A stretch of DNA of 64,000 nucleotides from the NCBI RefSeq assembly GCF_900110275.1, contig NZ_FODC01000001.1:1217198-1281197 (forward strand). The letters are read 5' to 3'. This DNA comes from Duganella sp. CF517. Its GTDB lineage: Bacteria; Pseudomonadota; Gammaproteobacteria; Burkholderiales; Burkholderiaceae_D. The translations under genes and the position numbers were made by a program. This document shows positions 1-64,000 of the stretch, in pieces (within the stretch, counting starts at the first letter, position 1; each line of letters opens with the position of its first letter). The notes beneath the pieces are model-generated. The model was not told the origin of the DNA and made no database searches. It saw only the letters and a list, made by a program, of their open reading frames with translations.

Positions 1-1157
1 TTCACGTCCTCCGGGATCATGTCGGTCTCGCGCCGGATGCGCGCGGTCGCTTCCACTCGCTGGTTCTTCGCGATCTGCGCGTCCAGCTTCACCAGGAACA
101 GATCCTCCTTGAACTTCGAAACGGCGGAACCCTGCTGCGAAAGCAGCGACGGCACGATACCGGCGTTGGGCAGCAGGTCGGTGCGCTGGGCGATCACCTG
201 GCGCGGGCTGTCGATCTTCTTGCCCTCGTAGGCGAAGAAGAAGTGCGCGACATCCTTCTTGATCGGACCACCCAATGTCATGCCGTATTGGTCCTGCGAG
301 GACTTGGGACGCCCGATGCCGCGCTGCTCCGACTCCTTCTGGAACGGGTCCTTGGCCGTGAGATTGGTGCCGGTGTGGTCCCAGAAGGCGTCGCCATGCA
401 GCTCGTTGCCGCCGGATTTGGTGATGGCGGTGATCGCGGCGCTCGAGACCTGGTCGAATTCGGCCTTGTAGTTTTGCGCGATCACCTTGTACTCGGCGAT
501 CGCCGATTGCGGGAACGGATTGCCGCGACTCGTATCGAGGCCGGAGACGCCGCCGCGCAGGATGTTGTTCTTCTGGCTGACGCCATCGATGAAAACGTTG
601 ACGTTGTCCTGGTTCTGCGAGCCGGATTGCAGCTTGACGTTGCCGCTGTTGTCGACACTGAAGCGCACCCCCGGCGCCAGATCGGCGAAGGACAGGAAAT
701 TACGGGTGACCTGCGGCAGCTTCTCGATCTGCTCGCGCGAAACCGACGTGCCGACCTCGGAGCCGGCGACATCGCGGCGCGACGCCGAGCCGGTGATCAC
801 CACCTGCTGCACGCCGCTTTGCAGCGCCAGGTTGACCTGGCTGGTCTGGCCGACGCTGACGGTGACCGGCTCGGATTTCTGATCGCCGACCTTGATCTCG
901 TAGGTGCCAGGGGCGACGCCGGTCAGCACGTAGCTGCCGTCGGCGCGCGTCACGGTGTTGTAGACGTAGCCGTTGGACTGGTTGGTGGCGGTGACCGGGT
1001 TGCCCGCCGAGGGCGCCGTACCATTGGTGACCTGGCCCTGGATGGTGGCGCTGCTCAGTTGCGCGTGCGCCGGGATGGCTGTCAACAATGCTGCGGCCAA
1101 TGCTGCGGCCATTGCGGACAGGCGTAGGGACGGCGTGTGCCGTTGAGTGTTGTTCAT
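1..1157 (-). CDS. TonB-dependent receptor, N-terminal part (cut by window edge)
   Basis: Outer-membrane receptor for active uptake of a ligand energised by TonB. Translating the minus strand from the ATG at 1155-1157 gives about 385 uninterrupted codons running off the left edge. Residues 1-33 form a signal peptide with an AHA-Q cleavage site. Residues of roughly 35-120 look like a carboxypeptidase-regulatory-like beta-sandwich (GSYVLTGVAPGTYEIKVG). A plug domain follows, with VVITGSASRRDV, a QIEKLPQVTRNF stretch and VNVFIDGVSQKNNI. This is the Oar/CarboxypepD_reg class of receptors. A good ribosome-binding site (AGGAGA) precedes the start. The LacI-type regulator lies 60 bp upstream on the same strand, which suggests carbohydrate-regulated uptake; the substrate cannot be read from the sequence. 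The barrel is outside the window. Confidence 0.9.
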   Translation of the reverse strand, partial: MNNTQRHTPSLRLSAMAAALAAALLTAIPAHAQLSSATIQGQVTNGTAPSAGNPVTATNQSNGYVYNTVTRADGSYVLTGVAPGTYEIKVGDQKSEPVTVSVGQTSQVNLALQSGVQQVVITGSASRRDVAGSEVGTSVSREQIEKLPQVTRNFLSFADLAPGVRFSVDNSGNVKLQSGSQNQDNVNVFIDGVSQKNNILRGGVSGLDTSRGNPFPQSAIAEYKVIAQNYKAEFDQVSSAAITAITKSGGNELHGDAFWDHTGTNLTAKDPFQKESEQRGIGRPKSSQDQYGMTLGGPIKKDVAHFFFAYEGKKIDSPRQVIAQRTDLLPNAGIVPSLLSQQGSAVSKFKEDLFLVKLDAQIAKNQRVEATARIRRETDMIPEDV

Positions 1158-1217
1158 GGTTGTCTCCTGTTTTTGTGTACTTTTTTTTGTGTGTACTACC
1201 AAGGCATGACGCTACTA

Positions 1218-2225
1218 CTAACAGTGCTGGCCACCTCCGGTCGAAGCGCGCACCACCAGCTCGGCGGCCAGTGTCTGCGCGGTCACCGGCGTGTTCCCGG
1301 GCTGCCCGATTTGCGCATGCAGGCGCTCCAACGCCCGCACCCCCAGATCGGCGATCGGAACCCGAACGGTCGTCAATGCCGGACTGACGTACCGCGCGAT
1401 ACGAATATCGTCGAAGCCGGCCAGCGCGATATCGCGCGGCAGCTCCAGGCCGTGCTGGCGCAGCTCGAGCAACGCGCCGATGGCCATCATGTCGTTGGCC
1501 GCGAACAGCGCGTCCGGCCGGTCGGCCGCAACCGCCAGCGCCCGGCCGACGCGCTGTCCCGACTCCTCGGAGAAGTCGCCCTCGAACACTTGCGCCATCG
1601 CCCGCGGCGCCAGCGCGGCCAACGCCGCGTGGTAACCGCGCAGCCGCTCCTGCGCCTCGAAGTTACCGGCCGGGCCGGCGAGGAAGGCGATGCGCCCGTA
1701 GCCCTGCCCGACCAGATGCGCCACCATCGCGTAGGCGCCGCTGTAGTTGTCGAACGAGATGGACGCGTACTGCGCGCCACCGGCGGCGGTGCTCATCAAA
1801 ACGATCGGCAGGTCTTCGGGCAGGTTATCGGACAGCAGCGCCGCGTCGACATGGGGCGACATCACCAGCAGCCCGTCGACGCGGCCGCGCATGGCGCGGA
1901 TCGACAACGCCACTTCGTCGGCGTCGCCGTGCAGGCTCGATACCATCAGATGCAGGCCGCGGGCGCGCGCGGCGACGTCGATGCCGCGAATGATCTCGGA
2001 AAAGAACTCACCGTACAAATCCGGCAGCAGCACGCCGATGGTGTTGGTGAAGCTGGTGGTCAGGCTGCGGGCGCCGACGTGCGGCATGTAGCGCATCCGC
2101 TTGACCACCGCCAGAACGTGTTTGCGGGTGTCGTCGGTGATGCTGGCGTGGCCGTTGAGCGCGCGCGACACCGACGCCACCGACACGCCGGCCTCCTGCG
2201 CCACGTCCTTGATCGTTATCGCCAT
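1218..2225 (-). CDS. LacI-family transcriptional regulator
   Basis: A 335-residue DNA-binding regulator. The first 50 residues carry the LacI helix-turn-helix and hinge (TIKDVAQEAGVSVASVSRAL), followed by a periplasmic-binding-protein-like sensor domain (GVLLPDLYGEFFSEIIRGID, then IVLMSTAAGG and LALAGFDDIRIARYVSPALT). Length and order are normal for the family. It is the first gene of a probable two-gene unit with the TonB-dependent receptor, and perfect palindromes lie just upstream of its start, so autoregulation plus control of the receptor is likely. The ligand, probably a sugar or glycoside, is inferred from family and neighbour only. Confidence 0.93.
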   Translation of the reverse strand: MAITIKDVAQEAGVSVASVSRALNGHASITDDTRKHVLAVVKRMRYMPHVGARSLTTSFTNTIGVLLPDLYGEFFSEIIRGIDVAARARGLHLMVSSLHGDADEVALSIRAMRGRVDGLLVMSPHVDAALLSDNLPEDLPIVLMSTAAGGAQYASISFDNYSGAYAMVAHLVGQGYGRIAFLAGPAGNFEAQERLRGYHAALAALAPRAMAQVFEGDFSEESGQRVGRALAVAADRPDALFAANDMMAIGALLELRQHGLELPRDIALAGFDDIRIARYVSPALTTVRVPIADLGVRALERLHAQIGQPGNTPVTAQTLAAELVVRASTGGGQHC

Positions 2226-2242
2226 TCTTGCTGCTTTCAGGA

Positions 2243-2312
2243 AATGTAACCGGTTACATTCGCATCAAAAAAATATAACCGATCACTTTTATGAAATGTA
2301 ACCGGTTACATT
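2243..2312. promoter_or_regulatory. Operator array for the LacI-type regulator
   Basis: Two identical, perfectly palindromic 18-bp sites, AATGTAACCGGTTACATT, lie at 2243-2260 and 2295-2312. A degenerate copy matching 14 of 18 positions sits between them at 2272-2289. The centre CCGG symmetry is typical of LacI-family operators. The array starts 18 bp upstream of the regulator's start codon, and no gene faces the other way close by, so it most likely controls the regulator and the receptor behind it. The binding partner is inferred from proximity. Confidence 0.85.
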
Positions 2313-2480
2313 GGTGTTTTGAAAAGTCTACTCGCGTTCGCCGCGCACTGTAAAGACTTTTTTATAACTTTCGCCCCCCGCGCGCATCGCTCGCATGGCC
2401 GGCGGCGGCGGCGCGGCGCCGGCCCGACCGTGTTCGATTTCAGCGGCCGATACCTGGAGCCGGCACGGCGCGCATTGCGA

Positions 2481-3311
2481 TTACATGCGTGGCCACCACA
2501 TGCCCATCGTCGCCACCGCGATGCCGAGCGCCATCGCCACCGTCAGCACCGCAAGCAGCAAGGCGGTGGCGCAGCGCGCCGCCACCCCGCCGCAGCGCAG
2601 GTACAGTTCGAGCACCGCCAGCGGCAGCAAATACTGGGCGAACGACAGAAAGCTCAGAAAAGGTCCGGTGAAGGTGTCGATATCGAAGCCGGCCGGGCCG
2701 CCGTTGACCGCGAGCCAGAACATCAGGCCCACGCGGAAGAACCACACGCCGCTCACGCACAGGAACAGGCGCAGCGCCCAGCGCCGGTGCGCGCTGAAGT
2801 CGCGCGCGAGCGCGCGCCGCACCGTCATGGCTGCGCAGGCGACGACCAGCACCGCGTTCAAACTTGTGCCGAGGTGCTGCACCGTGTCGCCGACGGCGCC
2901 CCGGAACCACAGCATGTACAAGCCGCTCAGCGCCGCCACGACTGCGCCGGCGAGGTAGACCCGCCCGTTCCAGCGATGGAACGACGGCGCCCGCGCACGC
3001 AGTTGGGGTATCAGCTGCAGCGTGCCGCCAACCATGATCACCGCCGCCAGCAGCAGGTGCGCGGCGGTGACGATATTGCCCGCCAGGTCAGCGCGCACGA
3101 AGCCGTGCGACATGACCTTGTTCCAGCCGTTCCAATCGCCGCCAGCGGCCGCGCCGCCGTACAGCAAGACGATGTACGCGGCGAATACCAGCTGCCCGAC
3201 GACCGTGGCGACGAACCAGAAGCGCGCGGCGGCGCTCAGCGCGAGCGCCGCCCGGGCCTCGGCCGTGCGCCTGCGCGATGGCGCGGAATCGATGGAAAGT
3301 GCGGATGTCAT
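2481..3311 (-). CDS. DUF2306 family membrane protein
   Basis: A 276-residue polytopic inner-membrane protein with about seven hydrophobic segments. Examples are FWFVATVVGQLVFAAYIVLL near residues 31-50, a LLLAAVIMVGGTLQLIPQLR segment, and LLLAVLTVAMALGIAVATMG near the C-terminus. The FHRWNGRVYLAGAVVAALSG and HRRWALRLFL histidine-containing turns match what is known of DUF2306 proteins. Function is unknown. It is divergent from the histidine kinase gene across a 136-bp gap that holds an inverted repeat, which suggests, without proving, that the two-component system controls it. Confidence 0.75.
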   Translation of the reverse strand: MTSALSIDSAPSRRRTAEARAALALSAAARFWFVATVVGQLVFAAYIVLLYGGAAAGGDWNGWNKVMSHGFVRADLAGNIVTAAHLLLAAVIMVGGTLQLIPQLRARAPSFHRWNGRVYLAGAVVAALSGLYMLWFRGAVGDTVQHLGTSLNAVLVVACAAMTVRRALARDFSAHRRWALRLFLCVSGVWFFRVGLMFWLAVNGGPAGFDIDTFTGPFLSFLSFAQYLLPLAVLELYLRCGGVAARCATALLLAVLTVAMALGIAVATMGMWWPRM

Positions 3312-3331
3312 GGTTTGCTCCCGGGCTGTTA

Positions 3332-3353
3332 GGTAGCCACCACGATAGCTACC
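3332..3353. promoter_or_regulatory. Inverted repeat in the DUF2306 / histidine kinase divergent promoter region
   Basis: GGTAGC at 3332-3337 and GCTACC at 3348-3353 form a 6-bp-arm inverted repeat with a 10-bp spacer, 21 bp upstream of the DUF2306 start codon. It is a candidate operator, perhaps for the LytTR regulator encoded nearby. The site was not matched to a known consensus. Confidence 0.4.
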
Positions 3354-3447
3354 CTGCGGCCGCCGTCCGACGCGCGGGCGCGAACGATGCGACCAACGGC
3401 GGTTTTTAGGGCTTGAACGACGAGCGGCGAGCGGTTATCGTTAGGCG

Positions 3448-4515
3448 ATGACGCCGAACGCTCCCCTTCCCCGCCCAGCCAGGTTCTTGCCGACCGCGCG
3501 GCAGACGCTCGTGGTCGCCGTGTTCACGTTGTTGCTGTCGTGGCTGTTGCACAAGATGAGCCGCACGCCATATCCCACCGTGTTCGGCCATATCGGATTT
3601 ATCGGCGCGGTGCTGTTGTTCGCGTATTCGGCGGCGGACCGGCTGCGCCCGCGCTGGCTCGCCACCGGCAAGGCGCGCGTGATGGCGGTGGTGCTGGCCG
3701 CGCCGCTGGCGGCGCTGCTGACCGCGATCGGCGCGCAAGGCCGCCACTTCATCACCTACCTGAGCGATGTTCAGACGCTGTCCGGCTACGTCATGATGGT
3801 GGTGCTGGGGGTTGTCTTCGGTGTGCCCTTCTCGCTGCTGGCGATGCGCGCCGAACGCAGGGAGCGCGAGCGGGCCGACCGCTTGCAGATCGAACTCGAG
3901 AAGAACAGGCTCGAACGCGAACTGGTCGATACTCGTCTGCGGCTGTTGCAGGCGCAGATCGAGCCGCACTTCCTGTTCAACACGCTGGCCAACGTCGAGG
4001 CGCTGGTGGCCGCCGGCTCTGCCACCGCGGGGCCGGTGCTGCGCCACCTGATCGCCTACTTGCGCGCGGCCATGCCGCGCCTGGGCGACGCCGACGCCAC
4101 CCTGGGCAGCGAGCTTCAACTGGTGCGCGCCTATCTGGAGCTGATGCACATGCGGATGCCGGACCGGCTGCGGTTTTCCGTCGCCGGCTTGCCTGGGTTG
4201 GAGCCGATGCGCTTTCCCGCGATGGCCTTATTGACCTTGGTGGAAAACGCGGTCCGCCATGGCATCGACCCATCTCCTTGCGGCGGCCATATCGACGTCG
4301 GCGGAGACTACGACGCCGCCAGCGGCCACGTGATGCTGTGGGTCGCCGACAGCGGCGTCGGCATGTCGGAGACGGCGCAACCGGGCACCGGCCTGTCCAA
4401 TTTGCGCAGCCGCCTGCATGGCTTCTACGGCGCCGGTGCGCGCGTCGACCTGCACGAGCAGACGCCGCACGGCATGCGCGTCGAACTGCATTTTCAGCCC
4501 GGAGAAAAAAAGTGA
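3448..4515 (+). CDS. LytS/YehU-type sensor histidine kinase
   Basis: A 355-residue membrane histidine kinase. About four membrane segments occupy residues 20-133, followed by a charged coiled coil (136-165). The His_kinase domain carries the phospho-acceptor in QIEPHFLFNTLANVEAL (His174). The ATPase domain shows the N box LTLVENAVRHGI (Asn267), a G1 box DSGVGM (301-306) and G2 GTGLSNLRSRL (313-323). There is no recognisable extracytoplasmic sensor domain, so the signal is probably sensed in or at the membrane. The stop overlaps the start of the response regulator gene by four bases, indicating translational coupling. Confidence 0.9.
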   Translation: MTPNAPLPRPARFLPTARQTLVVAVFTLLLSWLLHKMSRTPYPTVFGHIGFIGAVLLFAYSAADRLRPRWLATGKARVMAVVLAAPLAALLTAIGAQGRHFITYLSDVQTLSGYVMMVVLGVVFGVPFSLLAMRAERRERERADRLQIELEKNRLERELVDTRLRLLQAQIEPHFLFNTLANVEALVAAGSATAGPVLRHLIAYLRAAMPRLGDADATLGSELQLVRAYLELMHMRMPDRLRFSVAGLPGLEPMRFPAMALLTLVENAVRHGIDPSPCGGHIDVGGDYDAASGHVMLWVADSGVGMSETAQPGTGLSNLRSRLHGFYGAGARVDLHEQTPHGMRVELHFQPGEKK

Positions 4516-5282
4516 ATCAACCAACCGCATTGATCGCCGACGACGAGCCGCTGCTGCGCGAGCGGCTGCGCAGCCACCTCGCCACCTTGTGGCCCGAGCT
4601 GCGCGTGCTGGACGACGCCCGCAACGGCGGCGAGGCGGTCGAACTGTTCGAACTGCATAAGCCGCAGGTGGTTTTTTTGGACATCCACATGCCGGGCATG
4701 AGCGGCATCGAGGCGGCGCGCGCGCTGGGCCGGCGTGCGCACCTGGTGTTCGTCACCGCGTACGAGCAGTACGCATTGCAAGCCTTCGAGCACGGCGCGG
4801 TCGATTATCTGGTCAAGCCGATCGATCCGGCGCGGCTGGCGGACACCGTGCAGCGCCTGCGCCGGCAGCTGGACGGTCCGCTGCCGGGTGGCGCGGCGCT
4901 GGATGCGATGCTGGACCAGTTGGCCGGGCGGCTCGGCCAGCGCGTCGAGGCGCGGCGCTGGCTGCAATGGATCAAGGCGTCGGTGGGGACGAGCGTGAGG
5001 CTGATTCCGGTCGAGCAGGTTTGCTATATGAAGGCCGAGGAAAAATACACGCTGGTGGTGTGGGAGGAAGGCGAGGCGCTGATCCGCAAGAGCATCCGCG
5101 AGCTGGCCGAGCAGCTCGATCCGGAGCGCTTCGCGCAAACGCACCGCTCGGTGATCGTCAACCTGGCGCACGTGGCGGAAGTGGTCCGGGGTGTCAACGA
5201 GACGGCGGAACTGAAGCTGCGCGGACGTGGCGAAGTGCTGCCGGTCAGCCGCAGCTACCTGCACCACTTCCGGCAGATGTAG
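4512..5282 (+). CDS. LytTR-type response regulator
   Basis: A 256-residue response regulator starting with GTG at 4512, inside the kinase stop (GTGA overlap). The receiver domain shows the acidic pocket IADDEP (about residues 8-13), the phospho-acceptor Asp57 in VVFLDIHMPGMSG, the Thr/Lys switch VTAYEQY and VKPID (Lys102). After a linker, a LytTR DNA-binding domain covers about 150-250 (VEQVCYMKAEEKYTLVVWEE, RFAQTHRSVIVNLAHV, LPVSRSYLHHF). An open frame continues far upstream of 4512 but is only read-through in the kinase gene. Partner of the upstream kinase; DUF2306 is a plausible target. Confidence 0.92.
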   Translation: MNQPTALIADDEPLLRERLRSHLATLWPELRVLDDARNGGEAVELFELHKPQVVFLDIHMPGMSGIEAARALGRRAHLVFVTAYEQYALQAFEHGAVDYLVKPIDPARLADTVQRLRRQLDGPLPGGAALDAMLDQLAGRLGQRVEARRWLQWIKASVGTSVRLIPVEQVCYMKAEEKYTLVVWEEGEALIRKSIRELAEQLDPERFAQTHRSVIVNLAHVAEVVRGVNETAELKLRGRGEVLPVSRSYLHHFRQM

Positions 5283-5285
5283 CAT

Positions 5286-5882
5286 TTACAGGGTCTTGAC
5301 GAATTCCCGGATACCGCTCAACAGCATCTCGACCGACATCGCCGTCAGGATCAGGCCCATCAGGCGTTCGAACGCCGTCATCACCTGCGGTCCGAGCACC
5401 TTCTGCAGCCGCTCGGCGCTGAGGAACACCAGCAGCCACACCACCGCCACCGCCGCCAGCGCGGCCACGTGCACCATCACCTCGCCGGTGCTCTCGCTGG
5501 AGAACAGCAGCACGGTCGCCAGCGCCGACGGACCGGCCAGCGCGGGGATCGCCAGCGGCACGATGAACGGTTCGCCGCCATCGGTGCGGCCCAACACGCC
5601 GTCCGGGTGCGGGAAGATCATGCGGATCGAAATCAGCAGCAGGATCACCGCGCCGCCGATGCGCAGCGCCACTTCCGACAAGTGCAGCGCCGCGAGGAAA
5701 TGACGGCCGAAGAACATGAAGATCAACAGCAGCACGAACGCGATCGCGCATTCGCGGATCACGATGCGCGAGCGGCGCGCCGGCGGCACCGGATTGAGCA
5801 CGCTGGCGAACAGCGGCACGTTGCCGAAAGGGTCGGTCACGAGAACCAGCAAAATGAAGGTCTGGAAGAAGTCTTGGGTCAT
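5286..5882 (-). CDS. MarC family integral membrane protein
   Basis: A 198-residue inner-membrane protein with six hydrophobic helices and the MarC signatures LVLVTDPFGNVPLFASVL near the N-terminus and FIVPLAIPALAGPSALATVL in the middle. MarC proteins were once linked to multiple antibiotic resistance, but a transport substrate is not established. The gene converges on the response regulator gene with only three bases between stops. A strong terminator separates it from the next minus-strand gene upstream, so it has its own promoter. Confidence 0.85.
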   Translation of the reverse strand: MTQDFFQTFILLVLVTDPFGNVPLFASVLNPVPPARRSRIVIRECAIAFVLLLIFMFFGRHFLAALHLSEVALRIGGAVILLLISIRMIFPHPDGVLGRTDGGEPFIVPLAIPALAGPSALATVLLFSSESTGEVMVHVAALAAVAVVWLLVFLSAERLQKVLGPQVMTAFERLMGLILTAMSVEMLLSGIREFVKTL

Positions 5883-5897
5883 GTGTTTTTTTTATTG

Positions 5898-5924
5898 AAT
5901 AAAAAAGGGAGCCGAAGCTCCCTT
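5898..5924 (-). terminator. Rho-independent terminator after the phosphoribosyltransferase gene
   Basis: On the minus strand an 8-bp perfect stem AAGGGAGC / GCTCCCTT (5905-5924) closes a TTCG tetraloop and is followed by a run of T. It lies 11 bp after the phosphoribosyltransferase stop and ends the purA-side transcript before the MarC gene. Confidence 0.9.
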
Positions 5925-5935
5925 GGTCGAACAGC

Positions 5936-6481
5936 TTACTTCGCCGATTCGCCTTTTTTGATCCATGCCGCCAGCTGATGCGGACGCAGACCGTCGTAGT
6001 CCTCGAACGGCTGGTGGATCCAAGGATTGTGCGGCAGTTCCTCCATCTGGTAGTCCGGCTTGAAGGCCGAGCTGCCCTTGGTCCAGATCACGGCCGATTT
6101 CACATCGGTGACGCCTTCGAAGTTGTCCTTCAAATGCTTCATCACCTTGATCAGGGTCACGCCGGAATCGGCCAGGTCGTCGACCAGCAGGATCTTGCCG
6201 GACAGCGGGCCCTTGGTCATCGTCATGTACTTGGCGATGTCCAGGTCACCGCGCACGGTGCCCGCTTCTTCGCGGTAGCTGCTGGTCGACAGGATCGCCA
6301 GCGGCACGTCGAAGATGCGCGAGAAGACGTCGCCCGGACGCACGCCGCCGCGCGCCAGGCACAGCACCATGTCGAACTTCCAGCCCGATTCATGGACCTT
6401 CAGCGCCAGGCGCTCGATCAGGCGGTGGTACTCGTCCCAGGATACCCACAGGTGTTTTTCGTTCGATTGCGGATCGCTCAT
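5936..6481 (-). CDS. Purine-type phosphoribosyltransferase
   Basis: A 181-residue type I phosphoribosyltransferase. The PRPP-binding loop is ILLVDDLADSGVTL, preceded by the hydrophobic core MVLCLARGGVRPGDVFSRIF. It resembles the Gpt/hypoxanthine-xanthine-type enzymes that convert a purine base and PRPP to the nucleotide, a salvage reaction that fits the adjacent adenylosuccinate synthetase gene 12 bp upstream. Base specificity cannot be assigned from the sequence alone. A clear ribosome-binding site (AGGGAG) precedes the ATG. Confidence 0.85.
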   Translation of the reverse strand: MSDPQSNEKHLWVSWDEYHRLIERLALKVHESGWKFDMVLCLARGGVRPGDVFSRIFDVPLAILSTSSYREEAGTVRGDLDIAKYMTMTKGPLSGKILLVDDLADSGVTLIKVMKHLKDNFEGVTDVKSAVIWTKGSSAFKPDYQMEELPHNPWIHQPFEDYDGLRPHQLAAWIKKGESAK

Positions 6482-6493
6482 ATTGACTCCCTG

Positions 6494-8969
<2,476 letters not shown>

Positions 8970-9266
8970 GGGAAACTGGATACGGAAAAATTAAAAAACG
9001 AATAATGCGGCGAACGTGGCGCTGCCATAAAAGCGGCGGGCCGAACCTGATATTTTACGCGAAATGGCGGACCGGCGGGAAAAAATCGCCGCCCGCCGCG
9101 GGGCCGGGAGCCGCCGAAGCGGGCCACGGGCGCGCCGGCGAGCCGATCGCGCCGGCGTCCCGCCCCACAATAAATCGGGCGCCTGATACGTCTACCTGCT
9201 ATCGATACGCTATCCGCGCCGGACGCCGATAGCACCGATCCCTGACCACGACCCGGAGCCTCCCCA
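8970..9266. other. Noncoding divergent promoter region, hisZ / siderophore-interacting protein
   Basis: This 297-bp stretch separates the divergent hisZ and flavoprotein genes. It has an AT-rich patch next to hisZ and GC-rich inverted repeats in the middle. I see no convincing coding frame. In particular, the small DUF2065 membrane protein often found between hflC and hisZ in related genomes is absent. Confidence 0.5.
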
Positions 9267-10019
9267 ATGAACGACCTCGCCATCCCTCCCCTGAAAAAAC
9301 GCGCCGGCCTGCTGGAATCGGCGCTGCTCAAGATGTTCACCCGCCGCGCGCGGGTGCTGGACATCGAGGATATCGGCGACGCCTTCCGCATCGTCACACT
9401 GGGCGGCGAGGCGCTGCGCGATGCCGGCTGGACGCCCGGAGACAAGATCCAGGTCCAGCTGGGCGGCTGGACCCGGCGCACTTATACGCCGATGGGCTGG
9501 GACGCCGTGGGCGGCCGCACCCGCATCCTGGTCTACCTGCACGCCGGGGGGCCGGGCGCCCGGTGGGCGGGCGCGCTGCGCCCGGGCGACGACTGCGTTG
9601 TCTTCGGCCCGCGCAGGTCGGTGCGGCTGTTACAGCCGGTACGGCCGCAATCGACCGTCATCGTGGTCGGCGACGAGACGTCACTGGGCCTGGCGGCGGC
9701 GCTGGCCGATCAGATGGCCGCGCCGGCCGTCCTTGGCCTGTTCGAAGTCTGGCGGGCCGCCGATGCGGCGCCGGTGATCGAACGGCTGCAGATGCAAGGC
9801 GCCGCGCTGTGCCCGCGCCTCGAGAACGACGGCCATGTCGCCGGGATGGAAGCGCGCCTGGCGGACCTGCTGCGGGCGCACCCGGAGGCGGACGTCGTCC
9901 TGACGGGCCGCGCCGGCGCCATTCAACGCATGGGCAAGCTGCTGAAGCGGGAGAACCTGGCCGCCGGACGGCGCCAGAGCAAGGCGTATTGGGCGCCCGG
10001 CAAGACCGGTCTCGATTGA
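9267..10019 (+). CDS. Siderophore-interacting protein (FAD-binding ferric reductase family)
   Basis: A 250-residue cytoplasmic flavoprotein. The N-terminal FAD-binding barrel carries the RTYTPMGWD flavin-contact motif near residue 71. The C-terminal NAD(P)H-binding part has VVGDETSLGLAAALADQM and the family-typical ending SKAYWAPGKTGLD. Members release iron from ferric siderophores by reduction. It is a lone plus-strand gene inserted between the minus-strand hisZ and hflC, ends at a strong shared terminator, and so is expressed independently. No siderophore synthesis or receptor gene is adjacent, so the substrate is unknown. Confidence 0.85.
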   Translation: MNDLAIPPLKKRAGLLESALLKMFTRRARVLDIEDIGDAFRIVTLGGEALRDAGWTPGDKIQVQLGGWTRRTYTPMGWDAVGGRTRILVYLHAGGPGARWAGALRPGDDCVVFGPRRSVRLLQPVRPQSTVIVVGDETSLGLAAALADQMAAPAVLGLFEVWRAADAAPVIERLQMQGAALCPRLENDGHVAGMEARLADLLRAHPEADVVLTGRAGAIQRMGKLLKRENLAAGRRQSKAYWAPGKTGLD

Positions 10020-10054
10020 ACGATCCAACCCGCCGAGCGAAGCGGCCGCGCAGG

Positions 10055-10095
10055 TAAAAAGGGGCGGATACCAGTCCGGTATCCGCCCCTCCATT
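10055..10095. terminator. Bidirectional terminator between the flavoprotein gene and hflC
   Basis: A perfect 12-bp stem GGGGCGGATACC / GGTATCCGCCCC (10061-10072 and 10078-10089) with a 5-base loop. A-rich sequence lies on the left and T-rich on the right, so it can stop the convergent siderophore-interacting gene and the hfl transcript alike. Confidence 0.9.
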
Positions 10096-10110
10096 TTTGC
10101 CGCCGCCGGC

Positions 10111-11028
10111 TTACTTCTTCGGCGCGGCCGGCGCCGACGGCGCGCCGCCGGTGCCCGAGCTCTTGAAGTACTTGAAGTAGTCCGAGCTCGAATCCATCAC
10201 CATCACGTCGCCGTGGTTCTTGAAGGTGGCGCGATAGGCTTCCAGGCTGCGATAGAACTTGTAGAACTCCGGATTGCGGCCGAACGCCTCGGCGTAGATG
10301 GCCGACGCCTTGGCGTCGCCCTCGCCGCGCATGGTTTCCGCTTCGCGATAGGCTTCGGCCAGGATCACGGCGCGCTGGCGGTCGGCGTCGGCGCGGATCT
10401 TCTCCGATTCGGCCGAACCGGTCGAACGCAGCTCGTTGGCCACGCGCAGGCGCTCGGCCTTCATGCGGTCGTACACCGAGTTGTTGATCTGCTCGACGTA
10501 TTCGACGCGCTTGAGGCGCACGTCGATGATCTCGACGCCGATCTGCGCCGCTTCCTGGACCACCTTGGTGCGGATCGCCTCCATCACCTTGCCGCGTTTG
10601 CCCGAAATGACTTCGCTAACGGTGTGCTTGGTGATTTCCTCGTTCAGCGCGGCCTTGACGATGACCGACATGCGGTCGCGCGCGCGGGTCTCGTCGCCGC
10701 CGAAGGTGACGTAGTACAGCTTGGCCTGGCCTTCGTTGCGGCCGATGCGCCACTTGACGAAGCTGTCGACCAGGATGTTCATCTTCTCGGCGGTGATGAA
10801 GCGCTCGGCGTCGGCCGACTCGATGGTCAGGATGCGGTTATCCAGGTACAGCACATTCTGGAACGGCGGCGGCAGTTTGAAATGCAGCCCCGGCTCGCGA
10901 ATGACTTCCTTGATCTGGCCCAGCGCGAAGACGATCGCGTACTTGCGCTGGTCGACCACGAACACCATCGACGACAGCAACAGCAGCACGACGAAAACAG
11001 CAATGAGGGAACTAGCTATGCGATTCAT
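10111..11028 (-). CDS. hflC: FtsH protease activity modulator HflC
   Basis: A 305-residue inner-membrane SPFH/band 7 protein that partners HflK in the periplasm to surround and restrain the FtsH protease. An N-terminal anchor (SLIAVFVVLLLLSSMVFVVD) is followed by the SPFH domain (YAIVFALGQIKEVIREPGLH, IQIGVEIIDVRLKRVEY in this region) and a long charged helix rich in Glu/Arg/Ala (about residues 190-260). Its start overlaps the hflK stop by one base. It is the last gene of the hfq-hflX-hflK-hflC run. Confidence 0.96.
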   Translation of the reverse strand: MNRIASSLIAVFVVLLLLSSMVFVVDQRKYAIVFALGQIKEVIREPGLHFKLPPPFQNVLYLDNRILTIESADAERFITAEKMNILVDSFVKWRIGRNEGQAKLYYVTFGGDETRARDRMSVIVKAALNEEITKHTVSEVISGKRGKVMEAIRTKVVQEAAQIGVEIIDVRLKRVEYVEQINNSVYDRMKAERLRVANELRSTGSAESEKIRADADRQRAVILAEAYREAETMRGEGDAKASAIYAEAFGRNPEFYKFYRSLEAYRATFKNHGDVMVMDSSSDYFKYFKSSGTGGAPSAPAAPKK

Positions 11029-12341
11029 TAACGACCCTCCCGGTCACGTCCGGACTCTCGCGAGCGCGAATCGCGCTGGCGGGTTACTTCAACCGATGGC
11101 ATGACCTCCGACGGCAAGGTGGCCACCGGTGGCGGCGAAGCCTGCGCCGCCCTGGCCTGGGCCGCGGTCGCGTCGGTCGCCGCCGCCTGGGCGATCAGCT
11201 TGTCCAACGGCAGATACAGCAGGTTGCTGCCGCTCTTGGCGTCGACCATCACCTTGCTGGCGCTCGAATAAATCTGCTGCATGGTTTCCAGATACATGCG
11301 GTCGCGCGTCACGCCCGGCGCCTTCTGGTACTCGGTCAGCACCTGCTTGAAGCGCGAGGCGTTACCGGTGGCGTTCTCGGTGACCATCGAGCGATAGGCT
11401 TCGGCCTCCTGCAGCAGGCGCGAAGCGTAGCCGCGCGCCTTTGGAATGACGTCGTTGGCGTAGGCCTGGCCTTCGTTCTTCTGGCGCTCCAGATCCTGTC
11501 CGGCCTTGACGGCGTCGTCGAAGGCGACTTGCACCTGCTCCGGCGGTTGCACCGCCTGCAGCGTCACGTTCGAAATGAGCACGCCCGAGGCGTAGCGGTC
11601 GAGAATCAGCTGCATCAGCTGCTGCGTCTCGTAGGCCACCTTGTCGCGGCCTTCGTACAGCACGTAGTCCATCTTGTTCTTGCCGACGATTTCGCGGATC
11701 GAGGTCTCGGCCACCTGGCGTACGGTGTCCTCCTCGTCGCGGTTGTTCATCAGCCAGGCCACCGGGTCCTTCAGCTTGAATTGCACGGCGAACTGCATGT
11801 CGATGATGTTTTCGTCGTCGGTCAGCATCAGCGATTCGCGCGCCTGCTTGTTCTTGACGTTGCCGCGGTAGCCGATTTCGACCATCCGCATCTGCGATAC
11901 CTTGACCGTCTCGTCGCTCTGGAACGGATACGGCCAGCGCCAGTTGAAACCGGAACCGGTGGTGTGGCTCACTTTACCGAAGGTGTAGACGATACCGGTC
12001 TGGCCCTCCTGCACGATGAACGAACCGCTGGCGAGCCAGATCAGCGCCGCGACGACGCCGATGGCGCCGGCCGTGGCGCGCATGCCGGCCATGTCGGGAC
12101 GCGGCGCGCCGGGACCGGCCGGGCCGCCGTTGTTCGGGCCCTCGGGACCCTTCTTCTGGCCGAAGAAGCTATTGAGGCGCTGATTGAAATCGCGCCACAG
12201 CTGCTCCATGTCGGGAGGGCCTTCGCCGGGCTTTTTGCCTTCGTTCGCTTGCGGCTCGCCGTCCTTCTTGTCCGAGCCCCAGCGGGGATCGTTCAGCGAC
12301 GGCTTGAGGCCAAGACGTTTCATAATTGAGGAGACACGCAT
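11028..12341 (-). CDS. hflK: FtsH protease activity modulator HflK
   Basis: A 437-residue partner of HflC. The first 90 residues are a hydrophilic Gly/Pro-rich cytoplasmic tail (FFGQKKGPEGPNNGGPAGPG). One membrane helix follows (GAIGVVAALIWLASGSFIV), then the SPFH domain (GQTGIVYTFGKVSHTTGSGF, DVIPKARGYASRLLQEAEAY) and a disordered Arg/Ser-rich C-terminus. The start codon overlaps the hflX stop (TGATG), indicating coupling. Confidence 0.96.
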   Translation of the reverse strand: MRVSSIMKRLGLKPSLNDPRWGSDKKDGEPQANEGKKPGEGPPDMEQLWRDFNQRLNSFFGQKKGPEGPNNGGPAGPGAPRPDMAGMRATAGAIGVVAALIWLASGSFIVQEGQTGIVYTFGKVSHTTGSGFNWRWPYPFQSDETVKVSQMRMVEIGYRGNVKNKQARESLMLTDDENIIDMQFAVQFKLKDPVAWLMNNRDEEDTVRQVAETSIREIVGKNKMDYVLYEGRDKVAYETQQLMQLILDRYASGVLISNVTLQAVQPPEQVQVAFDDAVKAGQDLERQKNEGQAYANDVIPKARGYASRLLQEAEAYRSMVTENATGNASRFKQVLTEYQKAPGVTRDRMYLETMQQIYSSASKVMVDAKSGSNLLYLPLDKLIAQAAATDATAAQARAAQASPPPVATLPSEVMPSVEVTRQRDSRSRESGRDREGR

Positions 12342-13585
12342 CAGTGTGATCCAACGTGATTAGGGGTGGGACTGCTATCTGCTTCCGAATCGGAGGCCGG
12401 GTCGGCGCCGCCGTCGGCTGCCTCGTCGTCGTCCGCTTGATCCGCTTGTTCGAATTCTTCCATGTCGCCAGTCGGGTAGGCCTGGTTCAGCCTTGCGCCG
12501 GGCGCCGCCTTGGCCCATTCGACCACCGCTTCGCGCAGCAGATCGACGCCCTGGCCGGTGCGCGCGCTGAGGAAAACGCGGGAAATTTTAGCATATTCAT
12601 CCCTTTCCACAGACGGCTCCAGGCCGGCCGCGTCGATCTTGTTCCACACCAGAATCTGCGGAATATGATCGGCGCCGATCTCCTTGAGCACCAGGTTGAC
12701 CTGCTCGATCTGCTCCATGCGCACCGGCGACGAGGCGTCGACGACGTGCAGCAGCAAATCGGCGTGGATGGTCTCTTCCAGCGTGGCGCGGAACGCCGCC
12801 ACCAGCTGGTGCGGCAGCTCGCGCACGAAACCGACGGTGTCCGAGAACACCACGTTGCCCACTTCCTGCCCCATGTAGACGCGGCGCGAGGTCGTGTCCA
12901 ACGTGGCGAACAACTGGTCGGCGACGTAGACGCCGGCCTTGGTCACCGCGTTGAACAAGGTCGATTTGCCGGCGTTGGTATAGCCGACCAGCGACACCGA
13001 GAACGTCTGGCTGCGTCCACGCGAACGGCGCTGCGTCTCGTGCTGCTTGCGCAGCTTGCCGAGGCGCGCGCGCAGGGCCTTGACCCGCTCGCCGATCAGC
13101 CGGCGGTCGGTTTCAAGCTGCGTCTCGCCCGGACCGCGCAAGCCGATACCGCCCTTTTGCCGTTCCAGGTGGGTCCAGCCGCGGATCAGGCGCGTGGCCA
13201 GATGCTGCAGCTGCGCCAGTTCCACCTGCAGCTTGCCCTCGTGGGAGGCGGCGCGCTGGGCGAAAATGTCGAGGATCAGGCTGGTACGGTCGAGCACCCG
13301 GATCTGCAGGCGCTTTTCCAGGTTGCGTTGCTGGGCCGGCGACAGCGCGTGGTTGAAGATGACGATTTCGATGGCGTGGTCGAGCACGGCCAGACCGATC
13401 TCGTCGGCCTTGCCGCTACCGACGAAATACGCCGCGTCAGGGGATGAACGCTTTGCCGTGATCGTCGTGACAGGCTCCGCGCCTGCTGAACGGGCCAGCA
13501 GTTGCAGTTCCTCGACGCTGGCGGCAAAGTCGCCCTGACCGAAATCGATACCGACTAGAGCTGCGCGCATAAGACGGTCAGGCAA
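12341..13585 (-). CDS. hflX: GTPase HflX
   Basis: A 414-residue ribosome-associated GTPase that rescues stalled ribosomes under stress. An N-terminal ribosome-binding domain (AALVGIDFGQGDFAASVEEL, IVIFNHALSPAQQRNLEKRL) precedes a glycine-rich linker (GGIGLRGPGETQLETDRRLI). The G domain shows GYTNAGKS, DTVGFVRELPHQLV and VWNKID. The acidic C-terminal tail, rich in Glu/Asp/Ala, is lineage-specific. Located 27 bp after hfq, as in many proteobacteria. Confidence 0.96.
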   Translation of the reverse strand: MPDRLMRAALVGIDFGQGDFAASVEELQLLARSAGAEPVTTITAKRSSPDAAYFVGSGKADEIGLAVLDHAIEIVIFNHALSPAQQRNLEKRLQIRVLDRTSLILDIFAQRAASHEGKLQVELAQLQHLATRLIRGWTHLERQKGGIGLRGPGETQLETDRRLIGERVKALRARLGKLRKQHETQRRSRGRSQTFSVSLVGYTNAGKSTLFNAVTKAGVYVADQLFATLDTTSRRVYMGQEVGNVVFSDTVGFVRELPHQLVAAFRATLEETIHADLLLHVVDASSPVRMEQIEQVNLVLKEIGADHIPQILVWNKIDAAGLEPSVERDEYAKISRVFLSARTGQGVDLLREAVVEWAKAAPGARLNQAYPTGDMEEFEQADQADDDEAADGGADPASDSEADSSPTPNHVGSH

Positions 13586-13612
13586 GTTGGGAAGAAGCCG
13601 AGATGCAAGCGC

Positions 13613-13849
13613 TTATTCCGCTTCGGATTCAATGTTGAGATTGACGGCGCGGGCCGGCACTACCGTGGAGATGGCGTGTTTGTAGACCATCTGGGTCACG
13701 GTGTTGCGCAGCAGTACGACGTACTGATCGAACGATTCAATGTGGCCCTGCAGCTTGATGCCGTTGACCAGATAGATCGAGACAGGAACATGCTCTTTGC
13801 GCAAGGCATTGAGGAATGGGTCTTGTAACAGTTGCCCTTTGTTGCTCAT
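13613..13849 (-). CDS. hfq: RNA chaperone Hfq
   Basis: A 78-residue Sm-like hexamer subunit that mediates sRNA-mRNA pairing. Visible are the Sm1 core [20 protein letters not shown], the [18 protein letters not shown] strand and the Sm2 motif [14 protein letters not shown]. Length is normal for betaproteobacteria, with a short C-terminal tail. A GGAGC ribosome-binding site precedes the ATG, and a promoter candidate lies in the 200-bp gap upstream. Confidence 0.98.
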
Positions 13850-13971
13850 AACAGCTCCATTTTATGTTGTTGTGTTGGAATTGGAGGCGAAACGCTTAAT
13901 TTCAAGTACGTGGCCCAGCGAAAGTCAAATGATTTCCGCTGAAACACCGCTCGCCACGCCGGGAATGGTGC

Positions 13972-14000
13972 TTCTAAGCCACTGTAACCTGTTTTGACAA
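13972..14000 (-). promoter_or_regulatory. Candidate hfq promoter
   Basis: Minus strand: TTGTCA (complement of 13995-14000), a 17-bp spacer and TTAGAA (complement of 13972-13977), about 120 bp upstream of the hfq start. The -35 is good and the -10 is weak. A second possibility, TTGACT with its -35 near 13922-13927, exists closer to the gene. Confidence 0.35.
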
Positions 14001-14051
14001 TTTTTGCAGGGGAGTCCCGTACAAAAGAGCCAAAATTCTCTTATTTTTTTC

Positions 14052-15398
14052 TTATTTGGCGGGCGTCTTCGAGAACGGGTTTTTACCGGTGCGCAGCTCG
14101 ATGCGCAACGGCGTGCCGACCAGCTGGAACGTGTCGCGGAAATGTTTTTCCAGATAACGCTTGTACGGCTCGCCGACGGCGTCCAGGGCGTTGCCGTGGA
14201 TAACGATCACCGGCGGATTCATGCCGCCCTGGTGCGCATAGCGCAGCTTCGGACGGATCGACCCCTTGCGGCGCGGCTCCTGCTTTTCCACCGCCTCGAT
14301 CAGCGCGCGCGTCAGCTTCGGCGTCGACAGGTTGGCCGTGGCGGCGGCGTAGGCCGCGTCGACCGACTTCATCAGCGGGCCGATGCCCTGCGATTTCAAC
14401 GCCGAGATGAAGTGCATCTTGGCGAACGACAGGAAGTCGAGCTTGCGGTCGATATCGATCTTGATCTCGTCGCGCTCGTCGGTGCGCAAGCCGTCCCACT
14501 TGTTGACGGCGATCACCAGCGCGCGGCCCGTCTCGAGCACGAAGCCGGCGATGTGGGCGTCCTGCTCGGAGATGTCCTGCTGGGCGTCGAGCATCAGCAC
14601 GACCACGTTGGCCTCCGAGATCGACTGCAGCGTTTTGACCACCGAGAATTTCTCGATCGCCTCGAACACCTTGCCGCGGCGGCGGATGCCGGCCGTGTCG
14701 ATCAGGGTGTACTGCTTGCCTTCGCGCTCGAACGGAATCTCGATCGAATCGCGGGTGGTGCCTGGCATGTCGAAAGCGATGACGCGCTCTTCGCCGACCA
14801 GCGTGTTGATCAGGGTCGACTTGCCCACGTTCGGGCGGCCCACCAGCGCGATCTTGATGCCGTGGTCGGCGCGCCCCAGTTCCTCGGGGTCGTCCGGACG
14901 CTGGGCGAAGGCCAGGTCGAGCGCCTCCTCCACCAGGTCGGCGACGCCGTCGCCGTGGGCCGACGAGATCGAGTACGGCTCGCCCAGTCCCAGCTCGTAG
15001 AACTCGGCGACGACGGCGGTGTAGCGCATGCCCTCGGACTTGTTCACGACCAGCATGACCGGACGGCCGCTTTTACGCAGGAAGTCGGTGATGGTTTTGT
15101 CATGCGGCGTCAGGCCCTGGCGGCCGTCGACCAGGAAGACGACCAGGTCGGCTTCGGCCACGGCCTGCTTGGTCTGCTTGGCCATCTGATGCATGATGCC
15201 TTCCTTGGCGACCGGCTCGAAGCCGCCCGTGTCGATGACGAGGAAGGGACGTTCGCCGACACGGCCCTCGCCATAGTGACGATCCCGCGTCAACCCAGGC
15301 AAGTCCGCCACCAGCGCATCGCGCGAGCGGGTCAGACGATTAAACAAGGTCGATTTCCCTACATTGGGTCGACCCACTAGTGCGATTACCGGCTTCAT
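14052..15398 (-). CDS. der: Ribosome biogenesis GTPase Der (EngA)
   Basis: A 448-residue double-GTPase needed for 50S subunit assembly. Two G domains are plain, each with [10 protein letters not shown], one at the N-terminus and one near residue 185. G3 DTGGFE and [10 protein letters not shown]4 NKSEG and NKWDG also show. The C-terminal KH-like domain covers about 365-440 ([20 protein letters not shown]). It follows bamB by four bases. The order hisS-yfgM-bamB-der is conserved across proteobacteria. Confidence 0.97.
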
Positions 15399-15402
15399 TG
15401 TA

Positions 15403-16539
15403 TTACTCGACCGCGAGAGCGGTCACTGTCCCTGATTGGGTTTGAAAAATCAAATTCGCGCCGGCGATGACGGGGTCCGATTGGATCGGGCTTCCGTCGG
15501 TCGCGGCACGACCTATGTACGAACCATCTTCCCGCGACAGGAAGTGGACGTAGCCCTGGTAGTCGCCAACGGCCACAGCGCGGCCGAACGACACGGGGGT
15601 CGACAGGCGGCGATACGACATCTTGTCGTTCTTCCAGGCGTTGCCGCCGCTTTCGCGGCTGTAGGCTGCAACTTCGCCTTTGTCGTCGGAGACGAATACA
15701 AAACGCTGGTCCACCGCCACGCCCACGTCGGACGAAGTCGGCTTGCTCCAGTGCGGCGCGCCGTTGGTGGCGTCGAAGCAGGCCACGCGGCCCTGGTACG
15801 ACACGGCGCAGACATCTTTTTCGAAGATCACCGGGGTGCCGGCGATGTCGGTCACGCGTTCCAGCTCGGTCGCGCCGCGCGGCTCGCCGACCACCAGCTC
15901 GAAGCGCTGCAGGCCGCCGGCCAGCGCCAGCACCAGCAGCTTGCCGCCCGGCTGGGCCACGTACACATTGGGGCCGTTGATGGCCATGCCCGGCGCGTTG
16001 CGCAGGGTCAGGGCCGGCGTGGTGCGCGCCACGCTCCATTTTTTGACGCCGGTCTTGGCGTCGTAGGCGGTAATCAGGTTGTCGACGCTGCGCACCACCA
16101 CCACGCCGCCGCCGACCACCGGGGACGACAGCACTTCGCTGCTGGCCTGGCCCTTCCACAGTTCCTTGCCGTTGGCGTCATAGGCCAGGATCACGCCCTT
16201 TTTGCCGCCGACGACGACCGTTTCACCGTCGCTGCCGACGCCGGCGGTCAGGTCGACGCCGGTCTTGATGCGCCACGCCTCCTTGCCGGTGGCCGCGTCC
16301 AGGCGCGCCAGCACGCCGTCGCCATCGGCCACGTAGACGTGCTCGCCGACGACGGCCGGCGTGAAGACGGCGGTGCCGGCCTTGTTCATCGAGTACTTCC
16401 ACACGGTCTTGGGCACCATGCCGCCCTTGAGCTCCACCAGCGGCGCCGGCTGGTTCTTGGTGTCTTTCGAACCAAACAAGGAACAACCGGCCAACATCGC
16501 GAACACACTTGCAGCAATAACTTTTTCGGTAATACGCAT
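15403..16539 (-). CDS. bamB: Outer membrane protein assembly factor BamB (lipoprotein)
   Basis: A 378-residue periplasmic lipoprotein of the BAM complex that inserts beta-barrel proteins. The signal peptide ends in the lipobox LAGC with Cys19 as the lipidated residue. The rest is an eight-bladed PQQ-type propeller with repeated Ala/Asp/Gly and Trp signatures ([66 protein letters not shown]). Sits between yfgM and der. Confidence 0.95.
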
Positions 16540-16611
16540 TTTTTAACCTTGATCTGGAGAGCTAAGCGGGCGCCGTGGCGCCCTTGCGGCATGACGTCGT
16601 GACGGCGTCAA

Positions 16612-17277
16612 TCAGGCGGCGCTTTTGGCGTCCTTGGCTTCGGCCGGCACGGAGCCGCCGATGGCCTCGAACTTCAGCTGGATCAGCTGGCGGCCCGGGT
16701 TTTTCTTGTCGGTCGCGTCCAGCGCGGCCTGGTAGGCGGCGCGGGCTTCGGCGATCTTGTTTTGCGCGGCCAGGATGTCGCCCTTGCGGTCGGCGACGGC
16801 GCCGGCGAACTGCGGCGCCACATCGCCCGACAACGCCTTCAGCGCTTCGTCGTAGGCTTTTTCGTCGAGCAGGATGCCGGCCAGGCGAATCTTGGCCAGG
16901 GCCTTGAATTCGTCGGCGCCATGGTCGATCGCCCACTGCAGCTGCGCCTTGGCCGACTTGACGTCGTTGGCGTCGAAGCTGCTCTTGGCCGCCACCAGCG
17001 CGGCCATCGGCGCGTAGGTGGTGTTGCCGAACTTCGATTGCATGTCGCCGGCGGCGCGCAGCACCTTGGCGTTGTCCTTGGCTTGCACGGCCGTTTGCAG
17101 TTCCTCATACAGCGCCGAGGCCTGGTTCGATTGGTTGCGCTGGTAGTAGTTCCAACCCGCCCAGCCGGAATAGGCGGCCAGGCAGGCGATCAGCACCCAC
17201 GAGGCCAGGTTGCCGTATTTTTCCCACCAAGCTTTAAGAGTAGCGAGTTGTTCTTGTTCTTCGAGATCGTATGCCAT
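16612..17277 (-). CDS. YfgM-like membrane-anchored tetratricopeptide protein
   Basis: A 221-residue single-pass inner-membrane protein. The N-terminus MAYDLEEQEQLATLKAWWEK is cytoplasmic and is followed by an anchor (WVLIACLAAYSGWAGWNYY, about residues 26-44). The periplasmic part has TPR-like helices (SALYEELQTAVQAKDNAKVL, MAALVAAKSSFDANDVKSAK, LAGILLDEKAYDEALKALSG). E. coli YfgM works with the PpiD chaperone at the Sec translocon. Position between hisS and bamB supports orthology. Confidence 0.9.
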   Translation of the reverse strand: MAYDLEEQEQLATLKAWWEKYGNLASWVLIACLAAYSGWAGWNYYQRNQSNQASALYEELQTAVQAKDNAKVLRAAGDMQSKFGNTTYAPMAALVAAKSSFDANDVKSAKAQLQWAIDHGADEFKALAKIRLAGILLDEKAYDEALKALSGDVAPQFAGAVADRKGDILAAQNKIAEARAAYQAALDATDKKNPGRQLIQLKFEAIGGSVPAEAKDAKSAA

Positions 17278-17347
17278 GTCAGTTCGTCTGCTAGAGGATT
17301 AATGAATGCGTTTTAATAAAACCGCTCGGTGTCAGCCTGGTTGCGGC

Positions 17348-18691
17348 TTAGTGATTGCAATGCTCGTCGTGCACGTGGTGGTGGTGATCGCCGCTGCCGG
17401 TGATCTGGTCGACCAGGAAATCGACGACGTCGTCGAACGGCACCGTCGACTGCTGCATGTCGCCCTCCTCCGCGCGCATCGCCTTGACGGTGGCGGTGTG
17501 CTTGGCCACTTCGTCTTCGCCGATGATGACGGCGAACGAAGCGCCGCTGCCGTCGGCCTTCTTCATCTGCGTCTTGAAGCTGCCGGCACCGTTGGCGGTC
17601 GAGGCGTGCATGACCACATCGAGGCCGGCGTCGCGGATACGCTCGCCCAGCACGAAGGCCTGCATCTGCGCGGCCTCGCCCTGGTGCACCAGGTAGACGT
17701 CGCACTGGTTCGGTTGTTCCGGCTCGCCGGCTTCCTTCATCAGTTCCAGCAGGCGCTCGATGCCCATGGCGAAACCGACGGCGGGCGTCGGCTTGCCGCC
17801 GAACGACGCGATCAGCGGGTCGTAACGGCCGCCGGCGCACACGGTGCCCTGCGAGCCCAGTGCGTCGGTGACCCATTCGAACACGGTGCGGTTGTAGTAA
17901 TCGAGGCCGCGCACCAGGCGGTTGTTGATCACGTAGGGGATGTTGTTGTGGTCGAGGATCTTGCGCACGCCGTTGAAGTGGGCCAGCGACTCCTCGCCCA
18001 GGTATTCCATCAGCTTGGGCGCGCCGTCGACCATCTCCTGCATCGCCGGATTCTTGGTGTCGAGGATGCGCAGCGGGTTGCTGTGCAGGCGGCGCTTGGC
18101 TTCGGCGTCGAGGATGTCCTCGTGCTTTTCCAGGTAGGCGATCAGGTCGACGCGGTGGCGCGCGCGCTCTTCGGCGTCGCCGATCGAGTTCAGTTCGAGG
18201 CGGATGTTTTCCAGCCCCAGGTCGTCCCACAGGCGGCGACACATCATGATCAGTTCCGCGTCGATATCCGGGCCGTTGAAGCCGACGGCTTCGCAGCCGA
18301 ACTGGTAGAACTGGCGATAGCGGCCGCGCTGCGGACGCTCGTGGCGGAACATCGGGCCGGTGTACCACAGGCGCTTGGGGCCTTCGTAGACCAGATTGTG
18401 CTCGATCACCGCGCGCACCGCGCCGGCCGTGCCTTCGGGGCGCAGGGTCAGCTCGTCGCCGTTCATCGAATCGGTGAACGAGTACATTTCCTTCTCGACG
18501 ATGTCGGTGACGGCGCCGATGGCGCGCTTGAACAGCGCGGTGTCTTCGACGATCGGCGTGCGGATCTGCTGGAAGCCATAGCTTTGCACCACCGATTGCG
18601 CGGTGTTTTCAAACAGCTGCCACATATGCGAATCGGTCGGCAGGATATCGTTCATGCCTTTGACGGCGGTGATCTTTTCAGTTTTGGACAT
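17348..18691 (-). CDS. hisS: Histidine--tRNA ligase with a His-rich C-terminal tail
   Basis: A 447-residue class II aminoacyl-tRNA synthetase that charges tRNA-His. Motif 2 is [19 protein letters not shown], the histidine-specific region is [15 protein letters not shown], and motif 3 includes [14 protein letters not shown]. The HGTP anticodon-binding domain ends near residue 435. The C-terminus then carries [13 protein letters not shown], seven histidines and one cysteine in thirteen residues, which is not part of the core fold and could bind metal ions. The start overlaps the ispG end by 14 bp, so the two are coupled. Confidence 0.96.
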
Positions 18692-19949
18692 ATTCTTTAC
18701 TGTAGTTCTTCTTAACGTAATTCAGGACGATCTCTTGAAATTCCTCGACGATGCGCTCACCGCGCAGGGTCGCGAACTTGGCGCCGTCGACGAACACCGG
18801 CGCCGCCGGCGACTCGCCGGTGCCCGGCAAACTGATGCCGATGTTGGCGTGCTTCGATTCGCCCGGGCCGTTGACGATGCAGCCCATGACGGCCACGTTC
18901 ATCGCCTCCACGCCCGGATAGGTCTTTTTCCACTCCGGCATCGAGTCGCGCAGATAGGTCTGGATGTTGTCGGCCAGTTCCTGGAACGTGGTCGAGGTGG
19001 TGCGGCCGCAACCCGGGCACGCGATCACCATCGGCGTGAATTTGCGCAGGCCCATGGTCTGCAAAATCTCCTGGCCGACCACCACTTCCTTGGTGCGGTC
19101 GCCGCCCGGTTCCGGCGTCAGCGAAATGCGGATGGTGTCGCCGATGCCCTCTTGCAGCAGCACCGACAACGCCGCCGTCGAGGCGACGATGCCCTTGCTG
19201 CCCATGCCGGCCTCGGTCAGGCCCAGGTGCAGCGGGTAGTCGCAGCGCTTGGCCAGCTCGCGGTAGACGGCGATCAAATCCTGCACGCCCGAGACTTTAC
19301 ACGACAGGATGATCTTGTCGCGGCCCAGGCCCAGTTCCTCGGCGCGCACGGCGTTTTCGATGGCGGAGGTGATCAGCGCCTCGTACATCACCGCCTGCGC
19401 GCTCCACGGCTCGGCGCGGCCGGCGTTTTCGTCCATGATGCGCGCCAGCAGCGCCTGATCCAGGCTGCCCCAGTTGACGCCGATGCGCACCGGCTTGTCG
19501 TAGCGCGCGGCCACTTCGATCATCTGCGCGAACTGCGTATCGCGCTTGGCGCCCTTGCCGACGTTGCCCGGATTGATGCGGTATTTCGACAGCGCCTTGG
19601 CGCATTCCGGATAATCGTTGAGCAAGGTGTGGCCGTTGTAGTGGAAGTCGCCCACCAGCGGCACGTCCACGTCCATCTTGTCCAATTGTTCGCGGATGTA
19701 CGGCACCGCCTCGGCGGCCTCGGGACGGTCCACCGTCAGGCGCACCAGCTCCGAACCGGCGCGCGCCAGGTCGCGGATCTGGATCGCGGTCTCGATCGCG
19801 TTGGCGGTATCGGTGTTGGTCATCGACTGCACCACCACCGGGGCGTCGCCGCCGACCCAGATCTTGCGCTGGCCGTGCGCGACCAGCACGCTGCGGCTGG
19901 CGCGGCGATTCGACGGTCCCGAAGGAATAGCTGTTTGCGTAGAAGACAT
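18678..19949 (-). CDS. ispG: 4-hydroxy-3-methylbut-2-enyl diphosphate synthase
   Basis: A 423-residue iron-sulfur enzyme of the non-mevalonate isoprenoid pathway, converting MEcPP to HMBPP. The N-terminal TIM barrel shows [19 protein letters not shown] and [20 protein letters not shown]. The [4Fe-4S] ligands lie in [10 protein letters not shown] and [19 protein letters not shown]. Length is typical of the betaproteobacterial form. It lies between rodZ and hisS, the usual proteobacterial arrangement. Confidence 0.96.
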
Positions 19950-20001
19950 GGCTGTTTGCTCGTGCTGGCTGGTTTAACTTGTTGACTACTTGCTGACTAA
20001 A

Positions 20002-21066
20002 TTACTTGATATTCACGCGGGAGATCGTGCCGCCGGCGACCGGTGGCAGCGCCAATGGCGCGCCGCCCAGGGTCGCTTTCACGCCATCCGGTTTGCCGAC
20101 GATCAGCAGCGCCGGGTCCTTGATGTCGAAGGTCTCGGTGCTGCCCGCCTTGACCAGGCGCGAAATCAGCGGCTTGGTGCCGGGACGGCGGATCTCCACC
20201 CACGAATCGCTGGTCACTTCCAGCACCAGCTGGGTGCCGCTGGCCGCTGCCGGCGCGGCGGCCGGCGGCAGCACCTGCGCGGCCGGCGCGCTGGTGGTGG
20301 CCGGCGCGGTGGTGGTCGTCGCGGCGGCCGGCGCGGTGGTGGTCGTCGCGGCAGCCGCGGCGGCGGTGCCTGCCGGGGCGCTGGCGGCGTCGGCCGGGTT
20401 GGTCGACGTGCCTGGCGGCGGCACCGAAATCAGCGGCACGTTCGGCGACTGCAGCGGCGCCGTTTCCTGGCCCGGCTTGACCAAGGTGGTCTCCAGCGGC
20501 ATGGTCGCATCGATCGGCTTGGGCAGCTCGGTCACGGCGCTGGCGCTGGAGGCGGCATCGCCGCCGGCGCGCTCGAACATCGAGGTCGAGATCAACCCGC
20601 TCTGGTAGGCGTACACGCCGCCGCCGATCAGCGCGGCGGCCACCACGACGGCGCCCACGATCCAGCCGCCGCGGCCGGACGAACGGTCCGTCATCAGCGG
20701 GAAGCGCGACTCCGAAAACTCGGCGGCGCGCTGCGTGCGCGGCGGCGCGGCCTCGGGGCTGGTCGGCGAGATCACCGCGATCATCGCCACCAGCGGCGTC
20801 GGGTCCAGCTTGACGACCTTGGCGTAGGCGCGCACGAAGCCGCGCACCACCGCCATGTTAGGCAAGGAGGCGTAATCGCCCGCTTCGAGCGCGACGACCT
20901 GGCGCGGCGCCAGCTTGAGCTGGTCCGCGATCTGTTCCACCGACATGCCCATCGCTTCGCGCTGGGCGGCCAGTTGTGCTCCGGGCGTGGCCAGGCTGGT
21001 GCCGCCCTGGTCTCTTTTCGGCGCTTCTGCCCACTCTGAATTCATTGGTATCCCTGTCTCACTCAT
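20002..21066 (-). CDS. rodZ: RodZ-type cytoskeletal/helix-turn-helix membrane protein
   Basis: A 354-residue bitopic protein linking MreB filaments to the cell wall machinery. The N-terminal HTH (QLAAQREAMGMSVEQIADQL, then VVALEAGDYASLPNMAVVRG) is cytoplasmic. A membrane helix follows (WIVGAVVVAAALIGGGVYAY), then a long Ala/Thr/Pro linker containing a 27-bp tandem repeat, and a periplasmic DUF4115 domain (LVLEVTSDSWVEIRRPGTK). The start at 21066 (MSETGIPMNSEW) overlaps the pilF stop and is preferred over a longer upstream extension; ATG at 21045 is an alternative. Confidence 0.9.
   Translation of the reverse strand: MSETGIPMNSEWAEAPKRDQGGTSLATPGAQLAAQREAMGMSVEQIADQLKLAPRQVVALEAGDYASLPNMAVVRGFVRAYAKVVKLDPTPLVAMIAVISPTSPEAAPPRTQRAAEFSESRFPLMTDRSSGRGGWIVGAVVVAAALIGGGVYAYQSGLISTSMFERAGGDAASSASAVTELPKPIDATMPLETTLVKPGQETAPLQSPNVPLISVPPPGTSTNPADAASAPAGTAAAAAATTTTAPAAATTTTAPATTSAPAAQVLPPAAAPAAASGTQLVLEVTSDSWVEIRRPGTKPLISRLVKAGSTETFDIKDPALLIVGKPDGVKATLGGAPLALPPVAGGTISRVNIK
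20301..20354 (-). repeat. 27-bp tandem repeat inside rodZ
   Basis: Two adjacent 27-bp copies (20301-20327 and 20328-20354) are identical at 26 of 27 positions and encode Thr4-Ala-Pro-Ala3 units in the periplasmic linker. A truncated copy lies just to the left. As the unit is a multiple of three, copy-number change would alter linker length without a frameshift. Confidence 0.85.
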
Positions 21067-21886
21067 CAAACGCCCCACGTTGATAAGCAGCATATTCGGT
21101 CGAGCCGGGGTGGAGGCGGCGCAGTTGCGTCGCCCAGCCATCTTCAGCCCCCTTGTCGCCCACCTTATGCTGCACCTTAATCCCGAGCCACAGCACATCG
21201 GCCGTCAGGCTCTCCATCTTTGCCACCTTGTTCAGACGGGTTATGAAGAAATTGGCGCGCACATAATCGCGCTTTTCAAAATATACCCGCGCCAGATTGG
21301 CGTTGGTGGCCGGCAGGTCGGGCGTCCACTGCAAGGCTTGCAGCAGATAACGCTCCGCGCTGGCGTAATCCCTGGACTTCAGCGCGCAGGCGCCGGCGTT
21401 GTTCGCGGCCGACGCCGGCGAACGATAGCCGCGGTTGCCCAATGCCGCCTCGAACAGCGGCATCGCTTCCGCCACCCGGCCGTTCTGGCACAGGAAGGAA
21501 CCATAATTGTTGGCCAGATCCGGATTGGCCGGCGCCAGTTTGCGCGCGCGGACAAAGTTGTCCTCGGCCAGGCCGCTCTCGCCCATCGCCTGGTAAATCA
21601 GGCCGCGCATGCCGTAGGCGTCGGCGTGCTGCGGATCGGCCAGCAGTGCCATCTTGACCTCGTCGAGCGCGAACGGGTACTGGCCCTGCTCGTAATAACC
21701 GACCGCCAGCTGCATGCGGATCTCGACCTTGCGCTGGGCGCTGGTCTGGTCCGACGCGGTGGTCAATTCGGTCTGGCCGCTGTTGCCGCGTTCCGGCCCC
21801 GAGGCGCAACCGGCCAACGTCCCCGCCAGCGCCGGGATCAACCCGAGCGCGACAAGCCGCCGGCTACGCTGCGCCAGGAGCGTCAT
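21059..21886 (-). CDS. pilF: Type IV pilus biogenesis/stability lipoprotein PilF (PilW)
   Basis: A 275-residue outer-membrane lipoprotein needed for PilQ secretin multimerisation. The signal peptide ends in LAGC with Cys27 lipidated. Six tetratricopeptide-like repeats follow (LAVGYYEQGQYPFALDEVKM, YGMRGLIYQAMGESGLAEDN, LANNYGSFLCQNGRVAEAMP, ANLARVYFEKRDYVRANFFI). It is placed between rlmN and rodZ with overlaps at both ends, as in Neisseria and Pseudomonas relatives. Confidence 0.93.
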   Translation of the reverse strand: MTLLAQRSRRLVALGLIPALAGTLAGCASGPERGNSGQTELTTASDQTSAQRKVEIRMQLAVGYYEQGQYPFALDEVKMALLADPQHADAYGMRGLIYQAMGESGLAEDNFVRARKLAPANPDLANNYGSFLCQNGRVAEAMPLFEAALGNRGYRSPASAANNAGACALKSRDYASAERYLLQALQWTPDLPATNANLARVYFEKRDYVRANFFITRLNKVAKMESLTADVLWLGIKVQHKVGDKGAEDGWATQLRRLHPGSTEYAAYQRGAFDE

Positions 21887-23058
21887 CAGGAAGCGATCTC
21901 CACGATCTTGCCGAAATTGGCGCCGAACTTTTGCTGGTACTCGGCCATCTTTTCCATCCGCTGCGCGACCTTGGTGCGGTCCTGGACCTCGCCGGCCAAC
22001 TGGCCGCAGGCGGCGTCGATATCGTCGCCGCGGGTCTTGCGGATGGTGGTGACGATGCCGGCGTCGACCAGGATCTGGGCGAAGGCCTTGATGCGCGGAT
22101 TCTTCGAGCGCAGCAGGCCGGACTCCGGGAACGGATTGAACGGAATCAGGTTGAATTTGCAGTTGACGCCGAACTGGCGGTCCTGCACCAGCGCGATCAG
22201 TTCGCGGGCGTTCTCGTCGGAGTCGTTGACGCCGTCGAGCATGCAGTATTCGAAGGTGATGAAGTCGCGCGGGGCGAACTCCAGATAGCGCTTGCAGGCG
22301 GCCATCAGCTCCTTGAGCGGATACTTTTTGTTGAGCGGAATCAGGCTGCTGCGCAGCTCGTCGTTGGACGCGTGCAGCGACACGGCCAGCGCCACCGGCA
22401 CTTCCTGCGACAGCTTGTCCATCATCGGCACCACGCCGGAGGTCGACAGGGTCACGCGGCGGCGCGACAGGCCGTAGGCGTTATCGTCGAGCATCAGCTT
22501 GAGGGCGGTGGCGGTCGGCTCGAAGTTCAGCAGCGGCTCGCCCATGCCCATCATGACGACGTTGGTGATCTGGCGCTCGCCCTTCGGGCCCGGCTCGATA
22601 CCCTTGGTGCGGCGCAGTTCGAACTCGGCCATCCACAGCTGGCCGATGATCTCGCCAACGCTCAGGTTGCGCGAAAAGCCCTGCTTGCCGGTCGAGCAGA
22701 AGCGGCAGTTGACGGCGCAGCCGGCCTGGGTCGAGATGCACAGCGTGCCGCGGTTTTCTTCCGGGATGAACACGGTTTCGACGGCGTTGCCGTTGCCGAC
22801 GTCGACCAGCCATTTGCGCGTGCCGTCGGTGGACGTGTGGTCGCTGATGATGGCCGGCGCGGCGACATGGGCGCGGGTTTTCAGTTTGTCGCGCAGCGAC
22901 TTGGCCAGATCGGTCATGGCGTCGAAGTCCGACGCGCCGAATTGATGGATCCAGCGTTGCAGTTGCTTGGCGCGGAACGGCTTCTCCCCCAACTCGGCGC
23001 AATAAGCGATGAGCTGCGCGGGATCGAAGTCCAGCAAGTTGGTCAGAGGTGCGTTCAT
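21886..23058 (-). CDS. rlmN: Dual-specificity RNA methyltransferase RlmN
   Basis: A 390-residue radical SAM enzyme that methylates C2 of A2503 in 23S rRNA and A37 in some tRNAs. The radical SAM cluster motif is CAVNCRFC, followed by [10 protein letters not shown] and the SAM-binding [15 protein letters not shown]. The C-terminal resolving cysteine sits in [16 protein letters not shown]. The start at 23058 ([12 protein letters not shown]) matches the family; the 20 codons before it do not look like protein. The stop abuts pilF. Confidence 0.96.
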
Positions 23059-23139
23059 AGTCGTTTTCAAAACAGTTCTAAAAAAATTCCGTTTCCGCGC
23101 GAGGCGGAAACGGGGCACTACAGGATTACCGACCGCGAA

Positions 23140-23547
23140 TTACTTGCCGAAGAAGTAAGCGATTTCAACGGCGGCGGCTTCGACAGCGTCGGAACCGTGA
23201 ACGGCGTTGGCGTCGATCGAGTCGGCGAAGTCGGCACGGATGGTGCCTTTTTCAGCCTTCTTAGGATCGGTGGCGCCCATCAGTTCGCGGTTTTTCAGGA
23301 CGGCGTTTTCGCCTTCCAGTGCCTGGATCATGACTGGGCCCGAGACCATGAAGTCGACCAGGTCTTTGAAGAAGCCGCGCTCTTTGTGCGCGGCGTAGAA
23401 ACCTTCAGCCTCTTCACGCGACAGCTGCTTCATTTGAGCAGCAACGATCTTCAGGCCAGCGCCTTCGAAACGGCTGTAGATTTGGCCGATAACGTTTTTT
23501 GCAACTGCGTCTGGTTTGATGATCGACAGGGTGCGTTCGATTGCCAT
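23140..23547 (-). CDS. ndk: Nucleoside diphosphate kinase
   Basis: A 135-residue hexameric or tetrameric enzyme balancing nucleoside triphosphate pools. The N-terminus [43 protein letters not shown] and the phospho-histidine His117 within AVHGSD are all intact. It is slightly shorter than E. coli Ndk (143) at the C-terminus, which ends YFFGK. First gene of the long ndk-to-bamB cluster, with an AT-rich leader upstream. Confidence 0.97.
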
Positions 23548-23757
23548 TTGAAAAACTCCAATAAAAAGAAAGGTTTAAAACAAAATTGATAGCTCAATCA
23601 ACCTTTGATTTTACCATAGAACACCCCATATTCCGAGCAAGGGCACCAGATAAGGATGTAAGCTGGCAGGCGCACGCCCCGTTTCGGGGCGAAAACGCCC
23701 GGTTTTGACGGCGCCATGCGCGTTTAAGCCCGGATTAAGTGCTTTTGGTACATGTTT

Positions 23758-23787
23758 TTGGGTATTTCGGCGCGTACGTGCTATGCT
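23758..23787 (+). promoter_or_regulatory. Candidate sigma-70-type promoter for the Bax1-I gene
   Basis: TTGGGT at 23758-23763, an 18-bp spacer, and an extended -10 TGCTATGCT with TATGCT at 23782-23787, about 40 bp before the ATG. A GGGAGG ribosome-binding site follows. Confidence 0.45.
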
Positions 23788-23827
23788 TTTAACAAGCGGT
23801 AAACCGAATCACTTTGAGGGAGGCACT

Positions 23828-24511
23828 ATGATAAATATGGAAAAAACTTACGATCTGTCGGCTGGCAGTCGCCGTGCCGTACAGCACAACGTGCTGCGCA
23901 ATACGTACTGGCTGCTCGCGTTGTCGATGATACCGACCGTGTTCGGCGCGGCGCTGGGCGTGTCGCTGCACCTGCCGCTGGGCGGCGGCCTGATGGCGCT
24001 GGTGTTCCTGGCCGGCGCGTTCGGCTTCATCTGGGCGATCGAAAAGAACAAGGATTCCGGCGTCGGCGTGGCCCTGCTGCTGGGCTTCACGTTCTTCATG
24101 GGTCTGATGTTGACGCCTTTGCTGTCGCGCATCCTGGGCTTCTCCAACGGCGGCTTCCTGATCATGACGGCCTTCGGCGGCACGGCGTCGGTGTTCGCGG
24201 TGCTGGCATCGATCGCCACGGTCTCCAAGCGCGACTTCTCGGGCATGGCCACGTGGCTGTTCGCCGGCGTCATCGTGCTGATTTTGGCGTCGCTGGCCAA
24301 CATCTTCCTGAACATCCCGGCGCTGGGCATCGTCATCTCGGTGGTGGCGATCGCGATCTTCTCCGCCTACATCCTGTATGACGTGCAGCAGATCGTCAAC
24401 GGCGGCGAGACCAACTACATCAGCGCCACCTTGCGTTTGTACCTCGACGTGTACAACATCTTCACCAGCCTGTTGTCGCTGCTGGGCATCGCCGGCGGTA
24501 GCCGCGATTAA
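23828..24511 (+). CDS. Bax inhibitor-1/YccA family membrane protein
   Basis: A 227-residue inner-membrane protein with seven hydrophobic helices, for example LLALSMIPTVFGAALGVSLH and TWLFAGVIVLILASLANIFL. The C-terminal helices show the family's YDVQQIVNGGETNYISATLR and LYLDVYNIFTSLLSLLGI. YccA-type members modulate FtsH; others act as pH-sensitive calcium leaks. Start at 23828 is set by the GGGAGG ribosome-binding site. The 5' open frame before it has no such signal. It is convergent with rlmD at a shared terminator. Confidence 0.92.
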   Translation: MINMEKTYDLSAGSRRAVQHNVLRNTYWLLALSMIPTVFGAALGVSLHLPLGGGLMALVFLAGAFGFIWAIEKNKDSGVGVALLLGFTFFMGLMLTPLLSRILGFSNGGFLIMTAFGGTASVFAVLASIATVSKRDFSGMATWLFAGVIVLILASLANIFLNIPALGIVISVVAIAIFSAYILYDVQQIVNGGETNYISATLRLYLDVYNIFTSLLSLLGIAGGSRD

Positions 24512-24532
24512 GATCGCAAGTTAGCAGCACGC

Positions 24533-24561
24533 AAAAAAGCCGGCCCAGCGCCGGCTTTTTT
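24533..24561. terminator. Bidirectional terminator between the Bax1-I gene and rlmD
   Basis: GCCGGC (24538-24543) pairs with GCCGGC (24549-24554), flanked by A-run on the left and T-run on the right, so it works for both converging genes. Confidence 0.9.
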
Positions 24562-24582
24562 TATTGGCGCGGCGCCACGCGC

Positions 24583-25920
24583 TTAGCCGAGGTTGAACAC
24601 CGCCATCGACTCCACGTGCGACGTGTGCGGGAACATGTTGACCACGCCGGCCTTGTCGAGCACATAGCCGGCGTTGACCAGGATGCCGGCGTCGCGCGCC
24701 AGGGTCGACGGGCTGCACGACACATAGACGATGCGCTTGGGCAGCAGGTCCGCGCGGGCCTGGCTCAACGCCACCAGCGCCTCGCTCAGCGCCATGGCGC
24801 CGTCGCGCGGCGGGTCGATCAGCATGCGGTCGAACTTGCCGAGCGCGATTAAATCGTCGGCCGTCACCTCGAACAGGTTGCGCGTGTAGAACGTGGTCTT
24901 GTCCGACAGCCCGTTGGCCTTGGCGTTGTCCAGCGCCCGCTCCGACAAGGTGGTGCTGCCCTCGATGCCGACCACCTCGCGCGCCTGCGTCGCCAGCGGC
25001 AGGGTGAAGTTGCCCAGGCCGCAGAACAGGTCGGCGACGCGGTCTTGCGGACGCACTTCCAGCAGGCGCAGCGCCTTGCCCACCAGCACGCGGTTGATGT
25101 AGTGGTTGACCTGCGTGAAATCGACCGGCTTGAACGGCATCTTGATGCCGAATTCCGGCAGCAGGTAATGCAGGTCGTGGTCCAGCGGATAGAACGGCGC
25201 GGCCGTCTCCGGCCCCTTGGTCTGCAACCAGAACTGGATAGCGTGCAGGTCGGCGAAGGCTTTCAACTTGGCTTCGTCGTCGCCGGTCAGCGGCGCCATG
25301 ATGCGCAGCACCAGCGCGGTGACACCCTCGCCGATCGCCACTTCGATCTGCGGCACCTGGTCGTACAGGGACAGCGAGCCGATCAGCGCGCGCAGCGGCA
25401 GCAGCAGGTCGGACACGTGGCGCGGCAGGATCTCGCAGCTGTCGATGTCGGCGACGAACACCGATTTCTTTTCGTGGAAGCCGACCAGCACCGTGCCCTT
25501 CTTGGCCACGTGGCGCACCGACAGCCGGGCGCGGTAGCGGTAGCCCCAGGTCGGCCCGTACATCGGCCGCATCACCGTCAGCGGCCTGACCTTGCCGATG
25601 TGGCGCAGGTTGTCCTCCAGCACGCGCTGCTTGATGGCCACCTGCGCGGTCGGCTCCAGATGCTGCATCGAGCAGCCGCCGCAGTAGTCGAAATGCTTGC
25701 ACTTGGGCGCGACCCGCATCGGCGATTCGCGGTGCAGCGCGGTCATGCGCGCCATTTCCCAATTCTTCTTCTTTTTAAACGTGTAGAAACTGACCTTTTC
25801 GCCCGGCAAAGCGCCCTCGACAAACACCACCTTGCCCTGCGAGCCGTCTTCATTCTGCAAATGGCCGACGCCACGGGCGTCCATGTCGAGCGATTTGATG
25901 TCGAGGATAATATCTTGCAT
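24583..25920 (-). CDS. rlmD: 23S rRNA (uracil-5-)-methyltransferase RlmD
   Basis: A 445-residue SAM-dependent enzyme for m5U1939 in 23S rRNA. The N-terminal TRAM domain is visible (GKVVFVEGALPGEKVSFYTF). The iron-sulfur ligands are in CKHFDYCGGCSMQHL plus DSCEILP. The methyltransferase domain has VADLFCGLGNFTLPLA, MLIDPPRDGA and the catalytic-cysteine motif VYVSCSPSTLARD. The start is placed at 25920 (MQDIILDIKSLDMDARG), since upstream codons do not resemble the family. Confidence 0.95.
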   Translation of the reverse strand: MQDIILDIKSLDMDARGVGHLQNEDGSQGKVVFVEGALPGEKVSFYTFKKKKNWEMARMTALHRESPMRVAPKCKHFDYCGGCSMQHLEPTAQVAIKQRVLEDNLRHIGKVRPLTVMRPMYGPTWGYRYRARLSVRHVAKKGTVLVGFHEKKSVFVADIDSCEILPRHVSDLLLPLRALIGSLSLYDQVPQIEVAIGEGVTALVLRIMAPLTGDDEAKLKAFADLHAIQFWLQTKGPETAAPFYPLDHDLHYLLPEFGIKMPFKPVDFTQVNHYINRVLVGKALRLLEVRPQDRVADLFCGLGNFTLPLATQAREVVGIEGSTTLSERALDNAKANGLSDKTTFYTRNLFEVTADDLIALGKFDRMLIDPPRDGAMALSEALVALSQARADLLPKRIVYVSCSPSTLARDAGILVNAGYVLDKAGVVNMFPHTSHVESMAVFNLG

Positions 25921-26021
25921 AAAATTTAATTTTAGAGAAAGAATGGCCGGCGCCGGTCGCACGAGCGGGCCACGGGCCGCGGTTCGTGCCGGGGCCGATA
26001 TGATAGCAGAATGGGAAGGGG

Positions 26022-27053
26022 CTACAGCAGCGAATCGCGCACCACGCCGCGCGCGGCCATGGCCCGTTTGAGTTTGACCAGCGCTTCCTGCTGGATCTGG
26101 CGCACGCGCTCGCGGGTCACGCCCATCTCCTCGGCCAGGGTTTCCAGGGTGGCGGGATCGTCATTGTCGAGGCCGAAGCGGCGCATGATGACGATGCGCT
26201 GCTTGTCGGGCAGCTTGGTGAGCCAGTCGCGCATCAGCACCGTCATTTCGTGGTGCTCGGCGCGGGCGTCGGGACTGTCCTCGCTGTCGCCGGGCAGCAT
26301 GTCCATCAGCGACGATTGCGGATCGTTGTCGAGCGGGGCGTCGAGCGAGGTGGCGTGCTCGGACAGCGCCAGGATGTCCTGCACCTCCTCCACCGGGCGG
26401 CCGACCAGCTCGGCGATGTCCTCGGCGGTGGCGTCCTTGCCGTTGTGGTGCTGCGCTTCCAGATGGTATTTGCCGCGCAGGATTTGATTCAGTTCGCGCA
26501 CCATGTGCACCGGCAGGCGCACCGTGCGGGCCTGGTTCATGATGGCGCGCTCGATGCTCTGGCGGATCCACCAAGTGGCGTAGGTCGAGAAGCGGAAGCC
26601 GCGCTCGGGCTCGAACTTGTCGATGGCGCGCATCAGGCCGATGTTGCCCTCTTCGATCATGTCGAGCAGCACCACGCCACGGTTGATGTAGTGCTTGGCG
26701 ATGGACACCACCAGGCGCAGGTTGTGCTCGATCATGGTCTGGCGGGCGCTGAAGTCGCCGGCCTTGGCCAGGGTGGCGTAGTGCACCTCCTGCGGCGCCG
26801 TCAACAGCGGCCGGGTGCCGATCTGGTTCAGGTAGTGCTGGGTGGTGTCGGTCGACAGTTCGGCCGCCAGCACCTTTTTCAGTTCGTCGACCTCGAGCAC
26901 CGCCGGCGCCTCGGGCAGGCGCGCGCCGTCGCGCTCGCCGTCCGCCCCCTCCGCACCGTCCATGGCGTCGATGACTTCATCATCGCTGGACTCGTCCTGG
27001 AAATCTTCCGGGGCCGAGTCGTCATCCATTGGGTCGTGCGGCGTAGGTTTCAT
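26022..27053 (-). CDS. rpoS: RNA polymerase sigma factor RpoS
   Basis: A 343-residue stationary-phase sigma factor. An acidic N-terminal segment (residues 1-60) precedes region 1.2 ([20 protein letters not shown]), region 2 ([40 protein letters not shown]), region 3 and region 4 ([40 protein letters not shown]). The nlpD gene lies seven bases upstream. As elsewhere, rpoS transcripts probably begin inside or before nlpD. Confidence 0.97.
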
Positions 27054-27060
27054 GGCTCAG

Positions 27061-28032
27061 CTAGCGGTTAGGCAGGAATTTGGACGGGTCCACCGGTTTG
27101 CCCTGCTGCCGTATTTCGAAGTGCAGCTTGACGGAGTCGGCGTCCGAATCGCCCATCTCGGCAATCATTTGTCCCTTGGTCACGGTCTGGCCTTCCTTGA
27201 CCACGATGCTGCGGTTATGGGCGTAGGCCGACAACAAGCTATTACTGTGCTTCACAATAACGAGATTACCATAACCACGGATGCCGCTACCGGCATACAT
27301 GACTTTTCCGGCCCCCGCCGCCACGACGTGCTGGCCAGCTTTGCCGGCGATGTCGACGCCCTTGTTCTTGCCCTCGTCGAAGGTGGCGATGACCTTGCCT
27401 TCGGACGGCCACATCCAGCTCAGTTTCTCGTCGTCGGCGGCGGCCGACCCGGCCGCCGGGGCCGCCGGCGCGGCCGGCGGACGGACCGCCGGCGCCGCGG
27501 CGGCGGCCGGGGCCGGTGCCGGGGACGCCGCGCCGTTGGCGGCGACGTCCTTGCCATTGTCGGCGCGTTGCAGCTCGGCCAGCGCAGCGTCGGTGTACGG
27601 ACGCTTTTCGCCTTTCGGACCGGTCTTCTTGACCACCGGCGCCGGCGGCGGCGTCTTGTCGCTCGGCGGCATGGCCACGGCGGCCGTCTCCACGCCGCTG
27701 CCGTTGCCGGCGGCGTCCGGCGGCAGCACGCGCAGCACCTGGTCGACCTTGATGTCGTTCGGGTTGGCCAGATTGTTCCAGGCCACCAGATCGCGGTAAT
27801 TCTGACCGTATTCGAGCGCGATGCGGATCAAGGTATCGCCCTTTTTGACCGTATACAGGCCGCGCTCGTCGCGCGACACTTGCGCCGTTTCGCTCGGCGT
27901 GGCGGATTTCACTGGCGGGGTCGACACCGGACGGTCGATCACCGGGGCCTGGTTCGGGGTGGTGCCGCAGGCGCTCAGCAAAGCGAGCGCCAGGCTCAGT
28001 ACGAGCACATTACTTTTAGTTGTCATTCTCAT
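27061..28032 (-). CDS. nlpD: NlpD-type LysM/M23 lipoprotein
   Basis: A 323-residue envelope lipoprotein that activates amidases during cell separation. The lipobox is LSAC with Cys22. A LysM domain (YTVKKGDTLIRIALEYGQNY) binds peptidoglycan, then an Ala/Pro-rich linker (about residues 130-195) leads to a C-terminal M23 domain (VDIAGKAGQHVVAAGAGKVM, LHFEIRQQGKPVDPSKFL). The first metal-binding histidine of active M23 enzymes is missing (NKGVDIAG), which fits a regulatory rather than catalytic role. Canonical neighbour of rpoS. Confidence 0.95.
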   Translation of the reverse strand: MRMTTKSNVLVLSLALALLSACGTTPNQAPVIDRPVSTPPVKSATPSETAQVSRDERGLYTVKKGDTLIRIALEYGQNYRDLVAWNNLANPNDIKVDQVLRVLPPDAAGNGSGVETAAVAMPPSDKTPPPAPVVKKTGPKGEKRPYTDAALAELQRADNGKDVAANGAASPAPAPAAAAAPAVRPPAAPAAPAAGSAAADDEKLSWMWPSEGKVIATFDEGKNKGVDIAGKAGQHVVAAGAGKVMYAGSGIRGYGNLVIVKHSNSLLSAYAHNRSIVVKEGQTVTKGQMIAEMGDSDADSVKLHFEIRQQGKPVDPSKFLPNR

Positions 28033-28072
28033 CTTAAATTTCAGTTTGATGCGTAGGCGGACCGGTGAACGA

Positions 28073-28948
28073 TCACACCGTGCCCGGACGCAACGGGACG
28101 AAATGGCAATCTTCCAGCGTTTCGCTGGTCCATTCCTTCTTGCCGATGCGTGTAATCAGTTCCAGACGCTGCGCGCGGGCGCCGACCGGCGCCACCAGCC
28201 GGCCACCGATGGCGAGCTGTTCGAGCAATGCCCGCGGCACCTCCAAACCGGCCGCGGCCAGGATAATGCCATCGAACGGCGCCGCTTGCGGCAGGCCAAG
28301 CATACCATCTCCGTAATGCAACCGTAGATTCGGCACACGCAGAGGCCGCAGGTTGTGCTTTGCGAGCTCATGCAGAGGCTTGATGCGCTCGATAGAATAA
28401 ACCTCTTGCGCCACTCTTGACAACACCGCCGCCTGGTAGCCGCAGCCGGTGCCGATCTCGAGCACCCGCTTGAGCTGGCCGCCGTTGCGCATCACCTCGA
28501 TCATGCGGGCCACGATATATGGCTGGGAAATGGTCTGCTGGTGGCCGATCGGCAGCGAGGCGTCGATATAGGCCTGCGAGGCCAGCGCCTCCTCCATGAA
28601 CATGTGGCGCGGCACGCTTTCCAGCGCGCCGAGCACGACGTTGTCCTTGACGCCCTGCTTGGCCACCCGCTGCACCATGGCGCGGCGCACCGCGTCCGAC
28701 ACGAGCGGGTTCTGGCGCGGCGCCGGCGCCACCGCCGGCTGGGCCCGCTCCATCGCGTAGCTGTGGGCCTTGGACGGCACCGCCACCGGACGCGGCCCCG
28801 GATAACCGTGCTGCGGCGGCACGTGGCGCGCCGCGTTCTGGGTCGCCGTCTGCGGCGTGGCCACCGGCGCGAACAGGGTGGTCTTCTTGGCGCCCTTGTC
28901 CACTACCGACGACAGCGGCAGCGGAAAGGTCCGGGGTTTGTCGCTCAT
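28073..28948 (-). CDS. pcm: Protein-L-isoaspartate O-methyltransferase
   Basis: A 291-residue SAM-dependent repair enzyme that methylates isoaspartyl residues. The catalytic core from about residue 80 shows [54 protein letters not shown] and [20 protein letters not shown]. The N-terminal 75 residues (Pro/Ala/His-rich) extend beyond the roughly 210-residue E. coli enzyme; this longer form is common in Burkholderiales. Its ATG overlaps the surE stop (ATGA). Fourth member of the surE-pcm-nlpD-rpoS block. Confidence 0.95.
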
Positions 28949-29682
28949 GCCAGGCCCTTTTCCAGTGCCGCGAGTTGCGTTTTATGGGTCAGATCGACCT
29001 GCAGCGGCGTGATCGACGTGCGGCCGTTGGCGCAGGCAAAAAAGTCGGTGCCCTCGCCGGCGTCCCTGGTCGCGCCGGGCGGACCGATCCAGAAAATTTC
29101 CCGGCCGCGCGGGTCCTGCGAGCGGATCACCGGTTCCGACTGGTGGCGCTTGCCCAGCCGGGTGGCGGCCACCTGGGTCAGCTGCGCATACGGCAGGTTG
29201 GGGATGTTGACGTTGAGAAGGTACGGACGCGGCAGCGCTTCATAATAGCGCTCGACGATGTCGCGCGCGTGACGGGCGGCGTCGTCGATGTGCTCCCAGC
29301 CGAACGCGCCCTGGGAAAAGGCGATGGCGGGAATACCGAACAGGTAGGCCTCGGTGGCGGCCGCCACGGTGCCCGAATACAGCGTGTCGTCGCCCATGTT
29401 GGGGCCGTTGTTGATGCCGGAGACGACCAGGTCGGGCCGGTAGTCGAGCACGCCGGTGAGCGCCACGTGCACGCAATCGGTCGGCGTGCCGTTGACGAAA
29501 TAGAAACCGTTGGCGGCCCGCTGCACCGACAGCGGCCGGTCCAGCGACAGCGAATTGGACGAGCCGGAGCGGTTGCTGTCCGGCGCCACGACGACGATGT
29601 CGGCGATCGGCGCCAGCGCGGCGGCCAGGGCGTTGATGCCCGGCGCAAGGTAACCGTCGTCATTACTGATCAGGATTCTCAT
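28945..29682 (-). CDS. surE: 5'/3'-nucleotidase SurE
   Basis: A 245-residue stationary-phase survival phosphatase acting on nucleoside monophosphates. The metal-binding N-terminus [16 protein letters not shown], the [14 protein letters not shown] loop and the [20 protein letters not shown] motif are intact. Start and length are standard. First gene of the surE-pcm-nlpD-rpoS run, 69 bp after the accessory ATPase-TPR gene. Confidence 0.96.
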
Positions 29683-29751
29683 GCAGAGATTTTACCTGAA
29701 GCAACGCCCGGACTGCGCACCCGGACCGGTTCGCAACCAGATAAATTTACG

Positions 29752-31728
29752 CTAGCGCGACGCCGGCCGGCCGCTGGCGAGCTGCTCGTCGAGCGTCAGC
29801 AGGTCGTCGCTGGCGCGCGGGCGCGGATTGGTGACCGACATGGCCACGCGCGGATTGGGCGCCAGCCCCAGCGCGTCGTCGTAGTCGTCCATCGCCGCGT
29901 CCTGGTGCAGTTCGCGCACCGGCGCGTAGCCGTCCCGCGCCCCCGCCGGCGCGCCCGGCGCCGCGCCGTAGAAGTCCGGCTGCACGTGCGCGAGCAGTTC
30001 CAGGGTCCTGCGGGTGTCCGCGTGGTCCGGCCCCAGCCGGCGCAGCTGCGCCTGCAGCACCTTGTCGAACAGCACCCTCGCCTCGTCATGCTCGTTTTGC
30101 GCCAATAAAGTACAGGCCAGCGCGGTCTTGCTGCGCAAGGTGTCGGCGTGCTCGGCGCCGAGCAGGCGCTTGCGCTTGGCCAGCACCTGCTCCTGCTCGC
30201 GCCGCGCCTGGTCGAGGTCGCCCCGCTGGAACAGCAGGTCGGCGCGCGCCGCCTTGCAGGAGAGGGTCAGCAGATGTTCCGAGCCGAGCATGCGCAGGTA
30301 GGCGTCCAGCACGCAGTCCTGGATGCCCAGTGCCTCGGCGCCCTTGCCCTGCTCGGCCAGGGTGGCCGCCAGATTGGCGCGCGCGGCCAGCGTGTCGAGG
30401 TGCTCGGCCCCCAGCAAGCGCTCGCGGGCCTCGACGATGCACTCCTCCAGGAACTGCGCCTCGTCGAGCCGCCCCTGCTGGCGCAGCACGCCGGCCAGGT
30501 TGCTTTTACTAATCAGCGTATCGGCATGGTCGTCGCCCATGCCGCGCTGCCGCAGCCCCAGGCTTTCCTCGAAACAGGCCAGCGCCTGGCGCAGCTTGCC
30601 TTCGCGGCGATACAGCTCGCCCAACAGGTTGAGGTCGCGCGCGAGCGGCTGCGACAAGGCGCGCGCGCCGCCCTCCCCCAACGCCTGGCGCGCCTCCTCG
30701 ATGGCCGACAGCAGGTGGATCTCGCGGCTCGACTGCCACGGGAAATAGCCGGGACCGAGCCAGTCGAGGAAGGCCTCGAAGGTGCGCGTCAGCGAAAAAC
30801 GGTCGCCGCCCTGGTCCATCCGCACCGCCAACTGCTCGCCGTAGGCGAACGTACGGGTCTGTTGCAGCTGGACTTCGTCGAAATAACTGTCCAGCGACAG
30901 GTGCTGCATGCCGTAGCACTCGCACAGGAGGCGCTCGAAGATCGGCTGGTAACCGACGATATGATGCTGCGGGTCGCCGCGCCGCCATTGCGAGCGCTGC
31001 GTGCTGTCGCCCATTTCGATGCGCGACGGCAGCGGGTAGACCACCAGCGGCCGCTGCTCGTCCTCGTGGCTGCGCCGGTAGGCGGTGGCGCGGGTGACCA
31101 GCGCCTGCACCCCCTCCAGGCTCTGGCGGTTGGGCGTGAACACCACCACCAGTTTGCGCGGCAGCAAGGTCGTGCAAATGCCGGCGGTATCGGTGCGGCC
31201 GGTGCGCGAATCGACCAGCACGTACCGGAAGTGGCGCGCCAGCTTGTCGGCGAAGCAACGGAACAGCGCCGGGCAGCTGTCGAACAACGCGTCCCAGTGC
31301 AGCGCCGCCAGCCGCTCGCCATAGCTTTCGTCGAAACGGCCGGCGCGCATCAGATACAACTGGCTGCTCTGGTCGACCCGGCTGACGTATTGTTCCCATC
31401 CGACCGCGGCCAGCACTTCGTGCGCGAGCTCCTCGTCGTCGAGCACGTCGGCGCCTTTGCGGCGCCGGTGCAGTTGCTCGCGGCACGCTTCGAAAAACTC
31501 CAGCACGCCGGGTCGCTCCTCGCCGTGCTCGAAGTAGTGATGCAGGCCGGGCGCTTCCATGTCCCAATCGATCATCAATACCGGGGTGGTGGCGTTTTGC
31601 TGTCTTGCAAGCAACACGGCCAGATTGGACAGGGCCATCGTGCGCCCCGTGCCGCCCTTGTAAGAATAGAAAGTAACCACTTCGCCGTTGGCTGTGAGCG
31701 GTGGCAAAGACAATGATGTGGTTTCCAT
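29752..31728 (-). CDS. KGGTGR-motif SIMIBI-type ATPase with C-terminal tetratricopeptide repeats
   Basis: A 658-residue protein. The N-terminus has a deviant Walker A of the MinD/ParA type, FYSYKGGTGRTMALSNLA (residues 20-37), in which Arg replaces the usual Lys-Thr pair. DWDMEAPGLHHYF (54-66) and a Walker B-like VLVDSRTGRTD (170-180) follow. About residues 365-585 form five roughly 42-residue kinesin-light-chain-type TPRs built on an LGxEHxDTL pattern. The last 70 residues look disordered. It starts nine bases after the TIR gene, so they form an operon. This layout matches the KGGVGR-variant ATPases known from FxsT-like proteins. The ligand and activity are unknown; a sensor or regulator for the TIR protein is an inference. 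Confidence 0.8.
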   Translation of the reverse strand: METTSLSLPPLTANGEVVTFYSYKGGTGRTMALSNLAVLLARQQNATTPVLMIDWDMEAPGLHHYFEHGEERPGVLEFFEACREQLHRRRKGADVLDDEELAHEVLAAVGWEQYVSRVDQSSQLYLMRAGRFDESYGERLAALHWDALFDSCPALFRCFADKLARHFRYVLVDSRTGRTDTAGICTTLLPRKLVVVFTPNRQSLEGVQALVTRATAYRRSHEDEQRPLVVYPLPSRIEMGDSTQRSQWRRGDPQHHIVGYQPIFERLLCECYGMQHLSLDSYFDEVQLQQTRTFAYGEQLAVRMDQGGDRFSLTRTFEAFLDWLGPGYFPWQSSREIHLLSAIEEARQALGEGGARALSQPLARDLNLLGELYRREGKLRQALACFEESLGLRQRGMGDDHADTLISKSNLAGVLRQQGRLDEAQFLEECIVEARERLLGAEHLDTLAARANLAATLAEQGKGAEALGIQDCVLDAYLRMLGSEHLLTLSCKAARADLLFQRGDLDQARREQEQVLAKRKRLLGAEHADTLRSKTALACTLLAQNEHDEARVLFDKVLQAQLRRLGPDHADTRRTLELLAHVQPDFYGAAPGAPAGARDGYAPVRELHQDAAMDDYDDALGLAPNPRVAMSVTNPRPRASDDLLTLDEQLASGRPASR

Positions 31729-31737
31729 AACAAACCT

Positions 31738-32343
31738 TTAACGAGGGAAGTGGGGAGGGGGGACGGCGCGCCATTCGGGCGGAATGTCCGGCATGACGAA
31801 ACGACCACAGTCATGCCCGGGCGGCGTGCACTGTTTCAGGTAGTGGTAATGCTGGGCGATCCGCAGGACTATCTTTTTTATGTCCGGCAAAAACTCGGGG
31901 TTGGTTTTCAAGTCCCCGCTCGCCAACGTGTACCGCGAGAAATCGACGTACATGCCGGGACCCGAAATCTGCGGCGGCAAGCTCAACGGGTGCTGGGTCA
32001 TGATGACCGGGATAATCAAGTGACTGGGCAGCGTGTACCATTTCTTGCGCTCGTCTTCAATTAGTTGCATTGCCGCAAACTCACGCCGGGTGTAGGCATG
32101 GGCTTCATACTTCGGTGTGTAAATCACAATCATGCAAACGCTTTCACACATCGCCCTGGCAATCTTCTCGTCCAGGTCGTCGCCTCCGCCGAGTTGCTCA
32201 CTGTCGACAAACAATTCGTTCTCGTTGTCGAAGTGGGGTTCCAGATAACATTTCAGAGCATCGATCAAATCGTTCTTGAACTTGCTCATGTATGCATGCT
32301 GGCCGTGTGCATAGCTGAAAAAACAGCCGTGGCGGATAGTCAT
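31738..32343 (-). CDS. TIR-domain protein (FxsC-like)
   Basis: A 201-residue cytoplasmic protein, first gene of the cassette. Residues 5-92 form a TIR domain: beta-A HGCFFSYAHGQ (5-15), a BB-loop-like segment FVDSEQLGGGDDLDEKIARA (45-64), MIVIYTPKYEAHAYTRREFA (71-90). Glu88 in TRREF aligns by position with the catalytic Glu of NADase TIR domains, so NAD+ cleavage is possible. The remaining residues (105-201) have an LIIPVIMTQHP strand and a Pro-rich tail. No signal peptide or membrane helix. Effector or adaptor role is inferred. The TIR call is strong, the biochemical role is not known. Confidence 0.78.
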   Translation of the reverse strand: MTIRHGCFFSYAHGQHAYMSKFKNDLIDALKCYLEPHFDNENELFVDSEQLGGGDDLDEKIARAMCESVCMIVIYTPKYEAHAYTRREFAAMQLIEDERKKWYTLPSHLIIPVIMTQHPLSLPPQISGPGMYVDFSRYTLASGDLKTNPEFLPDIKKIVLRIAQHYHYLKQCTPPGHDCGRFVMPDIPPEWRAVPPPHFPR

Positions 32344-32521
32344 GGCCTCCTCCGATCCTGCTCCTTAGGGGAACAGCGCTTAACCAACTCTAACAATCCG
32401 CTCATCGGCCACTTTGCGCCAACGCAAACGGGTGCGATATGCAAGGCTTAGGTCAAGCGGGCGGTCGGATGGCTTTGGCTCAAGCGGCGAGCGGTCGCCG
32501 CGCAGGCGAGAAAAGCCAGAA

Positions 32522-32541
32522 ATTGGTTAGAACACACCAAT
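32522..32541. promoter_or_regulatory. ATTGGT-N8-ACCAAT inverted repeat upstream of the TIR gene
   Basis: ATTGGT at 32522-32527 and ACCAAT at 32536-32541, spacer 8 bp. A related arrangement with a wider spacer (ATTGGTTAGA ... TAACCAATATCT) lies upstream of sdhC at about 55735-55790. TTGGT/ACCAA symmetry resembles GntR-family operators, but no regulator can be assigned. Confidence 0.4.
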
Positions 32542-32604
32542 ATCTGGCATGATTTCAGGAAAAATCAAGGCATCGGGACGCGCTAGCGCGGATGAGCGGG
32601 CGGC

Positions 32605-32647
32605 GCGTCATCGGCCGCGAGCCGCGACGGCTCCCGGCCGATTACGC
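32605..32647. repeat. 20-bp imperfect stem-loop
   Basis: The left arm 32605-32624 pairs with 32628-32647 around a three-base loop CGA, with only two mismatched positions. There is no T-run next to it, so it is not a plain terminator. It may be a REP-like element or a boundary structure. Confidence 0.7.
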
Positions 32648-32701
32648 GCTCTGCGGTAATCCGCCCGACGAAAATCGCTGTGATCGCCCGCATGGGGCAA
32701 G

Positions 32702-32733
32702 AGAAAAAATACCGAAAGTTACTGTTCGGTATT
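32702..32733 (-). terminator. Rho-independent terminator overlapping the helicase stop codon
   Basis: Minus strand: AATACCGAA / TTCGGTATT, a perfect 9-bp stem (32708-32716 with 32725-32733), 8-base loop, then a T-run. The left half of the stem encodes the last residues of the helicase, whose stop codon (32719-32721) is in the loop. Confidence 0.85.
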
Positions 32734-34755
32734 CTTGTTTTGGAAGAAAGCGACCGCGTCGGCCTGCTCGCGGGTGCGCTTGAACGAAGGCAGGCTCTGC
32801 CAGATCCGCTTGCCGTAGGGCTTGGAAATGACGCGCGGATCGCACAACATCAACACGCCGCGATCGCCTTCATCGCGGATCAGGCGGCCGGCGCCCTGCT
32901 TCAGGTTGATGATCGCTTCCGGCAAGGTGTGGTGCATGAAGCCGTTTTTGCCCTGCTTTTCCATGACCTCGATGCGCGCGGCGAGCACCGGATCGTCCGG
33001 CGGCGCGAACGGCAGCTTGTCGATAATCACCAAGGACAGGGCGTCGCCGCGCACGTCGACGCCTTCCCAGAAACTCTGGCTACCGATCAGCACGCCATTT
33101 CCCGCCTTGCGGAACTGGTCGAGCAGCTCGGTGCGGCCCCGGTCGCCCTGGATAAACAGCGGATACGGCAGGCCGCGCTTCTCGAACTCGTCGCGCAGGC
33201 GCTCGGCGGCGCGCTTCACGGCGCGCAAAGTCGTGCACAAAAGAAAAGTTTTTCCGCCGGCCGCCTCGATCACCGGCAGCGCCAGGTCGAGCACCGCGTC
33301 GGTATAGCCGATGGAATTGGGGTCCGGCAAACCTTGCGGGACATATAAAAGGCCTTGCTGTTCGTAATTAAACGGGCTCGGCCACGTCTTCGACGGTTCG
33401 TCCGTCAGTCCCATTTGTTCGGAAAAATGGCTGAAATCATTCTTCACCGCCAACGTCGCCGACGTGAAAATCCAGCTGCGCGGCACGCCTTCGCGCTGGC
33501 CGTTGAAGATCGGCGCGATCGACAAAGGCGTTTTATGCAGCTGCAACGACGACGCGTAGGCTTCGACCCAGAACACCGCCTCCTCGCCTTTTTCGACGCG
33601 CGCCTTCGGATCGAATTTCCAGGACGACAATTTTTGCGCCAGTTCGATGCCGCGCTGGCGGCACTGTTCCAACGTCTCGGCGCGGGCCGCCTGGGTTTCG
33701 AGCACGGCCAGCATGCCGTCCAGCTCGTCCTTCAAGGTCTGCAAGGCCGGAAAAAAGTCGCTCGACGGCGCGATTTGCGGCAAGGACAGGCGCACGATAT
33801 CTTGCGGGAATGTCAACCTGAGGTCGCGCGCGGCCTTCTCCACCACCGTGACGACCTTGCCCCAATCGGCGCCGTCGCGCGCGTTCGACAAGCCTTCGGC
33901 CAGCACGTCGCGGCACAGTTCGAGGATTTGCGACGTCGAAAAGGTATCGCCGAAGAACAAGGTGGCAGTGTCCGGCAGTTGGTGCGCCTCATCGAAGATG
34001 ATGGTGTTGGCCGACGGCAGCAGCTCGGCGATGCCCGAATCCTTGAGGGCGACGTCGGCGAAGAACAGGTGGTGGTTGACGACGACCACGTCGGCCTGCT
34101 GCGCTTCCTTGCGCGCCTTCATGACGAAGCAATCCTGGTAATACTGGCACTCGGCGCCCATGCAATTGTCGCGGGTCGAGGTCACCAGGTTCCAGATCAG
34201 CGCGTTTTCCGGCACGCGCGCCAGCTCGGCCTTGTCGCCGGAACTGGTCATTTTCAGGAAACGCGAAATCTCGCGCAGGTGGCCGACGTCGTCGCGCGAG
34301 GTCATGCGGCCGTTCTGCAACGTGCGTTCCAGGTGGTAATGGCAGACGTAGTTCGAGCGGCCCTTGAGCAGCGCGACCGACACCGGCGCCTGCAAGGCGG
34401 CGCGCACAGTCGGAATATCGCGCAGGAACAGCTGGTCCTGCAAGTTTTTGGTCCCGGTCGAGACGATCGTCTTGCCGCCCCACAGCAAGGCCGGCACCAA
34501 GTAGGCGAACGTCTTGCCCGTGCCCGTGCCGGCTTCGGCGATCAAGGTGGTCTGGCTGGCGATCGCGGCGGCGACCGCCTTGGCCATTTCCGTCTGCGAG
34601 CGGCGCGGCTTGAAATCGCCGACAGCCGGACCCAACGGTCCTCCGGCGCCGAACAGTCGCTCGACCTCGGAATCGTATTTACCGGGGGGCAGGTCTGGGG
34701 TCGCCCCGACTACGGCGGGCGTGGCGTCGGCGGGCGTTGGAAGGTGTTCGGTCAA
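32719..34755 (-). CDS. ATP-dependent DNA helicase, DinG/YoaA type
   Basis: A 678-residue superfamily 2 (XPD-like) iron-sulfur helicase. Walker A is EAGTGTGKTFAYLVPALL. Four cysteines for the [4Fe-4S] cluster lie around NYVCHYH and CMGAECQYYQDC. VVVVNHHLFFADVAL and the DEAH box FDEAHQL follow. The C-terminal helicase half has IIDKLPFAPPDDP, GAGRLIRDEGDRGVLMLCDP. Such enzymes unwind R-loops, D-loops or stalled forks. The YdcH-like gene lies just upstream on the same strand. Confidence 0.92.
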   Translation of the reverse strand: MTEHLPTPADATPAVVGATPDLPPGKYDSEVERLFGAGGPLGPAVGDFKPRRSQTEMAKAVAAAIASQTTLIAEAGTGTGKTFAYLVPALLWGGKTIVSTGTKNLQDQLFLRDIPTVRAALQAPVSVALLKGRSNYVCHYHLERTLQNGRMTSRDDVGHLREISRFLKMTSSGDKAELARVPENALIWNLVTSTRDNCMGAECQYYQDCFVMKARKEAQQADVVVVNHHLFFADVALKDSGIAELLPSANTIIFDEAHQLPDTATLFFGDTFSTSQILELCRDVLAEGLSNARDGADWGKVVTVVEKAARDLRLTFPQDIVRLSLPQIAPSSDFFPALQTLKDELDGMLAVLETQAARAETLEQCRQRGIELAQKLSSWKFDPKARVEKGEEAVFWVEAYASSLQLHKTPLSIAPIFNGQREGVPRSWIFTSATLAVKNDFSHFSEQMGLTDEPSKTWPSPFNYEQQGLLYVPQGLPDPNSIGYTDAVLDLALPVIEAAGGKTFLLCTTLRAVKRAAERLRDEFEKRGLPYPLFIQGDRGRTELLDQFRKAGNGVLIGSQSFWEGVDVRGDALSLVIIDKLPFAPPDDPVLAARIEVMEKQGKNGFMHHTLPEAIINLKQGAGRLIRDEGDRGVLMLCDPRVISKPYGKRIWQSLPSFKRTREQADAVAFFQNKNTEQ

Positions 34756-34791
34756 AATATACTTAGTTGAGGCGCGCGCGGAAGCCGGACA

Positions 34792-34992
34792 TTACGCCGG
34801 CACGTCCGGCACCAGTTGCATTTTCAGCAGCGTGATATGGTCTTTCAACTGCAACTTGCGCTTTTTCAGGCGGCGCAGTTGCAGCTGATCGTGGTGTCCG
34901 TCCAGGGTGAGCATGTCGATCACCGCGTCCAGATCGCGGTGTTCGACGTCGAGTTCGATGAGACGACGCTGGATATCTTGTACATCAGTCAT
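34792..34992 (-). CDS. YdcH/DUF465 family small protein
   Basis: A 66-residue, highly charged helical protein: IELDVEHRDLDAVIDMLTLD followed by LQLRRLKKRKLQLKDHITLL. This is the DUF465 pattern, a helical hairpin with a conserved Leu-x-x-Lys-Lys-x-x-Leu-x-Leu-Lys-Asp segment. Function unknown. It lies 36 bp upstream of the helicase and is probably co-transcribed with it. Confidence 0.85.
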   Translation of the reverse strand: MTDVQDIQRRLIELDVEHRDLDAVIDMLTLDGHHDQLQLRRLKKRKLQLKDHITLLKMQLVPDVPA

Positions 34993-35149
34993 ATTTCTAG
35001 GTCTCTACCCACACAAAGTTTCACCGAAACAACACGCATATTGCAAACAAACTGCGACACGGTGCATAGTTTAATCTACGGCGGCTCCGCCGCCAACAGA
35101 ATGATCGATATCGCCGCTCGCCCGCCGTTCAGGATACAGTGTCAACCAT

Positions 35150-35923
35150 ATGAGCGCTTATAAAATAGAAGCCGGCACGGCCCAGCACATCGGCAACCGG
35201 CCACAGCAAAACGACCGCGTCGCCCTGCTGACGTCGCCGAGCGCGCCCGGCTATGTGCTGGCGGTGCTGGCCGACGGCAACAACAGTCCCGTCGGCTCTG
35301 ACCAGGCGCTGCTAACGAGCAAACACTTGTTCGATCAGTTCCGCGTCGGCGACGTGCCCAGCCTCCCCCGGCTGAAGGAGTTGCTCGCCGCGATAGTGCT
35401 GGAGGCCCATCAAGTCATCAAGATGAATCCGATCGCCGCCAGCGCGCAACCGCACTGCGCGCTGGCGCTGCTGGTGCTGACCCCGGCCGGTCAGGCGGTC
35501 TGGGCGCACGCTGGCGAAGCGCGCGTCTACCGCTTCAGCGGCGAGACCAGCGTCGGGCGCAGCAACGACAGCGCGTATATCGCGCACCTGGTGCAAGACG
35601 ACAAGGTGCCGCTGGAGGCGGCCAGGAAGCACCGCGGTTCCAGGCTGCTCAGCAATGTTCTGGGGAACAGCTTCAAGGCGCCGTTCGTCACGCTGGAAAC
35701 GCATGAGGGGCTGGCGCCGGGCGACGCATTTTTGCTCTGCTCGGATGGGCTGTGGCAGTGTTTCGCCGACCAGGAACTGGCGGCCGCGGTGGCGCGCAAC
35801 ACGCCGCGCCGGGCGGCCGAGCGCTTGATCGGCAAGGCCGCCGAGCGCGCGCAGGGCAAGGGCGACAATTGCACGATGGCGATCATCAAGTTCGTCGCGC
35901 CCGCCCCGCCCGCCGCCCGCTGA
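35150..35923 (+). CDS. PP2C-like protein phosphatase with altered metal motif
   Basis: A 257-residue protein of the PP2C/SpoIIE-type phosphatase fold. Motifs in order: RPQQNDRVALL (Asp22), VLADGNNSPVGSDQA (Asp42-Gly43), AHAGEARVYRFSGE, LCSDGLWQCF (Asp199) and GKGDNCTMAIIKF (Asp239). The usual DGMGG loop reads DGNNS and the GDSR motif reads GEAR, but the four metal-binding aspartates seem present, so activity on phosphoserine or phosphothreonine proteins is possible. It is a single plus-strand gene. No partner kinase is adjacent; a protein kinase gene lies 11 kb away. Confidence 0.75.
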   Translation: MSAYKIEAGTAQHIGNRPQQNDRVALLTSPSAPGYVLAVLADGNNSPVGSDQALLTSKHLFDQFRVGDVPSLPRLKELLAAIVLEAHQVIKMNPIAASAQPHCALALLVLTPAGQAVWAHAGEARVYRFSGETSVGRSNDSAYIAHLVQDDKVPLEAARKHRGSRLLSNVLGNSFKAPFVTLETHEGLAPGDAFLLCSDGLWQCFADQELAAAVARNTPRRAAERLIGKAAERAQGKGDNCTMAIIKFVAPAPPAAR

Positions 35924-35951
35924 GACACCGGCGCGCCGCGGCGGCGCCGGC

Positions 35952-36671
35952 TTACTGCTGTTTTTTCGCGGCGGCCGCTGCCGCCGCCGCCGCCGCAGCC
36001 GCCTTCTTCTTCTCGGCCGCGACCTTGGCCGACACCTTGCGTTCGGTCTCCGCCACCCGCTTGGCGACTTCGGCCTGACGACGCTCGGCGTCGATTTTCT
36101 TTTGCTCGAAGCGGGCCACGTTGGCGGCGCGCTTGTCGGCGGCCGCCGCCGTCGCGGCCGCCTCGCGTTTCATTTTGGCGGCATGGTCGGCTTCGCGCTC
36201 GGCCACGCGACGGCCTTTCGGCGGCGCCGGTTCCGGCTTGCTGTCGACATCCCTGACCGGCTTGGGCGGCAACGCTTCGCGCCGGGCCAGCTCCTCCTGG
36301 TCCTTGCGCACGCGCTCGGCCAGCTCGGCATCGCGGCGCGCCACCGAATCGGCGCGCTTGAAATGCTCGGCTTCCACTTCCAGCACGCGCAGGTTGGCCA
36401 ACGCGGCGCGGCGCTGCTCCTTGGCCTGGTCGAGACAATTGTTGACGAAGAATTTGTCGTTGCACACCGCCTCGCGGGATGCGTACTCGGCGTTGACGGC
36501 GGCACGCTCCGTGGCCACCTTGGCCAAGGTGGCGTCGGCCTCCTCGACCGAATGCGACGGCGGCGCCACCGACGTCGCCTCCTGCGCGACGGCCGGCGCC
36601 GCCACGGCGGCCACTGCGGCCAGCACGGCGACGGCGATCATGTCGCCCAACGGTTTCAAACTTGCTCTCAT
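35952..36671 (-). CDS. Secreted Lys/Ala/Glu-rich coiled-coil protein, unknown function
   Basis: A 239-residue protein I do not recognise. Start at 36671 (MRASLKPLGDMIAVAV) is fixed by AGGAAAG seven bases upstream. A signal peptide runs to about residue 31 (APAVAQ). The mature part contains two cysteines (VCNDKFFVNNCLDQAKEQRR) and a long charged region, consistent with coiled coil. The C-terminus is Lys/Ala-rich and ends in a 12-residue alanine run followed by KKQQ. Periplasmic location is likely. It lies 17 bp upstream-side of zapE's stop and converges on the PP2C gene. Confidence 0.7.
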   Translation of the reverse strand: MRASLKPLGDMIAVAVLAAVAAVAAPAVAQEATSVAPPSHSVEEADATLAKVATERAAVNAEYASREAVCNDKFFVNNCLDQAKEQRRAALANLRVLEVEAEHFKRADSVARRDAELAERVRKDQEELARREALPPKPVRDVDSKPEPAPPKGRRVAEREADHAAKMKREAAATAAAADKRAANVARFEQKKIDAERRQAEVAKRVAETERKVSAKVAAEKKKAAAAAAAAAAAAKKQQ

Positions 36672-36687
36672 ATTCTTTCCTGTGCCA

Positions 36688-37785
36688 TCAGGCCAGCGAA
36701 CCGGCCGCTGCCCGCTGTTCCTTATCCATGTATTCGCGCGACTGCATCTCGACAATGCGCGACACCGTGCGGTGAAATTCGTTGGCCAAGGTGCCGGTGG
36801 TGTACAACTCCTCCGGCTCGACCTCGGCCGACATCAACAACTTTACGCCCTGGTCGTAAAACACATCGATCAGCCACGTGAAGCGGCGCGCCTCCGACGA
36901 CATCGACGCCGACATCATCGGAATCCCGGACAATATCACGGTATGGAAGCGGCTGGCGATTTCCAGATAGTCGTTCTGCGAGCGCGGCCCGCCGCACAGG
37001 GTGTGGAAGTCGAACCAGATGATGGAACCGGCGCGGCGCAACGCGCGGATCTCGCGCGCCTCGATGCGCACCACCGGGTCCTCGTCGGCCGTCTCGGCGA
37101 TGCTGGTGTAGGCGTCGCGCAACTTCTGGTCGGTCTCGGCGTTGATCGGCGTGTAGTAGGAATCGACCTGCTCGAGCGCGCGGCCGCGATAGTCGATGCC
37201 GGCGTCGATGTTCATCACGTCGAGCTTCTCGTACAGCAGCTCGATGGTCGGCAGGATGCGGTCGCGGTGCAGCCCGTCCGGGTACAGCAGCTTCGGATCG
37301 TAGTTCGACGTCATGATGAAGGACACGCCGTTGTCGAACAGCGCCTTCAGCAGGTTGTACATGATCATGGCGTCGGCCACGTCGGAGATGTGGAATTCGT
37401 CGAAGCAGATCAAACGGTATTTCTTGGCGATGCGCTTGGCCACCTCGTCGAGCGGATTGGCGACGCCGGTCAGCTCGTCGAGCTGGCGGTGCACGCCGCG
37501 CATGAACTCGTGGAAGTGCAGGCGCGTCTTGCGCACCAGCGGCACCACCGAATAGAAGCTGTCCATCAGGAACGACTTGCCGCGCCCCACCCCGCCCCAC
37601 ATGTAGACGCCCTTGGGCACGTCGGGACGGTTGATCAGGCGCTTGAACGTGCTCGAGCGCTGGCCCTTGTACGCGACCCATTCGTCGTAGCATAGCTGCA
37701 GACGGTCGACGGCGCGGCGCTGTGCCGCGTCGGCCTTGAAATTGCGCTGTTCCAGCGCTTGCTGATAAAACTCTTCGACGTTCAT
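36688..37785 (-). CDS. zapE: Cell division protein ZapE (AFG1-like ATPase)
   Basis: A 365-residue AAA-type ATPase that binds FtsZ and destabilises filaments. Walker A is GGVGRGKSFLMDSFY, Walker B ICFDEFHISDVADAMIM, and sensor segment IMTSNYDPKLLYPDGLHRDR. The C-terminal part reads FTWLIDVFYDQGVKLLMSAE and RTVSRIVEMQSREYM. The start at 37785 (MNVEEFYQQALEQRN) matches the family. The stop is followed by the coiled-coil protein gene. Confidence 0.94.
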   Translation of the reverse strand: MNVEEFYQQALEQRNFKADAAQRRAVDRLQLCYDEWVAYKGQRSSTFKRLINRPDVPKGVYMWGGVGRGKSFLMDSFYSVVPLVRKTRLHFHEFMRGVHRQLDELTGVANPLDEVAKRIAKKYRLICFDEFHISDVADAMIMYNLLKALFDNGVSFIMTSNYDPKLLYPDGLHRDRILPTIELLYEKLDVMNIDAGIDYRGRALEQVDSYYTPINAETDQKLRDAYTSIAETADEDPVVRIEAREIRALRRAGSIIWFDFHTLCGGPRSQNDYLEIASRFHTVILSGIPMMSASMSSEARRFTWLIDVFYDQGVKLLMSAEVEPEELYTTGTLANEFHRTVSRIVEMQSREYMDKEQRAAAGSLA

Positions 37786-37809
37786 GTGTTCGATTCTATG
37801 TGGGCGGCG

Positions 37810-37840
37810 CAAACAAAAACGGGCGGACCGCAGTCCGCCC
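37810..37840 (-). terminator. Rho-independent terminator of the odh/lpd transcript
   Basis: Minus strand: GGGCGGAC / GTCCGCCC (37821-37828 with 37833-37840), loop TGCG, then GTTTTTGTTTGC. It lies about 120 bp after the lpdA stop, beyond a large inverted repeat. Confidence 0.85.
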
Positions 37841-37863
37841 GCAGTCCGCCTGTTGGACTCGAA

Positions 37864-37960
37864 GGTTGCTTCAAACCGTGTGCGGCGAGGCGCGGCGACG
37901 AAGGCAGTACGCCTGTACGGCGAGGAGCCGCAACGAAGCCGCGCGCGGTTTGATGCGACC
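37864..37960. repeat. 97-bp imperfect inverted repeat after lpdA
   Basis: The outer arms 37864-37878 and 37946-37960 pair at 13 of 15 positions. The interior is GC-rich with further pairing of GCGGCG and CGCCGC-type segments. The composition and intergenic site are those of a dispersed REP-type element, but no second copy is present in this window. Confidence 0.6.
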
Positions 37961-37963
37961 GTC

Positions 37964-39394
37964 TTAGAAGTTCAGCGTGCGCTTGTCGATAGCCAGCGCT
38001 GCCTCTTTGGTCGCTTCCGACAACGACGGGTGGGCGTGGCAGATGCGCGCGATGTCTTCGGCCGAAGCCTTGAACTCCATCGCCACGACCGCTTCCGAGA
38101 TCAGCTCGGAGGCCATCGGTCCGATGATGTGAACGCCGAGGATTTCGTCGGTGGTCGCATCGGCCAGGAACTTGACCATGCCCGAGGTGTCGCCCAGCGC
38201 GCGCGCGCGGCCATTGGCCAGGAACGGGAAGGTGCCGGCCTTGTAAGCGACGCCCGACGCCTTCAGTTGCTGCTCGGTCTGGCCGACCCACGCGATTTCC
38301 GGCGAGGTGTAGATAACCCAAGGAATGGTGTTGAAGTTGGTGTGGCCATGCTGGCCGGCCATGCGCTCGGCAACGGCAACGCCCTCTTCTTCCGCCTTGT
38401 GCGCCAGCATCGGGCCGCGCACCACGTCGCCGATCGCCCACACGCCCGGCAGATTGGTTTTGCAATCGCCATCGACCGCCACGAAGCCGCGCTCGTCCAG
38501 CGACAGGCCGACCTTGTCGGCGGCCAGGCCGTCGGTATTCGGGGTGCGGCCGATCGACACGATCAGCTTGTCGAACACGGACGTGATCGACTCGCCCTTG
38601 GCGTTCTCGTACACCACGGTGACATTGTTGTCGCCCTTGGTGATCGCGCCGATCTTGCAACCGAGGTTGATCGACAGGCCTTGCTTGGCGAACAGCTTGC
38701 CGGCTTCCTTGGCGATCTGCTCGTCGACCGCGCCGAGGAACACTGGCAGGCCTTCGAGCACGGTCACTTCCGCACCCAGGCGGCGCCATACGGAGCCCAT
38801 TTCCAGGCCGATGACGCCGGCGCCGATGACGCCCAGCTTGGCGGGTACGCCCTGGATCGCCAGCGCGCCGGTGTTCGACAGGATCAGTTGCTCGTCGAAC
38901 GGTGCGCCCGGCAGTTCACGCGCGTTGGAACCGGTGGCGATGATGACTTGCTTGGCGTTGATGGTCTCGTTGGCGGGCGCCGAGATCGTCAGCGGGTAGC
39001 CTTCGGCGCTGGCGGCACCGGCGAACGAGGCGCGGCCGTGGAAGAAGGTGACCTTGTTTTTCTTGAACAGGAACAGGATGCCGTCGTTGTTCTGCTTGAC
39101 GACCTGGTCTTTGCGCTTGAGCATTTGCGGCAGGTTCAGCGACAGGCCGGCGACATCGATGCCGTGGTCCTTGAACGCGTGGCCGGCGTGCTCGAAGTGC
39201 TCGGACGATTGCAGCAGCGCTTTCGACGGGATGCAACCGACGTTGGTGCAGGTGCCGCCCGGCGCCGGGCCGCCTTTTTCATTTTCCCATGCGTCGACGC
39301 AAGCAACGGAGAAACCCAGTTGTGCGGCGCGGATGGCGGCGATATAACCGCCGGGACCGGCGCCGATGACTACTACGTCAAATTGTTTACTCAT
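37964..39394 (-). CDS. lpdA: Dihydrolipoyl dehydrogenase
   Basis: A 476-residue FAD flavoprotein, the E3 component of 2-oxoglutarate dehydrogenase. N-terminal FAD motif [20 protein letters not shown], redox-active disulfide in [23 protein letters not shown]-binding [20 protein letters not shown], and the C-terminal catalytic His-Glu dyad in [16 protein letters not shown]. Placed downstream of odhB and a PspC-like gene on the same strand, so it belongs to the odh operon. Confidence 0.96.
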
Positions 39395-39397
39395 TTT

Positions 39398-39730
39398 TTA
39401 TTTTCCAATCAGTTCTTCGTCTGGAACGAAAATCCATAACAGAATGTAGATCGCCAGGCCGAAACCAAAGGTCAGCACGAACATCACGAACAACAGGCGC
39501 CAGATCCACGGCTCGATGCCGGAGACGCGGCCGAGGCCGCCACAGACGCCGCCCAGCCAGCGGTCGCTGCGCGAGCGGCGCAGGCGGGTGATGTCCGCGC
39601 CGATGTTGTCGCCCGGCCGGTAAGGCTCGGCATCGAGCAGGCGCGCCTTGGCGGCCGCGAATTCCGCGTCCGACAGGGCGCCGGCTTGATGCAGTTCGTG
39701 CAAACGCTTGATTTCTTCAGCAACGCTCAT
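39398..39730 (-). CDS. SHOCT plus PspC-domain small membrane protein
   Basis: A 110-residue protein. Residues 1-35 have a SHOCT-type motif (EEIKRLHELHQAGALSDAEF AAAK). From 48 on the PspC fold follows: SRSDRWLGGVCGGLGRVSGI, a membrane helix WRLLFVMFVLTFGFGLAIYI, LLWIFVPDEE. PspC-type proteins act at the inner membrane in phage-shock-like responses, but the psp genes are not here. It lies between odhB and lpdA, three bases before lpdA; RBS is GAGGA. Confidence 0.88.
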   Translation of the reverse strand: MSVAEEIKRLHELHQAGALSDAEFAAAKARLLDAEPYRPGDNIGADITRLRRSRSDRWLGGVCGGLGRVSGIEPWIWRLLFVMFVLTFGFGLAIYILLWIFVPDEELIGK

Positions 39731-39747
39731 TGCGTGTCCTCTGGGTT

Positions 39748-39771
39748 CCCCGGAACCGAACGGCTCCGGGG
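39748..39771 (-). other. Intra-operonic GC-rich stem-loop (odhB to PspC gene)
   Basis: CCCCGGAACCG at 39748-39758 pairs with CGGCTCCGGGG at 39761-39771 with one G-T wobble. There is no T-run, so read-through is expected. It may serve in mRNA processing or stability. Confidence 0.55.
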
Positions 39772-39798
39772 TACGGCCGGCGTATCGAAGGCGGTCGC

Positions 39799-41049
39799 TT
39801 ACAGGTCCAGCAGCAGGCGTGCAGGATCTTCCAGCGCTTCTTTCATGGCGACCAGGCCCAGCACGGCTTCGCGGCCGTCGATGATGCGGTGGTCGTAGGA
39901 CATCGCCAGGTAGTTCATCGGACGGATCACGATCTGGCCGTTTTCGACCACGGCGCGGTCCTTGGTCGCGTGCACGCCCAGGATGGCCGATTGTGGCGGG
40001 TTGATGATCGGGGTCGACAGCATCGAGCCGAAGGTGCCGCCGTTCGAGATCGAGAACGTGCCGCCGGTCAGGTCGTCCAGGGTCAGCTTGCCTTCCTTGG
40101 CCTTGGCGCCGAATTCACCGATTTTCTTTTCGATTTCGGCGATCGACATCTGGTCGGCATTGCGCAGGATAGGCACCACCAGGCCGCGTGGCGAACCGAC
40201 GGCGATACCGATGTCGAAGTAGCCGTGGTAGATGATGTCGTTGCCGTCAACCGAAGCGTTGATGATCGGGTACTTTTTCAGGGCTGCGACGGCGGCCTTG
40301 ACGAAGAACGACATGAAGCCCAGCTTGACGCCGTGCTCTTTCTCGAACTTGTCTTTGTACTTGTTGCGCAGCTCCATCACTGGCGCCATGTTCACTTCGT
40401 TGAACGTGGTCAGGATGGCGTTGGTCGATTGCGACTGCAGCAGGCGCTCGGCGATACGGGCGCGCAGACGGCTCATCGGCACGCGCTCTTCCGGACGCTC
40501 GCCCAGGCTGGCGACGCTCGGCGAAGCGATCTGTTGCAGCGCTGGCTTCGGAACGGCGGCGGCCAGCGGCGCGACGGCCGGGGTGGCTGGAGCCGAAGCG
40601 CCCAGGGCGTCGCCCTTGGTCACGCGGCCGTCTTTGCCCGAACCGGCGACATCGCCGGCGCTCAGGCCTTTTTCGGACAGGATCTTGGCGGCTGCAGGCA
40701 TGGCGACATCGCCCTTGCTGCCACCGGTCGCGGCTGCTGGCGCGGCGGCCGGCGCTGGCGCGGCGGCTGGAGCTGCGGCGGCGACAGGAGCGGCGGCGGC
40801 TGCGGCGGCGTCGGTGTCGATCACGGCGATCAGTTCGTCGGCGACAACGGTGCTACCGTCGCCCTTGATAATCTTGACCAGCACGCCGGCCGCGGGCGCG
40901 GGCAGTTCCAAAACGACCTTGTCGGTTTCGATATCGATCAGGTTTTCATCGCGCGCGACGGCGTCGCCGACTTTTTTATGCCACGTCAGCATGGTTGCTT
41001 CAGCGACCGATTCCGACAATTGAGGAACTTTGACTTCGATTTGTGCCAT
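39799..41049 (-). CDS. odhB: 2-oxoglutarate dehydrogenase E2, dihydrolipoyl succinyltransferase
   Basis: A 416-residue core subunit. The lipoyl domain carries the lipoyl-lysine motif [16 protein letters not shown]. An Ala/Pro-rich hinge leads to the E3-binding domain ([30 protein letters not shown]). The catalytic domain ends with the acyltransferase motif [14 protein letters not shown]. Follows odhA after a 124-bp gap. Pathway: TCA cycle, 2-oxoglutarate to succinyl-CoA. Confidence 0.97.
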
Positions 41050-41173
41050 TGTAAAACTCCGTATATTTGTTATTACGGCGCCATCCCAGGGTTGTTTTCA
41101 CAACGCGCAAGGCGGCGCTCCGTTAGTTATGTGAGGTAAGAGAGGCCGCACCCAGCGCGCGGCCCCTTAACGC

Positions 41174-44026
41174 TTATTTCGTCAGGATGAAACCTTTGAG
41201 CTTCGAGAACGCCGTTTCCAGCAGGTCTTTTTGCTGGGCATAGTGCTTGTCGTAGTAACCGACGGCCGGCGATGCCGACGCTGGGCGACCGGCGTAGGCC
41301 AGGCGCTGACCGGCGTCCATGCTCTCGAAGATGTTGTGCTGAATCTGGAACCATGGGCCCTGATTCTGCGGCTCGTCCTGCGCCCACACCACTTCGGTCA
41401 GGTTCGGGAACTTTTTCAGTTCGGCGGCGAACGACTTGTGCGGGAACGGATACAGCTGTTCGACACGGATGATGGCGGTATCGGTCTGGCCGCGGGTTTT
41501 GCGTGCGTTGACCAGGTCGTAGTAGACCTTGCCCGAGCAGGCGACCACGCGCTTGACCTTCTTGGCGTCGATTTTCTCGTCGACTTCGCCGATGACGGTC
41601 TGGAAGGCGCCCTTGGCCAGTTCGTTCAGCGACGAGCCCGCTTCCTTGTTGCGCAGCAGCGATTTCGGGGTCAGGATGACCAGCGGCTTGCGGAACTGGC
41701 GCACCATCTGGCGACGCAGCACGTGGAAGATCTGCGCGGCGGTGGTCGGCTGCACGACTTGCATGTTGTTGTCTGCGCACAGCTGCAGGAAACGCTCGGG
41801 ACGCGCCGACGAGTGCTCGGGACCCTGGCCTTCGTAACCGTGCGGCAGCATCATGACCAGGCCGGAAGCGCGGCCCCACTTCACTTCGCCGGAGCTGATG
41901 AACTGGTCGATGACCACTTGCGCGCCGTTGACGAAGTCGCCGAACTGGGCTTCCCAGATCGTCAGCGTGTTCGGCTCGGCGGTCGAGTAACCGTATTCGA
42001 AGCCCAGCACCGCTTCTTCCGACAGCACGGAGTCGATGACGGTGAATGGCGCCTGGCCCTCGGCGATGTTTTGCAGCGGCACGTAGGTGCCGGCGTCCCA
42101 ACGCTCGCGGTTCTGGTCGTGCAGCACGGCGTGGCGGTGCACGAAGGTGCCGCGGCCGGCATCCTGGCCGGTCAGGCGCACTGCGTAGCCCGAAGCGACC
42201 AGCGACGCGTAGGCCAGGTGTTCGCCCATGCCCCAGTCCAGGTTCAGTTCGCCGCGACCCATGGTGGCGCGATCGCCCAGTACTTTCTCGACCAGCGAGT
42301 GCACTTTGAAGCCGTCCGGCACCGTGGTGATGCGGGTGGCCAGGCGTTTCAGTTCGGTCATCGGCACGGCGGTGTCGGCCGAGTCGGTCCACTTGCGGTT
42401 CAGGAACGGCAGCCAATCGACGGCGTACTTGTTCTTGAAGTTCGAGATGACCGGATCGACGGTGTGCTTGCCGGCGTCCATCGCGTCGCGGTAGGCGGCT
42501 TGCATCTGTTCGCCGCCGTCGGCCGCGATCACGGTCTGGGCAACCAGCTTGTCCGCGTACAGCTTGCGGGTGCCTGGGTGCTGGCCGATCTTCTTGTACA
42601 TCAGCGGCTGGGTCAGCGCTGGCGTGTCTTGCTCGTTGTGGCCCAGTTTGCGGTAGCAAATGATGTCGACAACGATGTCCTTCTGGAACTCGAGACGGTA
42701 GTCCATCGCGATCTGCGAAGCCAGCACGACGGCTTCAGGATCGTCGGCGTTCACGTGCAGCACCGGCGCTTCGATCATCTTGACGACGTCCGAGCAGTAG
42801 ATGGTCGAACGGGCATCGCGCGGGTCGGAGGTGGTGAAACCGATCTGGTTGTTGATGACGATGTGCACCGTGCCGCCCGTGCCGTAGCCGCGGGTCTGCG
42901 CCAGATTCAGCGTTTCCATGACAACGCCCTGGCCTGCGAAGGCGGCGTCGCCGTGCACCAGGATCGGCAGCACTTGCTTGCCCAGGTGGTCGCCGCGGCG
43001 ATCCATGCGGGCTTTGACCGAACCTTCGACGACCGGGTTGACGATCTCCAGGTGCGACGGGTTGAACGCCAGCGACAGGTGGACCGGACCGCCCTGGGTC
43101 GAGATGTCGGACGAGAAACCTTGGTGGTATTTGACGTCGCCGGCCGGCAGGTCGTCGCCGTGCTTGCCTTCGAATTCTTCGAACAGCTCTTTAGGAGCCT
43201 TGCCCAGGGTGTTGACCAGCACGTTCAAACGGCCACGGTGGGCCATGCCGATGACGATCTCCTGCACGCCTTTTTCGCCGGCGCGCTGGATGATCTCATC
43301 GATCGACGCGATGAAGGTCTCGCCGCCTTCGAGCGAGAAGCGCTTCTGGCCGACGTACTTGGTGTGCAGGTAGCGTTCCAGGCCTTCGGCCGCGGTCAGA
43401 CGCTCCAGGATGTGCTTTTTCTTTTCCGCCGTGAAATTCGGGGTCGAACGGATCGACTCCAGGCGCTCTTGCAGCCAGCGCTTTTCGGTCGGATCGGAGA
43501 TGTACATGTACTCTGCGCCGATCGAACGGGTATAGGTGTCGCGCAGGTAGTTCAGCAGGTCGCGCAGGGTCGCGGTCTCTGGGCCGAAATAGGTGTTGCT
43601 GATGTTGAAGACGGTGTCCATGTCCGCATCGGTGAAGCCGTAGAAGCTAGGCTCCAGCTCGTTGATGGCCGGACGTTCCTGGCGTTGCAGCGGGTCCAGA
43701 TTGGCCCAGCGCGAACCCAGGTAGCGGTAGGCGGCGATCAGTTGCGTAGCTGCAACACGCTTGCGGCCCATCTCGGCGTCGGCCGAGGCCACGACGGTGC
43801 GGATAGGACCGGATTTGGCGCGTTCCGCGAAGGAAGCGATGACGGAGGCGTGAGCGACGTCTGGCTTGTTGGTGCCATCGACGGCCGGCACGTGCTGCAT
43901 GGCATCGAAGTACGAGCGCCAATTATCTGGCACGGAACCTGGGTTGTTGAGATACGCCTCGTACAGTTCTTCGACGTACGGAGCGTTCCCACCAAACAGG
44001 TAGGAGTTGGACGTGTATTGTTGCAT
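41174..44026 (-). CDS. odhA: 2-oxoglutarate dehydrogenase E1 component
   Basis: A 950-residue thiamine diphosphate enzyme that decarboxylates 2-oxoglutarate and reductively succinylates OdhB. Visible: the N-terminal E2-binding stretch NSYLFGGNAPYVEELYEAYL, EEFEGKHGDDLPAGDVKYHQ, GDAAFAGQGVVMETLNLAQT for the thiamine site, and IVVDIICYRKLGHNEQDTPA. C-terminal VVWAQDEPQNQGPWF. First gene of the odh operon, downstream of a 244-bp AT-rich leader. Confidence 0.97.
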   Translation of the reverse strand: MQQYTSNSYLFGGNAPYVEELYEAYLNNPGSVPDNWRSYFDAMQHVPAVDGTNKPDVAHASVIASFAERAKSGPIRTVVASADAEMGRKRVAATQLIAAYRYLGSRWANLDPLQRQERPAINELEPSFYGFTDADMDTVFNISNTYFGPETATLRDLLNYLRDTYTRSIGAEYMYISDPTEKRWLQERLESIRSTPNFTAEKKKHILERLTAAEGLERYLHTKYVGQKRFSLEGGETFIASIDEIIQRAGEKGVQEIVIGMAHRGRLNVLVNTLGKAPKELFEEFEGKHGDDLPAGDVKYHQGFSSDISTQGGPVHLSLAFNPSHLEIVNPVVEGSVKARMDRRGDHLGKQVLPILVHGDAAFAGQGVVMETLNLAQTRGYGTGGTVHIVINNQIGFTTSDPRDARSTIYCSDVVKMIEAPVLHVNADDPEAVVLASQIAMDYRLEFQKDIVVDIICYRKLGHNEQDTPALTQPLMYKKIGQHPGTRKLYADKLVAQTVIAADGGEQMQAAYRDAMDAGKHTVDPVISNFKNKYAVDWLPFLNRKWTDSADTAVPMTELKRLATRITTVPDGFKVHSLVEKVLGDRATMGRGELNLDWGMGEHLAYASLVASGYAVRLTGQDAGRGTFVHRHAVLHDQNRERWDAGTYVPLQNIAEGQAPFTVIDSVLSEEAVLGFEYGYSTAEPNTLTIWEAQFGDFVNGAQVVIDQFISSGEVKWGRASGLVMMLPHGYEGQGPEHSSARPERFLQLCADNNMQVVQPTTAAQIFHVLRRQMVRQFRKPLVILTPKSLLRNKEAGSSLNELAKGAFQTVIGEVDEKIDAKKVKRVVACSGKVYYDLVNARKTRGQTDTAIIRVEQLYPFPHKSFAAELKKFPNLTEVVWAQDEPQNQGPWFQIQHNIFESMDAGQRLAYAGRPASASPAVGYYDKHYAQQKDLLETAFSKLKGFILTK

Positions 44027-44270
44027 TTGCTGCTCACCTTTCTTCGCGCTTCGCGAGGAATTAGCGGGTTAATCTAACCTTCCGCGACACGGCCTGACCG
44101 GTTAGCGGATTGCACATCAAGTTGTGGGGAAGGGCTAAAGTTCTTCAGTAGTACAAAAAACGGTCATTCAGGATAGCACCGGTATTGTATCGCAACAACC
44201 ATTTATGTACCGAGACCGCCACTATTAATTTTCACCTAAGTCGCCGGGCAAGCCGCGTCGCGGGTAACAT

Positions 44271-45203
44271 TTACATATTCCCAACACCATATTTACCGCT
44301 AAGGTTGCTGCCGCCGAACCAATTCACCAAGAAATCCAGCAGCGCCCGCAGCGCGGGCGACATATGCTGGCGCGACGTATAAATTCCATAGATCCCCATC
44401 TGCTGCGTTTTGTAGCCTGAAAGCAACGCGACCAGCTTGCCTTGCGCGATCAGCGGACCGGCGCTATACAACGGCTGCAGGGCGATGCCCGCCCCTTCCA
44501 CCGCCGCTTTCAGCAGAATATGGTCATCGTTGGCCGACAAGTTGCCGCTAACCGGCACGGTGACCTCCTCCCCGTCCTGGCGCGTGAACTGCCATAGGCT
44601 CTGCCCAAAATATGTGTACGCAAGGCAGTTGTGGGACGCCAGATCCTCGACCCGCTGCGGCGCGCCGCGCTCGGCAAGATAGGACGGCGCTGCACACACC
44701 ACCGAATCGCAATGCCCAAGTTGCCGGGCGATCAGGTTCGGCTCCAACGCATTGGTGATGCGCAACGCCAGATCGATGCGCTGCTCGACCAGATTCACCG
44801 CCCTGTTGCTGCCCTGTAAATCAACCGAGGTACGTGGGTAGCGCTTGAGGAAGGCGGTCACCGCACTGGCGAGCTGCGCATGCGCCAGGGACGGCGAGCA
44901 GGTGATGCGCAGCAGCCCTTTCGGCGTGTCGTCGTCCTCGGCCGCCACTTCCATTCCGCCAGCCACCTCCAGCAGCTTGCGGCAACGCGCCAGCGTGACA
45001 TCGCCGGCATCGGTCAGGCTCAGCCGGCGCGTGCTCCGGTGCAGCAGGCGCGCGCCGGCCCACTCTTCCATCTCGGCCAAATAGCGCGTGACCATTGCCC
45101 GCGACATGTCGAGCGCGTCGGCGGCGGCGATCATGCTGCCCCGCTCGGTGATGGCGACAAATACCTTGGCGGCGGTGATGCGATCCATATTCGTTCGATC
45201 CAT
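44271..45203 (-). CDS. LysR-family transcriptional regulator
   Basis: A 310-residue regulator. N-terminal helix-turn-helix: ITAAKVFVAITERGSMIAAA, LDMSRAMVTRYLAEMEEWAG, ARLLHRSTRRLSLTDAG. The LysR substrate domain continues with LLRITCSPSLAHAQLASAVT and the CrgA-like IDLALRITNALEPNLIARQL. Divergent from the metallo-hydrolase gene with an inverted repeat between, which suggests it controls that gene. Start could also be the second ATG at 45188. Confidence 0.9.
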   Translation of the reverse strand: MDRTNMDRITAAKVFVAITERGSMIAAADALDMSRAMVTRYLAEMEEWAGARLLHRSTRRLSLTDAGDVTLARCRKLLEVAGGMEVAAEDDDTPKGLLRITCSPSLAHAQLASAVTAFLKRYPRTSVDLQGSNRAVNLVEQRIDLALRITNALEPNLIARQLGHCDSVVCAAPSYLAERGAPQRVEDLASHNCLAYTYFGQSLWQFTRQDGEEVTVPVSGNLSANDDHILLKAAVEGAGIALQPLYSAGPLIAQGKLVALLSGYKTQQMGIYGIYTSRQHMSPALRALLDFLVNWFGGSNLSGKYGVGNM

Positions 45204-45221
45204 GCAATTAACAAGCGCAGA

Positions 45222-45245
45222 TTATCCGGTTTTTCTGCCGGATAA
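45222..45245. promoter_or_regulatory. TTATCCGG-N8-CCGGATAA inverted repeat
   Basis: Perfect 8-bp arms at 45222-45229 and 45238-45245 lie between the divergent LysR-type and metallo-hydrolase genes, 19 bp from the LysR start. Candidate LysR operator. Confidence 0.6.
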
Positions 45246-45287
45246 AGAAATTTATGATGACTTCACTTCCAACCATGATGAAAGACG

Positions 45288-46154
45288 ATGATGATCAAGC
45301 AAACCCTGATGTCCGCCGCCCTTGCCGCAACCGTTGGTGGCGCCGTCGCCGCGCCGCTGAGGCTCGACGTTTTCAATCCCGGTGAAGCCGCCATTTTCCC
45401 GGTCGCCTCGGTACTGGTGACCGGTGCCAAGGACGCGGTGCTGATCGACGCCCAGTTCTCGCGCGGGGAAGCGGTCAAGCTGGTGGAAAAAATCCGTGCC
45501 AGCGGCAAACGCCTGACGACTGTTTATGTCAGCCATAGCGATCCGGATTTCTACTTCGGTCTGGACGTGATCCACGCCGCCTTCCCAGAAGCGAAGATCG
45601 TCGCCACGCCGCAAACCATCGCCGGCATCGAAAAGAAAAAGGATGCCAAGGTCGCCTACTGGTCGCCGATCTTGAAAGACAACGCACCCAAGAGCATCAT
45701 CGTGCCGCAGGCTTTGCAGGGCGACACCATCAAGCTCGAAGGCGAAACGCTGAAGATCGAAGGCCTGAACGGCGCGACGCCGGACCGCAGCTATGTCTGG
45801 ATTCCATCGATCAAAGCGATCGCCGGCGGGGTGGTGGTTTTCAGCGGCCTGCACGTGTGGACCGCCGACACGCAGAGCGCCGAGTCGCGCAGGAACTGGC
45901 TGGCCACGCTCGACCATATCGCCTCGCTGAAGCCTACGACCGTCGTGCCGGGCCACTTCAAGGTCGGCGCCCCGCTGACGCCCGACAGCGTCGCGTTTAC
46001 CCGCGACTACCTGGTCCACTTCGAAGCCGAGACCGCCAAGGCCGCCAACTCCGCCGCGCTGATCGCCCGCATGAAGGAGCTGTATCCGGACGCCGGCCTG
46101 AACGCTGCGCTTGAGACCGGCTCCAAGGTCGCCAAGGGCGAAATGAAGTGGTAA
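45288..46154 (+). CDS. Secreted metallo-beta-lactamase-fold hydrolase with altered metal motif
   Basis: A 288-residue protein. An N-terminal signal peptide ends near residue 22 (GGAVAAP). The fold shows VLIDAQFSRGEAVKLVEKIR and VVPGHFKVGAPLTP. The usual HxHxDH motif reads SHSDPDFYFG (residues 82-91), with His83, Asp85 and Asp87 but no second or third histidine. A distinct MBL subfamily or a degenerate member is therefore likely. Substrate unknown. Divergent from the LysR gene. Confidence 0.8.
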   Translation: MMIKQTLMSAALAATVGGAVAAPLRLDVFNPGEAAIFPVASVLVTGAKDAVLIDAQFSRGEAVKLVEKIRASGKRLTTVYVSHSDPDFYFGLDVIHAAFPEAKIVATPQTIAGIEKKKDAKVAYWSPILKDNAPKSIIVPQALQGDTIKLEGETLKIEGLNGATPDRSYVWIPSIKAIAGGVVVFSGLHVWTADTQSAESRRNWLATLDHIASLKPTTVVPGHFKVGAPLTPDSVAFTRDYLVHFEAETAKAANSAALIARMKELYPDAGLNAALETGSKVAKGEMKW

Positions 46155-46227
46155 GCCGACGCTAAGCATCCTCGGCGAGCGGCGGTGAAGTGATAAACTT
46201 CAACATTGACCTTCACCGCCACCTGAC

Positions 46228-47550
46228 ATGCATACCCTAGAGCAGTTGCGCGCTGGCGCCCTGAGCGGCGTCCAGCGCCTGCAAATGCGCGGCGGTCTCA
46301 CCGAATTCCCGCGCGAAATCTTCGATCTGGCCGACTCGCTGGAAATCCTCGACCTGTCCGGCAACGCGCTGTCGTCGCTGCCCGACGACCTGCCGCGCCT
46401 GCGCAAGCTGCGCATCATCTTCTGTTCCGACAATCAGTTCACCGAATTGCCGGCGGTGCTGGGCGCGTGCCCTGCTTTGACGATGGTCGGCTTCAAAGCC
46501 AACAAGATACGCACGGTCCCGCCCGCGTCGCTGCCGGCGCAATTGCGCTGGCTGGTGCTGACGGATAATCTGATCGAGGAACTGCCCGCCGAGCTCGGGG
46601 AACGTCCGGCGCTACAGAAGCTGATGCTGGCCGGGAACCGTCTGCGCGCCCTGCCCGCCGGCATGGCGCAACTGCACCGCCTCGAACTGCTGCGCATCGC
46701 CGCCAACCAGTTGACCGAATTTCCCGCATGGCTGCCCGCGCTTCCCCGGCTGACCTGGCTGGCGTACGCCGGCAATCCGTTCTGCGAACAGCGCGAAGTC
46801 GCGATGACCGGCACGCCGTCCGCCGCCATCGGCTGGGAACAACTGGAGCTAAAACAAAAATTGGGCGAAGGCGCATCGGGCGTGATCCACCGCGCGGATT
46901 ACATGCACGACGGCGCGACGGAAGACGTCGCCGTCAAGCTGTTCAAAGGCGCGATGACCAGCGACGGCTCGCCGCTGTGCGAGATGGCCGCCTGCATCGG
47001 CGCCGGCGCGCATCCGAACCTGATCCCGGTGCTGGGCCACCTGGAGCGCCATCCGGATGGCGCGCATGGCCTCGTCATGTCGCTGATCGATCCCGACTTC
47101 ATCAACCTGGCCGGGCCGCCCAGTCTGGAAAGCTGCACGCGTGACGTCTACGACGCGGGCAAGCGCTTCGACCTGGCCTCCACGCTGGAAATCGCCCATG
47201 GCATCGCCTCCGCCGCCGCCCGCCTGCACCAGCGCGGCATCATGCACGGCGACCTGTACGGACACAACATCATGCATTGCGGCCAAGGCCGAACGTTGCT
47301 GGGGGACTTCGGCGCCGCCTCGTTCTACGATCCCGCGTCGCCCGAAGCCCTGCCGCTGCAACGGCTCGAAGTGCGCGCCTTCGGCTTCCTGCTGGATGAG
47401 CTCGCCGAGCGCTGCGACGCCACGGCGGCGGCCGAGCCGGCGCTGGCGCGTCTTCGTCAACTTCGCGACGCCTGTCTGCATGCCAGCAGCGCGGCGCGCC
47501 CGCTATTCGACGACATCGAAACGCAGCTGCGCACGCTGAAACAGGACTAG
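46228..47550 (+). CDS. Leucine-rich-repeat serine/threonine protein kinase-like protein
   Basis: A 440-residue cytoplasmic protein. Residues 16-185 hold seven leucine-rich repeats (LEILDLSGNALSSLPDDLPR, LRWLVLTDNLIEELPAELGE, LQKLMLAGNRLRALPAGMAQ). Residues 206-430 are a protein-kinase domain: glycine loop LGEGASG (212-218), VAVK Lys237, CEMA Glu252, catalytic HGDLYGHN (340-347), DFG 360-362. HRD is replaced by HGD and the APE motif is not evident, so activity is uncertain. No signal peptide or membrane helix. The partner or target is unknown. Predicted regulator gene blaI-like lies downstream on the same strand. Confidence 0.85.
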   Translation: MHTLEQLRAGALSGVQRLQMRGGLTEFPREIFDLADSLEILDLSGNALSSLPDDLPRLRKLRIIFCSDNQFTELPAVLGACPALTMVGFKANKIRTVPPASLPAQLRWLVLTDNLIEELPAELGERPALQKLMLAGNRLRALPAGMAQLHRLELLRIAANQLTEFPAWLPALPRLTWLAYAGNPFCEQREVAMTGTPSAAIGWEQLELKQKLGEGASGVIHRADYMHDGATEDVAVKLFKGAMTSDGSPLCEMAACIGAGAHPNLIPVLGHLERHPDGAHGLVMSLIDPDFINLAGPPSLESCTRDVYDAGKRFDLASTLEIAHGIASAAARLHQRGIMHGDLYGHNIMHCGQGRTLLGDFGAASFYDPASPEALPLQRLEVRAFGFLLDELAERCDATAAAEPALARLRQLRDACLHASSAARPLFDDIETQLRTLKQD

Positions 47551-47582
47551 ACAAGACGTTCTAGATATTTTATTCTACATCC

Positions 47583-47963
47583 ATGACCACCGTAGCCCCA
47601 CCCAAACCGACCGCCTCCGAGCTGGAGATGTTGCGCCTGCTGTTCGCGCTCGGCCCGGCCACCGCCAAGCAGGTGCACGCCGCCGCGCTCGAAACGCGGC
47701 CGGACATGAACTACGCCACCGTGCTGCGCCTGCTGCAAGTGATGCACACCAAGGGCCTGCTGACGCGCGACGAAGGCCAGCGCGCCCACGTCTACGCGCC
47801 CGCACAAGAACAGGATTCGATTCAGACCAACCTGCTGAAAGACTTGATACAGAAGGCTTTCTCCGGCTCCGGCAAGGCGCTGGTGCTGGCCGCCCTGCGC
47901 GGCGGCCATGTCAGCAAGAAGGAGCGAGCGGAAATCCAGGCGTTGCTGGATCAGGAAAAGTAG
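47583..47963 (+). CDS. BlaI/MecI/CopY-type transcriptional repressor
   Basis: A 126-residue winged-helix repressor. PTASELEMLRLLFALGPATA, then METRP-like ALETRPDMNYATVLRLLQVM, HTKGLLTRDEGQRAHVYAPA, and dimerising SGSGKALVLAALRGGHVSKK. Members repress beta-lactamase, methicillin-resistance or copper genes. No BlaR1-type peptidase sensor gene is adjacent, so it is an orphan; its own gene is the likely target. It begins 32 bp after the LRR-kinase stop. Confidence 0.9.
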   Translation: MTTVAPPKPTASELEMLRLLFALGPATAKQVHAAALETRPDMNYATVLRLLQVMHTKGLLTRDEGQRAHVYAPAQEQDSIQTNLLKDLIQKAFSGSGKALVLAALRGGHVSKKERAEIQALLDQEK

Positions 47964-48001
47964 AGATACGCCCACTACGCCGTCACACTTGCCTCTCTTC
48001 A

Positions 48002-48472
48002 TTACACGACACCATCCTCGTCCCGACCTGTTCGCTGAGCGCGGCGCTCAGCATTTCGCCTTTCTATCAACGCCGGCGGGACCCCAAGTTCGGCCCTGTG
48101 CCCATCAGCGGGAATGACCGTTGTTGATCTGCGCCTTTTTACCGTGCGCGGCATTCTGAGCGCCACGATCCCGCGTGCGCGCATATAACTTCGCAATCTC
48201 GCCAACAATAGGGCAGCTACCAATGCGTCGACCTCCACATTGTTACCGCCGGAGGTTTTCATCTGTCGCGCGTACTCCGCTACAACCTTGCCATAGACAT
48301 GCATGTTCCGTAGCTCATCAGCTTCGTGACCGAGCCGCTCTCCTTCCCGCCAAACATCGATGTTGAAAAGACGAGCCAACAGCGCGCACGCGCGCTTCGC
48401 GAACGGCTGCAGCGCACCCACGACTGTGAGTGCTTTACGCACCGCAATCAGCCAATTCAAGTCCATGTTCAA
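48002..48472 (-). CDS. Unrecognised small protein A
   Basis: A 156-residue protein I do not recognise. Helical N-terminal half (LTVVGALQPFAKRACALLAR, RNMHVYGKVVAEYARQMKTS), basic C-terminus (PRTVKRRRSTTVI, ALIERRNAERRAQRTGRDED). Its ATG overlaps the stop of protein B (ATGA), so the two are a coupled pair. Codons are less GC-biased than the neighbours, consistent with acquisition. Confidence 0.55.
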   Translation of the reverse strand: MNMDLNWLIAVRKALTVVGALQPFAKRACALLARLFNIDVWREGERLGHEADELRNMHVYGKVVAEYARQMKTSGGNNVEVDALVAALLLARLRSYMRARGIVALRMPRTVKRRRSTTVIPADGHRAELGVPPALIERRNAERRAQRTGRDEDGVV

Positions 48473-48864
48473 ACATGTTCACGGTTTGTTGCAGACTCAT
48501 CGGCGGATGCGTCTTTCTGCGCGGGCTTGACCGGACCAAGCCGGAAACCCTGACGCCGCTGGCGCGCAGCTTCTTTACGCTGATCAGCGGTTCGCATCAA
48601 CTCCTGCATAGTTGGCAAGCCCAACTCATCGAACAGATAGGGGTCCTCAACCGGCACGCCGAGCAACGGCGCAATCGCATCAAGCATACGGGCCATCAAC
48701 AACTCGGATTCGGAAGCACTTAGTCCAGGCATTTTAGGCATCGGCATACGCGTCCCATCAACAAAATCTGCCGGCAGTTTTGCTGCCAGGGCTTTCAACT
48801 CGCTGATCTGCCGCGGCGTGATGCCGTACTTCAGCATCAATGGTTCTGCAGTGACGAAGTCCAT
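48469..48864 (-). CDS. Unrecognised small protein B
   Basis: A 131-residue protein without a family I can name. It begins MDFVTAEPLMLKYGITPRQI and continues with a helical middle (ESELLMARMLDAIAPLLGVP) and a charged tail (ADQRKEAARQRRQGF). No membrane helix or signal peptide. The upstream 180 bp are AT-rich and probably hold its promoter. Operon with protein A, origin perhaps phage or plasmid, inferred from composition only. Confidence 0.55.
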   Translation of the reverse strand: MDFVTAEPLMLKYGITPRQISELKALAAKLPADFVDGTRMPMPKMPGLSASESELLMARMLDAIAPLLGVPVEDPYLFDELGLPTMQELMRTADQRKEAARQRRQGFRLGPVKPAQKDASADESATNREHV

Positions 48865-49048
48865 GGTTGCACCTACTTGTGTGTGATCAAAATAGTTAGA
48901 CCTGAGCTCAACTATTAAAGTTCATCCAATCGACCTCTGTTTGTCTGACGTCATACCCATGTATTCAGCGCGGGGACACATGGCGGCTGCCGCGCCACCC
49001 GCTCTATTTCCCCTACAATGGAGTCCTTTTCTTCCCACGTCCGTCACA

Positions 49049-49456
49049 ATGATCAGCCGCTTCAACTCCTGGCCCGAATACCCACACCCCGTCATCGCCG
49101 TCATGCTCGCCGTGGCGATCTGCGCCGTCCCGGTCGTGCTGCCGCACGCCAACCTGGCCAACCTGATGCCCAATCTGTTCGCGTATGTGTTCGCCTGCGT
49201 GCTGGCCTACCCTGTCGCGGCCGTGCTGCGCCATCGCGTCACCAGTCTGCCGGTGCTGTGGGGCGTCGCGGCGCTGATCCTGCTGGGACTGTGTCTGTAT
49301 CACACCAATATCATCGTCGAGACCGCCGACGCGGCCTGGCCGCAGCGGCGCGACGCCACGTTTGGCAAGTTCCTGTTCAACCTGCCGCAACTGACGTTGG
49401 GCGTGTTGTGCTGGTGGCTGTTGGTGATCCGGCCCGACCGGCGTCAGCTGAAATAA
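49049..49456 (+). CDS. Small inner-membrane protein, unknown function
   Basis: A 135-residue protein with four hydrophobic segments: PVIAVMLAVAICAVPVVLPH, LMPNLFAYVFACVLAYPVAA, VLWGVAALILLGLCLYHTNI and LPQLTLGVLCWWLLVIRPD. No family recognised. Start at 49049 (MISRFNSWPEY) is chosen since the open frame before it lacks protein-like composition; ribosome-binding is weak, so the start is uncertain. Confidence 0.6.
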   Translation: MISRFNSWPEYPHPVIAVMLAVAICAVPVVLPHANLANLMPNLFAYVFACVLAYPVAAVLRHRVTSLPVLWGVAALILLGLCLYHTNIIVETADAAWPQRRDATFGKFLFNLPQLTLGVLCWWLLVIRPDRRQLK

Positions 49457-49578
49457 GAACCACTCCGGGAAATTCCGCGCAGAAATGGCATTGACACGCA
49501 CAGTTGCCGATAAGAACTTGCTGTCCAGGACGCAATTCTGATAGTCTTGTTCACATTACACTATTCGAGGTCCGCGCC

Positions 49579-49911
49579 ATGAGTCAGAAAGCACGAGGCA
49601 CGCGCCGCCACCCGGTCCGTCATGCGGCAACGTTGACGATGACCGACGAAACCACCCTTCCAGCCCACACGCTGGACCTGTCGCAAGGCGGCGTCAGCCT
49701 GCAAACGGCGAGCCAGATCCGGCTTGCGCAATACTGCGCGGTGTCGTTCCAAGTGCAATTGAAGGACGGCGCCCACAAAGTGCTGGCGATGGGCCAGGTC
49801 GTCTACAGCGACCCGGACGCCGAGTTGGGCTACAAGACCGGCGTCCAGTTCCTGCGCCTCGACCACGGCAGCGTCGACGTCATCCGCCAACTGCTGCAAG
49901 AACCCGCCTAA
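49579..49911 (+). CDS. PilZ-domain protein
   Basis: A 110-residue c-di-GMP-binding type protein. The RxxxR motif is present in RGTRRHPVRHAATLT and the D/NxSxxG motif is HTLDLSQGGVSLQT. The beta-barrel continues with CAVSFQVQLKDGAHKVLAMG and GVQFLRLDHGSVDVIRQLL. It is a stand-alone domain, so probably an adaptor coupling c-di-GMP to a partner not visible here. Start at 49579 (MSQKARG). Confidence 0.88.
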   Translation: MSQKARGTRRHPVRHAATLTMTDETTLPAHTLDLSQGGVSLQTASQIRLAQYCAVSFQVQLKDGAHKVLAMGQVVYSDPDAELGYKTGVQFLRLDHGSVDVIRQLLQEPA

Positions 49912-49930
49912 GCGCCCGCGCCAACCGCCA

Positions 49931-49988
49931 TGTAAAGTTTGCTTGACATCGGATTTTTGCCGTCCTATGATGTAAAGCATACTTTACA
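49931..49988 (+). promoter_or_regulatory. Consensus promoter with overlapping operator for the membrane/HTH module
   Basis: TTGACA at 49943-49948, a 17-bp spacer and TATGAT at 49966-49971 form a near-perfect sigma-70 promoter. Immediately downstream, TGTAAAG-CATA-CTTTACA (49971-49988) is a perfect inverted repeat over the expected start site. A third half-site TGTAAAG lies upstream of the -35 at 49931-49937. Repression by the HTH protein encoded downstream is inferred. Confidence 0.85.
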
Positions 49989-49999
49989 CATGGAGGTAC

Positions 50000-50422
50000 A
50001 TGATGCACACCCGGACCGAACCCAGGTTTTCCGCAGCAGAACGCAAGGCCGGGGCGGCCTATCTGCGCGAGCTATTCGGCAGTATCGCCGTCTACATCGC
50101 ACTGCTGGTCCCCTCGATCATGTATGGCCCGGCGATGGACGCCGGCCCGCTGAAGACCGCCGCGCTGATGTGCCCGATGACCGGTTTTGTGCTGATGATC
50201 TGGGCGATCGCGCGCCATATCGGCCGGATGGACGAATACCAGCGCATCGTCATGCTCGAGACGTTCGCGCTGGCGGCAGCGTTGACGGCCGCCGTCACCT
50301 TCACCTACGGCTTCATGGAGAACGCCGGCTACCCGCGCCTGAGCATGTTCTACGTCTGGGGCGTGATGGGCTTTTCCTGGCTGGCCATCGGGCTGCTGCG
50401 CTGCTGGAAGACCTGCCGATGA
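50000..50422 (+). CDS. Small membrane protein of the HTH-controlled module
   Basis: A 140-residue protein with four membrane segments: SIAVYIALLVPSIMYGPAMD, AALMCPMTGFVLMIWAIARH, LAAALTAAVTFTYGFMENAG and FYVWGVMGFSWLAIGLLRCW. Family not recognised. The ribosome-binding site TGGAGG precedes the ATG at 50000. Its stop overlaps the HTH gene start (ATGA). Confidence 0.75.
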   Translation: MMHTRTEPRFSAAERKAGAAYLRELFGSIAVYIALLVPSIMYGPAMDAGPLKTAALMCPMTGFVLMIWAIARHIGRMDEYQRIVMLETFALAAALTAAVTFTYGFMENAGYPRLSMFYVWGVMGFSWLAIGLLRCWKTCR

Positions 50423-50607
50423 ACAACACGATCCGCGAACTGCGCGCCGAGCGCGGCTGGAGCCAGGCCTACCTGGCCGACCAGTTGGCCGTCTCGCGCC
50501 AAACCGTCAACGCCATCGAAACGGGCCGCTACGATCCCAGCCTGCCGCTGGCGTTCGCGATCGCAAAACTGTTCGATACCAAGATCGAAACCATCTTCAC
50601 TCCCTGA
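50419..50607 (+). CDS. Xre-type helix-turn-helix regulator
   Basis: A 62-residue protein that is essentially one Cro/CI-type helix-turn-helix domain: IRELRAERGWSQAYLADQLA, VSRQTVNAIETGRYDPSLPL, AFAIAKLFDTKIETIF. It is like YozG-class small repressors found after membrane-protein genes. It overlaps the upstream gene by four bases. Probably represses the module promoter. Confidence 0.9.
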   Translation: MNNTIRELRAERGWSQAYLADQLAVSRQTVNAIETGRYDPSLPLAFAIAKLFDTKIETIFTP

Positions 50608-50610
50608 TAC

Positions 50611-50645
50611 GGGCAAAAAAAAACGGGCCGAAGCCCGTTTTTTTG
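50611..50645. terminator. Bidirectional terminator between the HTH gene and gltA
   Basis: AAACGGGC / GCCCGTTT (50621-50628 with 50633-50640) around a CGAA loop, with A-run on the left and T-run on the right, so it serves both converging transcripts. Confidence 0.9.
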
Positions 50646-50664
50646 TTCGCTGCGAAGGCGAAGA

Positions 50665-51966
50665 TTAACGCTGATCCAGCGGCTTGACGTCGCGGGTGGT
50701 CGAACCGACGAACAGCTGGCGTGGACGGCCGATTTTCTGTTCCGGATCGGCGATCATTTCGTTCCACTGGGCGATCCAGCCGATGGTGCGGGCCATGGCG
50801 AAGATACCGGTGAACAGCGACACAGGGATGCCCAGCGCCGATTGCACGATGCCCGAGTAGAAGTCGACGTTCGGGTACAGCTTGCGCGAGACGAAGTATT
50901 CGTCGCTCAGCGCGATCTTTTCCAGTTCCATCGCCAGCTTGAACAGCGGGTCGTCCTGCAGGCCCAGCTCTTCCAGCACTTCGTAGCAGGTCTCGCGCAT
51001 CAGCTTGGCGCGCGGGTCGAAGTTCTTGTACACGCGGTGACCGAAGCCCATCAGCTTGACGCCGGAGTTCTTGTCTTTGACTTGCGCGATGAACTCGGGG
51101 ATCTTGTCGACGGTGCCGATTTCCTTGAGCATGGTCAGCGCGGCTTCGTTGGCGCCGCCGTGGGCAGGGCCCCACAGGCAGGCGATACCGGCGGCGATAC
51201 AGGCGAACGGGTTGGCGCCCGACGAACCGGCCAGACGGACGGTCGAGGTCGATGCGTTCTGCTCGTGGTCCGCGTGCAGGATCAGGATACGGTCGAGGGC
51301 GCGCACCAGCACGTCGTTGACTTTGTATTCTTCGCACGGATTGCCGAACATCATGCGCATGAAGTTGGCGCTGTACGACAGATCGTTGCGCGGATACATG
51401 AACGGCTGGCCCATCGAGTACTTGTACGCCATCGCGACCAGGGTCGGCATTTTGGCGATCAGGCGGATGGCCGAGATTTCACGCTGCTTGGCGTCGTTGA
51501 TGTCGAGCGAGTCGTGGTAGAACGACGCCAGCGCGCCGACGGTGCCGACCAGTACCGACATCGGGTGCGCGTCGCGGCGGAAGCCGCGGAAGAAGAATTG
51601 CATCTGCTCGTGCACCATGGTGTGCTTGGTGACCGTCTCGACGAACTCGTCCTTCTGCACGCTGTTCGGCAGTTCGCCGTTCAGCAGCAGGTAGCAAGAT
51701 TCCATGAAGTCGGCGTTCACGGCCAGCTGTTCGATCGGGTAGCCGCGGTACAGCAGCTCGCCCTTGTCGCCGTCGATGTAGGTGATCGTCGAGTTGCACG
51801 CGGCGGTCGACATGAAGCCCGGATCGTAGGTGAACTTGCCGGTGCCGGCGTACAGCTTGCGAATGTCGATCACGTCGGGACCGACGGTACCTTTGTAGAT
51901 CGGGAATTCCACCGCGGGGCTGCCATCGGAGAACGACAGGGTGGCTTTGTTGTCAGAAATATTCAT
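50665..51966 (-). CDS. gltA: Citrate synthase
   Basis: A 433-residue type II citrate synthase condensing oxaloacetate and acetyl-CoA. Catalytic residues lie in [20 protein letters not shown], the His of [17 protein letters not shown], and the C-terminal Asp in [20 protein letters not shown]. The N-terminal domain typical of Gram-negative hexameric enzymes ([20 protein letters not shown]) is present. Downstream of sdhE on the same strand. Confidence 0.97.
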
Positions 51967-52032
51967 GGACTCTTCCTTTTTTAGGGAGATGAAGGTAAAT
52001 AAAACGCGAAAATTCTGGTTGCCTTCGTAGTC

Positions 52033-52314
52033 TCAGGCCAGTCTTAGTCGTTGCAGCAATGCATGCACGTGCGGCAGGTCGACCTCGCCTTCCGGCTCTT
52101 TACGGGCCAGTACCAGATCCATCAGGGCATTGTCCGACAAATCGAGGAGCCGCGTGAACGCGTCCACTTCTTCGTCGGTCAATTCGGTTTCATGCGCATC
52201 GAGAAAACGGGTGAGGATGATGTCGTTTTCCAGCAGACCCCGGCGTGAGCGCCAGCGCAGGCGCGCTCTGTTGGCTGGGTCCGACTGATGCGCAGATTGG
52301 TTCGGTTCAGTCAT
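52033..52314 (-). CDS. sdhE: Succinate dehydrogenase flavinylation factor SdhE
   Basis: A 93-residue protein that assists covalent attachment of FAD to SdhA. The signature LRWRSRRGLLENDIILTRFL holds the RGxxE motif, followed by the acidic LTDEEVDAFTRLLDLSDNAL helix. It lies between sdhB and gltA, the usual betaproteobacterial order. Confidence 0.94.
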   Translation of the reverse strand: MTEPNQSAHQSDPANRARLRWRSRRGLLENDIILTRFLDAHETELTDEEVDAFTRLLDLSDNALMDLVLARKEPEGEVDLPHVHALLQRLRLA

Positions 52315-52417
52315 GGGTCACTACTTTACACTGCGCGCGCCAATCGTGCTGGAGCGCTACTACTAAACAGGAACGGACACGTGAAACGGGCGGCGCTCAG
52401 GCCGCCCGCAATGGCGC

Positions 52418-53128
52418 TTAGATCGCCCGGCGTACCATCAACTCTTTGATCTTGCCGATCGCCTTGTTCGGGTTCAAACCCTTAGGGCAAACATCGACGC
52501 AGTTCATGATCGAGTGGCAGCGGAACAGGCGGTACGGGTCTTCCAGGTTGTCCAGGCGCGCGCCGGTCGCTTCGTCGCGCGAGTCGGCGATGAAGCGGTA
52601 GGCTTGCAGCAGGCCGGCCGGGCCGACGAACTTGTCCGGATTCCACCAGAACGACGGGCACGACGTCGAGCAGCACGCGCACAGGATGCACTCGTACAGG
52701 CCGTCGAGCTCTTCGCGCTCGGTCGGCGACTGCAGGCGTTCCTTTTCGGGACGGATCGAGTCGTTGATCAGGTACGGCTTGATCGAATCGTACTGCTTGA
52801 AGAACTGGGTCATGTCGACGATCAGGTCGCGGATCACCGGCAGGCCCGGCAGCGGACGCAGCACGATAGGCTCGGTCAGCTCGTTCAGGTTGGTGGTGCA
52901 GGCCAGGCCGTTCTTGCCGTTGATGTTCATCGCGTCCGAACCGCACACGCCTTCGCGGCACGAGCGGCGCAGGGCCAGCGAATCGTCGACGTCGGACTTG
53001 ATGCGCTGCAGCGCGTCGAGCAGCATCTTGTCGGTGTCTTTCAGCTCGACCGTCACGTCCTGCATGTACGGCTTGGCGTCCTGGTCCGGATCGTAACGGT
53101 AAATTTTCAGTTTGAGAGTGCGTGCCAT
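52418..53128 (-). CDS. sdhB: Succinate dehydrogenase iron-sulfur subunit
   Basis: A 236-residue electron-transfer subunit. The [2Fe-2S] ligands are in SCREGVCGSDAM and LACTTN; the [4Fe-4S] and [3Fe-4S] ligands are in CILCACCSTSCPSFWWN and CHSIMNCVDVCPKGLNP. Separated from sdhA by nine bases. Peripheral on the cytoplasmic face of the membrane. Confidence 0.97.
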   Translation of the reverse strand: MARTLKLKIYRYDPDQDAKPYMQDVTVELKDTDKMLLDALQRIKSDVDDSLALRRSCREGVCGSDAMNINGKNGLACTTNLNELTEPIVLRPLPGLPVIRDLIVDMTQFFKQYDSIKPYLINDSIRPEKERLQSPTEREELDGLYECILCACCSTSCPSFWWNPDKFVGPAGLLQAYRFIADSRDEATGARLDNLEDPYRLFRCHSIMNCVDVCPKGLNPNKAIGKIKELMVRRAI

Positions 53129-53137
53129 GGTCTAGCC

Positions 53138-54916
<1,779 letters not shown>

Positions 54917-54918
54917 GA

Positions 54919-55284
54919 TTACACACTCCAGAGTATCTGTACCGACCATACGGCACAAGCGATCAACCACAGCATGGTGGCGATTTGCAGGGTCAGGCGA
55001 AGGCCGACGGGTTTGACGTAGTCCATCCAGATGTCGCGCATGCCGACCCAGGCGTGATAGAACAGGCCCAGCAGCGTCACGGCGGAAATCAATTTGAACC
55101 ATTGCTGGGCGAACAGCGCGGCCCAGCCCTCATAGGTGAAGTTCTGGCCGGTCAGGAAGGCGATCAGCAGGATGGCGGTGTAGAGCACCATGACGACGGC
55201 GGTCACGCGCTGCGCCAGCCAGTCTTTCATGCCGTAGTGCGCGCCGACGACCATGCGCTTCGGTCCGATGTTATTGTTAGCCAT
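54919..55284 (-). CDS. sdhD: Succinate dehydrogenase membrane anchor subunit
   Basis: A 121-residue hydrophobic anchor binding heme b and ubiquinone with SdhC. Three helices: [60 protein letters not shown]. His in [15 protein letters not shown] is the probable heme ligand. Start at 55284 (MANNNIGP) abuts the sdhC stop. Confidence 0.93.
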
Positions 55285-55285
55285 T

Positions 55286-55708
55286 TCAGAACACTCCAAA
55301 CAGTTTCAGGGCGACCAGCGCGGTCAGGACCAGGCTGATGACCAGCACGGCGGCCGACGAATTGCGCGCCGAATCCTTGTCCAGGCCGATGTGGGTGTCC
55401 ATCACCAGGTGGCGTACGCCAGCGCAGAAGTGGTGGAAGTAGCCCCAGCACAGCGCCAGGATGATCAGCTTGACCAGCGGATAGGTGATGAAGCCTTGAT
55501 AGTGCGCGAAGGAGATCTCGGAACGCAGGCTCTCTTGCAACAAATACAGCGTGAATGGCAGCAAAAGACACATCAGCGCGCCGCTGATGCGGTGCAGGAT
55601 GGAGACGATGGCGGCCAGGGGCTGGCGATAGTTGAGCAATTCTGTAACATGGATATTACGGAATTCCCGCCGTTCTTTTTTAGGGACTTCCCTTACGGCT
55701 TCTGACAT
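55286..55708 (-). CDS. sdhC: Succinate dehydrogenase cytochrome b subunit
   Basis: A 140-residue three-helix membrane subunit. VSILHRISGALMCLLLPFTL (quinone-site Ser/Arg), LVKLIILALCWGYFHHFCAG and AAVLVISLVLTALVALKLF. The family motif HHFCAGVRHLVMDTHIG carries the heme-ligand histidine. First gene of sdhCDAB-sdhE-gltA, preceded by GAGGAGG. Confidence 0.94.
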   Translation of the reverse strand: MSEAVREVPKKERREFRNIHVTELLNYRQPLAAIVSILHRISGALMCLLLPFTLYLLQESLRSEISFAHYQGFITYPLVKLIILALCWGYFHHFCAGVRHLVMDTHIGLDKDSARNSSAAVLVISLVLTALVALKLFGVF

Positions 55709-56039
55709 AACAAGACCTCCTCAGGCTTAAACAAAAATTGGTTAGACCGCGATTTTCGCCGATTTCCGCGCCGATAACCAATATCTATTGTTACATATAA
55801 CTAAAATAGTGTTTCGCAACACTGTCCGGCGGCCGCTTTCCGCAGCTCAACGTATTATCAGCGCAACAATGCTACCGTGGTGTGACGCACGGGCCGTTGT
55901 ACGCTACCTGACGCGCTATTCCGCGCGCCAGGGTCTCCTGCTCCCCCCGATGGGTTCAATTCGGCTCACTCAGTTGCGTTCACTGAGTTGCGTTCACTCA
56001 GTTGCGTTCACTCAGTCGCGCTCACTCAGTTCAGTTCAC
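55709..56039. other. sdhC upstream region with tandem repeat
   Basis: This 331-bp stretch holds the sdh promoter (AT-rich part 55709-55820 with ATTGGTTAGA...TAACCAATATCT near 55735-55790) and, toward the regulator gene, an array of 14-bp tandem repeats. No further coding sequence is convincing. Confidence 0.6.
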
Positions 56040-56058
56040 TTAGTTCAGCTCATTGTGA
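55961..56058. repeat. 14-bp tandem repeat, about seven units
   Basis: Units begin at 55961, 55975, 55989, 56003, 56017, 56031 and 56045. The consensus is TGCGTTCACTCAGT; two central units are identical and the outer ones diverge. It runs across the stop codon of the GntR-type gene, so the last codons of that gene are made of repeat sequence. The unit is not a multiple of three. Confidence 0.9.
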
Positions 56059-56903
56059 TAATGGTGGCGCTCGGTCAAATACTGGCCCCGGCGCAACTCC
56101 ACCGGCTTGTCGCCATACGTGAACGACACCCGCTCCGACGCCAGCAGCGGCGTGCCCTGGGCGATGTGCAGCAGCGCGGCCGCGCCGGCGTCGGCGCACA
56201 CGGCGCGGATCTTCTCGGTGGCGCGGATCATGCGGGTGCCGAATTCGGACTCGAACAGCCCGTACATCGGGCCCTTGTATTCGACCAGCCGCTCGGCGGT
56301 CAAGCCCTTGAACGTGACGCCGGGCAGCCACATCTCCTCGACGATGGTGGGCACGCTGTCGAACGACTGCACGCGCTTGATGAAGATGACGGCGTCGCCG
56401 GACTTCAGGTCGAGCAGGCGCGCCACGTCGGCGGGCGCGCGCATGCGCTTGACCTCGATGAACTTACTTTCAGGATAGTGCGGTACGCCCTCGTCGGGCA
56501 GCAGCTTGAGGAAGCGGAAATGGGCGCGCGCCTCGTGGTGGGTGGCGACGAAAGTGCCCTTGCCCTGCTTGCGCATGACCAGGTTCTCGGCGGCCAGCTC
56601 GTCGATCGCCTTGCGCACGGTGCCCTGGCTGACCTTGAAGCGGTTGGCCAGCTCGACCTCGCTGGGGATCAACTCGCCCGGCTTCCACTCCCCCGATTGC
56701 AGGCTTTGAGTTATCAGCGCCTTGATTTGCTGGTAAAGTGGGGAGAATGTCGGCGAACTGCCGGCCGGCAGGCCCGGCGCACCCGCCGCCCCCGTCGTGG
56801 CAGCGGCCGGCGATGTTGTCGCCGACCCCGCCGACGCTCCTGCCGCGCCACCGGCGCTTGAGGCTGGGCTGCTGCTGTTCGGATTGGGCGGGGCGGGATT
56901 CAT
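56040..56903 (-). CDS. GntR-family (HutC subfamily) transcriptional regulator
   Basis: A 287-residue regulator. The first 50 residues are a disordered Ala/Gly/Ser/Pro segment. A winged helix follows (SPLYQQIKALITQSLQSGEW, IPSEVELANRFKVSQGTVRK, AIDELAAENLVMRKQGKGTF), then a UTRA effector domain (GDAVIFIKRVQSFDSVPTIV, LFESEFGTRMIRATEKIRAV). Upstream of sdhCDAB in the same direction and divergent from mdh, so a TCA-cycle regulator is plausible. Start may be the GTG at 56921 or 56918. The C-terminus is encoded in the 14-bp repeat. Confidence 0.88.
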   Translation of the reverse strand: MNPAPPNPNSSSPASSAGGAAGASAGSATTSPAAATTGAAGAPGLPAGSSPTFSPLYQQIKALITQSLQSGEWKPGELIPSEVELANRFKVSQGTVRKAIDELAAENLVMRKQGKGTFVATHHEARAHFRFLKLLPDEGVPHYPESKFIEVKRMRAPADVARLLDLKSGDAVIFIKRVQSFDSVPTIVEEMWLPGVTFKGLTAERLVEYKGPMYGLFESEFGTRMIRATEKIRAVCADAGAAALLHIAQGTPLLASERVSFTYGDKPVELRRGQYLTERHHYHNELN

Positions 56904-56962
56904 AGACCGAGATTTCACCACAAACGACCGCTTCCGTCCAGCAAAACCGGCAACAACTTATC

Positions 56963-56978
56963 TGTCTTATATAAGACA
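56963..56978. promoter_or_regulatory. 16-bp palindrome between the GntR gene and mdh
   Basis: TGTCTTATATAAGACA is a perfect palindrome, flanked by extra TTATC and ATAAGATA half-site-like sequence. Shape and place, about 60 bp from the regulator start, suggest the operator of the GntR-type protein governing both itself and mdh. Confidence 0.7.
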
Positions 56979-57143
56979 TAAGATATGATTGACAGAAGCT
57001 GGTTACGCGCCTACACTCCGCAGCCATGCGCTTATATGCTGTGGATTTGCAGTATCATTATGGATTAGGTTTTCCCGGGCCGGCACGGGCCGGATTTAAG
57101 AACGCGGTCTAGAACACTTTCATTCCCACTTTGGAGATTCATC

Positions 57144-58133
57144 ATGGCTAAAACCCCAATGCGTGTTGCTGTCACCGGCGCCGCCGGTCAAATCGGTTAC
57201 GCTCTGCTGTTCCGCATCGCCAACGGCGACATGCTGGGCAAAGACCAGCCGGTCATCCTGCAACTGCTGGAAATCGCCGACGAAAAGGCACAGAAAGCCC
57301 TCAAGGGCGTCATGATGGAAATCGACGACTGCGCGTTCCCGCTGCTGACCGAAATGACCGCCCACTCCGACCCGATGACCGCCTTCAAGGATGTCGACGT
57401 CGCCGTGCTGGTCGGCGCCCGTCCGCGCGGCCCTGGCATGGAACGCAAGGACCTGCTGGAAGCGAACGCCCAGATCTTCACCGTGCAGGGCAAGGCGCTC
57501 GACGCCGTCGCGTCGCGCAACGTTAAAGTGCTGGTGGTCGGCAACCCTGCCAACACCAACGCCTACATCGCCATGAAATCGGCGCCGTCGCTGCCGGCCA
57601 AGAACTTCACCGCCATGCTGCGCCTGGACCACAACCGCGCGCTGTCGCAAGTGGCCGCCAAGACCGGCACCGCCGTGAAAGACATCGAGAAGCTGACCGT
57701 GTGGGGCAACCACTCGCCGACGATGTACGCCGACTACCGTTTCGCCACCGTCGGCGGCAAGGCCGTCAAGGACCTGATCAACGACCAGGAATGGAACGCC
57801 AACGTGTTCCTGCCGACCGTCGGCAAGCGCGGCGCCGCCATCATCGAAGCGCGCGGCCTGTCGTCGGCCGCGTCGGCCGCCAACGCCGCCATCGACCACG
57901 TGCACGACTGGATGCTGGGCACCAACGGCAAGTGGACCACGATGGGCGTTCCGTCGGATGGTTCGTACGGCATCCCGGAAGGCACCATGTTCGGCTTCCC
58001 TGTCACCACCGAAAACGGCGAATACAAAATCGTCCAGGGCCTGGAAATCGACGCCTTCTCGCAAGAGCGCATCAACCTGACCCTGAAGGAACTGACCGAA
58101 GAGCGCGAAGGCGTCAAGCACCTGCTGCCGTAA
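57144..58133 (+). CDS. mdh: Malate dehydrogenase
   Basis: A 329-residue NAD-dependent enzyme of the lactate/malate family. Rossmann motif [20 protein letters not shown], substrate-loop [29 protein letters not shown], the catalytic His in [14 protein letters not shown], and [13 protein letters not shown]. Length matches the betaproteobacterial enzyme. RBS GGAG is present. Divergent from the GntR gene with a palindrome between. Confidence 0.97.
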
Positions 58134-58185
58134 TCTTCCCTCGTGCATTAAGTGGAACCGGTTAAACCACCGATCCGCCGCACCC

Positions 58186-58210
58186 GCCGCGCTGCCGAGA
58201 GCAGCGCGGC
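58186..58210 (+). other. Perfect 10-bp stem-loop between mdh and the CitE-like gene
   Basis: GCCGCGCTGC (58186-58195) pairs with GCAGCGCGGC (58201-58210) around CGAGA. No T-run follows, so it is more likely an mRNA-stabilising or attenuating hairpin. It favours a downstream start for the next gene. Confidence 0.6.
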
Positions 58211-58283
58211 TGTTGTTCAGCCCGTATCAGACCTATCCGCCACACCAGCCATTCAGCCAACCGCCATTCCAGACCACACCCGC

Positions 58284-59282
58284 ATGCACCCATCCGAGGT
58301 TTTATTCCAGGGCAATCGCCAGCCGCTGCTGCTGCCGGCCTGCGACCACTACGCCGGCTCCGAAAAGCTGATGCGTAAATCGATCGCTCTGCAACAAGAA
58401 CTTGGCCCGCTGTTCGACATCACGCTCGACTGCGAGGACGGCGCCAGCGCCGGCAACGAGGCCGCCCACGCGCGCCTGGTGGCCGAGCTGCTGGCCTCCG
58501 ACGACAACAAATTCAACCGCATCGGCGCCCGCGTGCACGACGTCGGCAGCCCGTTCTTCGCCCAGGACGTCGAGATCATCTGCGCCGCCGCCCAGCGCCT
58601 GGCCTACCTGGTGCTGCCGAAGGTCCACGGCGCGCAGGAAGTGCTCGACGCCATCGTCCTGATCAACCGGCACGCCGAACAAGCCGGCCGCAAAGACCTG
58701 CCGATCCACGTGCTGATCGAAACCCACGGCGCGCTGCGCCAGGCCTACGACATCGCCGCCATTCCGCAAGTGCAGTGCCTGTCGTTCGGCATCATGGACT
58801 TCATCTCGTCGCACTACGGCGCCATTCCCGGCGCGGCCATGCGCACGCCAGGCCAGTTCACGCATCCGCTGGTGGTGCGCGCCAAGCTGGAAATCTCGGC
58901 CGCCTGCCACGCGCACGGCAAGGTGCCGTCGCATAACGTCACCACCGAGATCAAGGACACCGCCGTCGCCGCCAACGACGCCCAGCGCGCCGCCGCCGAA
59001 TTCGGCTACACGCGCATGTGGAGCATCCACCCGAACCAGATCAAGCCGATCATCAAGACCTTCACGCCGCGCCTCTCCGAAGTCAACGAGGCGGCCGCCA
59101 TCCTGCTGGAGGCGGCGGCCGGGCAATGGGGGCCGATCGCGCAAAACGGGCGCTTGCACGACCGCGCCAGCTACCGATATTATTGGACCGTTTTACAGCG
59201 CGCCAAACTGGCCGGGCTGAGCTTGCCCGAGTCGGTGGCCGCGCTGATGAACCCCGCCGACCACCCACTGGAAACAAACTGA
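58284..59282 (+). CDS. HpcH/HpaI aldolase / CitE-like CoA-ester lyase
   Basis: A 332-residue TIM-barrel protein related to citrate lyase beta and malyl-CoA lyases. Features: LLLPACDHYAGSEKLMRKSI, FDITLDCEDGASAGNEAAHA (Asp/Glu metal and CoA site), VLPKVHGAQEVLDAIVLI, HVLIETHGALRQAYDIA, and MWSIHPNQIKPIIKTFTP. Start at 58284 (MHPSEVLFQGNRQ) is preferred; a GTG at 58152 in frame would add a Pro/Ala-rich 44-residue extension. Located after mdh and before acnA. Confidence 0.85.
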   Translation: MHPSEVLFQGNRQPLLLPACDHYAGSEKLMRKSIALQQELGPLFDITLDCEDGASAGNEAAHARLVAELLASDDNKFNRIGARVHDVGSPFFAQDVEIICAAAQRLAYLVLPKVHGAQEVLDAIVLINRHAEQAGRKDLPIHVLIETHGALRQAYDIAAIPQVQCLSFGIMDFISSHYGAIPGAAMRTPGQFTHPLVVRAKLEISAACHAHGKVPSHNVTTEIKDTAVAANDAQRAAAEFGYTRMWSIHPNQIKPIIKTFTPRLSEVNEAAAILLEAAAGQWGPIAQNGRLHDRASYRYYWTVLQRAKLAGLSLPESVAALMNPADHPLETN

Positions 59283-59800
59283 TGTCGATCTCCAAACTAT
59301 TCCTGGCCTGCAGCCTCGCGCTGGCCTCGCTGTCGCTCGCCGCCGGCGCCCACGCCGCCGCGGAAACCACCAAAACCCCGGTCAAGAAGGCCGTGAAAAA
59401 ATCCGCCAAGAAGGCCGCCAAGCCGGTGGAGGAAGCCGTGCCGAAGACCCCGGACGAGGAAGCCGACGAACCGGCCGTCACCGATTCGGCCGTCACCGAG
59501 TTCGACTGCGAACTGGGCAACAAGATCACGATCTACGCCAACACCACCGACGAGTCGCACATCGCGCTGCGCTGGAAGAAGCGGCTGCACCGCCTGACGC
59601 GCGTGGGCACGACCACCGGCGCCCAGCGCTTCGAGAACAAATTGTACGGTTTGATCTGGATCGGCATTCCGGCCAAGGGCATGCTGCTCGATTCCAAACT
59701 GAACCGCCAGCTGGCCAACGAATGCCGCAACGCCGAACAATTGAAGCCGGTCGTCACCTCCGACGCGGAGCCGACCAGCGTCAAGACCACGGTCCAGTAA
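59282..59800 (+). CDS. Exported protein with MliC-like C-terminal domain
   Basis: A 172-residue secreted protein whose ATG overlaps the CitE-like stop (TGATG). Signal peptide about residues 1-24 (LASLSLAAGAHA). A Lys/Ala-rich stretch (KKAVKKSAKKAAKPVEEA) follows. The C-terminal part (about 70-155) has two cysteines (FDCELGNKITIYANTTDES and ANECRNAEQ) and the pattern KRLHRLTRVGTTTGAQRFEN, reminiscent of the lysozyme-inhibitor MliC fold. That relationship is tentative. Confidence 0.6.
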   Translation: MSISKLFLACSLALASLSLAAGAHAAAETTKTPVKKAVKKSAKKAAKPVEEAVPKTPDEEADEPAVTDSAVTEFDCELGNKITIYANTTDESHIALRWKKRLHRLTRVGTTTGAQRFENKLYGLIWIGIPAKGMLLDSKLNRQLANECRNAEQLKPVVTSDAEPTSVKTTVQ

Positions 59801-59912
59801 CACGCAGTCAGTAAAACTTAATACAGCACGGTTCCAAAACGGGCGCGCCGCCACGGGCGCTTGCACAACGTAGTACTTCAACAAATAGACGATACCCACT
59901 GAAGGAGAGGTC

Positions 59913-62621
<2,709 letters not shown>

Positions 62622-62643
62622 TCCGCCGGTCTCACGCTAAAGG

Positions 62644-62678
62644 CACCCTGCCCGCTTCGGCGGCAGGGTGTTTTTTTT
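62644..62678 (+). terminator. Rho-independent terminator of acnA
   Basis: CACCCTGCC (62644-62652) pairs with GGCAGGGTG (62662-62670), with further pairing near a TTCG loop, followed by eight T residues, 23 bp after the acnA stop. Confidence 0.92.
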
Positions 62679-62809
62679 CGTCCCGCATACCCTGTCGGGA
62701 AGAACGTGAAAGGTGTTGGGAGAAAAGCAATCGCCGTCGTACACTGGTCGAACTTTCCTGGCGGCCACCGTTTCAGCGCCCCACCGTAATCCACCATTGG
62801 AAACAGACT

Positions 62810-63172
62810 ATGTCGAGAAAGAGGCACCGAAATCACGTGTCCGCGCCCAAGCCAGCCAATCCGGGCGCTGACACTCCGTCGCAATCCACGCCGAACGGTC
62901 AGCCGGTGCCAACCAGCATGCCTGCGCTGGTGTCGCTTGTCGTGTTGCTGGCGGCTATCGCGCTTACGGTGTGGGTTGGAAAAGACCTGTACGCGATTGT
63001 TGTCGAAGGCGAGATATGCAGACCTCGGTACCGCTGTCAAACATGGTCATCCAACCCGGTGTCGCTTGGCGTTCAGTGCCTGGGTTTTACTCTGCTCATG
63101 ACGATTTTCGTGGGTTTGGCGTATGGCGCGCTGAAATTGCTGATGGGATCGGCGAACGACGATCCCGCATGA
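62810..63172 (+). CDS. Small membrane protein, unknown function
   Basis: A 120-residue protein. The first 36 residues are hydrophilic and Pro/Ser/Asn-rich. Two membrane helices follow: LVSLVVLLAAIALTVWVGKD and LGFTLLMTIFVGLAYGALKL. A loop holds two cysteines (ICRPRYRCQTW). No family recognised. It stands alone between acnA and the DUF2863 gene, with modest coding character, so it may be lineage-specific. Confidence 0.55.
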   Translation: MSRKRHRNHVSAPKPANPGADTPSQSTPNGQPVPTSMPALVSLVVLLAAIALTVWVGKDLYAIVVEGEICRPRYRCQTWSSNPVSLGVQCLGFTLLMTIFVGLAYGALKLLMGSANDDPA

Positions 63173-63426
63173 CGAGCTTGCTCTCGAACCTCCTGGCCGG
63201 CGATGACGGCGGCGCGGGCGGACGCGTTGGCGTCCGCGTAAAGGCAACGGCCCTGTCCATGCGCCGGCAGCAAGGCCGGCGGTGGCGCGCGGACTTGTTT
63301 TCCGCCCCGCTGTCCCGAACTAATACGGGTTAGCCGGGCGAATCAACTACAATACGTGTCATAAGGGTTATCATCTGCATGACTGATCCGCTTTTTTCAC
63401 TAATTTTATAAGACTCTTATTGCGCT

Positions 63427-64000
63427 ATGCGTCGTCCATCTAAAGATTCATCCCATAAATTGTCTGTCGAAAGCCAGCGTCTCGTCACCTACGCCCAGGC
63501 GGTCGGTCAGGCGGCCAGCCGGCTCGAAGAGCGGTCGTGGGAACACAACCTCGATGCACAGCTCCAGAAACTTCTCAAAACCGGCCATCAGGACACCATC
63601 GACGCCACGCTCAACGCGCTGTTCAAGGAAGACTTGAACGCCTACGACGTGCTGATGGATGGCGTCGAAGCGGTCAGCGAATCGAGCAGCATCACCATCG
63701 ACACCGCCGACGGCGTGGCCAAGCAATACGACGTGCTACTGGTGGCCGCGCCGATCCTGGCGTGGACCCGCTTCTCGATCGCCTCGGGCGCGATCCCGGC
63801 CGACATCCTGCAAACCTTGTCGGCGCATTTCAGCGCCCACCTGCTGGCCGACGGCACGCGCATGGCGATGTCGCCGACCTTGTTCTCGATCGACCAGCTG
63901 CCGCGCAGCCACGTCGAGACCTACGGCAAGGTGCACAAGCTGGCGCAAGCCGCGATCAAGGGTACCGTGCTCAAGGCCGACACCAAGGTGCCGGAGACGG
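63427..64000 (+). CDS. DUF2863 family protein, N-terminal part (cut by window edge)
   Basis: An open frame of 191 codons that runs off the right end. The sequence (HKLSVESQRLVTYAQAVGQA, LNALFKEDLNAYDVLMDGVE, DVLLVAAPILAWTRFSIASG) resembles the DUF2863 proteins of Burkholderiales, cytosolic proteins of unknown function. No signal peptide or membrane helix in the visible part. Start at 63427 (MRRPSKDSSH). The 254-bp upstream gap holds a CGGACGC/GCGTCCG hairpin and an AT-rich promoter-like area. Confidence 0.8.
   Translation, partial: MRRPSKDSSHKLSVESQRLVTYAQAVGQAASRLEERSWEHNLDAQLQKLLKTGHQDTIDATLNALFKEDLNAYDVLMDGVEAVSESSSITIDTADGVAKQYDVLLVAAPILAWTRFSIASGAIPADILQTLSAHFSAHLLADGTRMAMSPTLFSIDQLPRSHVETYGKVHKLAQAAIKGTVLKADTKVPET

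Follow-up and report, generated by a model that had tools for sequence, protein, structure and literature searches.

Here we describe a two-gene locus that pairs a TIR protein with a ParA/MinD-like partner carrying tetratricopeptide repeats (TPRs), in a 64,000-nucleotide stretch of Duganella sp. CF517 (hereafter, the window) and in its relatives. The locus is best explained as a conflict-type TIR module that has been domesticated, in which selection keeps the TIR and the partner no longer needs ATP everywhere, a reading to which we give a probability of about 0.45. Under this explanation, an FxsC-like TIR and a KGGVGR ParA/MinD-like TPR protein would have been acquired a single time, at a site ahead of surE, by the ancestor of Massilia, Duganella and Janthinobacterium, and would then have settled as a resident chromosomal locus. 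The conserved TIR would do the work of the pair, most likely as an NAD(P)+-processing enzyme that depends on Glu88 and is inactive by default; the partner may bind and control it, with its variable TPR arm taking in a cue. The ancestral partner probably bound ATP, but this would not be required everywhere, and after decay of the P-loop the partner could persist as a pseudo-ATPase binding partner. The pair may help cells respond to stress or to stationary phase, or may provide resident immunity. Most of what is known of bacterial TIR proteins concerns their part as accessory immune effectors; here the TIR gene is strictly conserved, nearly core and confined to one locus, ahead of the rpoS operon. 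The locus thus offers a natural experiment on what a resident TIR does and on whether a ParA/MinD-like partner controls it without ATP. A physiological role, if true, would mean a wider use of TIR chemistry in bacteria, and an immune role an unusual, fixed defence system.

In the window, ORF calls and Pfam place a TIR protein of 201 aa at 31738..32343 (minus strand), and nine bases further on, on the same strand, a KGGVGR-type ParA/MinD-like ATPase of 658 aa with C-terminal TPRs (29752..31728; ORF call, Pfam and NCBIfam). Both ORFs, including the five TPRs and the KGGTGR motif of the second, are as the preliminary description gave them. The TIR domain (Pfam TIR_2, E 6.1e-10, 40.1 bits, cut-off 28) spans approximately residues 8–137 and is followed by a conserved C-terminal tail (W191, P200). 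Glu88, in the motif YTRREF (codon at 32080..32082, minus strand), occupies what we take to be the position of the catalytic Glu in NAD-cleaving TIRs. The ATPase has a deviant Walker A, KGGTGRT (residues 24–30; 31639..31659, minus strand), scores 129.5 bits against AAA_KGGVGR (NCBIfam NF047398, cut-off 90) and has five TPR_10 and five TPR_12 stretches in Pfam, the TPR region covering residues 362–574 or so (30007..30645, minus strand). The next gene downstream, 69 bases on, is surE (28945..29682, minus strand), followed by pcm, nlpD and rpoS; upstream the pair is bounded by a dinG-type helicase gene (32719..34755, minus strand). Both flanking genes were named from their translations.

Matches to the TIR and to the ATPase were found in all 60 genomes of the genus, far more than chance would give, in one of them (G005) only as a deletion remnant. 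Searched by itself, the TIR was present in 57 of 62 Massilia and in five of the 44 genera of the family; 93 genomes in the family search had no match, and absences inside three genera (g4, g6 and g12) are left out of these counts. Wider samples contained no close relative beyond the Oxalobacteraceae clade, whose members are common soil, water and plant bacteria. In all 32 loci that were compared, drawn from five genera, the pair occupied a single site, downstream of dinG and ahead of surE-pcm-nlpD-rpoS. Of the surE stretches taken from genera that lack the pair, 12 of 17 include dinG; none of these twelve has the pair, and they run dinG-qor-surE (seven) or dinG-surE without qor (five), which agrees with the earlier proposal of an insertion between housekeeping genes. 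A recurrent 1.2-kb spacer between dinG and the TIR gene is a divergent quinone-oxidoreductase-like gene (qor, named from its translation). We rejected it as a third component of the pair, since it is also present in eight of the 17 stretches without the pair and thus belongs to the ancestral neighbourhood.

On a host tree of 72 rows, where the presence of the pair is also mapped, every intact pair falls inside one 55-row clade (support 100). Presence requires four changes, probably a single gain followed by three losses; one row, L085, counts here as lacking the pair because its TIR is broken. The five Massilia without the pair correspond to two losses on this tree. L293 lost the whole pair without trace. 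G005 carries a fusing deletion; in L085 a single deletion broke both genes. TIR divergence follows host divergence (Mantel r 0.87; none of 2000 permutations as high), and searches of plasmids, phages and viral contigs with the TIR gave no match; on these grounds we rejected a mobile or phage-borne cassette. The pair is a nearly fixed, vertically inherited chromosomal locus of the clade, yet dispensable. The preliminary description had expected a variably present cassette, which is not what the genus and Massilia contain; the invariant core pair that it had set against its own reading largely holds, as the pair is near-universal in the clade, but fails for the five Massilia. Fixation and synteny across the clade go beyond what the window sequence alone could reveal.

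The ATPase gene lies behind the TIR gene on the same strand in all 138 loci, bearing out the two-gene unit proposed earlier. That the TIR was never seen without it would be expected if the ParA-like/TPR protein were a mere inhibitor of a harmful TIR, in a toxin-antitoxin-like arrangement whose main effect is stabilisation of the locus. The conserved first and fast-evolving second gene, and the one deletion that broke both genes in L085, are also consistent with this. However, the whole pair can be lost without trace (L293), the locus is chromosomal and vertically inherited, and a conserved promoter-like element (below) suggests regulated use, so that we consider this arrangement improbable.

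The TIR itself is strongly constrained. As the preliminary description had anticipated, the Glu at the catalytic position is conserved: in the alignment all 113 distinct intact TIRs have Glu at position 88, and the residue is kept in 138/138 loci; T85 and R87 are also invariant. Among solved TIRs the best match is very weak (PDB chain 7uxr_A, E 0.74), though in it the last Glu of WTEYE aligns with Glu88; the assignment of the TIR fold thus rests on Pfam. Median dN/dS, from a simple Nei-Gojobori calculation over pairs that are not independent and have high dS, was 0.11 for the TIR, 0.13 for dinG, 0.18 for surE, 0.22 for pcm, 0.35 for the ATPase core and 0.58 for the TPR part, the TIR value thus matching that of dinG. 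The best reading of these values is that the TIR is the part of the pair that selection keeps.

The partner presents a different picture. Read at the aligned position, the P-loop motif KGGxG[RK][ST] is kept in 76 of 114 distinct N-parts, degenerate in 36 and unread in two (72, 32 and two of 106 by an earlier text match); degenerate forms include EGGAARS (in L294) and ESGTARS. On the host tree the state of the P-loop changes five times by the strict motif, or four if the KGGSGCT of L083 is accepted. Rows with a degenerate P-loop had dN/dS of 0.16 for the TIR and 0.50 for the ATPase core, and canonical rows 0.08 and 0.21, the two groups being labelled by text match and not by aligned positions. 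Since the whole partner is less constrained in the degenerate rows (0.50), some of it could be in decay and not put to a new use. All 25 clade members scanned match AAA_KGGVGR at E<=0.001; of five scored singly, four with a degenerate P-loop fell below the cut-off (70.8 to 84.1 bits) and one with KGGVGRT above it (121 bits). The P-loop of the partner has thus broken down repeatedly while the TIR stayed conserved. This lends no support to the ATP-driven STAND/NLR-type sensor suggested earlier, and a STAND/NLR regulator was rejected: Pfam found no NACHT, NB-ARC or other STAND NTPase domain in the pair (E<=1). Kaur et al. 2020 (PMC7159879) describe conflict systems with MinD/ParA-like domains that are predicted to be inactive. 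The TPR region is the fastest evolving part of the pair, and the number of repeats ranges across the clade from none to many, with some relatives missing them. Fast TPR evolution also fits an arms-race sensor, which counts against the domesticated-module reading.

Profile searches agreed with the earlier suggestion that the pair resembles FxsC and FxSxx_TPR, these being the best named matches, below curated cut-offs. FxsC (NF040588) was the best named match of the TIR in 27 of 27 members at E<=0.001; the bit score, given for the window TIR only, was 39.6 (cut-off 130). FxSxx_TPR (NF040586) was the best named match of the TPR arm in 20 of 25 members (best E 4.5e-60, 204 bits), and the window partner scored 111.7 bits (cut-off 300). 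Of 480 short ORFs (20–120 aa) in the window, only one has an FxSxx ending; it lies at 58604, 26 kb off, and has a non-ATG start, so the peptide is absent nearby, as had been claimed. In the window, dinG and surE leave no room beside the pair for a radical SAM/SPASM gene. FxSxx-COOH systems have an AP-ATPase domain according to Kaur et al. (PMC7159879), whereas Pfam found none in the window pair. We rejected membership in the FxSxx-COOH systems, as both proteins score below the cut-offs and the peptide was not found nearby.

The window ATPase shares the KGGxG[RK][ST] P-loop of the KGGVGR-motif variant AAA ATPases, and scores above their cut-off; the clade pair differs from other KGGVGR ATPases in being a fixed syntenic locus with a separate TIR gene. 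TIR, EAD10, NACHT, Mrr_cat or TPR domains occur in five of ten KGGVGR relatives scanned elsewhere. One of these proteins, the plasmid-encoded WP_331375610 of Sinorhizobium chiapasense, joins a KGGVGR ATPase and TIR_2 in 734 aa, and the two domains thus associate elsewhere. The ATPase domain of the clade aligned with this fusion over 272 columns. Its TIR was rejected as a close relative, having no alignment with the clade TIR family (hhalign probability 0.1%, with the match outside the TIR), and its setting, on a plasmid with two other TIR-annotated genes nearby, is unlike the clade locus. Elsewhere in the phylum KGGVGR proteins are found in conflict-type surroundings, an observation also compatible with immunity. 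Six of 27 clade TIRs weakly match the ThcB4 model of Thoeris-type TIRs (best E 5.2e-5); the window TIR scores 17.1 (cut-off 220), and no ThsA-type partner, which we take to define Thoeris, was seen in the pair.

Such likenesses bear on the possibility that the pair is an anti-phage abortive infection system fixed in the clade, in which the TPR protein would recognise a phage component and free the TIR NADase. A TIR effector, a TPR arm that evolves fast and varies in length, and relatives in conflict-type loci would all fit, as would matches to defence models: for the ATPase domain, the PADLOC candidate PDC-M28B (E 4.4e-16, 57 bits, residues 14–217), and for the TIR, weakly, PDC-S66 (E 1.2e-4) and an Aga_TIR model. 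However, PDC-M28B is a candidate model only and its match is limited to the shared ATPase domain; PADLOC found no established defence system at the pair. The near-universal presence of the pair at one locus, the low dN/dS of the TIR and the lack of TIR matches in plasmids, phages and viral contigs also argue against it, and we judge this explanation somewhat unlikely.

Another possibility concerns the neighbourhood of the pair. Co-directional with surE-pcm-nlpD-rpoS and directly ahead of it, the pair could have a housekeeping role coupled to these genes, for example in stationary-phase or quorum-sensing output, with the TIR as a non-enzymatic assembly domain. In Table 3 of a study of Janthinobacterium sp. 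HH01 (PMC5080296), the TIR gene Jab_2c19720, a candidate counterpart of the clade TIR, is lower in a mutant of the quorum-sensing autoinducer synthase; the table also assigns it a JAI-1 motif and counts it as core apart from strain Marseille. The exact motif was found upstream of three of 114 TIRs (0.5 expected in shuffles) but is absent upstream of the other 111, that of the window among them. Quorum-sensing control through the published motif was therefore rejected, being at most lineage-specific. The invariant Glu88, T85 and R87, as for an active site, also speak against a non-enzymatic TIR, and we find this role quite doubtful. It is also conceivable, although we consider it unlikely, that a conflict system supplied the clade TIR, which would now act as a resident signal of stress or stationary phase, based on NAD(P)+ and linked to surE-pcm-nlpD-rpoS, under the control of a former ATPase whose ATP switch was lost several times.

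Upstream of the TIR gene, 53 bp from its start, lies the conserved element TTGTTAGAGTTGGTTAAG (32379..32396, minus strand), which contains a -10-like TAGAGT. Judging from the sequence, it may be the promoter of the TIR gene, although a sigma-70 consensus scan found no promoter. A hairpin at the end of dinG (32708..32733) was listed on the plus strand by a terminator scan that gave six terminator-like sites against 4.0 expected, and the sequence has a T-run on the minus strand; it is likely a terminator that parts dinG from the TIR-ATPase pair.

The TIR and ATPase genes form a resident pair, in which a strictly conserved TIR gene is accompanied by an eroding ATPase-like partner, and which occupies a single site of the chromosome within a single clade. 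The preliminary description of the two genes holds: the TIR gene (32343-31738, minus strand, 201 amino acids) is followed, after 9 bases, by the gene of a ParA/MinD-like protein (31728-29752, minus strand, 658 amino acids) with the Walker A motif KGGTGRT and five TPR stretches. A dinG-type helicase gene adjoins the pair upstream, with a hairpin at its end that is visibly followed by a T-run on the minus strand. Downstream, surE begins 69 bases after the ATPase gene and is followed by pcm, nlpD and rpoS. Apart from these genes, the parts of the window that were read (1-24500 and 25000-38000) were housekeeping in appearance, judging from their translations by inspection. A PP2C-like phosphatase gene adjoins dinG (35150-35923); it was undetected in the relatives' stretches L073, L078, L080, L086-L088 and L101, which retain its neighbours. 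The window's genome also has a second TIR_2 gene, in a 348-residue frame on a different contig (L102, G000:C18:4657-4980).

The TIR and the ATPase were each matched in all 60 genomes of the window's genus. In one genome (G005) only remnants are left: a natural in-frame deletion joins the TIR start (residues 1 to about 63) to a TPR stretch within one fused frame (L085:9002-9616), and the position of Glu88 is gone. The TIR was found in 57 of 62 Massilia genomes. A family sample of 145 genomes from 44 genera gave TIR matches in 32 genomes, of 5 genera. A profile of 27 TIRs matched 4 of 300 genomes in an order-wide sample, all four from the family of the window, and 4 of 398 in a phylum-wide sample, two of these being weak matches in large proteins of another family. 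Scanning genomes that carry organism names yielded 144 relatives; the 80 listed belong to Duganella, Rugamonas, Pseudoduganella, Janthinobacterium or Massilia, except for five records named merely as Oxalobacteraceae or Burkholderiaceae bacteria. No relatives were found in viral contigs, plasmids or phages.

Across 32 loci from five genera (including L072, whose stretch begins after dinG, and L085, with the deletion), the gene order was dinG, TIR, ATPase, surE, pcm, nlpD, rpoS. In some of these loci dinG and TIR are separated by qor, a divergent quinone-oxidoreductase-like gene, and occasionally by further genes. The distance from dinG to TIR ranged from about 0.1 to 8.7 kb. Since this gap holds different genes, the left flank is an insertion-prone spot, next to a tight TIR-ATPase-surE arrangement; in L070, L071, L094 and L096 the extra genes differ per species. 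We compared 17 surE stretches from genera of the family without the pair. Twelve contain dinG, ordered dinG-qor-surE in seven and dinG-surE without a qor match in five (two of these with another reading frame between); one has qor beside surE with no dinG match, and four have neither. Thus the pair precedes surE, in the same orientation, at a place that holds no pair in these relatives. In a 72-row tree built from dinG, surE and pcm, all intact pairs fell in one 55-row clade (support 100). By parsimony, which gives change counts without direction, the presence of the pair needs four changes on this tree; since the outgroups lack the pair, we read them as one gain and three losses (L085; L293; L289-L292). 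A TPR relic of 61 residues remains between qor and surE in L291. The pair was probably acquired once. Over 100 distinct loci, TIR distances agreed with those of the hosts (Mantel r 0.87; ATPase core 0.76).

Residue 88 of the TIR is Glu in all 138 loci whose TIR is intact and in 113/113 distinct TIRs, and F8, Y11, D47, G54, D55, T85 and R87 are also invariant. Median dN/dS in pairwise comparisons among 108 loci rises from the TIR (0.11) and dinG (0.13) through surE (0.18), pcm (0.22) and the ATPase core (0.35) to the TPR part (0.58; simple Nei-Gojobori values from non-independent pairs, with TIR dS above 1). The TIR protein is a putative NAD(P)+-processing enzyme. A same-strand partner gene follows the TIR in all 138 loci, within 200 bases in 133 and at most 417 in the other five; the partner may bind and control the TIR.

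At the aligned position, and in a sample weighted towards Duganella, the P-loop KGGxG[RK][ST] is kept in 76 of 114 distinct ATPase N-terminal parts, absent in 36 and unreadable in 2; an earlier count by text match gave 72 kept, 32 not and 2 unread, of 106. Degenerate forms include ESGTARS, QDGCGRS, EGGPARN, DSAPVRS and RNDGSRS. P-loop state requires five changes on the tree, or four if KGGSGCT is accepted. The dN/dS of the ATPase core was 0.50 in degenerate rows (42 rows, 202 pairs) versus 0.21 in canonical ones (83 rows, 1381 pairs), so that constraint persists in the former, and that of the TIR stayed low (0.16 versus 0.08). Among the stretches aligned, partner length ranged from 338 amino acids, without TPR in the alignment, to 824. 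According to Kaur et al. 2020 (PMC7159879), MinD/ParA-like domains of conflict systems are predicted to be inactive, and the P-loop decay in the clade fits that prediction.

The window's TIR gene is preceded, at a distance of 53 bases, by an 18-base element that includes a -10-like TAGAGT. It recurs, with up to 3 mismatches, in 35 of 114 distinct TIR upstream regions, and a shorter TTGTTA-AGT core is found at a similar distance in the more distant L077, L093, L096 and L100. A sigma-70 consensus scan found no promoter, so its promoter role is putative. According to a published RNA-seq table (PMC5080296), Jab_2c19720 of Janthinobacterium sp. HH01 is a TIR-domain protein that is core except in strain Marseille, has a log-fold of -2.29 in an autoinducer-synthase mutant, and has a JAI-1 motif. 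Its presence pattern would fit the clade's TIR gene, of which it may be an orthologue. Just 3 of the 114 TIRs have the exact JAI-1 motif upstream, versus 0.5 expected from shuffles. The pair presumably responds to a cue. Among the literature matches listed, with most subscription journals outside the scope, no account of the locus appeared apart from this possible row; it may nevertheless have been published elsewhere.

FxsC and FxSxx_TPR, from FxSxx-COOH loci, were the best named matches of the TIR and of the TPR arm, respectively, both below cut-off. The window's ATPase-TPR protein had no STAND domain match; its ATPase domain matches the PADLOC candidate PDC-M28B (E 4.4e-16). The KGGVGR model exceeded its cut-off in 34 of 249 genomes of a phylum sample, with up to four matches per genome. 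Several stretches from the same phylum (among L193-L207) have a gene of about 145 codons, a KGGVGR ATPase of about 430-470 residues and a gene of about 385 codons, with overlapping ends; the two proteins encoded beside the ATPase that were scanned from L193 had no Pfam match or just a weak one (AAA_16). Searching plasmids with the ATPase core matched 17 records, every one below 60% identity, of which nine were opened. Five of ten KGGVGR proteins scanned also pass the cut-off for another domain: one from a Sinorhizobium plasmid for TIR_2, one from a Pseudanabaena plasmid (with caspase and SAV_2336-type genes alongside) for EAD10 together with a STAND-type domain, two for Mrr_cat with NACHT, and one for TPR. 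One of ten neighbour proteins scanned was above cut-off (HEPN). On three opened plasmids an MqsA-family gene lies immediately upstream of the ATPase gene. In the Massilia forsythiae plasmid NZ_CP051687.1 (L224:5434-7854), as in L225 and L227, this gene is annotated as an antitoxin and immediately precedes the gene of a KGGVGR ATPase of about 620 amino acids, so that a two-gene unit recurs on plasmids; the M. forsythiae protein scored 174 bits against the KGGVGR model.
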